In this document: positions 1-64,000 of the stretch, in pieces
How the letters are laid out: every line of letters begins with the position of its first letter
Numbering within the stretch: the first letter of the stretch is position 1
From: Desulfovibrionaceae bacterium
Lineage (GTDB): Bacteria; Desulfobacterota; Desulfovibrionia; Desulfovibrionales; Desulfovibrionaceae
Reading direction: 5' to 3'
Assembly (NCBI GenBank): GCA_016932995.1
Contig: JAFGBU010000026.1
Location: 1 to 64,000, forward strand
DNA: 64,000 nucleotides
Translations under genes and position numbers: made by a program
Notes under the pieces: model-generated
The model's input: only the letters and a program-made list of their open reading frames with translations
The model's database searches: none
Told to the model about the DNA's origin: nothing

Positions 1-107
1 CCCGAAGGGGCGGCTCAAGGGGTCCCGAAGGGGCGGCTCAAGGGTCCCGAAGGGGCGGCTCAAGGGTCCCGAAGGGGCGGCTCAAGGGTCCCGAAGGGGC
101 GGCTCAG
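1..107. repeat. 22-bp tandem repeat, five copies
   Basis: Five head-to-tail units with core CCCGAAGGGGCGGCTC followed by AAGGGT start at positions 1, 24, 46, 68 and 90. The first unit is one base longer (an extra G) and the last decays into a G run. The window begins inside the array, so the true copy number is unknown. It ends about 50 bases before the S24 repressor gene. Reading frames through it are only by-products of the repeat, so I do not call it coding. Confidence 0.9.
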
Positions 108-165
108 GGGGGCCGAACCCTGGCGCCCGGACAGGCCCGGACACACGGCTCAAAGGGGGTTGAAC

Positions 166-819
166 ATGGACGACGCTTCCGGGTTCGAGGCCTTTTTTCA
201 GAGGCTCTGCTCGGCCACGGACATCCGCACCCAGGCCGATCTGGCCAGGGAGCTCGATCTGGGCCGGGCCGCGGTGTCTTTGGCCAAGCGCAAGGACCAG
301 GTCCCGGCGCGCTGGGTCCTGGACCTGGCCGGCCGCTACGGCCTGGACGCCAAGTGGCTGGAGACGGGCCGGGGTTCGGCCCGGCCAAAGGCGGCCGGAC
401 CGGGCCCGGAGTACTCCCTGGTGCCCAAGGTCGTGGCCAGGCTGAGCGCGGGCGGCGGCTCGTTCGAGACCGCGGCCGAGGTCGAGAATCACTACTCGTT
501 TCGCTCGGACTGGCTGAACGCCCGGGGCAACCCCAGGCGCATGGTGCTCATGTCCGTGGTCGGCAACAGCATGGAGCCGGAGATCCGCGAGGGCGACCTG
601 GTGCTCATCGACCAGTCCAAGATCGACATCTACTCGGGCGGGATATACGCCGTGGGCGTGGAGGACACGGTCATGGTCAAGCGCATCGAGAAGCTCCCCG
701 GGACCCTGGTCCTGCACAGCGACAACACGGACTACGCCCCGGTCCGGCTGAGCGGGGACGAGCTGCTGAGCGTCCGGGTCATCGGCAAGGTCCTGTGGGC
801 CTCCAGGGAGTACCACTAG
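166..819 (+). CDS. CI/LexA-like XRE repressor with S24 peptidase domain
   Basis: A DNA-binding repressor of the phage CI type. Residues about 5-65 form a CI-repressor helix-turn-helix (QADLARELDLGRAAVS), and residues about 90-215 form a LexA/S24 self-cleavage domain. The catalytic Ser is in GNSMEP (about S135) and the Lys in VMVKRI (about K172). Both are present, so RecA-stimulated self-cleavage is plausible. I chose ATG 166 because AAAGGGGGT lies just upstream; an in-frame TTG at 160 is the alternative. No phage genes surround it, so it may be a domesticated stress or prophage regulator. Its targets cannot be inferred from this window. Confidence 0.9.
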   Translation: MDDASGFEAFFQRLCSATDIRTQADLARELDLGRAAVSLAKRKDQVPARWVLDLAGRYGLDAKWLETGRGSARPKAAGPGPEYSLVPKVVARLSAGGGSFETAAEVENHYSFRSDWLNARGNPRRMVLMSVVGNSMEPEIREGDLVLIDQSKIDIYSGGIYAVGVEDTVMVKRIEKLPGTLVLHSDNTDYAPVRLSGDELLSVRVIGKVLWASREYH

Positions 820-919
820 GCCCCTTTTTTTGACCCCTGTGTCGTGTTTTGATGTACAATGTCAATGATAAATTGATAAAACTCAAGGGCCGTCAAGCCC
901 AAGGCCAAGGAGGCGCGTC

Positions 920-1087
920 ATGCAGAGGCGTTTTTGCGCCTGCGGGAACAGGTTTTTCGTGGATTACAGGGCCCTGGCCGGGTCCATGTGGCTGGCCACG
1001 ATCTTCAGGGTCGGGTCCGGCCGGTTCAGGGCCCTTGAGTTCTGCCCCTGCTGCGGCCGCAGGCTGAGCATAGACTCCCTGCGCTGA
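920..1087 (+). CDS. 55-residue zinc-ribbon-like small protein
   Basis: A short gene of 55 codons with an excellent ribosome site, AAGGAGG at 907-913, six bases before ATG 920. It starts MQRRFCACGNRFFVDYR and has a second cysteine group, FCPCCGRR, near residue 41. The CxC plus CPCC spacing suggests a structural zinc ribbon or a small metal-binding protein. It follows the S24 repressor on the same strand, about 100 bases downstream, across a short AT-rich stretch (843-900) that could carry its own promoter. The function is unknown. The coding call rests on the Shine-Dalgarno site and the cysteine pattern. Confidence 0.62.
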   Translation: MQRRFCACGNRFFVDYRALAGSMWLATIFRVGSGRFRALEFCPCCGRRLSIDSLR

Positions 1088-1232
1088 TCCCGGCCCAGGG
1101 CCCCAAGCCGCGGCCCGGTCAAGATCGCGGACCCGCTGCGGTCCCGCGGCCCCGGGGTTCAGGCAACGTGCTGTTTTGAACGGCCCGGGCCCAGGGCTTC
1201 AGGTCCCGGGGCGCCGCGCTGAACGCCTCGGC

Positions 1233-2210
1233 TCAGACCAGGGACTCCACGGCCTCGGCCACGGCCCGGGCGTCTGGCCGGTTGAACCTCTCCTGGGGCG
1301 GGGAAAAGGGCACCGGGATGTCCGGCGCGGCCACCCGCCTGACCGGGGCCTTGAGGCTTTCAAAGGCCTGCTCCGCGGCCAGGGCCGCGATCTCCGCGCC
1401 CAGCCCGCAGGTCTTGTTGGCGTCGTGGACCACGACCAGGCGGCCGGTTTTTCTGACCGACCCGAGCACGGCCTCCCGGTCCAGGGGCGCCAGGCAGCGC
1501 AGGTCCAGGACCTCCACGGACAGGCCCTTTTGGGCCAGGCCCTCGGCCGCGGCCAGGGCGGTGTGAACGGCCGAGCCGTAGGCCACGACCGTGCACTCGC
1601 GGCCCGCGCGCACGACCTCGGCCCGGCCCAGGGGCGCGCGCTGGTCGCCCTTTGGGTATTGGCCTGTCGTCCAGTACAGGGGCATCTCCTCGACCACGAC
1701 CACCGGGTTGGGGTCGAAGATGGCCGAGAGCAGCAGGCCCTTGGCGTCGGCCGGGTTCGAGGGGAACGCGACCTTGAGCCCCGGGCAGTGGGCCAGCCAG
1801 GCCTCGAGGTTGTGCGAGTGCTGGCACCCGGCCGAGAAGTTGACCCCGGCCTTGACCCTGACCGTGAGCGGGAACGAGGTCTTGCCCCCGCTCAGGTAGC
1901 GCAGCTTGGCCGCGTGGTTCACGAGCATGTCCGAGGCCAGGGTGATGAACGGGAAGAACATGATCTCGACCACGGGCAGCAGGCCCATGGCCGCCGCGCC
2001 CACGGCCAGGCCCATGATCGCCGCCTCGCTGACCGGGGTGTCCTTGACCCTTTCGGGCCCGTACTTGGCAAGCAGCCCTGAGGTGGGCATGTTCGGGTCG
2101 GCGTGGATCGAGACCCCGACGCCCTCGCCGGCGACGAACACGCGCTTGTCCAGGGCCAGGGCCGTGTCCAGCGCGGAATTGATTGCCTGTCCGAATGTCC
2201 CCTTGGTCAT
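1233..2210 (-). CDS. Pyruvate/2-oxoacid (or acetoin) dehydrogenase E1 component, beta subunit
   Basis: The 325-residue beta chain of a thiamine-diphosphate E1 decarboxylase. It has the family's transketolase-like pyrimidine-binding domain (GEGVGV near residue 30, DTPVSEAAIMGLAVGAA near 57, VEIMFFPFITLA near 80). A C-terminal transketolase domain follows (VVAYGSAVHTALAAAEGL, then VEVLDLRCLAPLD). The length is normal. The alpha subunit lies directly upstream, 33 bases away, so the two form an operon. AGGAGCGG precedes the ATG. No E2 or E3 gene is in the window, so the substrate (pyruvate, branched-chain oxoacid or acetoin) cannot be fixed. Confidence 0.9.
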   Translation of the reverse strand: MTKGTFGQAINSALDTALALDKRVFVAGEGVGVSIHADPNMPTSGLLAKYGPERVKDTPVSEAAIMGLAVGAAAMGLLPVVEIMFFPFITLASDMLVNHAAKLRYLSGGKTSFPLTVRVKAGVNFSAGCQHSHNLEAWLAHCPGLKVAFPSNPADAKGLLLSAIFDPNPVVVVEEMPLYWTTGQYPKGDQRAPLGRAEVVRAGRECTVVAYGSAVHTALAAAEGLAQKGLSVEVLDLRCLAPLDREAVLGSVRKTGRLVVVHDANKTCGLGAEIAALAAEQAFESLKAPVRRVAAPDIPVPFSPPQERFNRPDARAVAEAVESLV

Positions 2211-2243
2211 GTCCGCTCCTGCCTGCGTCCCGGGCCTGCCCGC

Positions 2244-3209
2244 TCAGGCCCAGAGGTCCTCGAGGGCCTGGTTTGGGGCCGGGTAGGGGGCCTGCTCCGC
2301 AAAGGCCACGGCCTCCAGGACCCGGGCCCTGGCCTGTCCGCGCACGGCCCGGTCCTGGTCCGCGGACAAAAGGCCCTCCTCGGTCAGCCTGCGGCCATAG
2401 GCCTCCACAGGGTCCAGGGCCCGCCAGCGCTCGATCTCGTCTTTTGGCACGTAGTGCTGCCGGTCGTATTCGCCGTGGCCGCGCATGCGGTAGGTCCTGG
2501 CCTCCAGGAGGGCCGGGCCGCGTCCAAGGCGGCAGGCCTCGGCCAGTGTCCGGGCCCGGGCGAATACCCGGTCCGCGTCGTTGCCGTCGACCGTCTCGCC
2601 AATCATGGCGTAGGCCGCGGCCCGCTGGCTCAGGCTCTCGACCGGGCAGTGCTCGGCCAGGCCCTGGGCCCCGGCCCAGCGGTTGTTCTCGCAGATGAAC
2701 AGCACCGGCAGCCGCCACAGCGCGGCCAGGTTCATGGCCTCGTGCACGCTGCCCTCGGCCGCGGCGCCGTCCCCGAAAAAGACCGCGGCCAGGGCCTCTT
2801 TCCCGGCGTATTGCAGGGCAAAGGCCGCGCCCGCGGCCAGGGGCGGCCCGGCCCCGACCACGGTCGAGGTCATCAGGACGTTCAGCTCGGGCGCGGCCAT
2901 GTGCAGGGTGCCGGACTTGCCCTTGTTGATCCCCGCGGCCTTGCCCATGATCTCGGCCATGAGCAGGCCGGGCTCGGCCCCCCTGGCCAGGAGGTGGGCG
3001 TGGCTGCGGTGGTTGCTGACCACCACGTCCTCGGGCGAGAGGGCCTGGACCACGCCCACGGCCACGGCCTCCTGGCCGGTGGCCAAAATCTGCATCCCGG
3101 GCAGGCGGCCGCGTTCCGCGGCCAGCTCGGAGATCTTGTCCTCAAAGGCCCGGCACAGGACCAGCTTGGAGTACATCTCAAGCCGCCGGGCGGCGTTTTT
3201 CGCGGACAT
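2244..3209 (-). CDS. Pyruvate/2-oxoacid (or acetoin) dehydrogenase E1 component, alpha subunit
   Basis: The alpha chain of the same E1 enzyme (321 residues from the chosen start), which binds the diphosphate end of ThDP. The ThDP motif is visible as FFGDGAAAEGSVHEAMN, ending in FICENN near residues 140-175. The phosphorylation-loop-like stretch RTYRMRGHGEYD is near the C-terminus. I preferred the ATG at 3209 (MSAKNAARRLEMY) because AGGGGGCC sits just upstream. The open frame continues to 3278, but that extension is Pro/Gly-rich. It is the first gene of a two-gene operon with the beta subunit. The relatively short N-terminus resembles AcoA-type proteins, so acetoin dehydrogenase is a real alternative. 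Confidence 0.9.
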   Translation of the reverse strand: MSAKNAARRLEMYSKLVLCRAFEDKISELAAERGRLPGMQILATGQEAVAVGVVQALSPEDVVVSNHRSHAHLLARGAEPGLLMAEIMGKAAGINKGKSGTLHMAAPELNVLMTSTVVGAGPPLAAGAAFALQYAGKEALAAVFFGDGAAAEGSVHEAMNLAALWRLPVLFICENNRWAGAQGLAEHCPVESLSQRAAAYAMIGETVDGNDADRVFARARTLAEACRLGRGPALLEARTYRMRGHGEYDRQHYVPKDEIERWRALDPVEAYGRRLTEEGLLSADQDRAVRGQARARVLEAVAFAEQAPYPAPNQALEDLWA

Positions 3210-3241
3210 CAGGCCCCCTGGGAGCGCGCCCCGGGTTTTGG

Positions 3242-3265
3242 CAGGGGCCAAGGCCTTGGCCCCTG
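3242..3265. repeat. Perfect 24-bp palindrome upstream of the E1 operon
   Basis: The left half CAGGGGCCAAGG is followed immediately by its exact reverse complement, with no loop. It lies 33-56 bases upstream of the chosen E1 alpha start and downstream of the receiver gene at 3371-3748. It could be an operator for the E1 operon or a transcript-end hairpin. There is no good T tract, so I favour an operator or stem over a classical terminator. Confidence 0.45.
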
Positions 3266-3370
3266 GGCAACAAGTCATTTCCCGATCATTGCCTTTTGCA
3301 AAGATTATCGGATGGATGCCGGCAAGGCAAGGGGATTTCGAGGCCCTGTTTCAAGGGCCCGGCAGGGGGC

Positions 3371-3748
3371 CTAGACCCGGGCAATGGCCAGGCAGCGGTC
3401 CAGATAGTCGCTGAGCTCGGGTTTCTGCAGCGGCTTGGGCAGGAAAAAGGTCGCCCCGAGCTCGAGCAGGTTGGAGATGTCCCGGACCCCGACGAACGCG
3501 GACATGATGATGATCGGCAGGTCGCCGAACTCGTCGGACTGCCTGATGATCTGGATCAGCTTGCGGCCGTCCATCTGGGGCATGAGGATGTCCGTGACCA
3601 GGATTTCGAACTTGTTGCCGGCCATGAGCGTCTCCAGGGCGTGCCTGCCGTTGGGGCTGACCAGGACCTCGTGGCCCATGCCCTGGATGAGCTTGACGGC
3701 TATGATCTGGGATGCGCGGTCGTCCTCTGCGATCAGGATTCTGGCCAT
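3371..3748 (-). CDS. Single-domain response regulator (receiver only)
   Basis: A 125-residue CheY-like receiver with no output domain. The acidic pair is in LIAEDDRASQ (residues about 5-14), the phospho-acceptor Asp in VTDILMPQMDG (about residue 52), the Ser switch in IIMSAFVG and the Lys in FLPKPLQKPEL. ATG 3748 is the conserved start (MARILIAEDD); the open frame upstream of it is low-quality sequence. No histidine kinase is adjacent, so the partner is unknown. It sits alone on the minus strand between the E1 operon and a small secreted protein. Confidence 0.9.
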   Translation of the reverse strand: MARILIAEDDRASQIIAVKLIQGMGHEVLVSPNGRHALETLMAGNKFEILVTDILMPQMDGRKLIQIIRQSDEFGDLPIIIMSAFVGVRDISNLLELGATFFLPKPLQKPELSDYLDRCLAIARV

Positions 3749-3870
3749 GGCGCACTCTCTGTTTTTGTCCTTGTTCGGCTTTAATATAAGCGTTTGAATA
3801 TATGATAAAGCATACCCGGGAAATAAAAGCAAGGCCCGGAGTGAATTTCGCCCTTGGCCCGCGGCTCGGG

Positions 3871-4299
3871 CTACTCGCAGAGGACCTCGACCCGGTACTT
3901 GAAGCGCGTAAAACCCCACGGGCCGCGGGGCTCCTGCATCAGCTCCAGCCAGCCGCTGCGGTCGAAGCAGTCCGGCCCGCGCTCCAGCCATTCGGTGCAT
4001 TTCTTCGCGCTCGTCCTGGCCCGGGCGGTGAAGGTCTGGCCGTCGCCGTCGAGGCAGCGCAGCCCGGCGATGGCCTCGTAGTCCGAGGCGTCCGAGCTCA
4101 GCTGCACGCAGGCCCGGCATCTGGAGTACTTGGCGTCCACGGGCAGGCGCACGGTCCCGCCGCACCAGGGTGTGTAGAAGCAGGAGTAGTCGTAGTCCTT
4201 GGCGAAGATCAGGTCCTCGCACCGGGCCTGGCCGGGCAGGGCCAGGCCGGCCAGCAAAAAAACCAGGATTCGGGCCGCGGCCCGCAAGGGATTGTTCAT
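3871..4299 (-). CDS. Small secreted cysteine-rich protein of unknown function
   Basis: About 142 residues with a clear Sec signal peptide (MNNPLRAAARILVFLLAGLALPG, then QARCED). The mature part carries about eight cysteines (YSCFYTPWCGG, SRCRACVQL, GLRCLDG, KKCTEW, PDCFDRS, VLCE), which suggests disulfides or a redox/metal role in the periplasm. I chose ATG 4299, preceded by GGGGGAAGG; an in-frame ATG at 4320 would add seven residues. I recognise no family. It may share an operon with the receiver gene downstream on the same strand, but 122 bases separate them. Confidence 0.7.
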   Translation of the reverse strand: MNNPLRAAARILVFLLAGLALPGQARCEDLIFAKDYDYSCFYTPWCGGTVRLPVDAKYSRCRACVQLSSDASDYEAIAGLRCLDGDGQTFTARARTSAKKCTEWLERGPDCFDRSGWLELMQEPRGPWGFTRFKYRVEVLCE

Positions 4300-4372
4300 C
4301 CTTCCCCCAAAAAAGGCCATCTCGGCGGCCGCCCGGGCCCCTTCGCCCTTGCGGCCGCCCGATGGATGAAGG

Positions 4373-4615
4373 CTAGACCTTTTCTATCCGCAGGGAATCG
4401 TCGAATCCGCAGGTCAGCTTGAAGGCCTTGCCGCCGGCCTGAAGCTCGAAGTCGTTTCCCGGGAACAGGGTCACCGCGGGCGACCAGTCGTCGTTGAGCA
4501 TGACGTCCTTGGCCTCGCCGTTGGAATCGAATCTGACCGTGGTCCCGTCGCTCAAGGTGATCGTTTCGCCGTGTTTGATGTCCACAGGGATGTCCGCCTC
4601 GGTGAAGTTGCTCAT
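4373..4615 (-). CDS. Small acidic protein of unknown function (80 aa)
   Basis: An 80-residue soluble protein starting MSNFTEADIPVDIKHGE, preceded by a good AAGGAG site. It looks like a small all-beta domain: alternating hydrophobics, a repeated Asp/Gly turn pattern (SDGTTVRFDSNGEAKDV), and no signal peptide or membrane helix. It is transcribed divergently from the secreted protein at 4841. I do not recognise a family and assign no function. Confidence 0.7.
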   Translation of the reverse strand: MSNFTEADIPVDIKHGETITLSDGTTVRFDSNGEAKDVMLNDDWSPAVTLFPGNDFELQAGGKAFKLTCGFDDSLRIEKV

Positions 4616-4840
4616 CTCGGTTTCTCCTTGAATGGGGTTTTCCGTATTATGCCTTGATTTATATACCGACCTCAAAGTCCTGTCCATGAAATTTGGCCTG
4701 TCCGGCCCCCGGCCCTGGCGGTGAAAATCATTATGTCCCGGCCGCGTGTTTGTTGCCTTGTCCGGGTTTTGCGTGTAACCAAATTTTGAACCGGACAACC
4801 GCGTCCGCTCAGCAACAGTCCGAAATCCCTGGGGGAAGTC

Positions 4841-5113
4841 ATGAAGCGAGCAAGCCTCGTCCTGTTGGCCGCCCTGGCCGCGCAGTTTTTTTGCCCCGCC
4901 CAGGCCTTTGCCGAGCAGGTGAACATCTACCAGGGCAGATATCAGCTCATGCAGGTCGAGTACGACAGCTACGAGACCAAGGGAAAGGTCACCAAGGCGG
5001 TCAAGACCGAGGCCCTCCTCAAGGTGGACACGGAACAGGGCAACACCTGGATACTTGTCGACGACCTCAAGGACGGCAAGATCGTCAGGCGCTGGGACCT
5101 GATCACCAATTGA
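4841..5113 (+). CDS. Small exported protein of unknown function (90 aa)
   Basis: Ninety residues with an N-terminal signal peptide (MKRASLVLLAALAAQFF, AQAFAEQ cleavage region). The mature domain is about 65 residues long and predominantly beta, starting VNIYQGRYQLMQVEYDSYE. GGGGGAAG lies just before ATG 4841. It is 58 bases upstream of the CsgG-like lipoprotein on the same strand, so the two may be co-transcribed and work together in the cell envelope. I recognise no family. Confidence 0.75.
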   Translation: MKRASLVLLAALAAQFFCPAQAFAEQVNIYQGRYQLMQVEYDSYETKGKVTKAVKTEALLKVDTEQGNTWILVDDLKDGKIVRRWDLITN

Positions 5114-5171
5114 CGCGGCCTGTTGCCCGGCCGTCTCGGATGCGGAAAAAAATAATGTTTGGGAGGTAGCA

Positions 5172-5912
5172 GTGAACAAGGCCTTTTGCTTGCCGGCCCT
5201 CGCGGTCGTCTGTCTGATCCTTGCCTCGTGCGTGACCACCGGGACCCAGACCACGGTCGAGACCCCGGACCAGACCGTTCAGGAGGCCGCGGCCTACGAG
5301 GGCCCCAGGGCCAGGATCGCCGTGTCCAGCTTCAAGTGCAAGTCGGCCAACTGCGGGGGCGAGATAGGCTCCGGCCTCTCGGACATGCTGGCCACGGCCC
5401 TGTTCAAGAGCAACCGTTTCGTGGTCCTTGAGCGCGGCGAGGGCCTCAAGGAGATACAGGAGGAGCTGGCGCTCATGGATTCCGGCTACGTGGAGGCGGG
5501 CAAGGGCCCGACCAAGGGCTCCATGGAGGGCGCGGACATCCTGGTCACCGGCGGCATCACCGCGTTCGAGCCCGACGCCGGGGGCATGGGCGGGGCCCTG
5601 GGGGCCGGGTTCCTGGGCATCTTGGGCATCAGCGGCCAGGCCAAGGAGGCCTACATCGCCGCGGACATCAGGCTGGTGGACGTCAGGCGCGGCCGGGTCA
5701 TAAACGCGACCAAGGTCGAGGGCCGGGCCTCGAGCTTCAAGCTCGGCGGCATCGGCGGCGGGATCATCGGCAGCGTGCCCCTGGGCGGGGCACTGGGCGG
5801 GTACAAGAACACGCCCATGGAAAAGGCGGTCCGGACCATGCTTGACGCGGCCATAAACGAGATCGTCAAGCTGGTGCCCGAGTCCTACTACCGCTATCCG
5901 GCCGGCAAGTGA
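5172..5912 (+). CDS. CsgG/HfaB-family outer-membrane lipoprotein
   Basis: A 246-residue lipoprotein. The N-terminus is a lipoprotein signal with lipobox LASC (Cys about residue 20). The rest matches the CsgG family pattern: IAVSSFKCK near residue 53, GLSDMLATALFKSNRFVVLERGEGL near 70-95, ADILVTGGITAFEP, then YIAADIRLVDVRRGRVI. CsgG itself forms the curli secretion pore; many relatives have no known role. The Gly-rich segments GAGFLGILG and GGIGGGIIG could be membrane-inserting. No curli subunit genes are nearby. The start is GTG 5172 behind GGGAGGT. Confidence 0.85.
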   Translation: MNKAFCLPALAVVCLILASCVTTGTQTTVETPDQTVQEAAAYEGPRARIAVSSFKCKSANCGGEIGSGLSDMLATALFKSNRFVVLERGEGLKEIQEELALMDSGYVEAGKGPTKGSMEGADILVTGGITAFEPDAGGMGGALGAGFLGILGISGQAKEAYIAADIRLVDVRRGRVINATKVEGRASSFKLGGIGGGIIGSVPLGGALGGYKNTPMEKAVRTMLDAAINEIVKLVPESYYRYPAGK

Positions 5913-5925
5913 TTTTCGTTCCCTG

Positions 5926-5969
5926 AGCCCGAGGGCCCGGCACGGTGTCCTGTGCCGGGCCCTCGGGCT
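5926..5969 (+). terminator. GC-rich hairpin after the CsgG-like gene
   Basis: Two perfectly complementary 18-base arms (5926-5943 and 5952-5969; left arm begins AGCCCGAGGGCC) enclose an 8-base loop. It starts 13 bases after the lipoprotein stop codon. The T tract is poor, so it may act with Rho or as a 3'-end stabiliser. Confidence 0.7.
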
Positions 5970-6109
5970 TGGTCCTGCGCATTTTACAAAACCAATTCAA
6001 TAAGCTAATCAAGGCAATAGCCAAAGACCGAGACTGGGACCGCTTCGAGAGTCCCGTTGCGCGCCCCGGCCGGGAGGGACCGGCCCGGGTCCGAAGGAGG
6101 GGCGCGTCC

Positions 6110-7336
6110 ATGACCTCAGGGCCCAAGGACAAAATGGAGATTTCCTCGCTCAAGGACTTTTACCGGCTCATGGCCCGGACCCGGGAGGTCCGGGCGGCCG
6201 TCGTCTCGGACCTGCTGGCCGGACATGCCCCCGGGCCCGGGCCGGAGCAGGAGCTGTCCTTAGCCCTGGCCGCGCTTTCGGCCATACCCCCGGGCCGGGG
6301 CCCCAGGACCCTGGCCCTGGACCGGACCAGGACGATCGAGATCGACCTCGGCTACGAGATCGGCGAGCTTGAAAAGGACCTCTTCTATCTCGGAAACGGC
6401 GAGCAGGCCTTTTTGGAGCGCCTCGCGGCCATGCACCCCGGGTTCAAGGACCAGGTCAACGAGGCCCTCGGCCGCCTGGCCGGGATCAGGTTCAACTGCT
6501 TTGTCACCGACCGCGACGGCACGACCAACAACTACTGCGGCCGCTACCGGTCCTCGATCCAGTCGGCCTACAACGCGGTGTTCCTGTCCCGTTTCGCGGG
6601 CCGGGCCGTGAACAGCCCGATCATCATGACCTCGGCCCCGCTCAGGGACTTCGGCCTGCTGGACGTGAGCGCCAATCCCCAGGGGACCTTCATCTACGCG
6701 GCCTCCAAGGGCCGGGAATGCCTGGACCTGGCCGGGCTGCGCCGCTCGCACCCGATCGACCCGGCCAGGCAGGCCGTGCTCGAGGCGCTCAACCAGCGGC
6801 TTTCAAAGCTCATCGCCCGGCCGGACCTGGAGAAGTTCGGGCTCATAGGCTCGGGCCTCCAGTTCAAGTTCGGCCAGACGACCATAGCCAGGCAGGACAT
6901 CACCGGGTCCGTGCCCGAAGGGGAGTCCCTGGGCTTTTTGGAGACCATCCGCTCCCTGGTGGCCGAGCTGGACCCGGCGGGCGCGAACCTGCGCATCGAG
7001 GACACCGGCCTGGATGTGGAGATCATCCTGACCATCGAGGCCGGGGACGAGGGCCTCAAGGACTTCGACAAGGGCGACGGGGTGAAGTACCTCGACCGCG
7101 AGCTGGGCCTGGGCATGGCCCGGGGCCCGAACCTGGTCTGCGGGGACACCTCCTCGGACCTGGCCATGGTCAGGGCGGCCATGGAGCTCTCAAAGGACAC
7201 CTGGTCCGTGTTCGTGACCGTGAAACAGGACCTGGCCGCGCGGGCCAGGGACATCTGCCCGAGGGCCCTGACCCTGCCCGAGCCGGACATGCTGGTCACC
7301 GCGCTGGGCCTTTTGCCCGCCGGGCGGCTTCTCTAA
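6110..7336 (+). CDS. HAD-superfamily phosphatase, trehalose-6-phosphate-phosphatase-like
   Basis: A 408-residue protein with HAD catalytic motifs: motif I FVTDRDGTTNN (D134 nucleophile, D136) and motif IV CGDTSSDLAM near residue 345. A long cap insertion lies between them, as in Cof-type or trehalose-phosphate phosphatases. The first ~120 residues are a separate helical region. I chose ATG 6110 because GAAGGAGG precedes it by nine bases. It is four bases upstream of, and presumably co-translated with, the HAD-GH65 fusion. That context supports a role in disaccharide-phosphate or sugar-phosphate turnover. The exact substrate is inferred, not shown. Confidence 0.8.
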   Translation: MTSGPKDKMEISSLKDFYRLMARTREVRAAVVSDLLAGHAPGPGPEQELSLALAALSAIPPGRGPRTLALDRTRTIEIDLGYEIGELEKDLFYLGNGEQAFLERLAAMHPGFKDQVNEALGRLAGIRFNCFVTDRDGTTNNYCGRYRSSIQSAYNAVFLSRFAGRAVNSPIIMTSAPLRDFGLLDVSANPQGTFIYAASKGRECLDLAGLRRSHPIDPARQAVLEALNQRLSKLIARPDLEKFGLIGSGLQFKFGQTTIARQDITGSVPEGESLGFLETIRSLVAELDPAGANLRIEDTGLDVEIILTIEAGDEGLKDFDKGDGVKYLDRELGLGMARGPNLVCGDTSSDLAMVRAAMELSKDTWSVFVTVKQDLAARARDICPRALTLPEPDMLVTALGLLPAGRLL

Positions 7337-7361
7337 CCATGTGCAGATCAAGGGGTTTGTA

Positions 7362-10300
7362 GTGGGTTCAGGAACATCCCGGGTGGCGGCGCAGACGCCC
7401 AAGGCCTGTCTCGGGGGCGTGATATTCGACCTGGACGGGGTCATCACCAGGACGGCCAAGGTCCACGCCATGTCCTGGAAGACCATGTTCGACGAGTTTT
7501 TGAAAAAGAGGTCCGAGAGGGAGAACAAGCCCTTTGTCCCCTTTGACCGCGGCGACGACTACCTCAACTACGTGGACGGCAAGCCCCGCTTCGAGGGCGT
7601 GCTGAGCTTTTTGAAGTCCAGGAACATCCGGCTGCCCTACGGCAAGACCGACGACCCCTCGGACAAGATGACCGTCTGCGGGCTGGGCAACAGGAAGAAC
7701 GATCTGTTCAGGGACGTGCTCCGCCGCGAGGGCCCGGAGGTCTTCGAGTCCTCGGTGTCGTTCATCAAGGCCTTGAAGGCCAGGGGCGTGTCCGTGGGCG
7801 TGGCCACCTCGAGCAAGAACTGCCGCCTGGTCCTCCAGCTGGCCGGGCTCGAGGACCTGTTCCAGACCAGGGTCGACGGCCTGGTCTCCGAGGAGTTGGG
7901 GCTCAAGGGCAAGCCCGAGCCGGACATCTTTGTGACCGCGGCCCGCAACCTCGGGCTCTCGCCCGGCGAGTGCGTGGTGGTCGAGGACGCCATCTCCGGG
8001 GTCCAGGCGGGCAGGAACGGAAACTTCGGCCTGGTCCTGGGCGTGGCCAGAAACATCCAGGGCGAGCTGTTGAGGCGCTTCGGCGCGGACCAGGTGGTCC
8101 AGGACCTCTCCGAGATCACGCTCCAGGACCTGGACGACTGGTTTACGCGCGGCATCGAGGACGACGCCTGGACACTGACCTACAACGGCCTGGACCCCGG
8201 CGACGAGAAGCTCAGGGAGACCCTGACCGCGGTGGGCAACGGCTTTCTGGGCACCCGGGGCTGCTTCGAGGGCGAGAGGGCCTCGTTCTTCTACTATCCG
8301 GGCGCCTACATCGCCGGGGTGTACAACAGGCTGGCCTCCACGGTGCAGGGCCGCGAGATATGGAACAACGACCTGGTCAACTGCCCCAACTGGCTGCCGG
8401 TGGAGTTCAGGATCGGCAACGGCGGCTACGTCAGCCCGCTGTCCCTGGAGCTTTTGAGCTACTCCCAGACCCTGGACATGCGCCAGGGGGTCATGAGCCG
8501 GTCCATGGTCTGCAGGGACAAGCTGGGCCGCATCACCCGGGTGCACAGCCGCAGGCTGGCGAGCATGGCCGACCCGCACGTCTGCGCCCTGCGCTACGAC
8601 CTGACCCCGTGCAACTACTCGGCGCCGGTCACCTTCCGCTCCTCCCTGGACGGAAACGTGATCAACGACGGCGTGGCCCGCTACCGCCAGCTCAGCTCCC
8701 AGCACCTCTGCCGGGTGGCCGGCGGCGCGGCCGGAGGCGGCGTGTACCTGGAGGTCGAGACCACGACCTCCAAGCGCCACATAGCCATGGCCGCCAAGAC
8801 CGCGGTCCTGGAGAACGGCAGGGAGATACAGGCCGCAAGGTCGGTGTCCCAGGACCGGATGTGCGTCATGGAGGAGGCCGCGTTCTTCGCCCACGAGAAC
8901 AACGTCTACTCCCTGGAGAAGTTCGTGGCCGTGCACACCTCCCTGGACACGGACAAGGCAAGCCTGAGGTCCACGGCCCTGACGACCCTGTCCGGGGTCT
9001 CGACCTTCAGGGGCGTGCACAGCCCGCACGTCAGGGCCTGGAAGGCGCTCTGGGACAAGGCCGATTTCCGGATAACCGGCGACCGGTTCGTGCAGCGGGT
9101 GCTTAGGCTGCACATCTACCACCTGCTGGTCACGGCCTCGCCGCACAACCCGGACATCGACGCGGGCATGCCGGCCAGGGGGCTGCACGGCGAGGCCTAC
9201 CGGGGCCACGTGTTCTGGGACGAGATATACATCATGCCCTTCTACGACCACCACCTGCCCGAGACATCCAGGGCCCTGCTCATGTACCGCTACAGGCGCC
9301 TGGCCGCGGCCAGGCGCTACGCCGCGGACAACGGCCACCAGGGCGCCATGTACCCCTGGCAGACCGCGGACGACGGCTCCGAGGAGACCCAGGAGGTGCA
9401 CTTCAATCCCGAGAGCAGGACCTGGGGCCCGGACCTGTCCCGCCGCCAGCGGCACGTGTCCATCGCGGTCTTCTACAACCTCTGGAAGTACGTGAACAAC
9501 TCCGGGGACAAGGCCTTCCTCAGGGACTGCGGGGCCGAGATGATGATCGAGATCGCCAGGTTCTGGGCCGACATCGCGGTGCTCGATCCCCAGACCGGCC
9601 GCTACCACATCTCCGGGGTCATGGGCCCGGACGAGTTCCATGAGAAGCTCCCGGACAGCGACGAGCCGGGGATCACGGACAACGCCTACACCAACATCAT
9701 GGTCGTCTGGCTCATGGAAAGGGTCCTGGAGCTGGTCGAGGACCTCAGCCCCGCGGTCAGGGCCAGGCTCAAGAAGACCGGGTTCTGCATGACCGAGACC
9801 GAGAAGTGGCGCGACATGACCCGGAGGATGAACGTGGTCTTGGGCAAGGCCGGGATCATAAGCCAGTTCGAGGGCTACATGGACCTGGAGGAGCTGGACT
9901 GGGCCTACTACCGCAAGAAGTACTACAGCATCCAGCGCATGGACCGCATCCTCAAGGCCAGGGGCGATTCACCGGACCGCTACAAGGTCGCCAAGCAGGC
10001 CGACGTGCTCATGACCTTCTATGTGCTCCCTCCGGCCGAGGTCCGGCGCATCCTCAGGCAGCTCGGCTACAAGGTCGGCAACGCCATGAAGCTCTTGCTC
10101 GACAACTACAAGTACTACGTGAAGCGCACCAGCCACGGCTCGACCCTGTCCAAGGTCGTGCACGCGATCATCTCCAGCTACGTGCTGCCCGGGGACACGG
10201 CCTGGGCCTGGTTCATGGAGGCCATGCGCAGCGACGTCTTCGACACCCAGGGCGGAACGACCATCGAGGGCGTGCACTGCGGGGTCATGGCCGGGACCGT

Positions 10301-10562
10301 GGACGTGGTCATCCGCTACTTCGCGGGCCTGGACCTGTCGGGCGAGGTGCCCGAGATCAACCCCCAGATACCGGCCCACTGGGGCGCGCTGTGCTTCAAG
10401 CTCTGCCACCGCAGGGTGTGGTACAACTTCGAGTTCACCAGGACCGCGCTTAGGATCGGGGTCAAGGGCAAGGGCGACAGGCCCATCCGGCTCAGGGTCC
10501 TGGGCCGGGACATCTCGCTTGCCCCGGGCGAGGGCAGGGAGATAAGCCTGGTCGACGCCTGA
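7362..10562 (+). CDS. Beta-phosphoglucomutase / GH65 disaccharide phosphorylase fusion
   Basis: A two-domain enzyme of about 1066 residues. Residues about 15-260 form a beta-phosphoglucomutase-type HAD domain (VIFDLDGVITRTAKVH, later VVEDAISGVQAGR). From about 270 onward it is a GH65 glycoside phosphorylase (trehalose, maltose or kojibiose type). The expected general acid Glu is in GPDEFHE (about E758). The GH65 half would phosphorolyse an alpha-disaccharide to glucose plus beta-glucose-1-phosphate; the mutase half would convert that to glucose-6-phosphate. GTG 7362 has AAGGGG six bases upstream; GTG 7341 is an in-frame alternative with a weak site. The partner phosphatase gene is immediately upstream. 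Confidence 0.92.
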   Translation: MGSGTSRVAAQTPKACLGGVIFDLDGVITRTAKVHAMSWKTMFDEFLKKRSERENKPFVPFDRGDDYLNYVDGKPRFEGVLSFLKSRNIRLPYGKTDDPSDKMTVCGLGNRKNDLFRDVLRREGPEVFESSVSFIKALKARGVSVGVATSSKNCRLVLQLAGLEDLFQTRVDGLVSEELGLKGKPEPDIFVTAARNLGLSPGECVVVEDAISGVQAGRNGNFGLVLGVARNIQGELLRRFGADQVVQDLSEITLQDLDDWFTRGIEDDAWTLTYNGLDPGDEKLRETLTAVGNGFLGTRGCFEGERASFFYYPGAYIAGVYNRLASTVQGREIWNNDLVNCPNWLPVEFRIGNGGYVSPLSLELLSYSQTLDMRQGVMSRSMVCRDKLGRITRVHSRRLASMADPHVCALRYDLTPCNYSAPVTFRSSLDGNVINDGVARYRQLSSQHLCRVAGGAAGGGVYLEVETTTSKRHIAMAAKTAVLENGREIQAARSVSQDRMCVMEEAAFFAHENNVYSLEKFVAVHTSLDTDKASLRSTALTTLSGVSTFRGVHSPHVRAWKALWDKADFRITGDRFVQRVLRLHIYHLLVTASPHNPDIDAGMPARGLHGEAYRGHVFWDEIYIMPFYDHHLPETSRALLMYRYRRLAAARRYAADNGHQGAMYPWQTADDGSEETQEVHFNPESRTWGPDLSRRQRHVSIAVFYNLWKYVNNSGDKAFLRDCGAEMMIEIARFWADIAVLDPQTGRYHISGVMGPDEFHEKLPDSDEPGITDNAYTNIMVVWLMERVLELVEDLSPAVRARLKKTGFCMTETEKWRDMTRRMNVVLGKAGIISQFEGYMDLEELDWAYYRKKYYSIQRMDRILKARGDSPDRYKVAKQADVLMTFYVLPPAEVRRILRQLGYKVGNAMKLLLDNYKYYVKRTSHGSTLSKVVHAIISSYVLPGDTAWAWFMEAMRSDVFDTQGGTTIEGVHCGVMAGTVDVVIRYFAGLDLSGEVPEINPQIPAHWGALCFKLCHRRVWYNFEFTRTALRIGVKGKGDRPIRLRVLGRDISLAPGEGREISLVDA

Positions 10563-10598
10563 CGCCCGGCCGGACTCTTTTTGAGGCCCTTTTCAGGG

Positions 10599-11876
10599 CT
10601 AGTCGTCGAAGCTCTTGGCCGGGCCCGTGGCCTTGCCCATGGCCTTGCCCTTTTCCAAAATCTTTTCCCTGGTCCAGGCGGCCGGGTCCTCGATCCGTTG
10701 GGCCTTTGGGCCGAGGTCGTAGGACTTGGCCCTGAGTATGGCCTCCACGGCCAGGGGCGCGGTGTCTCTGGCGTTGAACACGTTGACCAGAAGGTCGAAG
10801 ACGAAGTCCTCCACGGCCCTGGCCATGCGCTCGCGGACCTCCGGGACCTGGCCGAGCATGCGGCTCTCGAAGGGCAGGTTGAGCTTCTTGTAGTCCCCGC
10901 CCTTGAGCCCGTTCTTGTCCGCGTAGGCGACCATGTCCGCCCAGAGCCCGTCGCTCACGCCCTGGCCCTTGACCTTGGCAAAGGCCCCGTTCTCGTCCAG
11001 GATGGCGTTGCCGAACTCGTTGACCTTGACCCCCCAGGCGATCATCTGCAGGGCCGTGGCCACGTTGGCCTTGGTGGTGCGCGTCTTCTCGGCGATCCGG
11101 CGCAGGCGCTCGGAGTTGTTTCCCGAGGTGCCGTGCTGGGCCCCGGACATCTTGTACTTGGCCAGGGCCTCGTGGATCTCGGCGGTGAGCCCGACCTGGA
11201 TGCCCGCGCCCGTGGCCTCGATGCCGTGGGTGGTGCCGTTGTTTAGGGCGATCCAGTCCGGGAACAGGCCGTTGGCGTTCAGGCCCTGGATGAGGAACAC
11301 GGCCTCCTGGGGCGTGGACAGGCCCTCCTTGCCCTTGATCTCCCCGACCTCGGTCTCGTATCCGGCCCAGGCCGGGATGAGCGGGGCGAGCTCGATGTTG
11401 GCCAGAAGGTTCTGGTCGTCGGGCAGGTGCGAGGCGTCCATGGCGATGGAGGTTATTCCGGCGTCGAAAAGCGAGGGTATCTCGGTCCTGGCCGGGTCCA
11501 CGTCCTTTTGGGACTTGATGCCGTAGTGGTCGGCGTGCACGGCCACGGGCACGGTCACGCCCAGCTCGTTGCACAGGGCGTCGGTCCTGCGGGCCAGGTT
11601 CCACATGTTCGTGGGGCAGTAGGTGCTCTCGGACCTGGCGATCTCCAGGATCACGGCCGCGTTGGCCTTTTGGGCGGCCATGAGCACCCCGCGGATGACC
11701 GGGAGGTTGCGGCCGTTGGCCGCGATGGTCATGGCCTTGCCCTTGGCCGTGAGCGCCCGGTCGATGACCTTGCCGCTGACTATCAGGGCCCTGGAGTTGG
11801 GAAAGAGCCTCTTGATGTTCGGCGGCCGCCCGATCTCAAGGGCCTTTTCAAAATCAGCCGTCTGGTGCTTGGACAT
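10599..11876 (-). CDS. fba: Class II fructose-bisphosphate aldolase family protein
   Basis: A 425-residue zinc-dependent aldolase. Visible family features are the metal-ligand segment VAVHADHYG near residue 115, MDASHLPDD near 150, the Glu of AGYETEVGEIKG, and GTSGNNSERLRRI near 255. It is longer than the E. coli enzyme and belongs to a long class II subgroup. The reaction is reversible cleavage of fructose-1,6-bisphosphate (or tagatose-bisphosphate) in glycolysis/gluconeogenesis. I chose ATG 11876, with AAGGAGG eight bases upstream, over the in-frame ATG at 11897. It converges on the sugar phosphorylase gene and stands apart from the ferritin-like gene upstream. Confidence 0.87.
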   Translation of the reverse strand: MSKHQTADFEKALEIGRPPNIKRLFPNSRALIVSGKVIDRALTAKGKAMTIAANGRNLPVIRGVLMAAQKANAAVILEIARSESTYCPTNMWNLARRTDALCNELGVTVPVAVHADHYGIKSQKDVDPARTEIPSLFDAGITSIAMDASHLPDDQNLLANIELAPLIPAWAGYETEVGEIKGKEGLSTPQEAVFLIQGLNANGLFPDWIALNNGTTHGIEATGAGIQVGLTAEIHEALAKYKMSGAQHGTSGNNSERLRRIAEKTRTTKANVATALQMIAWGVKVNEFGNAILDENGAFAKVKGQGVSDGLWADMVAYADKNGLKGGDYKKLNLPFESRMLGQVPEVRERMARAVEDFVFDLLVNVFNARDTAPLAVEAILRAKSYDLGPKAQRIEDPAAWTREKILEKGKAMGKATGPAKSFDD

Positions 11877-11978
11877 GGTCTGCCTCCTTGAGGTCATGGG
11901 CCTTGGGTCCGGCCGGACCCAAGGCCCCGAATCGGCCTTGGAACAAAGCCCTCCGCGGGCCCTGAAACCGGGCCCGGC

Positions 11979-12287
11979 CTACTTGCGGCCGAGCTTGGTG
12001 ATCATTTCCTCGACCTCGCCGTAGCCCTCCTGGTAGAACTTCTCCTCGTCGGGATCGAGCTCCTTGAGCAGGCGCAGGAACTCCCCGGCGTGCACGCGCT
12101 CCTCGTCGGCGATGTCCGTGAGCACGGTCTTGGCCAGCTTGTTGTCCGTTGACTCGGCCAGCTGCATGTACAGCTGGACGGCCTCGTACTCCGCGGCCAC
12201 CAGGTAGCGCACGGCCCTGACCAGCTCGGCGGGGGTCAGTTTCCTGTCGTTTTTCAGTCCTGAAAAGGGGTTGGCGAACTCGGGCAT
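11979..12287 (-). CDS. Short ferritin-like (encapsulated-ferritin type) protein
   Basis: A 102-residue two-helix protein with ferritin-like iron ligands: E33/E35 in AAEYEAVQLY, and E63 with H66 in DEERVHAGEF. The length and the single ExxH are typical of EncFtn/rubrerythrin-like minimal ferritins. Those assemble as dimers or decamers, often as encapsulin cargo. The acidic tail (DEEKFYQEGYGEVEEM) is also typical. GGAGGAAGG precedes the ATG. No encapsulin shell gene is visible in this window, so the encapsulation link is only family knowledge. The likely role is iron oxidation/storage or peroxide protection. Confidence 0.8.
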   Translation of the reverse strand: MPEFANPFSGLKNDRKLTPAELVRAVRYLVAAEYEAVQLYMQLAESTDNKLAKTVLTDIADEERVHAGEFLRLLKELDPDEEKFYQEGYGEVEEMITKLGRK

Positions 12288-12548
12288 TGCCTTCCTCCGG
12301 TGGTTTTTCGGGCCCGGCCGCTGGGTCGGACCCGGGTTGCCGTCAGCATCTTGCAGTATGCCCCTTCAGGCGATGTAAAGTCAATGAATGATGGTGAGTG
12401 CGGGATTTTTTCAGGGGTTGCGGGGGCCGTTTTTTTTGCAGAAAGGCCTTGCGCTTTTCAGCGCGAAGGTGTTTTTTGTTGAATAACCGGGCGTTGCGGC
12501 TCCCATGTGCGGGCGCGGCCGTCGCGGTTTTCGTTGCCCGGGAGGGGT
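12288..12548. other. Divergent intergenic region upstream of echA
   Basis: This 261-base gap separates the ferritin-like gene (minus) from the ech operon (plus). It should hold both promoters. It contains T-rich tracts around 12410-12440 and 12470-12480, but I see no clear -10/-35 pair, no sigma54 box and no credible small gene. Confidence 0.5.
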
Positions 12549-14417
12549 ATGCCGCAGACCCTTGCCTTCATGCTCATCGTCCTGCCTTTTCTGGCCGGGG
12601 CGGCCTGTTTTTTTCTGCGCGCCAGGGCCCTGCGCCAGGTCATAGTGCTCGGGACCGGACTTGCGCTGGCCGCCTCGGCCCTGATCCTGGCCGCCAAGAC
12701 CCCGTTCGCCGTCAGCCCGGGTTCGGTCCTCGGGGTCGCCCCGGGCCTGGTCGTGCGCCTGGGCGACTTCGCGCTCCTGGGTTTGATCTTTTACTACGGC
12801 AGGCGGGACAAGAGCCGGCTGGTCATGTTTCTGGCCGCGGCCCAGGCCGCGATGCTTGCCGTGTTCGAGGTCTTCATCCTCGAGCACCAAACGCACCCGA
12901 CCCTGGCCTGCGACAGGCTGTCCCTGGTCCTGGTGCTCATCGTCTGCCTGGTCGGCCCGCTCATCTGCGCCTACGCCCTGCCCTACATGCGCGGCCGCGG
13001 CCGGCCAGCCGGGGCCGGGCAGCCGGGATTCTTCATGGCCATGATCGCGTTCCTGGGGGCCATGAACGGCCTGGCCCTGAGCAACGACCTGATCTGGTTC
13101 TACTTCTTCTTCGAGATCACCACCCTGTGCTCGTATCTGCTCATCAGGCACGACAAGACCGACATCGCCCGGGAAAACGCGCTCCGGGCCCTGTGGATCA
13201 ACTCCCTGGCCGGGCTGCTGCTTCTGGCCGGCGTGGTCTGGATATACCTGGCCAAGGCCAGCCTGGACATCCGGGCCCTGGTCTCGGCCGGGACCTTTTC
13301 CGGCCCGGCGCTCTTCGCCCTGGTCCTGGTCTGCGCGGCCGGGCTCGCCAAGGCGGCCCAGCTCCCGTTCCAGGGCTGGCTCTTGGGCGCCATGGTCGCG
13401 CCGACCCCGGTCTCGGCCCTGCTGCACTCGAGCACCATGGTCAAGGCCGGGGTCTTTCTGGCCCTGCGCTTCGCCCCGGCCTTTGCCGGGACCGCGCTCG
13501 GCCGCGGCCTGGCCCTGGCCGGGGGCCTGTCCTTCCTGGCGGCCGCGGCCCTGGCCGTGGGCCAGAGCAACGGCAAGAAGGTCCTGGCCTACTCCACGGT
13601 CAGCAACCTGGGGCTGATGATCGCCTGCGCCGGCCTGGGCTCGCCCTGGGCGCTCGCCGCGGGCGCGCTGCTCATGATCTTCCACGCCCTGGGCAAGGGC
13701 CTGCTCTTTTTGTGCCTCGGCTGCGTCGAGCAGAGGATCGGCAGCCGGGACATCGAGGACATGCGCGGCCTGTTCGCGGGCATGCCCCTGACCGCGGGGA
13801 TCACCGCGGCCGCGGCCCTGACCATGATCCTGCCGCCCTTCGGCATGCTTTTGTGCAAGTGGATGGCCCTGGAATCCGCGGCCGGGAGCCTGGCGCTCGT
13901 GGTCCTGCTCGCCCTGGGCAGCGCCCTGACCGTGCTCTACTGGACCAGGTGGGCCGGGGGGCTGTTGGCCGGGGCCTACTCGGGCCCGGCCGCGGCCGAG
14001 GACCAGCCCCGGCTCATGCGCTGGCCATTGGCCCTGCTTCTGGCGGGCGCGTTCGCGGCCTGCGTGTTCGCGCCCGGGCTGCTGCGCGGCCTGGCCCTCC
14101 CGGCCGGGGCGGTCCTGGCCCCGGACCCCATGGCCGCATTCAGGCTCTATCCGGCGCTCCTGGCCGCGGCCGCGGGCCTGGCAGCGGCCTTGTGGGCCCT
14201 GTCCGGGGCAAGGACCATCAAGCGCCCCGGGCCGTACATGTCCGGGCTGTCCATGCCCGGGCCGGGCGCCTACCTGGGGCCCATGGACAGGCCGGTGGCC
14301 GTGGCGGCCGGGAACTACTACCTGGACAGGTTGTTCGGCGAGCGCAGGCTCACGCCCTGGGTGAACGCCGCGGCCGGGCTGATCCTGCTGTTCACGGCCG
14401 GGGGCGCGCTGTCATGA
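12549..14417 (+). CDS. echA: Ech hydrogenase subunit A (NuoL/Mrp-antiporter-like)
   Basis: A 622-residue polytopic membrane protein of the complex I NuoL/M/N and MrpA antiporter family, the ion-pumping module of Ech hydrogenase. The family core appears as WFYFFFEITTLCSYLLIRHDK (conserved Glu on TM5), AKAAQLPFQGWLLGAMVAPTPVSALLHSSTMVKAG (Lys/His channel) and VGQSNGKKVLAYSTVSNLGLM. I chose ATG 12549, just after GGGAGGGGT; an upstream extension to 12507 has no site. It overlaps echB by four bases (ATGA). It is first of the echABCDEF operon, which couples ferredoxin-linked H2 metabolism to ion transport. Confidence 0.93.
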   Translation: MPQTLAFMLIVLPFLAGAACFFLRARALRQVIVLGTGLALAASALILAAKTPFAVSPGSVLGVAPGLVVRLGDFALLGLIFYYGRRDKSRLVMFLAAAQAAMLAVFEVFILEHQTHPTLACDRLSLVLVLIVCLVGPLICAYALPYMRGRGRPAGAGQPGFFMAMIAFLGAMNGLALSNDLIWFYFFFEITTLCSYLLIRHDKTDIARENALRALWINSLAGLLLLAGVVWIYLAKASLDIRALVSAGTFSGPALFALVLVCAAGLAKAAQLPFQGWLLGAMVAPTPVSALLHSSTMVKAGVFLALRFAPAFAGTALGRGLALAGGLSFLAAAALAVGQSNGKKVLAYSTVSNLGLMIACAGLGSPWALAAGALLMIFHALGKGLLFLCLGCVEQRIGSRDIEDMRGLFAGMPLTAGITAAAALTMILPPFGMLLCKWMALESAAGSLALVVLLALGSALTVLYWTRWAGGLLAGAYSGPAAAEDQPRLMRWPLALLLAGAFAACVFAPGLLRGLALPAGAVLAPDPMAAFRLYPALLAAAAGLAAALWALSGARTIKRPGPYMSGLSMPGPGAYLGPMDRPVAVAAGNYYLDRLFGERRLTPWVNAAAGLILLFTAGGALS

Positions 14418-15262
14418 GGGCCTTTTTGTGCGCTCTGCTGGGAGTAGTGCTCGCCCCGGTCATCGGCGGGCTGCTCTGCGGCCTCGACCGCCGGATCAGC
14501 GCCCGGATCCAGTCCAGGGTCGGGCCGCCGCTCATCCAGCCCTTCTACGACCTGGCCAAGCTCTGGGGCAAGGAGCGCGCCTCGACCGAGCTCTGGCAGC
14601 CGTTCTGCGCCGCGGCCGGCCTGGCGGCCTCGGCCTCGGCCGCGGCCCTGTTCTTCTCCGGCGGCGACCTGCTGATGATCTTCTTTGTCCAGGCCGCGGG
14701 GTCCGTGTTTCTGGTCATCGGCGCGCTGGCCTCGGCCTCGCCCTACAGTCAAGTTGGCGGGCAGCGCGAGCTGCTCCAGATGCTCGGCTACGAGCCGCTC
14801 CTGATCCTGGTCGTGGTCGGCCTGGGCCTGGCCGCGGGCGGGTTCGGGGTCGGCGCGGTCCTGGGCCTCGGCGAACCGCTGCTGCCCAGGCTGCCGCTCC
14901 TGTTCGCGGTCCTGGTCCTGATCCTGGGGGTCAAGCTGCGCAAGTCCCCGTTCGACATCGCGGCCTCGGCCCACGCCCACCAGGAGATCGTCCGCGGCGT
15001 GCACACCGAGTACTCCGGACCCTACCTGGCCATGGTCGAGCTCGCCCACCTCTACGACATCGTGCTCATCCTTGGCCTGTGCGCGCTGTTCTGGGCCTGC
15101 GCCTGGTGGGCCATGGCCCTTTTGGCCGCGGCCGCCTATCTGGCCCAGATCGTGGTGGACAACGCCTCGGCCCGCCTGTCCTGGCGCTGGCTGCTCGGGG
15201 TCGCCTGGCTCGGCGGCCTGCCCCTGGCCGTGGCCAATCTCGTGTGGCTTTATGCGCGCTGA
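14414..15262 (+). CDS. echB: Ech hydrogenase subunit B (NuoH-like)
   Basis: A 282-residue membrane subunit of the NuoH/HycD family that anchors the hydrophilic hydrogenase module. Signature segments are RRISARIQSRVGPPLIQPFYDLAKLWGKE (amphipathic loop, residues about 25-53), the acidic ELLQMLGYEPLL and KLRKSPFDIAASAHAHQEI near residue 175. About eight transmembrane helices are apparent. The start ATG overlaps the echA stop (ATGA at 14414-14417), and echC begins six bases after its stop, so translation is probably coupled. Confidence 0.95.
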   Translation: MRAFLCALLGVVLAPVIGGLLCGLDRRISARIQSRVGPPLIQPFYDLAKLWGKERASTELWQPFCAAAGLAASASAAALFFSGGDLLMIFFVQAAGSVFLVIGALASASPYSQVGGQRELLQMLGYEPLLILVVVGLGLAAGGFGVGAVLGLGEPLLPRLPLLFAVLVLILGVKLRKSPFDIAASAHAHQEIVRGVHTEYSGPYLAMVELAHLYDIVLILGLCALFWACAWWAMALLAAAAYLAQIVVDNASARLSWRWLLGVAWLGGLPLAVANLVWLYAR

Positions 15263-15268
15263 GGGGAC

Positions 15269-15724
15269 ATGAGGATGTTTGAGCGCTTCATGAAAAAGTC
15301 CAGGCTCAGGTCGCCCTGGCTCCTGCATTTCGACTGCGGCAGCTGCAACGGCTGCGACATCGAGGCCCTGGCCTGCCTGACCCCGCTCTACGACCTGGAG
15401 CGCTTCGGGGTGGTCAACGTCGGCAACCCCAAGCACGCCGACCTGCTCCTGGTCAGCGGCGCGGTCAACCCGCGCAACCGGAAGGTCCTCAAGAACCTCT
15501 ACGACCAGATGCCCGGCCCCAAGCTGGTCGTGGCCATAGGGGCCTGCGGATTGTCCGGCGGGATATTCCGCGAGGCCTACAACGTCGTCGGCGGGGTGGA
15601 CCGGGTCATACCCGTGGACGTCTACGTGCCCGGCTGCCCGGCCCGGCCCGAGGCGATCATCGACGGCCTGCTGCGCGGCCTGGACATCCTGGCCGCGAAA
15701 CAGGAAGGGGGGCGGGGACGATGA
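15269..15724 (+). CDS. echC: Ech hydrogenase subunit C (small subunit, NuoB-like)
   Basis: A 151-residue [4Fe-4S] small subunit that passes electrons between the NiFe site and the ferredoxin subunit. The N2-type cluster cysteines are visible: CGSCNGCDIE (residues about 24-33), IGACGLSGG near 91, and VPGCPARPEAIIDG near 124. All four ligands expected for the proximal cluster are present. It has a normal length for EchC and overlaps echD by four bases (ATGA at 15721-15724). Confidence 0.95.
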   Translation: MRMFERFMKKSRLRSPWLLHFDCGSCNGCDIEALACLTPLYDLERFGVVNVGNPKHADLLLVSGAVNPRNRKVLKNLYDQMPGPKLVVAIGACGLSGGIFREAYNVVGGVDRVIPVDVYVPGCPARPEAIIDGLLRGLDILAAKQEGGRGR

Positions 15725-16095
15725 CCCGGGGCATAGGCCTGGTCGCAGTGGAGGACCTGTTGGCCGAGGTCGCGGAGAGAAAGGCCCGCGGCCTGCGCCT
15801 GGCGGGCATGACCTGCGTGGAGCTCGACCGGGACAGCGTGGACTTGATCTACCATTTCGACCTCGGCCCGGAGCTTGAGAATTTCCGGGTCACGGCGCCC
15901 AAGGACCGGCCGATCCCGAGCATCTGCGGGCTGTACCCGGCCGCGTTCCTGAACGAGAACGAGATCCAGGGCCAGTTCGGGCTCAGGTTCGAGGGCCTGG
16001 ACCCGGACTTCGGCGCGACGCTGTTCCTGGACGCCGAGAGCGCGCCCGCGCCCTATTGCAGGTACAATGTGCTCCGGACCAAGGGGGGCCGCTGA
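15721..16095 (+). CDS. echD: Ech hydrogenase subunit D (NuoC/30-kDa-like)
   Basis: A 124-residue NuoC-type subunit without cofactors that bridges the large and small subunits. The family region YHFDLGPELENFRV followed by IPSICGLYPAAFLNENEI (residues about 43-86) corresponds to the complex I 30-kDa signature. It overlaps echC by four bases and echE by one base (TGATG). The N-terminal 35 residues are poorly conserved helices, as is common for EchD. Confidence 0.92.
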   Translation: MTRGIGLVAVEDLLAEVAERKARGLRLAGMTCVELDRDSVDLIYHFDLGPELENFRVTAPKDRPIPSICGLYPAAFLNENEIQGQFGLRFEGLDPDFGATLFLDAESAPAPYCRYNVLRTKGGR

Positions 16096-17171
16096 TGGCC
16101 AGGACCGTGATCCCGTTCGGGCCCCAGCACCCGGTGCTGCCCGAGCCCATCCACCTCACGCTCACGGTCGAGGACGAGGTCATCACCCGGGCCGTGCCCT
16201 CGCTGGGCTACGTGCACCGCGGCCTGGAGAAGCTGGCCGAGGTCCGCGACTTTTACCAGCTGATCCAGGTCTGCGAGCGGGTCTGCGGCATCTGCTCCAT
16301 GCAGCACGCCATGTGCTACTGCCAGGCCGTGGAGGAGCTGATGGCCGTCGAGGTCCCGCCCAGGGCCCGGTTCCTGCGCGTGATCTGGGCCGAGCTGCAC
16401 CGCGTGCACAGCCACCTGCTCTGGCTCGGCCTGTTCGCGGACGCCCTTGGCTTCGAGAACCTGTTCATGCAGCTCTGGCGGGTGCGCGAGAGGTGCCTGG
16501 ACATCCTGGAGGCGACCACGGGCAACCGGGTCATCGTCTCGGTGAACGTGATCGGCGGGGTGTGCCGCGATTTGGACCCGGACCGGGCGCGCTGGATACT
16601 TGAGCAGTGCGGGTGGATGGAGACGGAGATCAAGGGCCTGTTCGGCCCCCTGTTCAAGGATTTCACCGTGAACCGCCGGACCAGGGGCAAGGGCCTGCTC
16701 ACGGCCGAGCAGGCCCTTGAGTCGGGGGCCTGCGGCCCGACCCTGCGCGGCAGCGGCGTGGCCCGGGACGTGCGCCTGGAGGGCTGCGCCGCATACGGTG
16801 AACTGGACTTCGAGCCGGTGTCCGAGCCGGACGGGGACTGCCGGGCCAGGGCGATGGTCCGCTACCGCGAGACCCTGCAGGCCATGGACCTGGTGCGCCG
16901 GGCCCTGGCCAGGCTGCCCAAGGGCGAGATAGCGGCGAAGGTCAAGGGCCGGCCCGAGGGCGAGGTCGTAAGCCGCGTGGAGCAGCCCAGGGGCGAGTGC
17001 CTCTACTACCTAAAGGCCAATGGGACCGAGAACCTGGACCGGCTGCGCATCCGCACCCCGACGTTCGCCAACATCCCGGCGCTCATGGCCATGCTGCCGG
17101 GCCTGGAGCTGGCGGACGCGGCCATGGTCGTGCTGTCCATCGACCCGTGCATCAGCTGCACCGAGCGCTAG
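16095..17171 (+). CDS. echE: Ech hydrogenase subunit E (NiFe large subunit)
   Basis: The 358-residue catalytic subunit. Both NiFe-binding cysteine pairs are present: RVCGICSMQHAMCYCQAVEE near residue 60 and DPCISC near the C-terminus. This is therefore an active-type hydrogenase, not a complex I NuoD. The C-terminal tail after DPCISC is only TER, so, as known for Ech enzymes, no long cleavable maturation peptide is present. ATG 16095 lies just after AAGGGGGG and overlaps the echD stop. Maturation genes (hyp) are not in this window. Confidence 0.96.
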   Translation: MARTVIPFGPQHPVLPEPIHLTLTVEDEVITRAVPSLGYVHRGLEKLAEVRDFYQLIQVCERVCGICSMQHAMCYCQAVEELMAVEVPPRARFLRVIWAELHRVHSHLLWLGLFADALGFENLFMQLWRVRERCLDILEATTGNRVIVSVNVIGGVCRDLDPDRARWILEQCGWMETEIKGLFGPLFKDFTVNRRTRGKGLLTAEQALESGACGPTLRGSGVARDVRLEGCAAYGELDFEPVSEPDGDCRARAMVRYRETLQAMDLVRRALARLPKGEIAAKVKGRPEGEVVSRVEQPRGECLYYLKANGTENLDRLRIRTPTFANIPALMAMLPGLELADAAMVVLSIDPCISCTER

Positions 17172-17255
17172 GGTCGTGGCCATGAAGGGTGTCTATATGT
17201 TGAAGCGCGGGCCTTGGCTCGAATGCCGAGGGGTCTTGAATCCGGGGGGCGGATC

Positions 17256-17684
17256 GTGGCCCGGATGATCCCGAACATGCTCAGAAGCCTGGTCCGCGGC
17301 CCGGCCACCAGGCGCTACCCGGACCAGGTCCGCGAGCCGTTCGCCGGGTCCCGCGGCGAGCTGGTCAACAGGATCGAAGGGTGCGTCTTCTGCGGGGTCT
17401 GCGCGCGCAGGTGCCCGTCGCAGTGCCTGAGGGTGACCAGGGACAAGGAGGCCGGCCTGGGCGCCTGGGAATACGATCAGTCCGCCTGCGTGTTCTGCGG
17501 CCAGTGCGTGGAGCACTGTCCGACGGGCTGCCTGGAGCAGCTTGGGACCTGGGCCCCGGCCTCGGAGCACAAATCCAGGGTCCTGCTCAGGGCCGGGCTC
17601 AAGGTCCGGGACAGGGCCGAAAACAGGGGCGGGGAGGGTGAACAGGGCCCGGCCGAGGCGGATGAAACCGGCTTCCGAGGATAG
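17256..17684 (+). CDS. echF: Ech hydrogenase subunit F (2x[4Fe-4S] ferredoxin subunit)
   Basis: A polyferredoxin subunit of about 142 residues with two CxxCxxCxxxCP motifs: CVFCGVCARRCP and CVFCGQCVEHCP. These carry electrons from soluble ferredoxin. The conserved start region reads MIPNMLRSL...PATRRYP, as in other EchF/NuoI proteins. I chose GTG 17256 behind a G-rich Shine-Dalgarno; ATG 17265 is also possible. The C-terminal ~30 residues are Gly/Glu-rich and variable. It is last of the ech operon, ends seven bases from a convergent receiver gene, and I see no terminator between them. Confidence 0.93.
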   Translation: MARMIPNMLRSLVRGPATRRYPDQVREPFAGSRGELVNRIEGCVFCGVCARRCPSQCLRVTRDKEAGLGAWEYDQSACVFCGQCVEHCPTGCLEQLGTWAPASEHKSRVLLRAGLKVRDRAENRGGEGEQGPAEADETGFRG

Positions 17685-17690
17685 GGGTCT

Positions 17691-18125
17691 TCAGACCCCT
17701 GCGCAGATGCGGGCCAATATCCGGTCCAGCTCCTTCACGTCCACGGGCTTGGCCAGGTACTCGTCCATGCCCGCGGCCAGGAATTTCTCCCTGTCGCCCT
17801 TCATGGCGTGGGCGGTGACCGCGATTATGGGCAACCTGGACCTCTGACCCAGGCTGCCGGCCCTGCGTATCAGCCTGGCGGTCTGGACGCCGTCCAGCTC
17901 CGGCATCTGGATGTCCATGAGCACACAGTCGAAGTCCTGGTCCTTCAGGAGCTCAAGGACCTCTCTGCCGTTGCGGGCGCAGACCACGCAATGGCCCTTG
18001 ATCTCCAGGAAGCGCTTGAGCATCAAGCGGTTGATCCGGTCGTCCTCGGCCACGAGTATCTTGAGGCCCGGCCCCGCGTCGCCGCGCCCGCCCCCGGCCT
18101 GGTTCTCCCTGCCTTCCAGTTCCAT
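17691..18125 (-). CDS. Single-domain response regulator
   Basis: A CheY-like receiver of about 144 residues with an ~18-residue Gly-rich lead. Motifs are ILVAEDDRINRLMLKRFLE, the phospho-Asp in CVLMDIQMPELDG, the Thr/Ser switch in IIAVTAHAM and the Lys in LAKPVDVKEL. It is of the kind usually found at the C-terminus of hybrid kinases, and it is close to the receiver in the disrupted kinase at 58165-60356. I chose ATG 18125 because GGGAGG precedes it. It converges on echF. The cognate kinase is unknown; the kinase at 18358 diverges from it. Confidence 0.88.
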   Translation of the reverse strand: MELEGRENQAGGGRGDAGPGLKILVAEDDRINRLMLKRFLEIKGHCVVCARNGREVLELLKDQDFDCVLMDIQMPELDGVQTARLIRRAGSLGQRSRLPIIAVTAHAMKGDREKFLAAGMDEYLAKPVDVKELDRILARICAGV

Positions 18126-18357
18126 GCCGCCCTCCCTGCCGCGGGCTTGGTGCAAGGCCGCTTGCTTCCCCTCAAGGTCCGCCGGGGGAGGCCATTAGGG
18201 CCTGTGGTTTGAATTTTAGCAGAAACGCTGACGGCTTGTCATCCGCCCCGGGCCCGCAGGGCGGAGGCGATCTTTGGCCCCGGCGCATCCCGGCCCGGGC
18301 TTTAATTTGCCGCCCATTTCCGTTAGGACAAGACCTCGGCATTCAAAAGACAGGACC

Positions 18358-20073
18358 ATGAGCGACAAGGAAAAGAAAAAAGACGAGCCCGTCCTGGGGC
18401 TGGACGAGCTGCGCCGCCAGGTCTCGGAGCTCAAGGCCTTCAGGTCCGAGCTCAAGTTCGCGGACGAGGCCCTGCGCATGTCCGAGGAGCGCTACCGGAT
18501 CGTCGCGGACTTCACCTACGACTGGGAGATGTGGCAGGCCGACGACGGGACCATGCTCTATGTCTCGCCCTCCTGCGAGCGCATCAGCGGGCATCCGCCG
18601 GAGCGGCTCATGGACGAGGGCTTCATGCGCCGCATGATCCACGAGCAGGACCTGGGCCTCTGGGACCGGCACGTGGCCCAGATGGCCGACAATGACCACG
18701 GGACCCTGGATTTCCGGATCCGCCACCTCCAGGGCATGGTGGTCTGGATATCCCTGGAGGCGCACCGGGTCAGGCGGCCGGACGGCGAGTCCCTGGGCGT
18801 GCGCAGCAGCCTGCGGGACATAACCGAGCGCCACGAGGCCGAGGAGAAGCTCAGGGGCGAGGTCGCCGAGCGCAAGCGCGCCGAGCGGGCCCTGAAGGAG
18901 AGCGAGGAGCGCTACAGGACCATCGCGGACTTCACCTACGACTGGGAGATGTGGCAGGCCGACGACGGGACCATGCTCTACGTCTCGCCGTCCTGCGGGC
19001 GCATAACCGGGTTCGGTCCGGACCTGTTCATGCGGGACATCAAGTTTTTGCGCGACATCATCCTGGACGCGGACCGGGCCTTGTGGGATCGGCACGTGGC
19101 CGAGATGTCCGGGGCCGAGCACAGCTCCGCGGACTTCCGCATCCGGCGCAAAAACGGGGCCGAGGTCTGGATATCCCTGGAGGCGCACCGGGTCAGGCGG
19201 CCGGACGGCGGGTCCCTGGGCGTGCGCAGCAGCCTGCGCGACGTGACCGAGCGCCGGCGGGCCCAGGAGGCCCTCAGGGAGGCCCACGAGCAGCTTGAGC
19301 GCAGGGTCCTGGAGCGGACCAGGGAGCTGAAGGTCGCCAACGAGCACCTGCGCCAGGAGATAATGAAGGGCGAGCTCGTCCGGGAGAACCTCCACCGCTC
19401 CAGGGAGGAGTTCAGAAGGCTTTCCATGCACCTGCAGGAGAGCGTGGAGGAGGAGCGCACGCACATCGCCAGGGAGATACACGACGAGCTCGGCCAGAAC
19501 CTGACCGCCCTGAACATGGGGCTGTCCAGGCTGACCAGGTTTCTGCCCGAGGGCAGCGTCCAGGCCCTGGAAAAGATCGGGTACATGAAACAGATCATCG
19601 ACGAGACTATAGGCTCGGTCCAGCGGATATCCCGCGAGCTCAGGCCGGGGCTCCTGGACGACCTGGGCCTGGTCTCGGCGGTCAAGTGGCAGGCCGGGGA
19701 GTTCGAGAAGCGCACGGGCATCAGGGTCGAACTGTCCGCGGACCAGGTGGACCTGCCCCTGGACAGCGAGAGGGTGACCAACCTGTACCGGGTCTTTCAG
19801 GAGGCCCTGACCAACGCGGCGCGCCACTCCGGGGCCTCGCTGGTCAAGGTCAGGCTGCACCGGACCGGGGACATGGCGGTCATGGAGGTCCAGGACAACG
19901 GCTCGGGCATAACCAGGACGGCCATGAGCGCGGCCGAGTCCTTCGGGCTGATCGGCATGCGCGAAAGGGTCCACGCCATGCGCGGGGTGCTGGAGATCTC
20001 GGGATCGCCCGAGACCGGCACCAAGGTCTGGGTGGGCATCCCGCTGCGGCCGGGCAAGGAGGGCGGACGGTGA
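18358..20073 (+). CDS. PAS-PAS sensor histidine kinase (NarX/HisKA_3 class)
   Basis: A cytosolic kinase of 571 residues. Two PAS/PAC domains (residues about 40-165 and 180-305) are almost identical, a recent internal duplication. They are followed by a coiled coil and a HisKA_3 dimerisation domain with phospho-His in REIHDELGQNL (about H375). A short HATPase ends it (GSGITRTAMSAAESFGLIGMRERV). This class pairs with LuxR-type regulators, and one follows with a GTGA overlap at 20070-20073. ATG 18358 begins MSDKEKKKDE; the upstream open frame has no start site. There is no membrane helix, so it senses a cytoplasmic signal, possibly redox or a ligand through PAS. Confidence 0.92.
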   Translation: MSDKEKKKDEPVLGLDELRRQVSELKAFRSELKFADEALRMSEERYRIVADFTYDWEMWQADDGTMLYVSPSCERISGHPPERLMDEGFMRRMIHEQDLGLWDRHVAQMADNDHGTLDFRIRHLQGMVVWISLEAHRVRRPDGESLGVRSSLRDITERHEAEEKLRGEVAERKRAERALKESEERYRTIADFTYDWEMWQADDGTMLYVSPSCGRITGFGPDLFMRDIKFLRDIILDADRALWDRHVAEMSGAEHSSADFRIRRKNGAEVWISLEAHRVRRPDGGSLGVRSSLRDVTERRRAQEALREAHEQLERRVLERTRELKVANEHLRQEIMKGELVRENLHRSREEFRRLSMHLQESVEEERTHIAREIHDELGQNLTALNMGLSRLTRFLPEGSVQALEKIGYMKQIIDETIGSVQRISRELRPGLLDDLGLVSAVKWQAGEFEKRTGIRVELSADQVDLPLDSERVTNLYRVFQEALTNAARHSGASLVKVRLHRTGDMAVMEVQDNGSGITRTAMSAAESFGLIGMRERVHAMRGVLEISGSPETGTKVWVGIPLRPGKEGGR

Positions 20074-20705
20074 AGATACTCATTGTCGACGATCACGCGG
20101 TGGTCCGCAGGGGGACCATCGAGATAGTCTCCGACTTTTCCGACGACGTGGAGTTCGACGAGGCCGGAAGCTCGGCCGAGGCCCTGGACAAGGTGGCCGC
20201 CGGGGGGCACGACCTGGTGCTTCTGGACATCTCCCTGCCGGACGAGAGCGGGCTCGAGACCCTGAAGAAGATTCGGGCCGCCAGGCCCGGGCTGCCCGTG
20301 CTCATCCTGAGCATGCACCCCGAGGAGGAGTACGCGGTCAGGACCTTCAAGGTCGGCGCGGACGGCTATCTGGCCAAGGGCTCGGCCCCGGACGAGCTGG
20401 TCAACGCCATCAGAAAGGTCCTGTCCGGCGGCAAGTACGTGAGCGCCTCGCTGAGCGACAGGCTGGTCAGCGAGCTGGTGGAGCCCAAGCGGACCAAGAG
20501 GCCCCAGGAACTGCTCTCGCACCGGGAGTACGAGGTCCTGGCCATGCTCGCCAAGGGCAACAAGCTCACGGCCATAGCCGAGGACATGGGCCTGAGCGTC
20601 AAGACCGCGAGCACCTACAAGACCAGGGGGATGAGGAAGCTGGGGCTTACGAACAACGCCGAGCTGGTGCGCTACGCCATGGCCCAGGGCATGCTCAAGG
20701 ACTGA
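20070..20705 (+). CDS. LuxR/NarL-family response regulator
   Basis: A 211-residue DNA-binding response regulator. Its receiver domain (ILIVDDHAVVRRG; phospho-Asp in VLLDISLPDESG; Lys in LAKGSAPDEL) is followed by a LuxR-type helix-turn-helix (SHREYEVLAMLAKGNKLTAIAEDMGLSVKTASTYKTR, residues about 150-190). The recognition helix has the KTxxTY form also seen in GacA/UvrY-like regulators. The start is GTG 20070 overlapping the kinase stop, with AAGGAGGGCGG upstream. Candidate binding sites of the form TGTAGG...CTTACA lie downstream at 21360-21398. Confidence 0.93.
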   Translation: MKILIVDDHAVVRRGTIEIVSDFSDDVEFDEAGSSAEALDKVAAGGHDLVLLDISLPDESGLETLKKIRAARPGLPVLILSMHPEEEYAVRTFKVGADGYLAKGSAPDELVNAIRKVLSGGKYVSASLSDRLVSELVEPKRTKRPQELLSHREYEVLAMLAKGNKLTAIAEDMGLSVKTASTYKTRGMRKLGLTNNAELVRYAMAQGMLKD

Positions 20706-20763
20706 GGCCTGTTTTTTTACACAAAAAGGCGAGCCCGGAATGGGGCCCGGAGGGCCGGCCGCA

Positions 20764-20805
20764 CTGTAGGAATAGTCGGCGGCCCTGCGAAAAAAAGTCC
20801 TACAG
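20764..20805. promoter_or_regulatory. Inverted CTGTAGGA / TCCTACAG half-sites
   Basis: CTGTAGGA at 20764-20771 is mirrored by TCCTACAG at 20798-20805. The same eight bases recur at 21359-21366 inside the tandem operator-like sites. They lie just after the LuxR-type regulator gene, so they are candidate binding half-sites for that regulator, or the arms of a loose hairpin. Confidence 0.4.
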
Positions 20806-20874
20806 GTGTGGAAAACCCTGGGGCCTGATCCGGGTCTTGTTCGTGGTTTGAGTCTGAAAAAAGCCTGAGACAGG

Positions 20875-20927
20875 AAAACGCCCGAAGGACTCGGGCGTTT
20901 TGAGTCGGCCGTGGCTGAGCGGCCGAC
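20875..20927. terminator. Terminator hairpin pair between convergent genes
   Basis: The first hairpin has 11-base arms AAAACGCCCGA (20875-20885) and TCGGGCGTTTT (20891-20901), with AGGAC in the loop. It is flanked by A and T tracts, so it can end transcripts in both directions. A second 8-base stem follows, GTCGGCCG (20904-20911) with CGGCCGAC (20920-20927). They serve the kinase/regulator operon (plus) and the coiled-coil mini-protein gene (minus). Confidence 0.8.
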
Positions 20928-20941
20928 GCGGACAGCGCGGA

Positions 20942-21145
20942 TCAGTTCACGGCGCCTTCGAGCCCGGTCTGGCCCTGGGGGCCTTCAAGCACATCGAGCT
21001 TCTTGAGCAGGCGCTGGACCAGTCCCTCTAGCTCCCAGATTCTGCCCCTCAAGTCGGCGATTTCATTGCTCAGCCGTTCGCAGTCGTAGATGTCCCTCTG
21101 CCTCTTGAGCATGATCCTCTGCTCATAGTCCGAACCCTGTGGCAT
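20942..21145 (-). CDS. Small coiled-coil protein (67 aa)
   Basis: Sixty-seven residues starting MPQGSDYEQRIMLKRQRDIY. A leucine-heptad helix spans residues about 10-50 (LSNEIADLRGRIWELEGLVQRLLKKLDVLE), predicting a parallel coiled coil. It has neither a signal peptide nor a membrane segment. I chose ATG 21145 with GGGAGGGG just upstream; an ORF extension to 21211 is not needed. The function is unknown; it could be an oligomerisation partner or regulator. It converges on the LuxR-type regulator across a bidirectional terminator. Confidence 0.68.
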   Translation of the reverse strand: MPQGSDYEQRIMLKRQRDIYDCERLSNEIADLRGRIWELEGLVQRLLKKLDVLEGPQGQTGLEGAVN

Positions 21146-21359
21146 ATCCCCTCCCAGGCCGGACCCGCCGGCCGCGCACGGCGCTCGGCTGCGCCATGCC
21201 GAAATATCCAAAAAGGCCCTCTCGGCGATCTTGAATGCCTTCTACACACGCCTTTGCGCTGTAACGCCGCGCTACGGCAATGCAAAACCAACGAGGCCTT
21301 TTTGGAGTCTATTAGACTTATAGGCCCTTTCTCCTTTAGCGGCAAGAATTATTTGTTAC

Positions 21360-21398
21360 TGTAGGATAAATCTTACAAAGCGTAGGACAAATATTACA
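21360..21398. promoter_or_regulatory. Two tandem GacA-box-like operator sites
   Basis: Site 1 (21360-21377) reads TGTAGG-N6-CTTACA and site 2 (21381-21398) CGTAGG-N6-ATTACA, exactly 21 bases apart (two helical turns, same face). The established GacA/UvrY box is TGTAAG-N6-CTTACA, so site 1 has one mismatch. They lie about 170-205 bases upstream of the GOGAT-like gene and downstream of a LuxR-type regulator. Binding by that regulator is inference. Confidence 0.5.
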
Positions 21399-21435
21399 AT
21401 GTTGATAAATAATTTTTTCCTGTGTACCTGTCTAT

Positions 21436-21481
21436 GACCGTTTTTCGCCGGCCCTTGCGCAAGGGCCGGCGAAAAACGGTC
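21436..21481. repeat. Perfect 46-bp palindrome
   Basis: A 23-base half beginning GACCGTTTTTCGCCGGCCC is followed without a loop by its exact reverse complement; the centre is between 21458 and 21459. It lies 86 bases upstream of the GOGAT-like gene. In RNA it would form a very stable stem with internal A and T runs. It could be a bidirectional terminator, an attenuator-like element or a protein-binding dyad. Confidence 0.75.
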
Positions 21482-21566
21482 GGCCCTGGGGCCGGGTCCT
21501 TTGAGAACGGCGATATTAGAGTGATTCAAAATAAATATAAACAATCAGTCTAAAGGAGAGCTTCGA

Positions 21567-23132
21567 ATGTCGTTGAGCAGACCAAATCGCAGTGCGGCGA
21601 CTCTGACCGCCACCAGAGTGGAACCGGCGCCGGGTTCCGGAATTTGCGTCACCTGTCTGGATGGTTGCGAGGGCCCCTGCGAGATCGGGCGCTCCGCCCT
21701 CAAGGGCCGGGAGGTCATCTACCCCCAGCCGTTCGGAAAGATCACCGCCGGGTGCGACAAGGACTATCCGGTGGATTTCTCCCACTTCAACATCCAGGGC
21801 ACCTGCGTGGGCGCCGTGGGCATGGAGGCCGACTCGGACAAGGCGACCTTCCCGTGCGTTGACTGCGCCACCGAGCTCGGCGGGGACGGCGGCATCAAGC
21901 TCGACTTCCCGGTGTTCACCGGCGCGGTCGGGTCCACGGACATCGCCCGCATCAACTGGGAGCACGTCGCGGTCGGCGCGGCCATCTCCGGGATCATGGT
22001 CGTGGCCGGGGAGAACATCTGCGGCATGGACTCCAACGCCGAGTTCAAGAACGGCAAGATCGTCAAGTCGCCCGAGATGGAGAGGCGCATCAAGGCCTTC
22101 AAGCAGTGGTACGACGGCAAGGGCGGGGTCATCATCCAGGCCAATGTCGAGGACACCAAGCTCGGCGTGCCCGAGTACGCCATCCAGACCCTGGGGGCCG
22201 AGATATTCGAGCTCAAGTGGGGCCAGGGCGCAAAGGACATCGGCGGCGAGGTCAAGCTGCACACCCTGGAGCGGGCCCTGCAGCTCAAGGAGCGCGGCTA
22301 CATCGTCCTGCCCGACCCGGCCAACCCGGCCGTGCTGAACGCCTTCAAGGCCGGCGGCATCACCGAGTTCGAGCGCCATTCGCGCCTGGGCATGGTCACC
22401 GAGGAGGGCTTCTACAAGGAGGTCGAGAGGCTGCGCAAGCTCGGGGCCAAGTACGTGACCCTGAAGACCGGGGCCTATCGCCCCGCGGACCTGGCCCGGG
22501 CCATCAAGTTCTCCTCCGAGGCCAAGATCGACCTGCTGACCATCGACGGCGCCGGCGGCGGCACCGGCATGAGCCCCTGGCGGATGATGAGCGAGTGGGG
22601 CATCCCCACCGTGCCCCTGGAGTGCCTGATGTACGAGATGTGCCGGAAGCTTGCGGCCAAGGGCGCCTATATCCCGCCCATCGCCGTGGCCGGCGGCCTG
22701 TCCCTGGAGGACCACCTGTTCAAGGCCATGGCCCTGGGCGCCCCGTTCGTCAAGGCCGTGTGCCTCGGTCGGGCCATGCTCACCGCGGCCATGGTCGGCA
22801 AGACCCACGGCAGGCTCATGCAGGAGAAGACCGAGCTCGAGGGCGGCAACAAAGAGGACGGCTTCCTCAGCCTGTTCGCCACCGCGGCCCAGCTCAAGGA
22901 GCGCTTCGGCAAGGACTTCTCCAGGCTGCCCGCCGGGGCCATCGGACTGTACTCGTACATCGACCGCCTGCGCCAGGGCCTGCAGCAGCTCATGGCCGGG
23001 GCCCGCAAGTTCGCCCTCAAGCACCTCGAGCGCTCGGACCTGGTGGCCCTGACCCGCGATGCCGCGGACATGTCCGGCATCGACTACGTCATGGATTCCG
23101 ACAAGAAGGAAATCGAAAGGATTTTAGGCTAA
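21567..23132 (+). CDS. FMN-binding glutamate-synthase-like protein (GOGAT central domain)
   Basis: A 521-residue stand-alone version of the FMN/Fe-S domain of glutamate synthase (archaeal GltB2-type). The N-terminus carries CVTCLDGCEGPCEIGR, unlike classical GOGAT. The TIM-barrel core has the phosphate/FMN-binding segments LLTIDGAGGGTGMSPW (about residue 330) and PIAVAGGLSLEDHLFKAMALGA (about 372). It would use ammonia or a partner amidotransferase to make glutamate from 2-oxoglutarate, or act as an unrelated FMN oxidoreductase. It starts at ATG 21567 after AAAGGAG, and is followed 17 bases later by a tiny ferredoxin. Confidence 0.88.
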   Translation: MSLSRPNRSAATLTATRVEPAPGSGICVTCLDGCEGPCEIGRSALKGREVIYPQPFGKITAGCDKDYPVDFSHFNIQGTCVGAVGMEADSDKATFPCVDCATELGGDGGIKLDFPVFTGAVGSTDIARINWEHVAVGAAISGIMVVAGENICGMDSNAEFKNGKIVKSPEMERRIKAFKQWYDGKGGVIIQANVEDTKLGVPEYAIQTLGAEIFELKWGQGAKDIGGEVKLHTLERALQLKERGYIVLPDPANPAVLNAFKAGGITEFERHSRLGMVTEEGFYKEVERLRKLGAKYVTLKTGAYRPADLARAIKFSSEAKIDLLTIDGAGGGTGMSPWRMMSEWGIPTVPLECLMYEMCRKLAAKGAYIPPIAVAGGLSLEDHLFKAMALGAPFVKAVCLGRAMLTAAMVGKTHGRLMQEKTELEGGNKEDGFLSLFATAAQLKERFGKDFSRLPAGAIGLYSYIDRLRQGLQQLMAGARKFALKHLERSDLVALTRDAADMSGIDYVMDSDKKEIERILG

Positions 23133-23149
23133 TATAAGGAGTGAGCATC

Positions 23150-23416
23150 ATGTTACACGTCATCTGCAACCACAACTGCAAGGACTGCTTCGCCATGCAC
23201 GTCTGCGCCACTGGCGCGATCCTGGAGCAGGACGGGCTGATCTACCTGGACACCGCCAAGTGCATCGGCTGCGGCAACTGCAAGCGCATCTGCACGGTCT
23301 TCGGCTACGGCGGCCTTGAGCGCAAGGACATGCTCCGCCTGAGTCAGGGCCGGGCGCGCACGCCCGTGGCCCCCCAGATCGGACAGCCGGTCCAGATCCA
23401 GACCGGGGCCGTGTAG
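23150..23416 (+). CDS. Small 4Fe-4S ferredoxin-like protein
   Basis: An 88-residue electron carrier. One typical cluster motif is CIGCGNCKRIC (residues about 42-52). An N-terminal cysteine group HNCKDCFAMHVC supplies further ligands, so one or two clusters are possible. I chose ATG 23150 with AAGGAG eight bases upstream; GTG 23141 overlaps that site. It directly follows the GOGAT-like gene, so it is the likely electron donor or small subunit of that enzyme. The last ~25 residues are Pro/Gln-rich and probably unstructured. Confidence 0.88.
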   Translation: MLHVICNHNCKDCFAMHVCATGAILEQDGLIYLDTAKCIGCGNCKRICTVFGYGGLERKDMLRLSQGRARTPVAPQIGQPVQIQTGAV

Positions 23417-23469
23417 CCGGGACCCAGGGCCGCGCCCCGGCCGGGGCGCGGAGCATGACGATCTTGGCC

Positions 23470-23510
23470 GGAGACGGCCCCCGGGGGATGATCCCCCGGG
23501 GGCCGTCTCC
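23470..23510 (+). terminator. Very stable hairpin after the GOGAT-like operon
   Basis: Two perfectly complementary 20-base arms (23470-23489 and 23491-23510; left arm begins GGAGACGGCCCCCGG) are separated by a single G. It lies about 50 bases after the ferredoxin stop. There is no T tract directly after it, but T-rich sequence follows at 23537-23552. It is a probable transcript end. Confidence 0.7.
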
Positions 23511-23651
23511 CCGCCCCCTGCGCCCCGCGAGGGGCCTTCTTTTTTTCGCCTTTTGTCGAACCCGGCGTCCGGACCTGGACATGGCCGGACATGCAGTGCA
23601 ATAGAGAACGGCAGGTCCGGATTTTGAGCACTGAAAACGCGAGAGGTTCAC

Positions 23652-25358
23652 ATGCCACAACACGTCGTCGTCATCGGGGCGGTCGCCCTGGGACCCAAGT
23701 CCGCCTGCAGATTCAAGCGCCTGGAACCGGATTCCAAGGTGACCATGATCGACAAGAGCGACATCATCTCCTACGGGGGCTGCGGCATCCCCTACTACGT
23801 CTCCGGAGAGGTCTCCGAGGCCATGCAGCTGCGCACGACCACCTTTCACATGCTCCGTGACGAGAAGTTCTTTGCGGACTGCAAGGGCGTCGATGTCCAG
23901 GCCCTGACCGAGGCCGTGCGCATAGACCGCGCGGCCAAGAAGGTCCACGTGCGCAGGGTGGACACCGGCGGGCAGGCGGTCCTTGACTACGACAGGCTGG
24001 TCCTGGCCACGGGCGGCCGGCCCCGGCGGCTGAACCTGCCGGGCGAGGACCTGCCGGGCGTGCACTACGTGTCCAGCCCGCACGACGCCGTGAGCATCAG
24101 GCAGGCCGTGACCAACGGCGAGGTCGAGAAGGCCGTGGTCGTGGGCGCCGGGTTCATCGGCCTGGAGATGGCCGAGGCCTTTGCCGACATGTGGGGCATA
24201 GAGACCACGGTCATCGAGATCGAGGACCAGATCATGCCCAGGTACATAAGCCCGGTCCTGGCCAGGATGGGCCAGACCCACATGGAGGACAACGGGGTCT
24301 CGTTCCGCCTCGGCCAGACCGTGCTGCGCCTGGAGGGCGACGAGCGGGTCAGGCGCGTGGTCACCGGAAAGGGCAGCCTGGACGCGGATTTGGTGATCAT
24401 CTCGGCCGGGGTGATCCCCAACTCCGAGCTGGCCGTCCAGGCCGGGCTTTCGGTCTCCGAGAGGGGCGGGATCAAGGTCGACAGGACCATGCGCACCTCG
24501 GACCCGGACATCTTCGCGGGCGGCGACTGCGTGGAGATAATGAACCAGATCACCGGCCAGCCGTTCTACCTGCCCATGGGCTCCATGGCCAACCGCCAGG
24601 GCCGGGTCATAGGCACCAACCTGGCCGGCGGCAAGGCCGAGTTCGACGGCGCGGTCGGGACCTACGTGGTCAAGATATTCGAGAAGTCCCTGTGCGGCGC
24701 GGGGCTGTGCCTTTCCGGGGCCGAGCGCTTCGGCTTCGAGGCCATGAGCGTGCTCCTGGTCCAGCTCGACCGGGCCCACTTCTATCCGGAAAAGGAGCTC
24801 ATGACCCTGGAATTGGTGGTCGAGAAAAAGACCAGGCGCGTGCTCGGCATCCAGGGCTTCGGCAGCAAGGGCGACGCCACCGTGGGCCGCATCAACACGG
24901 TCTCGGCCATGCTCAGGCACAGGCCCACGATCGCGGATCTGAGCAACCTGGAGATGGCCTACTCCCCGCCGTTCTCCTCGGCCGTGGACATCCTGAACAC
25001 CATCGGAAACATGGCCGAGAACGCCCTGGACGGCAAGAACAGGGGCTTTTGGCCCAATGCCTTTCCCAGGCTCTGGGAGGACCGGGACAGCGGGGAGTGC
25101 TTTTTCCTGGACTGCCGGGAGGCCGCGGACGCCAAGCATCACCTGGAGGCGCACCCCGAACACTGGCACAACATACCCCAGGGCGACATCGCCAAGAGGC
25201 TCAAAGACATCCCCAGGGACCGGACCGTGGTGCTCATGTGCAACACCGGCGGGCGTTCCTACGAGGCCCAGATCACCTTGGACCACCACGGCTTCGACAA
25301 GGTCCTGAACCTCCACGGGGGGCTGGCCGCGCTCAAGGCCTGGGGCTTTGAAATCTGA
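23652..25358 (+). CDS. CoA-disulfide-reductase-like flavoprotein with C-terminal rhodanese domain
   Basis: A 568-residue FAD/NAD(P)H oxidoreductase of the CoADR/NADH oxidase/Npsr family. FAD binding is at the N-terminus (VVVIGAVALGPKSA), the single redox Cys is in SYGGCGIPYYVSG (about C43), and NAD binding is at AVVVGAGFIGLEMAEA. The second FAD motif is SDPDIFAGGDCVEI. Residues about 455-568 form a rhodanese domain with active-site CNTGGRS. The fusion is known from polysulfide or CoA-persulfide reductases, so sulfur/persulfide reduction is the best guess. It is transcribed alone, with terminators before and after. Confidence 0.92.
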   Translation: MPQHVVVIGAVALGPKSACRFKRLEPDSKVTMIDKSDIISYGGCGIPYYVSGEVSEAMQLRTTTFHMLRDEKFFADCKGVDVQALTEAVRIDRAAKKVHVRRVDTGGQAVLDYDRLVLATGGRPRRLNLPGEDLPGVHYVSSPHDAVSIRQAVTNGEVEKAVVVGAGFIGLEMAEAFADMWGIETTVIEIEDQIMPRYISPVLARMGQTHMEDNGVSFRLGQTVLRLEGDERVRRVVTGKGSLDADLVIISAGVIPNSELAVQAGLSVSERGGIKVDRTMRTSDPDIFAGGDCVEIMNQITGQPFYLPMGSMANRQGRVIGTNLAGGKAEFDGAVGTYVVKIFEKSLCGAGLCLSGAERFGFEAMSVLLVQLDRAHFYPEKELMTLELVVEKKTRRVLGIQGFGSKGDATVGRINTVSAMLRHRPTIADLSNLEMAYSPPFSSAVDILNTIGNMAENALDGKNRGFWPNAFPRLWEDRDSGECFFLDCREAADAKHHLEAHPEHWHNIPQGDIAKRLKDIPRDRTVVLMCNTGGRSYEAQITLDHHGFDKVLNLHGGLAALKAWGFEI

Positions 25359-25381
25359 TCCCCCGGGGACTGCCCGGGCGC

Positions 25382-25420
25382 CTGCGGGGCCGCGCATCTT
25401 CATGCGCGGCCCCGCAGTTT
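25382..25420 (+). terminator. Rho-independent terminator after the flavoprotein gene
   Basis: Sixteen-base perfect arms (CTGCGGGGCCGCGCAT at 25382-25397 and its complement at 25402-25417) enclose a CTTC loop and are followed by TTT. It lies 24 bases after the stop codon of the CoADR-rhodanese gene. Confidence 0.85.
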
Positions 25421-25544
25421 GAGTTTCCGGTTCACACGGGGCGTGCATTGATGTTAGCATGGCCTTGCGGTCAAAAGGCCGCATCGTGCGCGGACCCTGC
25501 ACCCTGAAGCCAAACGGCCGCCCAGGCGGAAATGGAAACGGCTC

Positions 25545-27371
25545 ATGAGCGTCAAATCCAAACTGCTTCTGCTCTTCGCGGTCCTGTTCACGGCCTTTGC
25601 CTTCATCTTCATCGTCAACACCAAGGGCAGCGAGGTCATGACCAGGATGCGCGCCTTGGAGGAGTTCTCCGCCGACGCCTTCATAGACGTCCTGCACATG
25701 CGCCGGCACGAGAAGAACTTCATAATAAGAAGCAAGCTGGAATACGTGGACAAGGTCGAGAACTACTATCTCATGGCCAAGTCCAGGATCAAGGCCATCA
25801 GCAGCATCTCGGATCTGCCCGAGTGCGACCACGCCCTGTCTTTGCTGGACAACTACTGGGAGAGCTTTTCCAACCTGGTGGACAGCGAGATACATCTCGG
25901 GCTCAGCGTGGATCAGGGGCTGCTCGCGGACTTCAACCTCGCGGCCGGGCGCCTGGAGGCCGTTTTCGAGGCCGCGGCCGACAGGGACATGTTCGTCAGG
26001 CTCCTGATCATGCGCCGCACGGAGAAGAACTTCCTGCTCCGGGGCGGCGAGGAGTTCGTGGACCAGGTCGCCGCCTCCCTGACCGAGCTCAGGGCCGAGA
26101 TATCCGCCAGCAAGCTCGCCCCGGCCCAGAAGATCGACTGCCTGGCCGCGCTGAACGACTACGAGGAGGCCTTCAGGTCCGTGGTCAACATCCAGCGCCT
26201 CAGGCGCACCCTGAACGTCCGCTTTGTCCACGCGGCCCGCGAGATAGAGCCGATCATCATCCACATCCGGCAGTACTCGCTCCAGGAGCGGGCCAGGATA
26301 TCCAGCCTGGTCAACCGGCTGATCCTGGGCATAGAGCTGGCCACGGTCCTTGCGGTGTCGCTGTTCGTGATCTGGATCATCTACTCCATAACCCGGCCCT
26401 TGGCGGGCATCAGGGCCTACTCCCACCAGGTCGCCTCGGGCGACCTGGAGGCCGGGCCCGACGTCAGGCTCAAGGCCGAGTTCGGGGCCCTTTACCAGGA
26501 CATCAACCAGATGGTCGGCCGGCTCAAGGAGAAGATAGTCCAGCTCCAAGAGGCCGAGCAGGAGGCCGTGCGCGAGGCCGACAGGGCCAACGCGGCCATG
26601 CGCAGGGCCGAGGAGGCCAGCCGCATGAAGTCAGTCTTCCTGTCCACGGTCTCCCACGAGCTCAGGACCCCGCTGACCTCGGTGCTCGGGTTCGCCAAGA
26701 TCATCTCCAAGAGGCTGAGGAAGGTGGTTTTTCCGCATCTCTCGGAGGTGGACGAGGAGTGCAGGCAGGCCGTGTCCCAGATCGAGGGCAATCTGGACAT
26801 CGCCCTGGCCGAGGGCATGCGCCTGACCAGGCTGGTGGACGGGGTCATCGACCTGACCTGCCTCCAGGCCGGGGAGGTCGACTGGGAGGTCTCCGAGCAG
26901 GACCCGGCCGCGATGCTCGATGAGGCGGCCGTGGCCGGCCGGGACCTGGCCCGGGAAAAGGGCCTGGCTTTTTCCGCCCAGTCCCAGCCGGACATGCCCA
27001 GGACCCCGGCCAGCAGGCGATGGCTGGTCAAGGCCCTGGCCAACCTCATGGACAACGCCGTGAAGTTCACCGACCAGGGCTCGGTGGACTGCCGGGCCGA
27101 GGTCGTGGGCCGGGAGGTGGTCTTCAGCGTCAGGGACAGCGGCAAGGGCATCCCTGTGGAGGAACAGGGCAAGGTCTTTGAGATGCTCAGGCAGCTGGGC
27201 GACCATTTGACCGGCAAGCCGCCCGGCCTGGGCCTGGGCCTGGCCGTGTGCAAGGAGGTCGCCCTGCGCCACGGGGGCCGGGTCTGGGTGACGAGCGAAC
27301 CGGGCAAGGGAAGCGCGTTTTACCTCTCGATCCCCGCGACCCCGGGCCGGGCAGGGGAAAAGACGTCCTGA
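25545..27371 (+). CDS. Membrane histidine kinase with HBM-type sensor domain
   Basis: 608 residues: TM1 (about 6-26), a helical bimodular (HBM) periplasmic sensor (27-260), TM2 (about 262-284), HAMP and a coiled coil. HisKA has phospho-His H371 in VSHELRTPLTSV, and HATPase shows N, G1 and G2 boxes (NLMDNAVKF, DSGKGIP, GLGLGLAV). The sensor has the paired HBM signatures MRRHEKNF and MRRTEKNF, one in each four-helix module. The same signatures occur in the chemoreceptor at 36700, so both may sense related ligands (organic acids in known cases). It has no receiver; the nearest downstream candidates are the single-domain receivers at 29244 and 30606. Confidence 0.9.
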   Translation: MSVKSKLLLLFAVLFTAFAFIFIVNTKGSEVMTRMRALEEFSADAFIDVLHMRRHEKNFIIRSKLEYVDKVENYYLMAKSRIKAISSISDLPECDHALSLLDNYWESFSNLVDSEIHLGLSVDQGLLADFNLAAGRLEAVFEAAADRDMFVRLLIMRRTEKNFLLRGGEEFVDQVAASLTELRAEISASKLAPAQKIDCLAALNDYEEAFRSVVNIQRLRRTLNVRFVHAAREIEPIIIHIRQYSLQERARISSLVNRLILGIELATVLAVSLFVIWIIYSITRPLAGIRAYSHQVASGDLEAGPDVRLKAEFGALYQDINQMVGRLKEKIVQLQEAEQEAVREADRANAAMRRAEEASRMKSVFLSTVSHELRTPLTSVLGFAKIISKRLRKVVFPHLSEVDEECRQAVSQIEGNLDIALAEGMRLTRLVDGVIDLTCLQAGEVDWEVSEQDPAAMLDEAAVAGRDLAREKGLAFSAQSQPDMPRTPASRRWLVKALANLMDNAVKFTDQGSVDCRAEVVGREVVFSVRDSGKGIPVEEQGKVFEMLRQLGDHLTGKPPGLGLGLAVCKEVALRHGGRVWVTSEPGKGSAFYLSIPATPGRAGEKTS

Positions 27372-27551
27372 AGCGTCCGGCCGGTCGCTTCGGCCGGAAC
27401 CTTGCTAAAAAGGCGGCCTTGCTATAGCCTTTTCAAGGCCGCTGCGGCCGCCCGGGCCCGCTGCGGGCAAGGGGGCGCGCAGCGCATCCGTGACCGCGTC
27501 CGGAAACGCCGTGTCGGCCTGCGCGGGCCCTGCCCGTAGCGGAGGACATAG

Positions 27552-29207
27552 ATGCAAAGCCAGGGCTATTCCAAGCTTAGAAGCAAGCTCTTTCTGGTCA
27601 TCCTCGCCTTTTCCCTGGTCCCGCTGTTCGCCCTGAGCCTGTTCATGCACCTCCAGTTCAGTCGGACCTACAACGACAAGATCCAAAGCAACCTGGAAAT
27701 CGTGGTCGAGAACAAGCGCAAGGGCCTGGACATGTTCCTGGAGGAGCGGGTGGCCCAGCTGCGCAGCCTGGCCAGCACGCACTCCTTCAACGAGCTCAGC
27801 GACAACGCCTTTTTGAACAACCTGTTCCTGACCGTCCAGGCCGGCTCCAAGTCCTTCGTGGACTTCGGGGTCATCGACCAGAAGGGCGATCACGTGGCCT
27901 ACGCCGGGCCGTATGCGCTCAGGGGAGTCAACTACAAGGACGAGGAATGGTTCCACGAGGTCATGCTCAAGGGGCTGTACATAAGCAACGTGTTCATGGG
28001 CTTCCGCAAGTTCCCCCACTTCATCATCGCGGTCATGCGCCGCGAGGCCGGAAGGTCCTGGATACTCAGGGCGACCATAGATTCGGACGTCTTCGACTCC
28101 CTGGTCAAGACCGTCCAGGTCGGCCAGGGCGGCGACGCCTATCTGGTCAACGACAAGGGCGTGCTCCAGACCTCCTCGCGCTTCGCGGGCCGGGTCCTGG
28201 ACAAGTGCGCCTTTCCGGACAAGGTCGAGGCCTTCAGCGGGGTGCGCATCCGCAAGGGCGAGACGGCCGGCCGCGAGATCGTGGCCGGCATGGCCTGGCT
28301 CCAGGAGACCGACTGGCTGCTGGTGGTCAGCGAGGACCCCACCGAGGGCGTCGGCCCCCTGCTTCGGACCCAGTCGATCATGGTCATCCTGGCCTTTTTG
28401 GGCATTGGTGTGATAATGACCGGCACATACCTGGTCACCAAGTCCATCATCGTCAAGCTCATCAGGGCCGACCGGGAAAAGGCCTCGCTCGACGCCTCGC
28501 TCATGCAGTCCAGCAAGATGGCCGCCCTGGGCAAGCTGGCCGCGGGCGTGGCCCACGAGGTCAACAACCCCCTGACCATGATCAGGGAGAGCGCCGGATG
28601 GATCAAGGACCTTCTGGTCGACGAGGACCCAAAGAAGATAAACAACTTTGATGAGATAGAAAAATCATTGAACAAGATCGAGTACCATGTCGACCGGGCC
28701 AAGGCGGTCACCCACCGCATGCTCGGCTTTGGCCGGCGCATGGAGCCCATGCAGGAGAACGTCTCCCTGAACATGCTCACGGACCAGACCGTCCAGTTTT
28801 TGGAAAACGAGGCCCTGCACAGGAACATCCATATAGACAAGGACCTGTGCCAAGGGCTGCCCGAGATCACCACGGACTCGGCCCAGGTCCAGCAGGTGCT
28901 TTTGAACATCTTGGAGAATGCCATCGACGCCGTGGGCCGGGACGGGAATATCCGCATCCGCACCGCGCTGGGGGCCAACTCCAGGGAGGTGCTGGTCTCG
29001 GTCTCGGACACCGGCCCGGGCATCCCGGAGGACAAGCTGTCCAGGATATTCGATCCATTCTACACCACCAAGCCCGTGGGCGAGGGGACGGGCCTTGGTC
29101 TGGCCATAACCTACTCCATTCTCCAGAAGATAGGCGGCCGCATAGAGGTCGAGAGCAGTCCGGGGCAGGGGAGCACGTTCATGATCTATCTGCCCTTGGG
29201 CAGGTAG
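27552..29207 (+). CDS. Membrane histidine kinase with Cache sensor domain
   Basis: 551 residues: TM1 (about 13-33), an extracytoplasmic double-Cache-like sensor (35-275, with DFGVIDQKGDHVAYAGPY and GGDAYLVNDKGVLQTSS) and TM2 (about 278-298). HisKA has H335 in GVAHEVNNPLTM, and HATPase shows NILENAIDAV, DTGPGIPEDK and GTGLGLAITY. It is NtrB-like in its catalytic core. The gene is followed by a receiver (36 bases), then a second kinase and a second receiver on the same strand. ATG 27552 follows GCGGAGGA. Confidence 0.92.
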   Translation: MQSQGYSKLRSKLFLVILAFSLVPLFALSLFMHLQFSRTYNDKIQSNLEIVVENKRKGLDMFLEERVAQLRSLASTHSFNELSDNAFLNNLFLTVQAGSKSFVDFGVIDQKGDHVAYAGPYALRGVNYKDEEWFHEVMLKGLYISNVFMGFRKFPHFIIAVMRREAGRSWILRATIDSDVFDSLVKTVQVGQGGDAYLVNDKGVLQTSSRFAGRVLDKCAFPDKVEAFSGVRIRKGETAGREIVAGMAWLQETDWLLVVSEDPTEGVGPLLRTQSIMVILAFLGIGVIMTGTYLVTKSIIVKLIRADREKASLDASLMQSSKMAALGKLAAGVAHEVNNPLTMIRESAGWIKDLLVDEDPKKINNFDEIEKSLNKIEYHVDRAKAVTHRMLGFGRRMEPMQENVSLNMLTDQTVQFLENEALHRNIHIDKDLCQGLPEITTDSAQVQQVLLNILENAIDAVGRDGNIRIRTALGANSREVLVSVSDTGPGIPEDKLSRIFDPFYTTKPVGEGTGLGLAITYSILQKIGGRIEVESSPGQGSTFMIYLPLGR

Positions 29208-29243
29208 GGCCGTGGAGAACGCTTAAAATCGGGCGGAGGGTGC

Positions 29244-29636
29244 ATGGAGAAGACAAGGGTGCTTGTCGTGGACGACGAGAGGGACTTCGTCGAGCTGTTC
29301 ATAAACCGGTTCAGCAAGCGGGACCTGGACGTGGCCGGGGTCACCAGCGGGGCCGAGGCCCTGGACTATCTCGACCAACACGAGGTCGACGTGGTCGTGC
29401 TCGACGTCAAGATGCCCGGCATGGACGGTCTGGAGACCTTGCAGGAGATCAAGAAGAGGCATTCGTTCGTGGAGGTCATAATGCTCACCGGCCACGGCTC
29501 GGTGCAGTCCGGGCTGGACGGCATGAGCTACGGGGCATACGACTACATACTCAAGCCGTTCAAGATCGACGATCTCCTGAAGCGCATACACAAGGCCAGC
29601 GAGAGGAAGCTCCTCAAGGCCAAGGGCGGGGCGTGA
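29244..29636 (+). CDS. Single-domain response regulator
   Basis: A 130-residue receiver (VLVVDDERDFVELF; phospho-Asp in VVLDVKMPGMDG; Thr switch MLTGHGSV; Lys LKPFKIDDL) with a short basic tail and no output domain. It lies between two histidine kinases and overlaps the start of the second by four bases (GTGA). It is closely related to the receivers at 30606 and 42420 (shared MLTGH or VLTGH switch and helical tail). It is a likely phosphate acceptor in a relay. Confidence 0.92.
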   Translation: MEKTRVLVVDDERDFVELFINRFSKRDLDVAGVTSGAEALDYLDQHEVDVVVLDVKMPGMDGLETLQEIKKRHSFVEVIMLTGHGSVQSGLDGMSYGAYDYILKPFKIDDLLKRIHKASERKLLKAKGGA

Positions 29637-30574
29637 GAAGCGAGAGGTCTTACGAGCTGGGGCCGCTCACCGAGCTGGTCCTCAGGTACGCCCTTCCAGG
29701 GGCGGTGCTCATCTTCTGCGTGCTCTCGCATTTCGCCGAGGCCTGGCAGAGCGTGCTCATGGGCCTGGCCCTGTGCCTGGCCGTGCTGGTCACGGCCCAT
29801 ACGCTGACCTCCAAGATCAGGCGCATCAGCCTGCGCAAGTCCGAGCTGGACATCCAGCTCATTCAGTCCCAGAAGATGGCCGCCATCGGCGTGCTCTCGT
29901 CCGGCGTGGCGCACGAGATCAACACCCCCCTGGCCATCATCAGCCAGGAGGCGGAGCTGATCCAGCACGCCTTTGGCCGGGGGGTCCTGGAGGGTCTCAA
30001 GGAGGCCCCGGAAATAAAGGATTCCGTGGCCCAGATAGTGCTCCAGGTAGACCACTGCCGGGAGATAACCCACAAGCTTTTGAGCTTCGCGCGCAAGAGG
30101 GAGGCCATCTCCCAGGAGACGAACATCAACGGCCTGATCGAGGATATGGTCCAGTTGGTGGAGCGGGAGGCCAAGCTGAACAACATTCGGATAAATCGGA
30201 AATACGCCCAGGGCCTGCCTCCGGTGGTCACGGACCCGTCCCTGCTGCGCCAGGTGGTCCTGAACCTGCTGAACAACGCGGTCCAGGCCATCCAGGACGG
30301 CGGCGAGGTGACCGCGAGCACCGGGCTGGAGGGCCAGAACATCGCGGTCATGAAGTTCACGGACACCGGGTGCGGCATTTCCAAGGACGACCTGGCGAAC
30401 ATCTTCAATCCGTTCTTCACGACCAAGCCGCCGGGCAAGGGCACCGGCCTGGGCCTGTCCATCTGCCTGACCATATTGGAGCGCCTGGGCGGGACGGTCA
30501 GCGTACAGAGCGAGCCCGGCAAGGGGACCACATTCGCGGTCAGGCTGCCGGTCGGCCGCAGGGTGGGGCAATAA
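29633..30574 (+). CDS. Short membrane-anchored histidine kinase
   Basis: 313 residues. The N-terminus has two closely spaced hydrophobic helices (about 15-55) with almost no periplasmic loop, then HisKA with H94 in GVAHEINTPLAI and HATPase (NLLNNAVQAI, DTGCGISKDD, GTGLGLSICL). The absence of a sensor domain suggests it senses the membrane or works with the Cache kinase upstream. I chose GTG 29633, which overlaps the receiver stop (GTGA) and follows AAGGGCGGGG. A receiver gene follows 31 bases downstream. Confidence 0.88.
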   Translation: MRSERSYELGPLTELVLRYALPGAVLIFCVLSHFAEAWQSVLMGLALCLAVLVTAHTLTSKIRRISLRKSELDIQLIQSQKMAAIGVLSSGVAHEINTPLAIISQEAELIQHAFGRGVLEGLKEAPEIKDSVAQIVLQVDHCREITHKLLSFARKREAISQETNINGLIEDMVQLVEREAKLNNIRINRKYAQGLPPVVTDPSLLRQVVLNLLNNAVQAIQDGGEVTASTGLEGQNIAVMKFTDTGCGISKDDLANIFNPFFTTKPPGKGTGLGLSICLTILERLGGTVSVQSEPGKGTTFAVRLPVGRRVGQ

Positions 30575-30605
30575 GAGCAATCAATCTAAAAAAGGGGGGA
30601 TTCAT

Positions 30606-31001
30606 ATGACGCTTGAGACCAGCGTGCTTGTGGTGGACGACGAGGAGCGGTTCAGCAGCAACATGGTCAAGCTGCTGCAGGTGAACAAGATCAAGGCCAA
30701 GGCCGTGAACAGCGGCGAGGCCGCGCTCAAGGACGTGGCCGAAAACCAGTACGACGTCATCCTCTTGGATGTGAAGATGCCCGGGCTCACCGGCACGGCC
30801 ACCCTGAAGCGGCTGCGCGAGGCCGGGTGTTCGGCCAAGGTCATCGTGCTCACCGGCCACGCCTCGGTGGACGACGCGGTGGAGCTTCTGAACACCGGGG
30901 CCTACGACTACCTGCTCAAGCCGTGCAAGACCGAGAAGCTGCTCAAGATGATCGGCATGGCCCACGAGCAGAAGATGATGGAGGACAAGGGCGTTTCCTG
31001 A
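30606..31001 (+). CDS. Single-domain response regulator
   Basis: A 131-residue receiver (VLVVDDEERFSSNM; phospho-Asp in ILLDVKMPGLTG; Thr switch VLTGHASV; Lys LKPCKTEKL) without an output domain. It is last of the kinase-receiver-kinase-receiver run at 27552-31001. It converges, 27 bases away, on the dikinase-like gene at 31029-33635. A paralogous receiver (42420) directly precedes the second dikinase-like gene, so receivers of this type and dikinase-like proteins are neighbours twice. Confidence 0.92.
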   Translation: MTLETSVLVVDDEERFSSNMVKLLQVNKIKAKAVNSGEAALKDVAENQYDVILLDVKMPGLTGTATLKRLREAGCSAKVIVLTGHASVDDAVELLNTGAYDYLLKPCKTEKLLKMIGMAHEQKMMEDKGVS

Positions 31002-31028
31002 GGCCGGATCGGCCGCTCAGCAAGCGGT

Positions 31029-33635
31029 CTACATGGCCCCGGGGTCGAAGTGGTAGTTTTCCTCGCGAAAACACTTGGCCACCGCCTCGACGCTGGCCTC
31101 GTTGACCATGAGCATGTCCATCTGTCTGGTGAATTGGAGCAGGCGGCCGAGGCTCTCCAGCCTTTGCTGGAGGACCTCCTGTTCGTATTTCTGGATCCGG
31201 GCCACCACGCGGTCGCCCGTGACCTGGACCTCGAAGCCGAGCTCCTCGAGCATCAGGGCGATGGCCCGGGCCCTCCTGTTCCGGCGCAGGTCGTTGGCCG
31301 CGCCGCCCTTGAACTGGAACTGGATGTAGTTGTTGTTGACCCTGAGCCCGCAGTAGGCGTCCAGGATGCTGTAGTGGTAGCCGACCCGGGAGCTGAAGTT
31401 CAGGTACTTGTCCGAGATAATGGCGTAGCTCTTGTCGCCGAAGCGCTCTCCGGCCATGTCCGGCTTTGAGAGCATCTGCTGGCTGACGACCGAGAAAAAG
31501 CCCTTCAGGTCGACCGGCCTGGGCTCCATGCTCCGGAGCCCCTTGTGGAGCATGCCGTTCAAAAGGGCCCTGAAGGGCGCGGACACGACCTGGTCCTGAT
31601 TCACCTTGCGGCCGGCGGCCGCCGCGTCCCTGACGCCGCCTCCGAGGTCGATCACATACAGGTCCAGGGGGATGGGGGCGACGAGTTTCCTGGCCACCTC
31701 GCCCTGGTCCGAGACCACGTCGCTGATGGCGAACATCTCGGTGTAGCAGAACTCGTGGATCAGGCGCATGAGGTCGTGGACGGTCTTGCAGTTGGCCGGG
31801 GTGAAGGCCTCTGACTTGGGGTCCATGAGGTTCAGGGGCACGACCAGGTCGGCCAGCTCGCGCAGGGTGTCGTAGACCGGGGTGCCCTTCATGAGCGCGC
31901 CCCTTTCCTGGACCAGCCTGGCCAGCTCCTCGACCCGGCCCCGGTAGACCCGGCCGGAATAGGCGTCCACGGTTATTTCCTCGTCCTGGCGCAGGTCCCT
32001 GGACGCGGTTGCCGTGTTCAGTATGGACGGCACCCGGTACTCCCTGGCCAGGGAGGCCATGTGGCCGGTGACGCTGCCCGAGTCCGTGAGCAGGGCCTTG
32101 GCCTTGGGAAGGACGAGGCCGTATTTGGGCGAGGCGTGCTCGGCCACCAAGACGGCGCCTTCCGGAAAGCGGGTCAGGTCCTGGTCCTGTCTGACGTGGA
32201 ACACGCGGCCGAAGCCCACTCCCGGATAGGCCACCCCCTGGCCCTTGAGCACGACCTCGTACCCGGGCACCAGGTCCAGGTCGTCCTGGCCGGCCTCGGC
32301 CGCGCCGGGCTCGGTGCGCAGGGGCCGGGCCTGGAGCAGGATCAGCCTGTCCTCGGCGTCCAGGGCCCATTCGATGTCCTGGGGCGATCCGAAATGCCTC
32401 TCCAGGGCCAGGCCGTAGCCGGCCAGGACTTGGGCCTGTTCGTCCGTGAGGCAGGGCCTCTGCTGAAGCGCGGGCTCAACGGCCTCCTCCTCGACCACCC
32501 CGCCCGCCTTGTCCACCAGGCGCACGTTCTTGGTCGAGATGTCCCTGCGCAACAGGCGCGGCGGGTCGTCCTTGGAAAACACGTACACGTCCGGGGTGAC
32601 CACCCCGTCCACGGCGTAGGCCCCCAGGCCCCAGACCGCGTTGACCATGATGTTGTCCTCCAGGAGCCTGAACGGGTGCCGGGTGTACATGACCCCGCTG
32701 GCCTTGGAGGAGACCATTTCCAGGCAGGCCACGCTCATGGCGATGTCGTCCACGGGCACGCCCTGGTGCAGCCTGTAGGACAGGGCCCGGGGGGTGAACA
32801 GGCTGGCCAGGACCTGCTTGTAGGCGTCCAGGATCTTGGACCTGGGCACGTTGAGCACGGTCAGGTACTGCCCGGCAAAGGACAGCTCGCTGTCCTCGCC
32901 GATGGCGCTGCTGCGCAGGGCGACCGGGACCTCGTCGCGGCCGGCCTCCCGGCACATGGCCTCGTAGGCGGCCTCGATCTCGGCGCTTAAGGCCTCGGGG
33001 ACCTGGGCCATGATGAACAGGCGCTGGATGTCCTCGCTCGCCCGGACAATGGTTTCGGTGTCGTTCGGATCGAGCTCCAGCTTGAACCTGCGGATCTCGT
33101 CCATGCATTCGTTGGCCTCGATGAAGGCCCGAAAGGCGTCCGTGGTGATGGCGAACCCGCTCGGGATGGGCAGCTTGGCCTTGCTCTTGATCTCGCCCAG
33201 GTTGGCGTTCTTGCCGCCCACGCAGTCGACCATGTCCTTGGATATCTCCGCGTACTGGCGGATGTCGCCGCAGCTTGCGTGCTCGCGCTTGCGCTCGGTG
33301 ACCGCGTTGATGCGCTCCCTGAGCCCGGACATGACCTTCTTGAGGATGGGATACCTGCGGCCCGAGAGCTGATCGTAGCCCCTGACCATGCGCTCGGCGT
33401 GAAAGACCAGCCTGGAGGACTGGGAGCGCACAAAGGACAGGCCGAAGACCACGTCGCCCCGGAGCTTTTCCTCCATTTCCGTGATTAGCTGCAGCAGCTC
33501 GGAGTTGGAGTCCAGGACCTCCTTGAAGTTCGAGTACTTGATCTTGAAGGCCTGGCCGGCCTCGGCCTGGCCGCCGGCGGCGCGTGCGCCCTTGAAGAAG
33601 TTGAGTACCCGTCGGAACATTTCAGCTCCCGCCAA
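31029..33635 (-). CDS. PEP-synthase/PPDK-like phosphotransferase with novel C-terminal domain (copy 1)
   Basis: 868 residues. Region 1-115 is a helical N-terminal domain. Residues about 125-450 form the PPDK/PEP-synthase ATP-binding domain (VGGKNANLGEI, PIPSGFAITTDAF, ALRSSAIGEDSELSFAGQY, SGVMYTRHP). Residues about 470-590 form the swivelling phosphohistidine domain with catalytic His H525 in SVTGHMASLARE. The remaining ~270 residues do not resemble the PEP/pyruvate TIM barrel (no such motif is visible). By analogy with rifampin phosphotransferase, the acceptor could be something other than pyruvate. It sits 14 bases after a sigma54-activator gene on the same strand. A paralog is at 42892. 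Confidence 0.85.
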   Translation of the reverse strand: MAGAEMFRRVLNFFKGARAAGGQAEAGQAFKIKYSNFKEVLDSNSELLQLITEMEEKLRGDVVFGLSFVRSQSSRLVFHAERMVRGYDQLSGRRYPILKKVMSGLRERINAVTERKREHASCGDIRQYAEISKDMVDCVGGKNANLGEIKSKAKLPIPSGFAITTDAFRAFIEANECMDEIRRFKLELDPNDTETIVRASEDIQRLFIMAQVPEALSAEIEAAYEAMCREAGRDEVPVALRSSAIGEDSELSFAGQYLTVLNVPRSKILDAYKQVLASLFTPRALSYRLHQGVPVDDIAMSVACLEMVSSKASGVMYTRHPFRLLEDNIMVNAVWGLGAYAVDGVVTPDVYVFSKDDPPRLLRRDISTKNVRLVDKAGGVVEEEAVEPALQQRPCLTDEQAQVLAGYGLALERHFGSPQDIEWALDAEDRLILLQARPLRTEPGAAEAGQDDLDLVPGYEVVLKGQGVAYPGVGFGRVFHVRQDQDLTRFPEGAVLVAEHASPKYGLVLPKAKALLTDSGSVTGHMASLAREYRVPSILNTATASRDLRQDEEITVDAYSGRVYRGRVEELARLVQERGALMKGTPVYDTLRELADLVVPLNLMDPKSEAFTPANCKTVHDLMRLIHEFCYTEMFAISDVVSDQGEVARKLVAPIPLDLYVIDLGGGVRDAAAAGRKVNQDQVVSAPFRALLNGMLHKGLRSMEPRPVDLKGFFSVVSQQMLSKPDMAGERFGDKSYAIISDKYLNFSSRVGYHYSILDAYCGLRVNNNYIQFQFKGGAANDLRRNRRARAIALMLEELGFEVQVTGDRVVARIQKYEQEVLQQRLESLGRLLQFTRQMDMLMVNEASVEAVAKCFREENYHFDPGAM

Positions 33636-33649
33636 GGATCTTTTCGCCC

Positions 33650-36232
33650 CTAGGGCTTGGCCGCGACGACGTATCTGGTGGACGGCCCCCGGCCGACCTT
33701 GTTCAGCAACCCCTTTGCCACTAGGTCCTGGAGATCGTAAAGCGCGGTCCGCGCGGGCAGGTCCCCGCCGACGATGTTCTGGTAGTCGGTGCGGCCTATC
33801 TTGCCGAGTTTGAGGATTTGAGGAAAGGCCTTTTTTTGGCGCGGGCTCATGCCGAGCTTGGGCATGGCCGGTTCGGGGTCTTGGCCTGGCTGCTCGTTTG
33901 TCCGGTCCGCGGCCGGGGGCTGGTCGGCAAGAGGGGTCCCGGGCTCCCGGGCCGGGGCGTCGTGTTGCTCGCGCACGGGCCTGGACACCAGGTCGCTGAC
34001 CACTGCGGCCGGTCCGTCCAGGGTGCCGATGGGCGTCTCGCCCTCCAGATTGATGTCCGTGGCCTGGATCAGCTCGCCCTCGACCATGACCGCGGCCCTG
34101 GTGATGCAGTTGATGAGCTCGCGCACGTTGCCCGGCCAGTCGTAGTCCCTCATCTTGACCAGGGCGCCCCTGCTCAGGCCCAGGCCGTGTTTGTTCATGA
34201 TGCTTTCGGAGCGCTTCAGGAAGTACAGGGCCAGAAGGGGGATGCTTTCCTTGTGCTCCCTGAGCGGCGGGGTGTGGACGGTCAGGACCTTGAGCCGGAA
34301 GTAGAGGTCCTCGCGGAACAGCCGCTGGTCGATGAGCGCGGACAGGTCGGCGTTGGTCGCGGCCACCAGCCTCACGTCCACGTCCACCTCCCGGTCGCTG
34401 CCCAGGGGCTTGACCTTGCGCACCGCGATGGCCCTGAGCAGGGACTGCTGGACCCTTTGCGAGGCGGCCTGGATCTCGTCCAGGAACAGGGTCCCGGCGT
34501 TGGCCTCCAGGAAGGCGCCCTTGCGCTCGGTCTTGGCCTCGGTGAAGGCGCCCCTGACGTGGCCGAACAGGGCGTCCAGGAGCAGGTTCTCGTCCAGGGC
34601 CCCGCAGTTGATGGCGATGAAGGGCTTGCTGGCCCGGCCGCTGTGGTTGTGGATGGCCTCGGCGGCCAGCTGCTTGCCGGTCCCGGTCTCGCCCACCAGG
34701 AGCACGTCCACGTCCACCCTGGCGGCCTTCAGGATGTCCGACTTGAGCTGCTCGATCTTTGGGCCCTGGCCGAGGATTTCCGGCAGGGGGTCCCGGGCCT
34801 GCTCGTCCAGGGGGCCGAACATGGCCTCGTCTATGGGGGCCTTCTGCTTGAGCCTGACCGAGCGGATGGTCTCGTCGCGGATGCGGATCTCCTCCATCTG
34901 GTCCTTCATGGTCGAGATCATGCCGTTGACCGCGTTTATGAGCAGGCCGGTCTCGTAACCGGAGTAGGGCAGGTCGATCTGGTCCAGGGTCTCTCTGGAA
35001 TGCATGGCGCTGACCGCCTCGGACAGCCTGAGGATGGGATTGCTGATCACCCGGCTGAGCAGGTAGATCAGCGTGGCCAGGGCGAAGATGGCCGAGAGGG
35101 TGATGATCAGCATGACGTCGAGCTGCTTGTAGCCCGCGGCCAGGGGAAGCCTCGAACGGTCGATGTAGGCGATGCCGGCGTAGATGATGGGCGGCTTGCC
35201 CTCGTTTTGGGTGAAGATGACCGGGGCGTATGACAGGAAGTAGCTCTGCACGAGGCTCGACTCCTCCAGCTTGTCCGGGAGGGTCAGGAGGTCGGACTTG
35301 CCGAGCCGGATGTCGTTGACCATCTTCCAGTAGTGCTTGTTCACCGAGGCCGGCCTGAAGGCGCAGGAAAGGCCCGGCTTTCCCAGGGTGCCCTCGAAAC
35401 CGGAGCGCACTTGGTAGGTGGCCAGGTCGGGGTCCTTGCGCTCGACGTCCTCGGACTGGAACAGTATCCAGCCGCTGGGTTCGAACATGTAGCTGAAGCG
35501 GGGCTCCGGGGTCCTGGGATAGGCCCAGATCGGGGACTTCGGGGAGTTGTACAGGCTCAGGACGTCGCGCACCTTGCGCACGTCCAGGCCGAGGAGGAGC
35601 AGGCCGGGCCTGGAGTCGCCCCCCATGGCGTACGGCGTGGCGAAGCGGATGATGTGGTAGGAGGCGATGTTGTTGGCGTTTTCAATGGTCGGCAGGGGGT
35701 AGTGGACCTCCAGGACCTCGGATATCCAGACCTCGCCGGTTTCGAGGGGGTAGGCCTTTTGCAGGCTCACAAAGGGGTTGGGCTTGATCTGATCGATTTT
35801 TGCCGGGGCCATGGACCGGACCCCGTCCGGCTGGGAGACCAGAAACACGTGGCCGTCCCCCTGGGCCGAGATGTAGGCCAGCTCCCTGTAGCCCTTGCGG
35901 ACCACGGTCTTTTGGCCGATCAGGAAGTCGCGCATCCTGGTCTCGTCAAGGGCCTGCTGGGTGATGTACAGCAGGTCGCGGCGGCACGAATCCAGCAATC
36001 CGTTGATCTCGTGGGTCAGGGCCAGGGTCTGGACCCTGACGTTCCTCTGCAGGGCTATGTCCAGGTAGGTGTCGGACAAATGATAGGTGATGTAGCCGGT
36101 TATCATGAGCACAATGACCACCGAGGGGATCAGGGTGGTCATGAGCTTGGTCTTCAGGCTCAGGGATCGGAAGCCGAAGGCGCTGCTGAACAGGCTGAAT
36201 ATCCTGGTGTTTATGGGGGCGAATATGGCCAT
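33650..36232 (-). CDS. Membrane-bound sigma54 activator with Cache-like sensor and winged-helix tail
   Basis: About 860 residues. It has TM1 (about 30-50), a large extracytoplasmic sensor, TM2 (about 370-392), HAMP, and an AAA+ sigma54-interaction domain (about 475-710; Walker A GETGTGKQ, Walker B GTLFLDEI, Arg-finger region FREDLYFRLKVL, NVRELIN). The sigma54-contact loop reads GAFTEA instead of the usual GAFTGA. The C-terminus is not a FIS-type helix-turn-helix but looks like a winged helix (RTALYDLQDLVAKGLL, then GRGPSTRYV). I chose ATG 36232 (MAIFAPINTRIF); the open frame runs to GTG 36301. The dikinase-like gene follows in the same operon. Confidence 0.88.
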   Translation of the reverse strand: MAIFAPINTRIFSLFSSAFGFRSLSLKTKLMTTLIPSVVIVLMITGYITYHLSDTYLDIALQRNVRVQTLALTHEINGLLDSCRRDLLYITQQALDETRMRDFLIGQKTVVRKGYRELAYISAQGDGHVFLVSQPDGVRSMAPAKIDQIKPNPFVSLQKAYPLETGEVWISEVLEVHYPLPTIENANNIASYHIIRFATPYAMGGDSRPGLLLLGLDVRKVRDVLSLYNSPKSPIWAYPRTPEPRFSYMFEPSGWILFQSEDVERKDPDLATYQVRSGFEGTLGKPGLSCAFRPASVNKHYWKMVNDIRLGKSDLLTLPDKLEESSLVQSYFLSYAPVIFTQNEGKPPIIYAGIAYIDRSRLPLAAGYKQLDVMLIITLSAIFALATLIYLLSRVISNPILRLSEAVSAMHSRETLDQIDLPYSGYETGLLINAVNGMISTMKDQMEEIRIRDETIRSVRLKQKAPIDEAMFGPLDEQARDPLPEILGQGPKIEQLKSDILKAARVDVDVLLVGETGTGKQLAAEAIHNHSGRASKPFIAINCGALDENLLLDALFGHVRGAFTEAKTERKGAFLEANAGTLFLDEIQAASQRVQQSLLRAIAVRKVKPLGSDREVDVDVRLVAATNADLSALIDQRLFREDLYFRLKVLTVHTPPLREHKESIPLLALYFLKRSESIMNKHGLGLSRGALVKMRDYDWPGNVRELINCITRAAVMVEGELIQATDINLEGETPIGTLDGPAAVVSDLVSRPVREQHDAPAREPGTPLADQPPAADRTNEQPGQDPEPAMPKLGMSPRQKKAFPQILKLGKIGRTDYQNIVGGDLPARTALYDLQDLVAKGLLNKVGRGPSTRYVVAAKP

Positions 36233-36260
36233 CTTCTTTGCAACTCGCAGGTCTTGTTTA

Positions 36261-36310
36261 TTGCGCAAATTTTTCGCGCAAAAAACAGGTTTTGTCAACA
36301 CGCAAAAAAA
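36261..36310. promoter_or_regulatory. Candidate enhancer for the sigma54 activator
   Basis: TTGCGCAA (36261-36268) is followed by GCGCAA (36276-36281) and two CGCAAAAAA elements (from 36278 and 36301). They lie about 70-120 bases upstream of the sigma54 promoter at 36380, a usual distance for an enhancer. The same TTGCGCAA plus A run recurs at 38878-38891, upstream of the second sigma54 promoter. The match is by eye only. Confidence 0.4.
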
Positions 36311-36379
36311 ACAAATTTTCCAACATGCTGAAAATATGAGAATAGCGGCCTGCCGGTCGTGTTCTCAGGGGGTCTCCGG

Positions 36380-36396
36380 TTGGCATGCGACTTGCT
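36380..36396 (+). promoter_or_regulatory. Sigma54 promoter (-24/-12) for the chemoreceptor gene
   Basis: The sequence TTGGCATGCGACTTGCT has GG and GC ten bases apart, matching TGGCAC-N5-TTGC with one change (T for C at the sixth base). It points toward the chemoreceptor at 36700, leaving a leader of about 290 bases. A sigma54 activator gene diverges from the same region. Confidence 0.7.
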
Positions 36397-36699
36397 GAAC
36401 GGCATCACGCAGACAAGGGCGCGGCCCCGCGTGCGGGGCGTTATTCCTGAACGGGCCTCGGTTGTCCGAAAGGATTTTTGTTTTTTTTGATTATAAATAG
36501 GATATAAAGAAAATATGAATATGAATCTTGCCGGAGGCTGAGGATTGTTTGCGCCCTGCTCCCGGCAACGCCTGGGGGCGGACGGGGCCACGGCGTGGTC
36601 GGCTGTCCGGGGGTGGGCAAGGCCGGGTCTTTGCCCGGGCCGGCGCGGAAAGGAATGACAACCTTCGCTTCGGGTAATCAAGAAAACGGAGGCCGTGTG

Positions 36700-38664
36700 A
36701 TGGGCGTAAGGCAAAAGATGTATTTGCTGCTGGGGATAGTGATCTTTGGGTTCACGCTGATCTTTGCGGTCAACAAGATCGGCAACAATATCCTGTCCGG
36801 GATGCTCGACCTCCAGGTCCTGGCCAAGGACGGCCGCATGGATCTCTTGCAGGCCCGAAGACAGGAAAAAAACTTCTTCATGCGCAAGGAGCTCAAATAC
36901 ATCGACGCCCTTGAAAAGAGCGTCAAGTCCATCTCCGACAAGTTGGCCTTTATCAAGGCCAAGGACTCCGGGATGGCCGGTGATTGTGACAAGGCCTTGG
37001 CCTTTTTGAAGGCCTATCAGAAGGATTTTCAGGACATGGCCAGGATCGAGCAGGAGATCGGCCTCACCGAGAAGGAGGGCCTGCGCTGGCAGTTCATTGT
37101 CGCGGCCAGGGCCCTTGAGAAGGAGTTCAAGCAGTTCGACGACACCGGGTTCGTCATCGGCCTGCTCCAGATGCGCAGACAGGAGAAGAACTATCAGCTG
37201 CGCAGGTCCGACGAGTACCTGGGAAAAATGAACGCCGACCGCCAGAAGCTGGTGGACCGCGTGGACTCCTCGGAGCTGTCTTCAAGCGAGAAGGCCAAGC
37301 TCATGGAGGTGCTCAAGGCCTATGACGAGGCCTGGGGCGCCTATGTCCGGGACCTCAAGACCGAGGAGGAGACAGAGGCCTCCCTGATCAAGTCCGCCAG
37401 GGACCTCGAGCCGGCCATCGAGAAGGTCGAGGCCCACTACAACGCCAAGAGGGACGAGCTGTCCAGGCAGCTGGACCTGGCCACCCTGGGCATAGAGATA
37501 TCCGCGGCCGCGGTGGTGACCCTGATCATCCTCTGGCTGGTGGTCTCCATCACCAGGCCCTTGGCCGCGTTGCAGGCCTTTGCCCACGAGGTCGCGGCCG
37601 GAAATCTCAAGGCCAAGCCCAAGGGCGAGTTCAAGGCCGAGTTCGGGCAGCTGTGCGTGAACATCACGGGCATGATCGCCCAGATCGAGGAGCAGTTCGC
37701 GGCCGCCAAGGGCAAGGAGCAGGAGGCCCGGGAAAACGCGGAAAAGGCCATGGCGGCCATGGAGGACAGCCGGGCCAAGGAGGCCCGGCTGGGCGAGATG
37801 GTCGAGAGGATGCGCCAGGTGGCCAAGGACGCGGACCAGATAGCCGAACGGGTGTCCTCGGCCTCTGAGGAGCTTTCGGCCCAGGCCGAGCAGATCAACA
37901 AGGGGGCCCAGCTCCAGCGCGAACGCGTCGAGGAGACGGCCACGGCCATGGAGCAGATGAACGCCACGGTCATGGAGGTCGCCAGGAACGCCGGCGACGC
38001 CTCGAGCAACACCTCGGACGCCAGGAGCAAGGCCGAGGAGGGGGCCGAGGTCGTGAACCGGGCGGTGGGCGCGATCCAGCGGGTCAACACCCTGGCCGAG
38101 GGGCTCAACGCGAACATGCGCCAGCTCGGCAACCAGGCCGAGTCCATCGACCAGGTCATGAACGTGATCAGCGACATCGCCGACCAGACCAACCTGTTGG
38201 CGCTCAACGCGGCCATCGAGGCCGCCCGGGCCGGCGAGGCGGGCCGCGGCTTCGCCGTGGTCGCGGACGAGGTCCGCAAGCTGGCCGAGAAGACCATGGG
38301 CGCGACCAAGGAGGTCGGCGAGAACATCGCCGCCATCCAGGAGGCCACGCGCAGGAACATCCAGCACATGGAGGAGGCGGCCATGGCCGCCAAGCAGGCC
38401 ACCGAGCTGGCCAACGAATCCGGCCAGACCCTGAACGAGATCGTGAGCCTGGTGGAGCAGAACGCCAGCCAGATGGCGAACATAGCCACCGGCGCGGAGC
38501 AGCAGTCCGCGGCCTCGGAGCAGATCCACCAGGCCCTTGAGGACGTCAACAGGATCGTGGGAGAGACCACGGACAGCATGGGCCAGTCCACCCAGGCGAT
38601 ACACGAGTTGGCCTCCATGTCCGAGAACCTGCGCAAGCTGATCTTGGAGCTCAATGTAGGCTGA
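36700..38664 (+). CDS. Methyl-accepting chemotaxis protein with HBM sensor domain
   Basis: 654 residues: TM1 (about 6-25), an HBM periplasmic sensor (about 26-265) with signatures [11 protein letters not shown] and [13 protein letters not shown]2 (about 268-290), HAMP, and a long cytoplasmic MCP coiled coil. The hairpin tip is visible near residue 500 ([36 protein letters not shown]). There is no C-terminal CheR/CheB pentapeptide. ATG 36700 follows GGAGG. It likely signals to a CheA/CheW system encoded elsewhere. The sensor type is shared with the kinase at 25545, and a sigma54 promoter lies upstream. Confidence 0.95.
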
Positions 38665-38692
38665 CCCGTCCGGAGACGGGATTTCATATCCA

Positions 38693-38728
38693 GGCCGGCC
38701 CGGCTCAAAGAGCCGGGCCGGCCTTTTT
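38693..38728 (+). terminator. Rho-independent terminator after the chemoreceptor gene
   Basis: Fourteen-base arms (GGCCGGCCCGGCTC at 38693-38706 and its exact complement at 38710-38723) surround an AAA loop and are followed by TTTTT. It begins 28 bases after the stop codon. Confidence 0.92.
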
Positions 38729-39022
38729 CACGGCCAGGCCAGGCAATCTCGCAACGGACCCGGTAGGCCAGCCGGGGCGCGGGACGCGATGCGCAACGGT
38801 CCGGGTGGCAAATGGGCGGCCTGCGCATGCTCAAGGCCCCGAACAGCACGGTCCTTTGCCGGGACGCGCCCCTGCGCTTGCGCAAAAAAACTGTCCCGCA
38901 AGCCGGATTTGCTGGATTGCCCAGGGACGCGGGCCTCCGGGAGGCGGGGATTTTTGCCGGATTTCAAGACGCATCTTTTTGTTTTTATGGGATTTTATAT
39001 CTAAAATTATACCCCGTCAGGT

Positions 39023-39039
39023 TTGGCACAAGCCTTGCT
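39023..39039 (+). promoter_or_regulatory. Sigma54 promoter (-24/-12) for the TauE/SafE operon
   Basis: TTGGCACAAGCCTTGCT matches the consensus TTGGCAC-N5-TTGCT with all invariant bases (GG and GC ten bases apart). It faces the gene at 39292 and the downstream TauE, receiver and dikinase-like genes, leaving a leader of roughly 240 bases. TTGCGCAA at 38878-38885, about 140 bases upstream, is a candidate enhancer. Confidence 0.78.
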
Positions 39040-39291
39040 GGAGTGTTGTGCGAATGTAAGATGATTGCGTGGTTTTCTGGCCTGATCCCAGGGGCCTTGG
39101 CCATAGCCGGAAGGGCATTGGCAAGGGCATTGCCGGAAAAGCCCGGGCCGCTTGCCCGGCATCGCAAACCAAGGAGGGCGCTTAAGGCCGCAACAATCTT
39201 GCAGGCATTTGAACAACGGATCAGGGGTCCGGAGGGCGGCGCGGTCGCGGCCGGGCCAGGGAATGGAAACACTGTAAAACTGGAGGATGGT

Positions 39292-39588
39292 ATGCGTAAA
39301 AGGATCGCAAGCCTGTTCGCCATCGGGGCGGCGCTCAACCTGCTTTTGCCCGTCCTGGTCTGGGCGGGGGGGCCGAAGGCCGTCGACCTGGTGGTCGTGG
39401 CGGACACCCGGGTCCTTAGCGGGGTCAACAAGTACTTCGCCAACCTTTACAACACCAACATTTTCCTGTTCGCCATCTGGGCGGTCGTGCTCACGGCCGT
39501 TCTGGGTTGCGTGCTCGGCTGGATCATGGACATCATCATGATGCGCACCGGCCTGGACCTCAAGTCCAGGAAAATCGTGGAACACTAA
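39292..39588 (+). CDS. Small membrane protein preceding TauE/SafE transporter
   Basis: 98 residues: a signal-anchor or cleavable signal at the N-terminus (RIASLFAIGAALNLLLPVLVWA), a ~40-residue external segment, and a C-terminal membrane helix (IFLFAIWAVVLTAVLGCVLGWIMD). GGAGG precedes ATG 39292. It ends 18 bases before the TauE/SafE gene, so it is probably co-translated and could be an accessory subunit. I do not recognise a family. It is first gene behind the sigma54 promoter. Confidence 0.78.
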   Translation: MRKRIASLFAIGAALNLLLPVLVWAGGPKAVDLVVVADTRVLSGVNKYFANLYNTNIFLFAIWAVVLTAVLGCVLGWIMDIIMMRTGLDLKSRKIVEH

Positions 39589-39606
39589 GCCTGGGAGAGG
39601 TGAAAT

Positions 39607-40635
39607 ATGGACTGGTTGTACATGCACATGCCCATCTCGGGCGTTGAGATCCTCTGGCCCGGCCTGGTGCTCATCGGCTTCTCCGTCGGCGTCATCGGCG
39701 GGTTCTTCGGAATGGGCGGGGCCTGGATGGTCACGCCGGGCCTGAACATCCTCGGTTTCCCCATGGCCTTCGCCATCGGCACCGACATCGCCCACATCGC
39801 GGGCAAATCAATGGTTTCGACCATGCGCCACTCCAAGTTCGGGAACGTGGACTACGTGCTGGGCTTCGTCATGGTGGTCGGCACCATGGTCGGCATCGAG
39901 ATCGGCGCCCAGCTGGTCATGGCCCTTGAACGCATAGGCCTGGTCGGGTCCGCAGTGCGCTGGGTCTATGTCTGCGTGCTCGCCCTGATCGCCTACATGG
40001 TCTTCAGCGACTACGCCAAGGCGGTCAAGAAGAAGAAGATGGGCGACGTGGACAAGGAAAAGGGCGCCGAGGGCATCATCTGGTACAAGACCCTGCACAA
40101 GATAGCCATCCCCCCGATGGTGAACTTCAAGGTCTCCGGCTTCCGCTGCTCCGCCTGGCTGCCCATTGTCGTCAGCCTGGTCTGCGGCATCCTGGCCGGC
40201 TTCCTGGGCATCGGCGGCGGCCTGCTGCGCATGCCCTCCCTGGTCTACCTGATCGGCTGCCCGACGCACATCGCGGTCGGCACCGACCTGTTCGAGGTCA
40301 TGATCTCCGGCCTGTACGGCGCCTTCACCTACACCTTGAAGGGCCGCATCGAGATCATCGCCGTGTTCGTCATGCTCACCGGCGCGGCCATCGGGGCCCA
40401 GATCGGAACCGTGGCCACCAAGTACTCCAAGGGCTACGGCATCCGCATCGCCTTCGGCCTGGCCGTCCTGTGCTGCATGGTCTCCATCATCCTCAAGCAG
40501 CTCAAGTACGACGCCCCGGCCGCGGTCCTCATCCTGACCGCCATCGGCCTGATCTGCGCCTACATCATGAAGATCATGTTCCAGGGCGCGGCCAAGGAGC
40601 TGAGGGACAAGAAGGCCGGAGCGGCCGCCAGCTAG
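39607..40635 (+). CDS. TauE/SafE-family anion exporter/permease
   Basis: A 342-residue membrane protein with about eight helices and the family's internal duplication: GGFFGMGGAWMVTP near residue 31 and AGFLGIGGGLLRMPSL near 200. A charged cytoplasmic loop separates the halves (KKKKMGDVDKEKGAEG, about 138-153). Family members move sulfite, sulfoacetate, taurine or other organosulfur/carboxylate anions. In a sulfate reducer a sulfur oxyanion or short organic acid is plausible, but the substrate is not determined. Gene order is small TM protein, TauE/SafE, secreted protein, small TM protein, membrane protein, receiver, dikinase-like. Confidence 0.92.
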   Translation: MDWLYMHMPISGVEILWPGLVLIGFSVGVIGGFFGMGGAWMVTPGLNILGFPMAFAIGTDIAHIAGKSMVSTMRHSKFGNVDYVLGFVMVVGTMVGIEIGAQLVMALERIGLVGSAVRWVYVCVLALIAYMVFSDYAKAVKKKKMGDVDKEKGAEGIIWYKTLHKIAIPPMVNFKVSGFRCSAWLPIVVSLVCGILAGFLGIGGGLLRMPSLVYLIGCPTHIAVGTDLFEVMISGLYGAFTYTLKGRIEIIAVFVMLTGAAIGAQIGTVATKYSKGYGIRIAFGLAVLCCMVSIILKQLKYDAPAAVLILTAIGLICAYIMKIMFQGAAKELRDKKAGAAAS

Positions 40636-40672
40636 GGGCCGAACCCAAAAGGTAACATCGGGGAGAACAGAA

Positions 40673-41017
40673 ATGAGAAAGAAAATAGCGATCAGCGTAA
40701 TCTGCACGTTCCTCCTCAGCCTTTGCCTCTGCGGCGCGGCGATCGCGGCCGAGGCCGAGGTGCTCCAGGGCAAGACCCTGGAGTTCAACAAGGAGGCCAA
40801 GACCCTGACCATCGAGGAGTATGACCTCAACTTCGACAAGGAGTTCAAGTACGGCCATCCCACGGGCATCCAGAGCACCGTGGACCTGACCAACGCCCAG
40901 GTCGGCATCGAGCCGGCGCCCGGCGACATCGTCAGGATCGCCTACTATCCCAAGGGCGATGTCAAGGACGCCATCAAGGTTCAGAACGTGACCAAGCAGA
41001 ACCTGATGAAGAAGTAG
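40673..41017 (+). CDS. Small exported beta-rich protein of unknown function
   Basis: 114 residues with a Sec signal peptide (KKIAISVICTFLLSLCLCGAAIAAEAE) and a mature domain of about 88 residues. That domain looks like a small OB/SH3-type barrel (VLQGKTLEFNKEAKTLTIEE, PAPGDIVRIAYYPKGDVKDAIKV). It follows TauE/SafE by 37 bases with GGGGAG near the start. Its periplasmic location next to a transporter suggests ligand or metal handling, but I recognise no defined family. Confidence 0.8.
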   Translation: MRKKIAISVICTFLLSLCLCGAAIAAEAEVLQGKTLEFNKEAKTLTIEEYDLNFDKEFKYGHPTGIQSTVDLTNAQVGIEPAPGDIVRIAYYPKGDVKDAIKVQNVTKQNLMKK

Positions 41018-41033
41018 AACCCCCACTCGCAGG

Positions 41034-41076
41034 TCGGGGCCCGTCCTTGCGGCCGGGCCGCAGGGGCGGGCCCCGA
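41034..41076 (+). promoter_or_regulatory. Nested stem-loop inside the TauE operon
   Basis: TCGGGGCCCG (41034-41043) pairs with CGGGCCCCGA (41067-41076), enclosing a second stem GCGGCC/GGCCGC. It fills most of the 81-base gap between the secreted protein and the next gene. It has no T tract. It may attenuate or stabilise the upstream transcript so that distal genes are expressed at a different level. Confidence 0.5.
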
Positions 41077-41098
41077 TGATCAAAACCAGGGAGCCGGA

Positions 41099-41341
41099 AT
41101 GCTTGAGAACAAGACCAATCTGAAGCAGAAGATAGTCATCGTCTGCATGGACGTCCTGCTCCTGGCCGAGCTGTGCCTGAGCATCTACCTCGGCTATCAC
41201 GACAAGGAGAACATCACCCTCATCTTTCTGCGCACCTTTGTCCCCCTGTGCCTGGCCACGGTCGTCTGCGCCCGGATATTGATCAGGCGTTTCAGCGACC
41301 TTCGGGGCCAGGAGGTGGCGCTTTCCGAAAAGAAGGGGTAA
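41099..41341 (+). CDS. Small two-helix membrane protein
   Basis: 80 residues with two predicted membrane helices (KIVIVCMDVLLLAELCLSIYLG and ITLIFLRTFVPLCLATVVCARIL) joined by a short charged loop (YHDKEN). The C-terminal tail is charged. An AGGGAG site lies just before ATG 41099. It is part of the TauE operon by position. It has no recognised family. Confidence 0.75.
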   Translation: MLENKTNLKQKIVIVCMDVLLLAELCLSIYLGYHDKENITLIFLRTFVPLCLATVVCARILIRRFSDLRGQEVALSEKKG

Positions 41342-41447
41342 CAAGCCGTCCTGCGGGCGGGGCCGCCCCTGGCCCGCTTGAGGAAAATGCGGACGCCGTG
41401 TCCGCCCGGCGCCGCCGGCGGCTTCACTCAAACCCCCTTTGCATCTT

Positions 41448-42269
41448 GTGAGAATACCGGACAAACTGCTTACCGCCCTAACCATTGCGCTCATGGCCGT
41501 GCTGGCCGTGTCGGTCTTCGACACCTGCCACGGCAAGCCGGACTCGGAGAACGTCTTTTACGGCCTGACCGGGTCCGCTGACTTCATCACCGGCAAGCTC
41601 AAGACCGGCCCGCATCTGGATTTGGGCATCGGCGAAGAGGCCGACGAGGCCATGACCGAGGAGGCCCTGGACTTCGTCTCGGACAACCCCCTGCTCAACG
41701 TCCGTTTTTTAGAGGTCAAGGGGCGTTTCTGGCGCGGCCTGCTCGAGGTCCCCAGGGACGCCAAGCCCGGCGACTACAGCTTAACGGTTTTTCTCACCGG
41801 CATGTCCTTCGCGGGCGAGCCCAGATACACGGTCAAGGTCTATAGCGACGAGAACGCCTACAAGGCCCAGTTCCGTTCCTACACGGAGCGCAGGTTCGGG
41901 TTCAGGCCGATCTGGATCGCCGTGGCGGCCCTGTTTCTTTTGGCTTACTGCCTGTATGCCTCCTACCGGCGCTCCGAACGCAGGCTTTCGGTCCTCCAGT
42001 CCGAGGGCGTGGGCCCGATCTACAAGCTGGCCAAGCCCAGGAAGGCCACCCAGTGGGAGGTCCTCTTCGGGCTGGGCGCAAGGCACGGGGTCAAGCAGGG
42101 CGACCGCCTTGTGCTTCTGGACAGGAACATGAACGTGGTCGGCGAGATCACGGCCAGCAAGGTCGAGGACGAGGCCTCCTGGGCCCTGGTCGACCTTGAT
42201 AAAAATATCCACCACAGTTACCTTGTGGCCCTGGAAAGGAAAGGGCCTTCGGACCGCGGGGAGCGATAG
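41448..42269 (+). CDS. Bitopic membrane protein with periplasmic domain and cytoplasmic SH3-like domain
   Basis: About 273 residues: TM1 (about 6-25), a periplasmic region (about 26-155) with an extended beta domain (FLEVKGRFWRGLLEVPRDAKPGDYSLTVFL), TM2 (about 156-178), and a cytoplasmic C-terminus. The last ~70 residues resemble a small beta barrel (GARHGVKQGDRLVLLDRN, MNVVGEITASKVED). No strong Shine-Dalgarno marks the start; GTG 41448 and TTG 41439 are both possible. It lies between the transporter genes and the receiver, so it could transmit an envelope signal to the receiver and dikinase-like protein. No family recognised. Confidence 0.75.
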   Translation: MRIPDKLLTALTIALMAVLAVSVFDTCHGKPDSENVFYGLTGSADFITGKLKTGPHLDLGIGEEADEAMTEEALDFVSDNPLLNVRFLEVKGRFWRGLLEVPRDAKPGDYSLTVFLTGMSFAGEPRYTVKVYSDENAYKAQFRSYTERRFGFRPIWIAVAALFLLAYCLYASYRRSERRLSVLQSEGVGPIYKLAKPRKATQWEVLFGLGARHGVKQGDRLVLLDRNMNVVGEITASKVEDEASWALVDLDKNIHHSYLVALERKGPSDRGER

Positions 42270-42419
42270 CCGCCGCCCGGCCCCCTTTGCCCGGGCCCCG
42301 GCGCGGGTCCGCCATGTCCTGAGGCCGGGATTTCGCGGCCCCGGCGCGGGCGTCTGCCGGGGCCCATAGCCTTTCTATCAACCCGCCGCCGGCGCGCGGC
42401 GTCCATAAAGGCGGCCAGC

Positions 42420-42809
42420 ATGAGCGAAATGCGAGTCCTTCTGGTTGACGACGAAGCGGAGTTCCTGGAAATCCTGACCAAGCGGCTCAAAAAGCGCAAT
42501 CTCGACGTGAGCCAGGCCTCGAGCGGACGCGAGGCCATAGCGGCCGTCCGGGAGGGGTCGTTCGACGTCGTGGTCCTGGACATGAAGATGCCGGACATGG
42601 ACGGGATCGAGGTCCTGCGCGAGATCAAGTCCCTGCGGCCCGGGGTCGAGGTGCTCATCCTCACCGGGCACGCCAACATGGAGGCGGCCGTGGAGGGCAT
42701 GGAGCTGGGCGCCTTTGACTACATGCTCAAGCCAGCGACCATCAACGAGCTGATCTTCAAGCTCGAGGACGCCTACAAGAAGAAGCAGGCCAGAGACAAC
42801 AGGGGTTGA
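42420..42809 (+). CDS. Single-domain response regulator
   Basis: A 129-residue receiver (VLLVDDEAEFLEIL; phospho-Asp in VVLDMKMPDMDG; Thr switch ILTGHANM; Lys LKPATINEL) with a basic tail KKKQARDNRG and no output domain. It precedes the second dikinase-like gene by 82 bases. It is paralogous to the receivers at 29244 and 30606. No kinase is encoded in its own operon, so it may be served by the kinases at 25545-30574. Confidence 0.92.
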   Translation: MSEMRVLLVDDEAEFLEILTKRLKKRNLDVSQASSGREAIAAVREGSFDVVVLDMKMPDMDGIEVLREIKSLRPGVEVLILTGHANMEAAVEGMELGAFDYMLKPATINELIFKLEDAYKKKQARDNRG

Positions 42810-42891
42810 GGGCCGTCTTGGCCCGCAAGCGCAACCGCGGGGGCCCGGCTCCCCACGCCCCGGCCCCGCAGACAAGGGTGACGCCAGGACC

Positions 42892-45492
42892 ATGGCCGGT
42901 TTCCTGACCGCGCTCAAGAGCCTGCTCGGCTGCGAAAAAAAGGCCGCCCTGACCGAGGCCGGGCAGGAGGCCTTGAAGCGCGCCTACAGGGATCGCTGCC
43001 AGCAGTTCAAGCTCCTTTTGGCGGCCAACAACCGCGCCCTGGAGGTCATGGCCGACATGGAGGAGGCCCTTCGCGGGGCCCGGCCCTTCGGCATGAACTA
43101 CGTCCGGGCCCAGTGCACCAGGGTGTCCTCCAACGTCTTTCAGATCGCCAAGGGCCTGAACGACATCTGCAACGGCAGGTACGAGGCCCTCTACGCCCGG
43201 TTCAAGGACATCCAGCTCAAGATCAACCCCCATGTCTCGGCCAAGCGGAGCGCCAAGTCCGGGCCCCTGGTCCTGCCCCTGAGCGAGGTGGACGCGGCCA
43301 TGGCCGGCGAGGTCGGCGGCAAGGTGGCCAACCTGGGGGAGATATGCAAACACCTCGGGCTCAGGATCCCCTCGGGCTTCGCGGTGACCGCCAGCGGGTA
43401 CCAGCGGTTCATGGACTTCAACGAGCTCCAGCCCGAGATCGACAGGCGCATCCAGGCGACCGACGCGCGCAGGCTGGACGAGGTCCACGCCCAGAGCTCG
43501 GACATCCAGCAGCTGATCATCCGCTCGGCCCTGCCCGAGGACCTGGAGCAGGCCATCGTCGAGCACTACCGGCGGCTGGAGTCCGAGGCCGGGGCCCGGG
43601 TGCGCGTGGCCATGCGCAGCAGCGCCCTGGGCGAGGACCTCTTGGACACCTCCTTTGCCGGCCAGTACCGTTCGGAGCTGAACGTGGGCGGCGGGGACCT
43701 GTTGCAGACCTACAAGGAGATAGTCGCCAGCAAGTACGGGGTCACGGCCATGACCTACCGCCTGAACAGGGGCATCCCGGACGAGGACGTGGCCATGTGC
43801 GTCGGCTGCATGGTCATGGTCGAGGCCGCGTCCGGCGGGGTGATGTACTCGCGCAACCCCATGAACATCCGCGACGACGCGGTGATCATCAACGCCATGA
43901 CCGGCCTGCCCAAGTCCATCGTGGACGGCAGCGTGAACCCGGACATCTTCGAGGTCTTACGGGCCCGGCCCATGGCCGTGCGCGGGCGCAGGATCGCGCT
44001 CAAGGACTACAAGTACGTCTGCGATCCCCAGGAGGGCGTCCGCCGGGTGGCCGTGACCGGGGACGAGGCCAACGAGTCGTCGCTGAGCGAGGAAAAGGTC
44101 CTGGAGCTGGCCGGGCTGGCCGTGCGCATAGAGGACTATTACGGCGCGCCCCAGGACATCGAGTGGGCCGTGGACGCCGGGGGCAGGGTGACCATCATCC
44201 AGGCCCGGCCGCTCAAGCAGATCGAGACTCTCGGGCCCGAGGCCCCTGCGCCGGCCGCCGGGGGGTCGGCCCTGTTGAGCGGCGGGATCACGGCCAGCCC
44301 CGGGGTGGCCGCGGGCGAGGTCTTCGTGGTCCGCAAGGACATGGACACCCTGCGCTTTCCGGACGGCGCGGTCCTTGTCGCGGCCCAGTCCCAGCCCCGC
44401 TGGGCCACGCTCCTGAACCGGGCCTCGGCCGTGGTCACGGAGATGGGCAGCGCGGTTGGGCATCTGGCCAACGTGGCCCGGGAGTTCGGCGTGCCGGCCA
44501 TCTTCGGCGCGGCCGGGGCGGTGCGGATATTGGAGGGCGCGGGCCTGGTGACCGTGGACGCCACGGGCCGGGCGGTGCACAGGGGCGAGATGCCGGAGCT
44601 CCTGGCCAGGCGCGAGAAGCCCAAGAACCTCATGGCCGGCAGCCCGGTGCACGAGGCCTTAAAGGCCGCGTCCGAGCACATCATCCCCCTGACCCTGCTC
44701 GACCCGGACTCGTCCGGCTTCAGGCCCGAGAAGTGCCGCACCTTTCACGACATCACCCGCTTCTGCCACGAGAAGTCGGTGCGCGAGATGTTCCAGATGG
44801 GCTCGAAGAACGCCTTTCTGGAGCACTCCAGCAAGCAGCTCGTCTGCGACGTGCCCATGCAGTACTGGGTCATCGACCTGGAGGACGGGTTCAAGGAGCG
44901 GGTCGAGGGCCGCACCGTGCATCTGGACAACATCGCCTCCAGGCCCATGCTCGCCATCTGGCGGGGCATGGTCGCCGCGCCCTGGTCCGGCCCGCCGCCC
45001 GTGGACGCCAGGGGCTTCATGTCCGTGCTCGCCGGGGCCGCGGCCAATCCGGACCTGGAGGCGTCCATGGGCTCGGCCTTTTCGGTGCGCAACTACTTCA
45101 TGATCTCCAAGACCTTCTGCAGCCTGCAGTCCAGGTTCGGGTTCCACTTCTCCACGGCCGAGGCCGTGGCCGGAGAGGACCCGGCCGAGAACTACATCAG
45201 CTTCCAGTTCAAGGGCGGGGCCGCGAGCCTGGACCGCAGGCTCCTGCGGGCCAGGCTGGTGGGCGGGATACTGGAGGACTTCGACTTCCGGGCCGAGATA
45301 AAGGAGGACGCGGTCTTCGCCAGGCTGGAGGGCTACCCGCGGGATTTCGTGGAGCAGCGCCTGGAGGTCCTGGGCTACCTGATAATCCACACCCGCCAGC
45401 TGGACATGGTCATGTCCGGCCCGGCGGCCGCGGCCGAGCACCGGGCCAAGATCATGGCCGATCTCGACAAATTGGGGCGCGACAAGGCCTAG
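42892..45492 (+). CDS. PEP-synthase/PPDK-like phosphotransferase with novel C-terminal domain (copy 2)
   Basis: 866 residues, paralog of 31029-33635. It has an N-terminal helical domain (1-115), an ATP-binding domain (about 125-445; VGGKVANLGEICKHLG, MRSSALGEDLLDTSFAGQYRSEL, SGGVMYSRNP) and a phosphohistidine domain with H524 in SAVGHLANVARE. A ~280-residue C-terminal domain is shared only with copy 1 here. Conserved C-terminal motifs are CxTxHD near residue 620 (CRTFHDITRFCHE), YISFQFKGGAA near 765 and VEQRLEVLGYLI. No PEP/pyruvate barrel is visible. It is last gene of the TauE operon, directly after a receiver. Confidence 0.85.
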   Translation: MAGFLTALKSLLGCEKKAALTEAGQEALKRAYRDRCQQFKLLLAANNRALEVMADMEEALRGARPFGMNYVRAQCTRVSSNVFQIAKGLNDICNGRYEALYARFKDIQLKINPHVSAKRSAKSGPLVLPLSEVDAAMAGEVGGKVANLGEICKHLGLRIPSGFAVTASGYQRFMDFNELQPEIDRRIQATDARRLDEVHAQSSDIQQLIIRSALPEDLEQAIVEHYRRLESEAGARVRVAMRSSALGEDLLDTSFAGQYRSELNVGGGDLLQTYKEIVASKYGVTAMTYRLNRGIPDEDVAMCVGCMVMVEAASGGVMYSRNPMNIRDDAVIINAMTGLPKSIVDGSVNPDIFEVLRARPMAVRGRRIALKDYKYVCDPQEGVRRVAVTGDEANESSLSEEKVLELAGLAVRIEDYYGAPQDIEWAVDAGGRVTIIQARPLKQIETLGPEAPAPAAGGSALLSGGITASPGVAAGEVFVVRKDMDTLRFPDGAVLVAAQSQPRWATLLNRASAVVTEMGSAVGHLANVAREFGVPAIFGAAGAVRILEGAGLVTVDATGRAVHRGEMPELLARREKPKNLMAGSPVHEALKAASEHIIPLTLLDPDSSGFRPEKCRTFHDITRFCHEKSVREMFQMGSKNAFLEHSSKQLVCDVPMQYWVIDLEDGFKERVEGRTVHLDNIASRPMLAIWRGMVAAPWSGPPPVDARGFMSVLAGAAANPDLEASMGSAFSVRNYFMISKTFCSLQSRFGFHFSTAEAVAGEDPAENYISFQFKGGAASLDRRLLRARLVGGILEDFDFRAEIKEDAVFARLEGYPRDFVEQRLEVLGYLIIHTRQLDMVMSGPAAAAEHRAKIMADLDKLGRDKA

Positions 45493-45500
45493 CCGGGCCT

Positions 45501-45989
45501 TCAGCGCCTGCGCCTGGGCCTCGGGCTTATGGGCGTCTTGAGCCTCGCCTTGACCCGGGCGCTCGGCGTCTGCAAGGCTTGGGCGGGCTTTTTGGGGATC
45601 AGCCTGTCCAGGGTGAACGAGTAGAGCTTGTCGCGCAGCGCGCTGTTGATCTGCGTCCAGAAGTCGCAGGTGGCGCAGATGTCCTTGCGGGGGCAGGTCT
45701 TGCCTCCCTTCCGGCAGTCCACGAGACTCACCCCGCCCTCAAGGACCATCACCAGTTCGCCCACCGTGATCCGGCTCGGGTCCCTGGCCAGCAGGTACCC
45801 GCCCTTGGCCCCGAACCTGCTCTCGATGAACCCGGCCTTTTTCAGGTCCCGGGTGAGCTTCTCCAGGTACTTGACGGGCAGCCCCTGTCGCTTGGCCACC
45901 TCCTTGATGGGCACGGGCCCGGATGCGCAGTTCTGGGCGATGTCCACGATCATTCGTAGGCCGTACCGGCTTCTGGTGGAAAGGCGCAT
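45501..45989 (-). CDS. Rrf2-family transcriptional regulator (IscR-like)
   Basis: 162 residues. It has an N-terminal winged helix-turn-helix (YGLRMIVDIAQ, PIKEVAKRQGLPVKYLEKLTRDLKKAG, RFGAKGGYLLARDP), with cysteines C92, C99, C105 and C108 in DCRKGGKTCPRKDICATC. The first three match the spacing of the [2Fe-2S] ligands of IscR, so it probably senses Fe-S status, redox state or NO. The C-terminus is basic (RPRRRR). An inverted repeat ATACC/GGTAT lies upstream at 46103-46117. No isc/suf genes are adjacent. Confidence 0.9.
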   Translation of the reverse strand: MRLSTRSRYGLRMIVDIAQNCASGPVPIKEVAKRQGLPVKYLEKLTRDLKKAGFIESRFGAKGGYLLARDPSRITVGELVMVLEGGVSLVDCRKGGKTCPRKDICATCDFWTQINSALRDKLYSFTLDRLIPKKPAQALQTPSARVKARLKTPISPRPRRRR

Positions 45990-46331
45990 CGAGGTCCTTG
46001 GCGCAGGCCTTGGTTCACCCGGCCGCGGTCCGGCCCGGGAGGTGTTGATACGGGAAACGCAGTGCCCAAGGCCCGTTCAGGGCAGCGGGGATGGTCCAAT
46101 ACATACCCAAAAGGTATAATATGCAACACGCCTTTGTTTTTGATTTTTTGTTGCGGGTTGTTCAAGGTCCGGACCAGAATGTCCGCATTGGATTGAAATC
46201 TATAGCGCGCAGATCGGCAAAGTCAAGGCCGCGCGCCCGGCGTCCCGCCCAAGGCCCGGGCGGCCTTGGCAGCAGACGAAGTCTTCAAGAACCAGGCCTG
46301 AAAGGCCGCTTTTCGGCAGGGGCCGCGGGGC
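45990..46331. other. 342-base gap between Rrf2 gene and isomerase gene
   Basis: It contains the ATACC-N5-GGTAT dyad (46103-46117) and an AT-rich patch (46110-46160) that could hold the Rrf2 promoter. The rest is GC-rich and I see no coding features. Confidence 0.55.
46103..46117. promoter_or_regulatory. Candidate Rrf2 operator
   Basis: ATACC (46103-46107) and GGTAT (46113-46117) form a short dyad with an A-rich centre, inside an AT-rich patch about 115 bases upstream of the Rrf2-family gene. Autoregulation is common in this family, so it is a reasonable operator candidate. Confidence 0.4.
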
Positions 46332-47117
46332 TCACCAGGGCCACAGGGCCCTGAGCCGGTCCAGGCTCTGGTCCAGGTCCGGCCCCACCTGGACCTCCAG
46401 GGTCACGGCCAGGGGCTCGGCAAGCCGCGAGAGCTGCTCGAACAGGGGCTTCCAGTCGATGTTGCCCCGGCCCAGGGCCAGGTGCTGGTCCTCGATCCCG
46501 AAGTTGTCGTGCAGGTGGAGCTGATTGATATGCGGGCCCAGGGCCGTGATCCAGTCCCTGGCCGGGCCCCTGCCGAACACCGCGTGGTGGCCCACGTCGA
46601 AGCAGATTCCGGCGCCGAGGCCCGAAAGGCCCCTGGCCAGGGCCAAGAGCTCGTCCGGCGTCCTTTCCCAGACGTTCTCCAGCATCAGGCGCGAGCCCAG
46701 GCCGGCCAGCTCCCGGGCGAACCAGGACCAGGTCTTTAGGCTGGCCTCAAGCCACTTGTCCCGGTAATAGTCGTGCCTGCGGTCCTCGAACCCGGCGTGG
46801 CAGACCACGGTCTTGGGCCGGATCACCCGGGCGGCCTCCAGGGTCTGGGCCAGCCGCCTTCGGGTCAATGCGCGCACCCCGGGGTCGGACGAGCCGGCCG
46901 AGAGGTCCACGAACGGGGCGTGGAAGGTGGCCGTGAGCCCGGCCTCGGCCAGGTCCTGGGCGGTCTTTTGGTAGGCCGCGGGCCCGAAGCGCTCCAGGAT
47001 GCCGGCGCTGAAGCATATCTCCGGGTTCAGCCCGGCCCCTGTGAAGGCCTCCAGGTCCTGCTCGTAGAGCTGGTGGAAGTAGGTCTTGACCTGGATCTTG
47101 CGTTTCAGTTCCTGCAT
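46332..47117 (-). CDS. Sugar-phosphate isomerase/epimerase-like TIM-barrel protein
   Basis: 261 residues of the xylose-isomerase-like/AP-endonuclease-2 superfamily. Typical metal-site segments are TFHAPFVDLS (about residue 65), VCHAGFED (about 107), LMLENVWER (about 143, metal-binding Glu), ICFDVGHHAVFG (about 172) and NQLHLHDNFG (about 200). They supply the usual Glu/Asp/His ligands. I chose ATG 47117; TTG 47126 is an in-frame alternative and neither has a strong ribosome site. The substrate is unknown; relatives isomerise ketoses or act on inositol derivatives. Confidence 0.82.
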   Translation of the reverse strand: MQELKRKIQVKTYFHQLYEQDLEAFTGAGLNPEICFSAGILERFGPAAYQKTAQDLAEAGLTATFHAPFVDLSAGSSDPGVRALTRRRLAQTLEAARVIRPKTVVCHAGFEDRRHDYYRDKWLEASLKTWSWFARELAGLGSRLMLENVWERTPDELLALARGLSGLGAGICFDVGHHAVFGRGPARDWITALGPHINQLHLHDNFGIEDQHLALGRGNIDWKPLFEQLSRLAEPLAVTLEVQVGPDLDQSLDRLRALWPW

Positions 47118-47194
47118 GGCGGCCAACCTGGGCTGCTACCCGCTTTGGGGTCCGGGTTCAAGGTCCATGACCGGCCGGGCCAGAGGCCTTTCGC

Positions 47195-48220
47195 TCACAA
47201 CAACTGGTCCGGCGAGGGCCTCGGGACCTCCACGCCCCGGACCAGGCTGTAGCCCTTGGCCTTGAACAGCCTGACGCAGGCGTTCACGGCCTCGGCGTCG
47301 TATTGGGACCCGGCCTTGGTCTGGATCTCCATCAGGGCCTTCTTGATTCCCTGGCTCGGCCGATAGGGCCGGTGCGAGGCCATGGCGTCGACCACGTCGG
47401 CCACGGCCAGGATGCGGGCCTCGATGAGGATGTCCTTGGCCCTGAGCCCCTGTGGGTAGCCCGAGCCGTCGAGCCTCTCGTGGTGCTGGAGCACGATCCT
47501 GCTGACCGGCCAGGGAAAGTCCACGGGGTCCAGGATCTCGAAACCGACCCGGGGATGGGTCCGGATTATGGCCATCTCGGCCTGGTTCAGCAGGCCGGGC
47601 TTGTTCAGGTAGGCCGAGGGCACCGAGTTCTTGCCTATGTCGTGGACCATGGCCGCCATCCTGAGGCCGTCGATGCGCTCCTGGTCGAGCCCCATGTCTT
47701 GGGCCATGGCCGTGGCCAGGTGCGCGACCCTTTTCTGGTGCCCGGCCGTGTAAGGGTCCCGAAGCTCGACCAGACTGGTGAAGGCCGAGACCACGCCGTC
47801 CAGGGTGCCCCTGATCCTCTTGAGGGCCTCGATCTCCCGACCGGCCAGGATCAGGCCGTGTTGCTCGAGGCCGCTCTCAAGGGCCTTTTTCATGTCATCA
47901 GTGGCAATCGGCTTGGTCATGAACCTGAACACATAGCCGTCGTTTACCGCTTTGACGGCATTTTCCATGTTGCCATGCCCGGTAAGGACCATGCGAACTG
48001 TGTCAGGATGTCTATCTTTGACCCTTGACAAAAAGCTCAGCCCGTCCATGCCCGGCATGCGCAGGTCGCTGACCAGGACCGCGAACGGGCCTTGGGCGTC
48101 TATGATCTCCAGGGCCTGGGCCGCGCTGGCCGCGGTGTTGAGCTCGAAATCCGCAAGCGTCCTCTTGAACGAGGACAGCAGGTTCTGGTCGTCGTCGACC
48201 AGGATGATCTTTCTGTTCAT
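47195..48220 (-). CDS. Response regulator with HD-GYP c-di-GMP phosphodiesterase domain
   Basis: 341 residues: receiver (IILVDDDQNLL, phospho-Asp in VSDLRMPGMDG, KPIATDDM) and an HD-GYP domain from about residue 145. The metal/catalytic motifs are intact: GHQKRVAHL, MVHDIGKNS (HD pair), HHERLDGSGYPQGL (the GYP motif) and VADVVDAMASHRPYR. It should hydrolyse cyclic di-GMP when phosphorylated, as RpfG does. It is the last gene of the operon kinase, HDOD regulator, degenerate HD regulator, HD-GYP regulator. GGGAGG precedes the start. Confidence 0.93.
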   Translation of the reverse strand: MNRKIILVDDDQNLLSSFKRTLADFELNTAASAAQALEIIDAQGPFAVLVSDLRMPGMDGLSFLSRVKDRHPDTVRMVLTGHGNMENAVKAVNDGYVFRFMTKPIATDDMKKALESGLEQHGLILAGREIEALKRIRGTLDGVVSAFTSLVELRDPYTAGHQKRVAHLATAMAQDMGLDQERIDGLRMAAMVHDIGKNSVPSAYLNKPGLLNQAEMAIIRTHPRVGFEILDPVDFPWPVSRIVLQHHERLDGSGYPQGLRAKDILIEARILAVADVVDAMASHRPYRPSQGIKKALMEIQTKAGSQYDAEAVNACVRLFKAKGYSLVRGVEVPRPSPDQLL

Positions 48221-48253
48221 GCGGCCTCCCGCCTCGCCCGGCGGTTGTGACTC

Positions 48254-49390
48254 CTAGGGCACGAGCATGGATACGGGCTCCCTGATCGGGTCGGATTGGG
48301 CGTAGGCCCTGAGCCGGCTCAGGATGACGTTGGTCAGCTCGTAGCTCTTGCGCATGATCAAAAGCCCCGAGGCCGAGCGGACCTCCTGGTTGGTGATCAT
48401 GCCCGGGCTTAGCTCGGCCACCGAGAGCTTCTTGACCGTGAACCTGGCCTCCACCCCGAGCATCCCCTCCAGGTAGTACATGAGCTCCGGGTCGTAGAGG
48501 TCGGAGTCCTTCTCGATCTCGGCAAAGGCCTCCTTGGGCGATTTCATCTGGGACAGGTGCATGTCGTAGTCCAGCACGAGCTTGAGTATCCGCGCGCCCA
48601 GGGGGATGTCCTCTCCGGCGATCTTTTCCCTCGGATTTCCGGTGCCGTCGTAGTTCTTGTTCTGGTACATGATCATCTTGGCCACCCCGGCCATCCTGGG
48701 TATCCTGGAGAGGAGGTCGTAGGCGATGGTCGGGTGCATGTCGTAGACCTGCTGCTCCTCCCCGTTCAGGGGCCTGTTCTCGGCCACCTTCTCCAGGGTC
48801 TCGGGCTTCAGGGTCACGCAGCCTATCTGGCTGAGCATGGCCGCGATCTCGTATTGCCAGAGGTTTTCCGGGTCCTTGTGCTCGGCGATGTAGCGCACGT
48901 ACCTCTTGATCCTGGACGAGGTGTCGAAGGCCACGGGGTTGACCATGGACAATATCTCCGAGCACAGCTCCACGCTGCCGCTCAGGGTCTTGTCCAAGAG
49001 CTCCCGCTCGGCCGTGATCAGCCGGTACTGCTCGAGGCACTGGACCAGGGTGTTGACCAGGGTGCTCATGTCGCAGGGCTTGGTCAGGAACCGGAACACG
49101 TTGCCCTCGTTGACCGCGGAGATGGCGCTCTCCAGCTCCGCGTACCCGGTGAGCATGACCCGGACCGTGTCCTTGGACAGGTCCCGGACCCTGGCCAGAA
49201 AGTCGATGCCGTTCATGCCGGGCATCTTCAGGTCCGAGACCACCACCGCGAACGGGCCTTCCTTCTCGATCGCCCGCAGGCCCTGTTCGCCGCTCTCGCT
49301 GGTGCTGAGGTTGAACCTGTTCCTCAGGTTTCTTCTCATGGAGTTGAGGATGTTGGGATCGTCGTCCACGAAAAGTATTTTTTCCCGCAT
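48254..49390 (-). CDS. Response regulator with degenerate HD-GYP domain
   Basis: 378 residues: receiver (ILFVDDDPNIL, VVSDLKMPGMNG, KPCDMSTL) and an HD-GYP-like fold that has lost its active site. The HD pair is replaced by MLSQIGC, and the GYP motif by NYDGTGNPREK. The C-terminus has an extra ~70-residue domain (VAELSPGMITNQEVRS, then GLLIMRKSYELTN) often seen in such proteins. It is probably a non-catalytic binding or regulatory partner of the intact HD-GYP protein encoded 33 bases downstream. Its start is ATG 49390 after GGAGACG. Confidence 0.9.
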   Translation of the reverse strand: MREKILFVDDDPNILNSMRRNLRNRFNLSTSESGEQGLRAIEKEGPFAVVVSDLKMPGMNGIDFLARVRDLSKDTVRVMLTGYAELESAISAVNEGNVFRFLTKPCDMSTLVNTLVQCLEQYRLITAERELLDKTLSGSVELCSEILSMVNPVAFDTSSRIKRYVRYIAEHKDPENLWQYEIAAMLSQIGCVTLKPETLEKVAENRPLNGEEQQVYDMHPTIAYDLLSRIPRMAGVAKMIMYQNKNYDGTGNPREKIAGEDIPLGARILKLVLDYDMHLSQMKSPKEAFAEIEKDSDLYDPELMYYLEGMLGVEARFTVKKLSVAELSPGMITNQEVRSASGLLIMRKSYELTNVILSRLRAYAQSDPIREPVSMLVP

Positions 49391-49430
49391 GGTCGTCTCC
49401 GTGCCCGTGACGCTGCCGGGCGTTCGAGTC

Positions 49431-50678
49431 CTAGTTGTCGGGGAGATTCGACCCCGCGCCGGCGGACTCGGGTTCGTCCTTCAGGGAACAGATTTTCTCG
49501 GCGATCTCTTCCCATTCTTGGGGTTTTTTGGCCAGGCCCAGCCGCTCCAGCAGGCCGGGCTCAAAGTCCTGCCTGGCGTAGTGCTTGTTTATCACGCACA
49601 GCCTGTGGTCCAGGATGTTGGCCGCGTACACGCCGATCAGGGGGCTGAAGCCCTTGGCCAGGACGCAGGGGGCGTGGTGAAAGGCAATGGCCTCGACCAC
49701 TGTGCCCGACAGCCCCCACAGGCCCATGAGATAGGCCCCGACCTCGGCGTGGGTGGCGTCGAAGACCTCGGACTCGACCTGCCAGGGCGGGCGGTTCTCC
49801 CGGCGCACCTCGGCCAGGACCGACTCGTATTGCCCGGTGAACCTGACCGCCAGGATGAGCTTTCCCACGTCGTGCAGCAGGCCGGCTATGAAGCAGTCGT
49901 CGCAGGTCTGCCTGTCCGCGCCCTCGGCCTCGGCGATCTTCTTGGCCAGGCTGGAGACCCTGATGCAGTGGTCCCACAGGCCCTTGATGGCGAACAGCCT
50001 CTTTTCCATGCTGAAGGAGGAGAACACGTGGAGGGTCAGGACCAGGGCCCTGATGATGTTGATGCCCAGCAGGGTCACGGCCTGGTTCGGGCTGCTTATG
50101 TGCCGGCAGAACCCGAAGAACGAGGAGTTGACCAGCTTGAGTATCTTGGCGCTCATGGCCACGTCCTGGGACACGATCTTGGCCACCCTGGCCAGGGAGG
50201 GGTCCTTGGAGTGGAGCTCCGCGGTTAGCTGGGCGAAGAGCTCGGGCGCGGTCGGCAGCGAGTCTATGCTGCTGATCAGCGACCGGATGACCTGGCTGTG
50301 GGCGTACTCCTGTATTTTGAGGGTCCGCTGGACGACCTCCTTGAGGGTCTCGGTGTCGCAGGGCTTGGTGATGTACTGGTGCGCGGGCATGACCGCCTTC
50401 AGGACCAGGTCCAGGTCCGAGTAGCCGGACAGGACTATGCGCGCCGCCCGGGGCTGGAGGGCCTTGACCCGGTCAAGGAGCTCGGCGCCGTCCATGCCCG
50501 GCATCTTCATGTCCGAGACCACGGCGTCCATGGCCTGCGAGGCCATTATCTCCAGGGCCTCCTGGCCGCTGTGGGCGAAGAACATCTTCCATTCGCCGCG
50601 CATGTCGGACAGGGACCTCTTCAGGCCCTTGAGCACCTTGTCCTCGTCGTCGACGAACAAAACCGCTTTTCTGGTCAT
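49431..50678 (-). CDS. Response regulator with HDOD domain
   Basis: 415 residues: receiver (VLFVDDEDKVLK, VVSDMKMPGMDG, KPCDTETL) and an HDOD domain (about 145-350; LPTAPELFAQL, ILKLVNSSFFGF, GLLHDVGKLIL, ATHAEVGAYLMGLWGL, IAFHHAP). HDOD proteins are signalling scaffolds related to HD phosphohydrolases but usually without activity, although an HD pair is visible here (LLHDVGK). The ATG overlaps the stop of the upstream PAS kinase (ATGA at 50675-50678), so the kinase is the likely phosphate donor. Confidence 0.93.
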   Translation of the reverse strand: MTRKAVLFVDDEDKVLKGLKRSLSDMRGEWKMFFAHSGQEALEIMASQAMDAVVSDMKMPGMDGAELLDRVKALQPRAARIVLSGYSDLDLVLKAVMPAHQYITKPCDTETLKEVVQRTLKIQEYAHSQVIRSLISSIDSLPTAPELFAQLTAELHSKDPSLARVAKIVSQDVAMSAKILKLVNSSFFGFCRHISSPNQAVTLLGINIIRALVLTLHVFSSFSMEKRLFAIKGLWDHCIRVSSLAKKIAEAEGADRQTCDDCFIAGLLHDVGKLILAVRFTGQYESVLAEVRRENRPPWQVESEVFDATHAEVGAYLMGLWGLSGTVVEAIAFHHAPCVLAKGFSPLIGVYAANILDHRLCVINKHYARQDFEPGLLERLGLAKKPQEWEEIAEKICSLKDEPESAGAGSNLPDN

Positions 50679-53041
50679 TGGCCGGGCGTGTCCTGTTGCA
50701 GCGGCAGGCGGATGATGAACGTCGTGCCCTCGCCGGCAGTGGTTTCAAACGATATTTCGCCGCCCAGGCGCTCGCTTATCTGGGTCCTGGCGATGGACAG
50801 GCCCTGGCCGCTGCCCTTGCCGACCGCCTTGGTGGTGAAGAAGGGGTCGAATATCCGGCCCTGGATGTCCTTGGGCACGCCGCCCCCGGTGTCCTTGACC
50901 CGAATCTCGACGCCTCCCCTGTTGAGCCTGGTGCTGATCTCGATGCTCCCCTTGGCCGCCGGATCATCCCCGAGCTTCTCGGTTATGGCGTGGGCCGCGT
51001 TGGTGATCAGGTTCAGGATGAACTGGTTGAGCTCCCCGGGCACGCAGGGCGCCGGGGGCAGGGAGGGATCCAGGTCGGTCTTCATCTCGGCCACGTATTT
51101 CCACTCGTTGCGGGACATGGTGATGGTGTTTGCTATGGCCGCGTTGATGTCCACGGGCGTGAGCTCCTCGTGGCCCGGGTGGGCGAAGCGCTTGACCGAC
51201 TGGACGATGTCCGAGATGCGCCCCACCCCGTCCAGGGCCTCGTTGACCGCGCCCGTGATGTCTGCGGCGACATCCTCGAATCCGAGCTTTTCGGCCGCCC
51301 TGTCCGCGGCCTCCAGGGCCTCCTCGGAGACCGCGCCCTGCTTGAGCTCCTTGAGCAGCCGGCCGTAGCTGGTCATGGCCCTGTTGATGCCCTGGCACAC
51401 GTCCTTGAGGAACTTGAGGTTGCTGCCCACGTACTGGGCCGGGGTGTTGATCTCGTGGGCGATCCCCGCGGCGAGCTGGCCGATGGACTCGAGCTTCTGG
51501 GCCTGGAGGAGCTTCTTCTCCATCAGCCTGGCCTCGGTCATGTCCGTGACCACGGCGAAGGAGCCTGTGAGAGCGCCGTTTTCATCGAACATGGGGGCCG
51601 GAGAAATCATGACCGAGGAGCTCTCGCCCCGGCCGGTCTTGAACGTGAATTCATAGGGCTTTTTGGGCGATTCGCCTGGCGTCTCGGACAGGCAGGGGGC
51701 ATACTCCGGGTCGAGCGCGGCCTGGACGGGCCGGCCTATGAGCCTGTACCTGTCCAGCCCCACGATCTCCGAGAACCTCTGGTTGGCGTAGTCGATGCGG
51801 CCTTTCCGGTCCATGACCACCAGGCCCTCCTGCATGCGCTCCACGAGCATTCGGAACCTGGCCTCGCTCTGCCCGAGGTCGTCGAGGGCCCGATGGACCT
51901 CGGTCACGTCCCGGCCGTAGACATTGGCGTCGTCGTGGCCGGGGTTGGAGGAAAAGGTCAGGGCGAAGACCCGGCCGCGGACCCGGTGCTCTGTTTCCTG
52001 CTCCGTGCGGCCGCTGAGCGCGGCCAGGAAGTGCTCGCGCCATTCCTCGGGCGCGGCCTCTCCCGGCTCGACCCCGAGTCGTTCCCTGGCCGGGTCGTTG
52101 GCGTAGAGCACGGTCCCGTTCCTGTCGATGCGCATGACCGGCTGCGGGTTCTCGTTCGGGAACCTGGCCAGGACCTCCAGCTCGCGCAACACGGCCTTGC
52201 GCTCGGTGATGTCCTCTTTTATGCCGATGAAGTTGCTCGGATTGCCGTCGTCGTCCTTGACCGGAAAGATCACCGCGCGTTCCCAGATGTCCTGCCCGGC
52301 CGTGGACAGGTCGTGGAACTCCCCCCTCCAGGTCTGGCCGGAGCGCAGGGTCTTCCACATCTGGTCATAGATCTCGCCGGGCGTGTTTTTGGCCCTGATC
52401 GCGTCCACGTGCCGGCCGATGACTTCCCCGCGTCCGACCCCGGCGGTCTCCTCGAACCTTTTGTTCACGTACTCGATGACCCCGTCCGTGTCGGTTATGA
52501 CCACGGTGGACGGGCTCTGCTCCACGGCCTGGTAGAGCTTGCGGACCTCGGCCAGGGCCAGCTTCACGGCCGTCAGGTCCTCGTACACGGCCACGATCTC
52601 GCCCGTGGGCAGCTTGTATATGAAGTACTCGCGCCAGCCCCTGATCCTCTTGCCCTTGTACAGCCTCAAGGGGAAGTGCTCGGCCCGGCCGCTTTTCCAG
52701 ATGCGCTGGAATATTTCCAACAGCTTGTGCTTCTTGTGGAAGTTGGGGAAGATGTCCAGGACCGGCTTGCCCAGGTGCTTCTCGGGGTCCAGGCGGTCCA
52801 GGTCCTGGGCGGCCCTGTTCATGTCCTTGAGCATGAAGCTTCGGCCGTCGTCCAGGGAGTAGAAGACCAGGGCCGCGGCCCTCATGTTCTCGAACAGGCT
52901 GCGGTACCTGCTCTCCATGTCCATGAGCACCCTGGAGGCCTTGGCCAGGCGTTCTTCCTTGGCCCTGAGCCGGGCCGCGTCCTTGCGGCATTCGGTCAGC
53001 TCCTGGATGAGCTGGGTTTTGGTCTTTTTTTCCTGTCCCAT
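50675..53041 (-). CDS. Multi-PAS sensor histidine kinase
   Basis: 788 residues without membrane helices: an N-terminal coiled coil, about four PAS domains (starting near residues 45, 165, 290 and 400), HisKA with H529 in GIAHEINTPAQYVGSN, and HATPase (FILNLITNAAHAI, DTGGGVPKDI, GSGQGLSIAR). A long insertion lies between HisKA and HATPase (KELKQGAVSEEALEAADRAAEK). The GIAHEINTP core is of the class that works with HD/HDOD-type regulators. It heads the four-gene operon that runs to 47195. No strong ribosome site precedes ATG 53041. Confidence 0.93.
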   Translation of the reverse strand: MGQEKKTKTQLIQELTECRKDAARLRAKEERLAKASRVLMDMESRYRSLFENMRAAALVFYSLDDGRSFMLKDMNRAAQDLDRLDPEKHLGKPVLDIFPNFHKKHKLLEIFQRIWKSGRAEHFPLRLYKGKRIRGWREYFIYKLPTGEIVAVYEDLTAVKLALAEVRKLYQAVEQSPSTVVITDTDGVIEYVNKRFEETAGVGRGEVIGRHVDAIRAKNTPGEIYDQMWKTLRSGQTWRGEFHDLSTAGQDIWERAVIFPVKDDDGNPSNFIGIKEDITERKAVLRELEVLARFPNENPQPVMRIDRNGTVLYANDPARERLGVEPGEAAPEEWREHFLAALSGRTEQETEHRVRGRVFALTFSSNPGHDDANVYGRDVTEVHRALDDLGQSEARFRMLVERMQEGLVVMDRKGRIDYANQRFSEIVGLDRYRLIGRPVQAALDPEYAPCLSETPGESPKKPYEFTFKTGRGESSSVMISPAPMFDENGALTGSFAVVTDMTEARLMEKKLLQAQKLESIGQLAAGIAHEINTPAQYVGSNLKFLKDVCQGINRAMTSYGRLLKELKQGAVSEEALEAADRAAEKLGFEDVAADITGAVNEALDGVGRISDIVQSVKRFAHPGHEELTPVDINAAIANTITMSRNEWKYVAEMKTDLDPSLPPAPCVPGELNQFILNLITNAAHAITEKLGDDPAAKGSIEISTRLNRGGVEIRVKDTGGGVPKDIQGRIFDPFFTTKAVGKGSGQGLSIARTQISERLGGEISFETTAGEGTTFIIRLPLQQDTPGQ

Positions 53042-53119
53042 GGCCTAGCCGATGGAAGCGGTTTTTGCCCTCGAACAACTAATTTCATAAAACTAATAAG
53101 AACCGGAGGCAAAGAAAAG

Positions 53120-53154
53120 AAAAAACAAGGGGCCGGTCCGGGACCGGCCCCTTG
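53120..53154 (-). terminator. Rho-independent terminator of the RTX gene (minus strand)
   Basis: Thirteen-base perfect arms (CAAGGGGCCGGTC at 53126-53138, complement at 53142-53154) with a 3-base loop. On the minus strand the hairpin is followed by six T (53125-53120). It lies 24 bases past the RTX protein stop codon and upstream of the PAS kinase gene. Confidence 0.92.
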
Positions 53155-53177
53155 TTCGTTTCGCCCCCGCCCGGGCG

Positions 53178-55421
53178 CTAGACCGCGTACTCGAATATCG
53201 TGATGTCCGTGTTGGTCACGTCGCCATTGGTCTCGGTGACCACGGCGATGAGCGTCTCTCCGCCCACTGTGGTCGAGTCCGGGTCGTAGTAAAGCTTGCC
53301 CGTGCCGGATTCGGGGTCGCTCTCGCTGCAGTAGACAAAGCCCTTGGTCGCATCCGACCCGAAGTCAGTGGTCCCGTCGTAGGTCGCGGCGTCCTCGTAG
53401 GAGAAGTTGAACTCGCTTAAGGCGCCGAGCGGCAGCATGGCGAACGAGCTGTCCGCGAAGCTGAAGAAGTCTGTTCCGTGCGTGAAGTCGCTGACGCTGT
53501 CCCCGCCCTGGGCCGCTGCGTAGTACTTGAAGTAGTCCGCGCCCGCGCCGCCGGTCAGGGTGTCCGCGCCTGCGCCGCCGACCAGGATGTCGCTGCCCGC
53601 GGCCCCGGAGATGGTGTCGGCCAACTGGCCGCCGGTGATGATGTCGTCGCCCGCGCCCCCGGTGATGCTGAAGAAACCATTGGATTCCTGCGAGCCGTTG
53701 AAATTCAGGGCGCTGTTGGCGCCGAGGAGGCTGCCGTCCACGATCAGGGTCTCTTCCGGGCCGACCACGCTGTCGCAGGGCGCCGCCCAGGTGTCCGCGT
53801 CCCCGAACACGACCTTTTCCACGTTCGTCACCCCGTCCAGGGCGTCCGTATCTTCGCCCGTAGAGGTGTAGGTCAGGGTGTCCGTGCCGTCGCCGCCGTT
53901 GATCGTGTCCTCCCAGGTCAGTTCGGCGCCCATGACGATCAGGTCGTCGCCGTCTCCGGCGTCCACCGTGTCGGTGCCCGCGTTCGGGGTGATGATGTCG
54001 TTCTGGCTGGTCCCGGTCAGGGTGTCGTCGTTGGCCCCGCCGGTCAGGGACACGGTGTCGGCCGCGTCCCAGTTGACAAAGGTGAGGCCCGAGAGGTCCA
54101 CGGTCTCGCCCTCGCACCCGGAATGGATGTCCAGGTTGTGCGTCCCGCTCCCCTGGGCCTCTATCTCCCAGGTCTGGCCGTTGGCGTCCGAGCAGTTGAA
54201 GTACGCGGTCACATTATTGGCCAGGACGATCTTCTCGACGCCCGAAAGACTGGCCAGGGTGAAGTCGTTGTTGCCATCGACCTGTAGGGTGTCGGTGCCG
54301 TCGCCGCCATTGATGGACTCGCAGGACTCCACGTCCCCGGCCGCGAAGATGAAGGTGTCGTCGCCGTCGCCGCCGGAGAGGGCGTCCGCGCCCGCGCCGC
54401 CGGTGATCGCGTCGTCGCCTCCAAGGCCGTTTATGGTGTCGTTTCCGGCCTTGCCGTCCATGGTGTCGGCGTACTCGGTGCCGTCCTTGGCGTCGGCCCC
54501 GGCCGTGCCCTCCCAGACGATGCCTTCGGTCCCGGCCCCGCCCCCGTCGTCGTTGCCGTCGTCGTCAGTGGTCGTGTCGTCCCCGCTCGGCTGGGCCCCG
54601 GGGTCGGTCAGCAGGGCCTGGAGCATGGCCAGGAGCTCGGCCCCGCCGCCGAGCACAAAGGTCTCGCCAGTGGCCGTGACCAGGATCAGGCTGCCGTCGT
54701 CGCCGATCTGGATGTCCAGGATGTCGCCGATGTGCAGGCCCAGGTCCTCCAGGCTGACGTCGTCGCCGTCGTCGCCGTTGTCGCCGCCGTCATCGCCGTC
54801 GTTCCCCTGTCCCTGGCCGCTGCCCGGCGCGCCCTGCTCCATGGAGTCGTGGGACAGCTCCTGGAACTGCTGGAACTGCTCCGGGGTCATGAGCACCACC
54901 GGGCCCAGTCCCCAGGCCGCGGCGTTGACCATCTCCCCGGCCGAGCCCAGGATCTGGAGCTGGCCGGTCGCGGTCAGCTTGACCTCCACGGGCTTGCCGT
55001 CGAAGATCAGGATCATGTGCTGCTCGGGCTGACCGCCCCCCGGGATGTTGTGCCCGGTCTCGGTGCCCCGGATTCCGATGGTCGCCAGCGGGCTCTGGAG
55101 GTTGAAGTTCTCGGGGTTGTGGTCCACGATCTCGCCGGTCACGGCCCGGAAGGTGCCCTGGACCATCTTGAACAGGACCTCGCCGGACCGGGTGTCGTCA
55201 TTGTAGACGTATTTGTCGAGCTCGATGCGCGAGTCCCCGCCCTCGCTGAGCAGGGTGTCGTCGTTGAAGCGTATCTCGATGGCCGAGCCCGGCCCGGTGA
55301 CCACGGCCTCGCCCTGGTAGACCGAATCCCCCTGGGACAGGTCCCTGGTCCCGGACCCGGACTCGGCAAAGGCGTTTCCGTGCAGAATGACCACTTGGCC
55401 TATGGATTCGCCCTGGGTCAT
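53178..55421 (-). CDS. FecR-domain RTX repeat protein, probable type I secretion substrate
   Basis: 747 residues, very acidic. Residues about 1-130 include a FecR-like domain (GDSVYQGEAVVTGPGSAIEIRF, then PLATIGIRGTET). A low-complexity Asp/Gly linker follows (about 195-225 and 285-300). RTX calcium-binding nonapeptides occur in three blocks: GLGGDDAITGGAGADAL near 330, DAGDGDDLIVMG near 490 and GGAGDDIITGG...GGAGADTLTGGAGADYF near 600-640. The C-terminus lacks Lys/Arg and ends IFEYAV, typical of an uncleaved ABC-exporter signal. The likely role is an extracellular adhesin or matrix protein. No exporter genes are in the window. Confidence 0.9.
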   Translation of the reverse strand: MTQGESIGQVVILHGNAFAESGSGTRDLSQGDSVYQGEAVVTGPGSAIEIRFNDDTLLSEGGDSRIELDKYVYNDDTRSGEVLFKMVQGTFRAVTGEIVDHNPENFNLQSPLATIGIRGTETGHNIPGGGQPEQHMILIFDGKPVEVKLTATGQLQILGSAGEMVNAAAWGLGPVVLMTPEQFQQFQELSHDSMEQGAPGSGQGQGNDGDDGGDNGDDGDDVSLEDLGLHIGDILDIQIGDDGSLILVTATGETFVLGGGAELLAMLQALLTDPGAQPSGDDTTTDDDGNDDGGGAGTEGIVWEGTAGADAKDGTEYADTMDGKAGNDTINGLGGDDAITGGAGADALSGGDGDDTFIFAAGDVESCESINGGDGTDTLQVDGNNDFTLASLSGVEKIVLANNVTAYFNCSDANGQTWEIEAQGSGTHNLDIHSGCEGETVDLSGLTFVNWDAADTVSLTGGANDDTLTGTSQNDIITPNAGTDTVDAGDGDDLIVMGAELTWEDTINGGDGTDTLTYTSTGEDTDALDGVTNVEKVVFGDADTWAAPCDSVVGPEETLIVDGSLLGANSALNFNGSQESNGFFSITGGAGDDIITGGQLADTISGAAGSDILVGGAGADTLTGGAGADYFKYYAAAQGGDSVSDFTHGTDFFSFADSSFAMLPLGALSEFNFSYEDAATYDGTTDFGSDATKGFVYCSESDPESGTGKLYYDPDSTTVGGETLIAVVTETNGDVTNTDITIFEYAV

Positions 55422-55588
55422 GGCTTAAGTCCCCCCTGTTCGGCCCTGCGGCCAGGACTTGTCAACATCTATTTGTTTAAATCAAAAAAAGCCCTTGGGC
55501 AATGAAAATTATTCTCTCAAACGTTGACCGCAGGGCCCGGGCCGTTCTATTTCCAGGCAGGCGGAGCGCTTTTATACCCGGAGGAGGC

Positions 55589-56353
55589 ATGAAACTCAAG
55601 GTCGGCGTGCCCTATGCCAAGCACGGCCGGATCACCGAGGCCACCCTCAAGAGCCTGGACGCCCTGCGCGCCTGCGACGGCTTCGAACTGGAGATACAGA
55701 CCGTCCAGGGCAGCGCCATTGCCAGGGCCAGGAACTACATGATCAACAACGGGTCCTCGGAAGATCTGCGCCAGCGGCTCGAGGGCTTCGACTGGTTCCT
55801 GGCCGTTGACGCGGACATCGCCTTTGATCTCGGCCAGGTCAAGCGGCTCCTCGCGCACGGACTGGACATCGTGGGCGGGGCCTATCCGCCCAAGGCCGGC
55901 GAGGCCAGGATCACGGCCGGCCGCTTTGCCGGGGTCCCGGGCTACTCGCCCCAGGACCACTGGCTGGGCGACGACGCGCGCGGCCTCCAGGAGGTGGACT
56001 GGGTCGGAGCGGGATTTCTGCTCATGCGCAGGCAGGCCTTGGAGGCCATGGACTTCCCCTGGTTCAGGCACCACATGGTCCGGCTGGAGGAGGGCGGCCG
56101 CATCCGCCAGCAGGAGGCCTTCGAGGACTTCGGGCTGTGCATAAACGCCCGGCGCTGCGGGCTCAAGGTCTTTGTGGACTGCGACTGCCGGGTCCGGCAC
56201 GTGCCCCATCCCAACGAGCGCCCGCCCCAGCCCGGCATCGCCGAGGCCCTGAACGGGCTTCTGGCCAACCGCGAGGCCATCATCGGCCACCTCAAGAGGC
56301 TCCAGGCCGAGATCGAGGCCCTGCGCGCCGAGCGCGGCAAGGACCAAACCTAG
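55589..56353 (+). CDS. Glycosyltransferase-like protein (GT-A type)
   Basis: 254 residues starting MKLKVGVPYAKHGRI, with GGAGGAGG just before ATG 55589. A DxD-type metal motif is visible in WFLAVDADIAF (about residue 75). The later GGAYPPKAGEARI and VDWVGAGFLLMRRQALEAM (about 150) resemble the acceptor region of small GT-A/GT2 glycosyltransferases. A C-terminal helix (about 225-250) is coiled-coil-like. The donor and acceptor are unknown. It is transcribed divergently from the RTX protein and converges on glnS two bases away. Confidence 0.75.
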   Translation: MKLKVGVPYAKHGRITEATLKSLDALRACDGFELEIQTVQGSAIARARNYMINNGSSEDLRQRLEGFDWFLAVDADIAFDLGQVKRLLAHGLDIVGGAYPPKAGEARITAGRFAGVPGYSPQDHWLGDDARGLQEVDWVGAGFLLMRRQALEAMDFPWFRHHMVRLEEGGRIRQQEAFEDFGLCINARRCGLKVFVDCDCRVRHVPHPNERPPQPGIAEALNGLLANREAIIGHLKRLQAEIEALRAERGKDQT

Positions 56354-56354
56354 C

Positions 56355-58061
<1,707 letters not shown>

Positions 58062-58164
58062 GTCCTTGTCCCGGCTGAAGAAGGAGTTTCGCCCGGGGGA
58101 ACATAAGGCAATCGGCCCTGGCGGTCAATTCACCGGCCCTGCCCCGGCGCCGGTTGAGGACCCG

Positions 58165-58443
58165 TCAAGGGCCCGGGGGCCAGGGGCTTGGCGTCCGGAC
58201 CGCCCTGCGCAGGACCAGGTCCAGGTCCCGCATGTCAAAGGGCTTGGACAGGTAGGCGTCCATGCCCGCGCCCAGGAACTTCTCCTCGTCGCCCTTCATG
58301 GCGTAGGCCGTGATGGCGATGATCGGGATTTTGGACTTGCCCGAGAACCTGGAGGAGGTGCGGATGGCCCTTGCCGCGGTCACGCCGTCCATTTCGGGCA
58401 TCTGGATGTCCATGAGCACGCAGTCGAAGTCCTCCTTGTTCAC
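58165..58443 (-). pseudogene. Detached C-terminal half of a hybrid-kinase receiver domain
   Basis: This reading frame begins NKEDFDCVLMDIQMPEMDG and continues through the Thr/Ser switch (IIAITAYAM) and Lys (YLSKPFDM) of a receiver. It lacks the acidic-pair half, which lies at the end of the upstream kinase frame. Compared with the intact receiver at 17691 (ELLKDQDFD), the join ELnnNKEDFD lacks one base, consistent with a single-base deletion. A GTG at 58443-58441 overlaps the kinase TGA, so reinitiation is formally possible, but half a receiver should not fold. It is most likely the 3' part of a frameshifted gene or a sequencing error. Confidence 0.8.
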
Positions 58444-60356
58444 AGTTCCAGGGCCTTTTCGCCGTTGTTGGCAAAGACCGATTCGTGGCCGAGCTTGTCG
58501 AGCATGTGCCGGGTCATTATCAGGTTGACCCGATCGTCCTCGGCGACCAGGATGCGCAGGGGGCTTGCCTTTTGGGCGGCCGGGAGTTCACGGACCGCGG
58601 GACGCGCCTCGGCGCCGGCCTTGCCGAAGGAAAGGGCGAAGTGGATGGTCGTGCCCCTGCCCGGCTCGCTGTCCGTGGACAGCGAGCCGTTCATGAGCGC
58701 CAAAAGCTTTTTGACTATGGCCAGGCCCAGGCCCGCGCCCTGGTACTTGCGCGTGTAGGAGCCGTCGGCCTGGGTGAAGGGCTTGAATATCCGCCTCTGG
58801 GCCTCGTCGGACAGGCCGATGCCCGTGTCGCTGACGCTGAACAGGATTCTGTGCCTGTTGTCGTCTAGCGGCGAAAGCCTGCTCGCCGTGATCCGGACCG
58901 AGCCCTGGTCCGTGAACTTGATGGCGTTGCCCACCAGGTTGAAGAGTATCTGCCTCAGCCTGGCGTCGTCGCCCCGGATCAGATGAGGGATGGCCCGGTC
59001 CACGTCCAGGATGAGGTCCAGGCCCTTGTCCGTGGCCTGGATCAGGAAGCTGTTGGAGACCAGGCCCAGGGTCTTGCGCAGGTCGAAGTCCTTGTCTCTT
59101 ATGTCCATGACCCCGGCCTCCATCTTGGATATGTCCAGGATGTCGTTGATCACGGACAACAGGCTCTTGCCCGAGGCCATGGCGGTGTTGATGAAGGATT
59201 TCTGCTCCTCGTCCATGGCGGTCGTGCCCAGGAGCTGGAGCATGCCGAAGACCCCGTTCAAGGGGGTGCGCAGCTCGTGGCTGATGTTGGCCAGAAACTC
59301 GCTCTTGGCCTTGGAGGCGACCTCGGCGTTCTCCTTGGCCTGGACGAGGTTCTCCTGGACCTCCTTGATCTGGGAGATGTCCGTGTGCGCGCCGATCACC
59401 CGCAGGGGCGAGCCGTCCGGAGCCCGCTCCACGATTTTGCCCCTGGTGTATATCCACTTCCAACCGCCGTCCTTGGCCTTTAGCCTGAACTCCATATTGT
59501 AATCGTCGGCCCGGCCCTGGAGGTAGTCGTCGAAGGCCTTTTGGAAGCGCTCCTTGTCCTCGGGGTGGATGTTTTGGTCGCAGAAGCAGCCCAGATTTCC
59601 GATCTCGCCGTCCCGGTAGCCGAGCATCTCGGCGAGCTTGGGGGAGTATTTGAACTCCTCGGTCTTGAGGTTGTAGTCCCATATCCCGTCGTTTGTGGCC
59701 TCGATGGTCGTCTTGAGCAGCGCCTCGCTCTGCCTCAAGGCCTGCTCCGAGCGCAGCCGCTCGGTCATGTCCATGGCCAGGCAGTATATCTCCCTTTCGC
59801 CGTCCGGCCTCAGGTGCGCGACGTGGCTGGCGTATACGGACAGGGGGGTCCCGTCCTTGGTCTCAAGGTCCATGTCCGCGCAGGGCAGGGTCCCTGTCCC
59901 GGACAGGGCCTCCTCGACCTCGGCCGCGAACTCGGCCCTTTTGCCGGGCGGGACGATCAGCTCCTCCAGCCTTTTGCCCAGGGCCTGGGCCGCGGGCAGG
60001 CCGAAGAGCCTTTCGCAGGCCCTGTTCCAGTAGATCACCCCGCGCTGCCTGCCGTAGCCGATCACGGCCAGGGGCACGTCGCTGACCAGGTCCCTGAACT
60101 TGGTCTCGCTCTGCTCCAGGGCCTGTCGGGTGGAAAAGACCTTGGCCAGGCTCCTGCGCACCAGGTAGAAGATCAAGACCGAGGTGGCCAGGACAAAGGC
60201 CGTGCCCTTGCATATCTGCAGGGCGGTTATGGCCTTGGGCCCGTCGAGCAAGACCTCGACCAGCCAGTCCGAGGCCAGTATCCAGACGAACCCGAGCGCG
60301 GCGTAGATCAGGCTTATCTTCAGGGCCGGGCGGAGGTGTTGCGAGCGTTGAGCCAT
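58440..60356 (-). CDS. Hybrid sensor histidine kinase, truncated by frameshift in its receiver
   Basis: 638 residues up to a TGA: two N-terminal membrane helices (about 10-60), two PAS domains (about 85-210 and 210-335), HisKA with H360 in ISHELRTPLNGV, and HATPase (NLVGNAIKF, DTGIGLSDEA, GAGLGLAIVKK). A receiver begins ILVAEDDRVNLIMTRHML and stops after GEKALEL. The rest of the receiver continues in another frame at 58165-58443. The kinase core is intact and could still autophosphorylate, but as written it cannot pass phosphate to its own receiver Asp. It probably pairs functionally with its neighbour at 60507-63464. Confidence 0.88.
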   Translation of the reverse strand: MAQRSQHLRPALKISLIYAALGFVWILASDWLVEVLLDGPKAITALQICKGTAFVLATSVLIFYLVRRSLAKVFSTRQALEQSETKFRDLVSDVPLAVIGYGRQRGVIYWNRACERLFGLPAAQALGKRLEELIVPPGKRAEFAAEVEEALSGTGTLPCADMDLETKDGTPLSVYASHVAHLRPDGEREIYCLAMDMTERLRSEQALRQSEALLKTTIEATNDGIWDYNLKTEEFKYSPKLAEMLGYRDGEIGNLGCFCDQNIHPEDKERFQKAFDDYLQGRADDYNMEFRLKAKDGGWKWIYTRGKIVERAPDGSPLRVIGAHTDISQIKEVQENLVQAKENAEVASKAKSEFLANISHELRTPLNGVFGMLQLLGTTAMDEEQKSFINTAMASGKSLLSVINDILDISKMEAGVMDIRDKDFDLRKTLGLVSNSFLIQATDKGLDLILDVDRAIPHLIRGDDARLRQILFNLVGNAIKFTDQGSVRITASRLSPLDDNRHRILFSVSDTGIGLSDEAQRRIFKPFTQADGSYTRKYQGAGLGLAIVKKLLALMNGSLSTDSEPGRGTTIHFALSFGKAGAEARPAVRELPAAQKASPLRILVAEDDRVNLIMTRHMLDKLGHESVFANNGEKALEL

Positions 60357-60506
60357 GTCTTGTTCCCTTGGTTCGAATTCGATCCCCGGTCCGCGGCCGC
60401 GCGTCGGGTGTATATCTACTAATCTTTATTACCCTTGAAGCCGCGGGAGGCAACAGGAAATTACAACCAAGGGGTCTTTGAAGGCGTTTTTCGGCGGCCG
60501 GGCCGG

Positions 60507-61484
60507 CTAGGCCTGGCCCGGGCGGACCTGGGCAAGGACGCGGGCGAACTCCCTGTCGAGCTCGGAATGCAGCCGTTGGACCGGTTCCAGGTCCCCGCGG
60601 TCCGCGGCCGACTCCAGGTGCGAGAGGATGCCCTGGCAGGCGTCCGCGCCCATGTTTCCGGCCGCGCCCTTGAGCCGGTGGCAGAGCCGCGCGGCCTCGG
60701 CCAGGTCGCCGGTCCGCAGGGCCGCGTTGAGCTCCGAAAGGCCCTGGGTCAGCTCGGCCAGCGAGGTCTCGAAGATGTCTTTGAAGTCCTCGGCATCCAC
60801 CCCGAGCCGCTGTCTGGCCTGTTCCCGGTCCAGGAGCGCCGGGGCCCGGCCCTCGGGCGGCCGGCCGCGGTCCAGGTGGGTCTGGAGCAGGCCGGACATG
60901 GACTCGAAGTCTATGGGCTTGGTCAGAAAACCGTCGGCCCCGGCGCGCAGGCTCTTCTCCTTGACCGAGGTCAGGGCGTGGGCCGAGAGCACGATGATCG
61001 GCACCCGGGGGTCGAGGACGTTGTTTCCGGCCCGGATGGCCTCGATGGCCTCGAACCCGTCCATCTCCGGCAGGCCGATGTCCATGAGCACCAGGTCGAA
61101 CGGCTCGGCCGCGAGCATGGAAAGGGCCTGTTTGCCGGTCGTGGCCACCGCGTTCTCGTGGCCCATGGCCTTGATGTGGGCCTGGGCGACCTTGATGTTG
61201 GCCGGGTTGTCCTCGACCACCAGGATGCGCTTGGCCCCAGAGGCCTTTTTCGGCCGCTCGGCCGCGCTGGTTTCAGGGGCCGCCCGCCCGGGCCCGGGGG
61301 CGCGTTCGGCCCGTTTCAGCGGGACCAGGAACCTGAACAGGCTGCCGCCCCGGGCCGGGCTTTCGGCCCAGATGCGGCCGCCCATGAGCTCGATGATCCG
61401 CCTGCTGACCGCAAGCCCCAGGCCGGTCCCGGCCTGGCGCTTGTCCGGGCACGGGGCGGCCTGGGTGAAGCTCTCGAAGATGGC
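60507..61484 (-). pseudogene. 3' part of a disrupted hybrid kinase: end of HATPase, receiver and Hpt domain
   Basis: This is in the same frame as the kinase at 61485-63464 but lies after an in-frame TAG. It encodes the end of the HATPase domain (IFESFTQA, GTGLGLAVSRRII), a receiver (ILVVEDNPANIKV; phospho-Asp in VLMDIGLPEMDG; Lys LTKPIDF) and a C-terminal Hpt domain (phospho-His in CHRLKGAAGNMG). An internal ATG at 61385 (MGGRIWAESP) could start a receiver-Hpt protein of about 292 residues, but it has no good ribosome site. The domain sequences show no further damage, so the lesion looks recent. Confidence 0.82.
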
Positions 61485-63464
61485 CTACGTCTTGTCCGGG
61501 GGGATGCCGATGCCGGTGTCCTGGATGGAGACGAGCAGGAGGAACCCGTCCTTGCCCGGGGTCATCCCGAGGTCCGGGTACTCGTTCGGGCCGGGCGAGG
61601 AGGCCTTGAGCGACACCCCGCCGGACTCGGTGAACTTGATCGCGTTGCCGAGCAGGTTGATGATCACCTGGCGCAGCCGCCTGGGGTCGGACTCGGCCCT
61701 TTCGGGCAGGGTCGGGTCGATGTCCATGCTAAGGGACAGGCCCTTGGCCCTGGCCTGGGCCTTCAGGATGAGCCCGGCGGACTCGATCGCGGCCGGCAGG
61801 TCGAAGCTCTCGAACGACAGGTCCAGCTTGCCGGCCTCGATCTTGGACAGGTCCAGGATGTCCGAGACCAGGGACATGAGATGGTCCGCAGCCACCTTGA
61901 CCGCCTCCATGTGGGTCCGCTGCTCGGGGCTGGAGGCCTCGCGCATGGCGATCTCGGTCATGCCGACGATGGTGTTTATGGGCGTGCGTATCTCGTGGCT
62001 CATGCTGGCCAGAAAATCACCCTTGGCCCGGCTGGCCTCCTCGGCCGTGTCCCTGGCCTCCTTGAGGTCGGTCTCGGCCCTGACGCGGCAGTTGACCTCC
62101 TGGCGGAGCTGGGAGATGGCCAGATTGAGCTCCGAGTTGCGCTCGATCAACAGCCCGACGCCCGCGCCGATCACGGCCAGAAGAAAGGTTATGGTGATGC
62201 CCATGAGCCGGTTCGCGGCCACGATGGCCTTGAGGCTGTGGGCGTTTATGTCCATGCCCACGACCCCGAGGATGGCCCCGAACTCGTCGCGCACCGGCGC
62301 GAACCCCGAGACCCAGAAGCCCCATCTGTCGGTGTACGGGCCGACCAGGTCCGTCTTGCCCGAGGAGAAGATGGCCTTCAGGCCCTCCGGGGCCTCGTCG
62401 TAGACCAGGCCGGGGCAGGCGTAGTCCTCCGAGGTCGGGGGCTCGGTGTCCAGGATGAAGACCACGTTTCTGTCGGCCGGGCGCATGCCGACCAGGTACA
62501 CGAAGCGGATGTCCTTGTTGGACAGCCTGATCTTGTTGAGCTGCCTGAGCAGCCGCTTGTAGGACGGGCTGTCCGTGTCGCCCGGCTCGCCGGAGAGCAT
62601 GCGCACCTCCTCGGGGTCCAGGGCGTTGCCCACGGCCGCCACGCGCATGAACAGCTCGTTTCGGATCGATCTCTCGGCGTTGTCCCCGAGCGAATCGGTG
62701 AAGGTGAAGCCCAGAAATATCGAGACCCCCACGGCCGAAAGCCCCAAGGCAAAGGCGAATATCTTCTGTTTGCGGTGGCGCTCAGGGCCGTCCTGCCCAA
62801 AGGCCGTGGTCCTGGCCAGGACCACGGCCACGGCCATGGCCAGGGCCGCGGAGAGCACCGCGAAGGCCTCCGAGGCCGTGGACGGGGCCAGGGCCGCGAG
62901 CCCCTGGCCCGAAACCAGGATCGCGGCGTAGGTCCCGGGCAGGATGGTCACGGATGCGGCGTACAGGGCGAGCAGGGGATAGAACGGACCGGACAGCGGC
63001 GGGCTGTCCGCCTTTCGGCGCACGAGCATCCATATCCCGGCCAGGCAGAGCAGGCCGCTGACAAGGCCCAGCCCGGCGAGCTCGGAAAAGGCGAAGCCCG
63101 GCACGCCGTAGAACACGGCCGCGGCCGCGGGCAGGATCAGGAATATGCCCGAGAGCACGTAGCCCGAGCTGCGCGGCCTGCCCGAGGGCAGGCCCTGTGA
63201 GCCGAACAGGGCCAGGAAGAACAGGGCCAGGGCGTGCAGGGACACGGCCAGGGCCGGGAGGTCCTGGATGCCGGTGAAGGCCTTGCCGGCCAGGACCAGG
63301 GCCAGGGACAGGGCCAGGGACAGGGAGGACAGGCACAGCCACAGCCAGTGCAGCTGCCTGCCGCGCCTGAACATGTTCCCGGTGAACGCGGCGATGAAGA
63401 ACAGGCCCAGGCCGTGGGCGAAATGTATGAAGTCCAGGCGCTGGGTCAGGAATTCGTGGAGCAT
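61485..63464 (-). CDS. Hybrid sensor histidine kinase, truncated by an in-frame TAG within its ATPase domain
   Basis: 659 residues up to TAG (61487-61485): about seven N-terminal membrane helices (1-245), an extracytoplasmic Cache-like sensor (250-405; FVYLVGMRPADRNVVFILD, GILGVVGMDINAHSL-like segment), another membrane helix (about 415-437), and HisKA with H490 in MSHEIRTPINTI. HATPase is complete only up to DTGIGIPPDKT. The missing F and G2 boxes, receiver and Hpt continue in the same frame downstream. As written the protein lacks part of the ATP lid and is probably inactive. Many other genes here end in TAG, so TAG is an ordinary stop in this genome. Confidence 0.85.
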   Translation of the reverse strand: MLHEFLTQRLDFIHFAHGLGLFFIAAFTGNMFRRGRQLHWLWLCLSSLSLALSLALVLAGKAFTGIQDLPALAVSLHALALFFLALFGSQGLPSGRPRSSGYVLSGIFLILPAAAAVFYGVPGFAFSELAGLGLVSGLLCLAGIWMLVRRKADSPPLSGPFYPLLALYAASVTILPGTYAAILVSGQGLAALAPSTASEAFAVLSAALAMAVAVVLARTTAFGQDGPERHRKQKIFAFALGLSAVGVSIFLGFTFTDSLGDNAERSIRNELFMRVAAVGNALDPEEVRMLSGEPGDTDSPSYKRLLRQLNKIRLSNKDIRFVYLVGMRPADRNVVFILDTEPPTSEDYACPGLVYDEAPEGLKAIFSSGKTDLVGPYTDRWGFWVSGFAPVRDEFGAILGVVGMDINAHSLKAIVAANRLMGITITFLLAVIGAGVGLLIERNSELNLAISQLRQEVNCRVRAETDLKEARDTAEEASRAKGDFLASMSHEIRTPINTIVGMTEIAMREASSPEQRTHMEAVKVAADHLMSLVSDILDLSKIEAGKLDLSFESFDLPAAIESAGLILKAQARAKGLSLSMDIDPTLPERAESDPRRLRQVIINLLGNAIKFTESGGVSLKASSPGPNEYPDLGMTPGKDGFLLLVSIQDTGIGIPPDKT

Positions 63465-63573
63465 GACGGATACGCATAACCCCTACGGATTTTGTTTACA
63501 AGCCGCGGGGTCGCGTCGCCGGTCCGCACGGTCCCTTGGCCCGGCACGCGGCCGGGTCGCGGGGCCTTGCGGG

Positions 63574-63756
63574 CTAGCCTTTTTTGGCCGTGATCTTCTG
63601 GTGGTGCTCCGAGCCCTCGCGGACCATGGTCGACCCGCAGGCCGGGCACTTCTGCTCGATGCAGCGCACACTGCTCTGGTGGACCTCCCTGCGGCCGCAC
63701 TTGGGGCACACGCAGTAGCCTCCCGCGCCCATCTGGTGCTTGCGTTCGATGGCCAT
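63574..63756 (-). CDS. Small zinc-ribbon protein (60 aa)
   Basis: Sixty residues with a good GGAGG site and ATG 63756. Two CxxC pairs (VCPKCGRR and KCPACGST) plus an extra Cys make a treble-clef or zinc-ribbon fold, as in small rubredoxin-like or FmdB-like proteins. The C-terminus is basic (HHQKITAKKG). It stands alone between the disrupted kinase locus and the gene at the right edge. The function is unknown. Confidence 0.78.
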   Translation of the reverse strand: MAIERKHQMGAGGYCVCPKCGRREVHQSSVRCIEQKCPACGSTMVREGSEHHQKITAKKG

Positions 63757-63915
63757 TTTTCCTCCTGTTTTCGGGTCCGCCTTTTGCCGATCAGGGACGG
63801 GCCGTTATTATAATTGATCAAGGACCGGTTGTCAACGCGCCTTGGATTCGCGCCGAGCGCAACGGCCCCTGCCCGTTGACCCAGGCAGAGGCCCTTGTTC
63901 CCAAACCAGGGCAAC

Positions 63916-64000
63916 CTACTTCAGCGGCGTGGCCGCCACTCGTTGTTCCTGGGTCATGGCGGCAAGCTTTTTGACCTTGCCCAGGTCGAGGCCGAGGCCC
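63916..64000 (-). CDS. 3' end of an unidentified gene (runs off the window)
   Basis: The last 27 codons of a minus-strand frame that continues past the window edge. It ends KVKKLAAMTQEQRVAATPLK before TAG (63918-63916). It looks like a soluble protein tail, but too little is visible to name a family. The choice of frame rests on the compositional fit and on the absence of other open frames. Confidence 0.45.
   Translation of the reverse strand, partial: GLGLDLGKVKKLAAMTQEQRVAATPLK

Follow-up and report, generated by a model that had tools for sequence, protein, structure and literature searches.

The window, a stretch of 64,000 nucleotides from a bacterium of the family Desulfovibrionaceae, encodes two dikinase-like proteins that on balance appear to be ATP-dependent phosphotransferases of the swivelling-His type (PEP-synthase/small-molecule-dikinase superfamily), working in TauE anion-permease modules under two-component control. 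Their assignment to TauE-transport modules draws on the genomic linkage of the family and on a fourth member in the same genome, whose surroundings match the published 'nitrate cluster' of Desulfovibrio.

Two paralogues with a PEP-synthase-type core

Copy 1 (31029-33635, minus strand; 868 amino acids from a TTG codon, with an alternative ATG at 33620) and copy 2 (42892-45492, plus strand; 866 amino acids) aligned end to end with 37% identity over 838 residues (E = 4e-175). They share a helical N-terminal domain, an ATP-grasp domain of the PEP-synthase type, a swivel domain with the catalytic His, and a C-terminus of ~290 residues. This layout, which an earlier note had read from the sequence, was reproduced by Pfam: PPDK_N matched residues 137-447 of copy 1 (32295-33227, minus; E = 3.4e-99) and residues 140-445 of copy 2 (43309-44226, plus; E = 2.3e-92), PEP-utilizers matched residues 490-561 (31953-32168, minus; E = 4.5e-18) and 489-558 (44356-44565, plus; E = 2.4e-17), respectively, and nothing matched past residue ~560 in either protein. 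All of the motifs quoted in that note were also found, namely TGHMASLARE and VGHLANVARE, CKTVHD and CRTFHD, QFKGGAA in both copies, and the LGxLL..TRQ helix. The catalytic His is His525 in copy 1 (32061-32063, minus) and His524 in copy 2 (44461-44463, plus). The C-terminal domains, of unclassified family, correspond to residues 575-868 of copy 1 (31032-31913, minus) and to positions 44611-45489 (plus) in copy 2.

Two family members had been recognized previously, whereas the source genome contains four. In a phylogenetic tree, each window copy grouped with its positional counterpart in loci L140 and L145, and the two-copy arrangement with orthologous pairs recurs in these other genera. The window copies are old paralogues maintained side by side and did not originate in a recent duplication. 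Of the 395 genomes sampled from the phylum, 145 (in 85 of 252 genera) carry the C-terminal domain, as do 89 of the 119 from the family to which the window belongs. A genome can have as many as nine matches, and many have three to nine; no plasmid homologues of the dikinase were found. At one locus (L114:10213-12384), a third, degenerate paralogue of 723 amino acids lies directly behind two intact ones. Most of its ATP-grasp and C-terminal motifs are lost, which would fit either a gene in decay or a pseudo-enzyme with a regulatory role.

Residue conservation was assessed in an alignment of 109 full-length homologues with E. coli PpsA. The swivel His (His525 of copy 1, aligned with H421 of PpsA) was invariant in 109/109 homologues, and the ATP-grasp residues K142, R241, E247, D248, E422, Q435, and R437 were likewise invariant and identical in PpsA. 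The model of the copy 1 ATP-grasp domain, which like that of the C-terminus was built on a 7-sequence alignment, matched PEP synthase 2ols with a Z score of 32.4 (304 aligned residues, rmsd of 2.8) and a rifampin phosphotransferase (RPH) structure with a Z score of 30. Given that the catalytic residues are invariant and that the ATP-grasp model matches both structures, these proteins are very likely ATP-driven phospho-His enzymes. The earlier classification as dikinase-type enzymes therefore holds at the residue level, with the ATP-grasp and phospho-His residues intact.

PEP synthase, as represented by PpsA, has the same ATP-grasp-swivel order, catalytic His, and nucleotide-site residues, whereas the window family has an extra helical N-terminal domain and no PF02896 barrel. 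The residue before the His is Gly in 100 of 109 homologues, compared with Cys in PpsA. Regulation through a Thr, as with PpsR, was considered and rejected: the position of the regulatory Thr of E. coli PpsA, two residues ahead of the His, is not conserved in the family (Thr in 53 and Ala in 45). RPH, HpeHI, and phenylphosphate synthase join the same ATP-grasp/swivel core to a non-pyruvate acceptor domain. The domain order of RPH is ATP-grasp, acceptor, swivel, whereas the swivel of the window family is in the middle, with the His at residue 525 of 868 and ~290 residues after the swivel. The RPH profile, which has a cut-off of 999 bits, scored 236-238 bits, and the best-matching stretch was the ATP-grasp part. 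The combination of an ATP-grasp domain, a swivel His, and a C-terminus that the barrel profile does not match would fit a small-molecule dikinase in the wide sense.

Gene clusters, partners, and sigma54 control

A gene for a sigma54 activator with a periplasmic sensor region, HAMP, and AAA+ domains (33650-36301, minus; Sigma54_activat E = 1.2e-58) lies directly upstream of copy 1, as the earlier note had stated, and this pair is divergent from a TauE operon that ends with a receiver gene and copy 2. The first gene of the operon encodes a membrane protein of ~100 amino acids (39292-39588, plus) belonging to the TM100 family, found in 37 loci. It continues with a TauE/SafE-family permease of 342 amino acids (39607-40635, plus; PF01925 at 39664-40482, E = 2.7e-40), a small secreted, DUF4881-like protein (40673-41017, plus; E = 7e-5, under the Pfam cut-off), a conserved 80-amino acid membrane protein (41099-41341, plus), the membrane-anchored 276-amino acid protein F7, which has no Pfam match and recurs in 29 loci (41439-42269, plus), and a single-domain receiver with Asp54 (42420-42809, plus; PF00072 E = 1.2e-31), which immediately precedes copy 2 on the same strand. 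A longer relative of the small secreted protein (F6, locus L096) matched DUF4881 with E = 2.6e-81.

On the other side of copy 1 is a run of two histidine kinases and two receivers in alternation (27552-31001). It consists of a sensor kinase of 551 amino acids (27552-29207, plus; assigned by histidine kinase-family grouping), a single-domain receiver (29244-29636, plus; PF00072 at 29259-29588, E = 4.9e-32), a shorter kinase of 313 amino acids whose GTG start overlaps the stop codon of the preceding receiver (29633-30574, plus), and, as the last gene, a single-domain receiver with Asp55 (30606-31001, plus; PF00072 E = 7.9e-30), which is on the opposite strand to copy 1 and convergent with it. 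Each dikinase thus has an adjacent receiver, as claimed previously. The same order of kinases and receivers, with a second kinase of ~310 amino acids, recurs beside dikinases in loci L082, L097, L101, L132, and L144, and the window layout as a whole recurs in other genera, for example in L140 and with small differences in L132 and L144.

Other genes in and around these clusters were also observed. A histidine kinase (25545-27371) and a chemoreceptor-like protein (36595-38664) flank copy 1 in the window and appear to share a helical periplasmic sensor with RRxEKNFxxR repeats. Upstream of the cluster, genes at 14000-17200 resemble an energy-converting [NiFe]-hydrogenase or complex-I-like module (CGIC and CxxC motifs), and positions 47195-53041 hold a second signalling block, which comprises a multi-PAS histidine kinase together with three response regulators whose output is HD-type (HD-GYP/HDOD-like). 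TM100, the 80-amino acid protein, F7, and a further protein, F5 (L083:7382-8104), are small membrane or periplasmic proteins whose families recur with TauE and dikinase genes; F5 accompanies a longer TauE type (~430 amino acids) and, like F7, is without a Pfam match. Five dikinase clusters (L086, L087, L091, L103, and L104) contain tandem universal-stress proteins and a protein resembling ADP-forming acyl-CoA synthetases with an acetyltransferase-like C-terminal part, and three others (L051, L052, and L109) contain a CBS protein and a DASS-type transporter.

We surveyed gene neighbourhoods in 106 loci including the window, in which 108 dikinases had complete flanks. A single-domain receiver was located within three genes of 74 of these 108 dikinases, so that a receiver is indeed a recurring neighbour in related genomes; a TauE permease was within the same distance of 63, and one or the other of 98. 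Among local control genes, the corresponding values were 14/32 for receivers and 1/32 for TauE, with the linkage counts being non-independent samples. Given that the receiver control was small (32 genes) and itself receiver-rich, the enrichment of receivers rests mainly on their genome-wide density. The source genome yielded 71 PF00072 matches in 2.48 Mb and only six TauE genes, and TauE is found within ~6 kb of every dikinase locus of this genome. The TauE permease is therefore the more specific partner of the dikinase. Receivers and PPDK-type enzymes are likewise combined in the REC-PPDK fusions of Bacteroides and Heimdallarchaeota, which the literature classes as response regulators whose output is enzymatic (PMC5847659); unlike in these fusions, the receivers in the window are separate genes.

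The link to sigma54 activators also extends beyond the window. For all 31 activators of the type associated with copy 1 in the surveyed loci, the next gene on the same strand encodes a dikinase, and 28 of the 31 are divergent from a TM100-TauE operon. A -24/-12-like sigma54 promoter (TGGCACAAGCCTTGCT; 39024-39039, plus) lies upstream of the TauE operon in the window. Sites of the form TGGCA[CT]-N5-TTGC were present within 500 bp of 13/24 such operons compared with 38/1150 other genes (Fisher p = 7e-13, a value that is too small because the genomes are related). A window-wide scan for sigma54 sites by itself revealed no excess over chance.

The nitrate cluster and possible roles of the dikinase

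The fourth copy, on contig C25 (locus L084), is encoded in the order DUF169, TauE, a 187-amino acid membrane protein, a PtxB-like protein, a sensor kinase, a 360-bp receiver gene, the dikinase, and a dual-specificity phosphatase. The same gene order has been given for DVU0251-DVU0245 and Dde_0597-0605, the Desulfovibrio 'nitrate cluster' (Korte et al. 2014, PMC4001038), and the family is thus not wholly unknown. Inhibition by nitrate, but not that by nitrite, was lost when DVU0246 (dikinase), DVU0247 (receiver), DVU0250, or DVU0251 (TauE) was disrupted by an insertion, a mutant of the phosphatase was still nitrate-sensitive, and the authors proposed a leaky thiosulfate transporter (PMC4001038). 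The gene order suggests that DVU0246, annotated with 744 amino acids, is a member of the dikinase family. The phenotype belongs to the nitrate-cluster paralogue, and transposon insertions may be polar; given that the dikinase gene is downstream of TauE and that the phosphatase is dispensable, however, polarity is not an easy explanation of the dikinase phenotype, and the nitrate-cluster dikinase seems to be needed for the module to work. The nitrate cluster resembles that of the window in bringing together a TauE permease, a single-domain receiver, and a PPDK-like protein. Its order is not that of the window copies, around which PtxB, DUF169, and the phosphatase are absent, and the window cluster differs in having two dikinases, a sigma54 activator, and another TauE type (only 27% identity to the nitrate-type TauE over 157 residues).

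As the invariant catalytic residues suggest, ATP bound in the ATP-grasp domain would phosphorylate the swivel His with AMP and Pi as products, after which the phosphoryl group would pass to an acceptor held by the C-terminal domain, which may have replaced the PEP/pyruvate barrel. This acceptor could be either a small anion or one of the module's proteins. The receivers would most likely be phosphorylated by the neighbouring histidine kinases and, given that they have no output domain, would act through protein contact, probably controlling the dikinase or the transport step. Control in the direction from receiver to dikinase is suggested by the REC-PPDK fusions, in which the enzyme is the output of a response regulator. 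By analogy with the nitrate cluster, the dikinase would be required for the TauE module to work rather than for ordinary PEP synthesis.

A catabolic role appears possible but rather unlikely. In this case the dikinase would phosphorylate an anion imported by TauE, such as an organosulfonate or carboxylate, as the opening step of its utilization, in a manner akin to that of phenylphosphate synthase or HpeHI, and the signalling genes would merely control expression. Replacement of the acceptor domain is established among small-molecule dikinases (PMC4844700, PMC12167813), and the C-terminus contains invariant, enzyme-like residues (H620, D621, R624, H627, H754, and R788, with R750 and N769 nearly invariant) that are consistent with such a role. 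No other catabolic gene was widely recurrent in the surveyed clusters, however, and single-domain receivers cannot by themselves control expression. Moreover, nitrate resistance resulting from loss of the dikinase, with TauE intact upstream, is difficult to explain for an enzyme that acts merely downstream of transport.

A bolder idea would be that ATP-fuelled phosphotransfer energises or gates the TauE permeases, with the dikinase, switched by the stand-alone receiver, in the role of enzyme I of the sugar PTS but with ATP in place of PEP; we consider this unlikely. If the idea were correct, TauE transport would depend on phosphotransfer, and the same nitrate resistance on loss of the dikinase, the receiver, or TauE would be explained.

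The earlier note had instead proposed a signalling phosphorelay in which the adjacent receiver would be phosphorylated on its Asp by the swivel His of the dikinase. A receiver is the direct neighbour of 48 of 108 dikinases and in 24 of 108 cases immediately precedes the dikinase on the same strand, both window receivers keep the phospho-acceptor Asp in their translations (D55 and D54), and nitrate-cluster mutants of the receiver and the dikinase behave alike, all of which would accord with such a transfer. In both the window and L084, however, genes for histidine kinases lie beside those of the receivers, and loci of genus g3 (Desulfovibrio-type) have the sigma54 activator, dikinase, and TauE operon with no receiver next to the dikinase. 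In addition, none of 140 dikinase ORFs was fused to a receiver, the REC-PPDK fusions suggest that the receiver controls the dikinase (PMC5847659), and a phosphorelay leaves the conserved C-terminal domain unexplained. Given that the neighbouring kinases can supply the receivers, phosphorylation of the receiver by the dikinase is possible but not favoured, and we regard it as unlikely. The proposed tie to two-component signalling thus stands in part: receivers do recur, but they are not the most specific partner, and kinases are encoded beside them in both the window and the nitrate-type cluster.

The C-terminal domain

The C-termini of 44 diverse members showed no consistent match to a Pfam or NCBIfam family, and a sequence profile search of the PDB with 9 and 44 C-termini as queries gave a best E value of only 0.25. 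The PF02896 barrel profile did not match either copy or the 44 diverse homologues; in a search of the whole genome, it matched only two other genes (C33 and C35) and none of the dikinase-like proteins. Comparison with the C-terminal barrel of PpsA gave an hhalign probability of 0.2%, and no sequence relation to RPH was found. A PEP/pyruvate TIM barrel was therefore rejected at the sequence level, in agreement with the earlier claim of a different acceptor domain. That the proteins are PEP synthase or PPDK paralogues with a merely diverged pyruvate-binding barrel, as their domain order and best NCBIfam matches (PEP synthase models) might suggest, is highly improbable, given that these matches end after the swivel and are far under curated cut-offs, that neither PF02896 nor hhalign supports it, that the barrel residues of E. 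coli PpsA fail to align, and that the predicted secondary structure is a mixture of beta-sheet and helices rather than eight beta/alpha repeats.

The predicted fold of the C-terminus was not barrel-like, in a model that is itself weak (mean pLDDT of 59.5 and pTM of 0.57, with pLDDT of 70-85 in the last ~90 residues). This low-confidence model consists of helices and a beta-rich part, with strands at 155-160, 164-171, 174-181, and 190-196 followed by a helix, a hairpin, and a helix. Foldseek returned no match at E < 0.001, and the best Z score with VIA-align (5.5, urea carboxylase) was at noise level. A phosphagen-kinase or McsB fold was not supported, with McsB as the top Foldseek row having an E value of only 0.1 (probability of 0.18) and hhalign giving 0.3% for McsB and creatine kinase, against their last ~100 residues.

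In the alignment of 109 homologues, H620, D621, R624, H627, F635, G694, G752, H754, G777, G778, R788, F801, and D840 of the C-terminus were invariant and R750, N769, and D808 nearly so, with the conserved motifs being HD..R..HE, R.G.H, NY..F.F.GGAA, and TRQ.DM. This conservation is firm, and the polar residues form an enzyme-like set.

In the openly searchable literature, outside of which most subscription papers lie, the acceptor domain, the wide distribution of the family, and its association with TauE and sigma54 control all appear to be undescribed. Our analysis points to a large, paralogue-rich family in sulfate reducers and related bacteria whose members are likely annotated as PEP synthase despite having a different acceptor domain, one that is not described in Pfam. 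The links to TauE, sigma54, and the nitrate cluster make nitrate resistance in Desulfovibrio, which bears on the control of oil-field souring, a biochemical question, that of the acceptor of the phospho-His.
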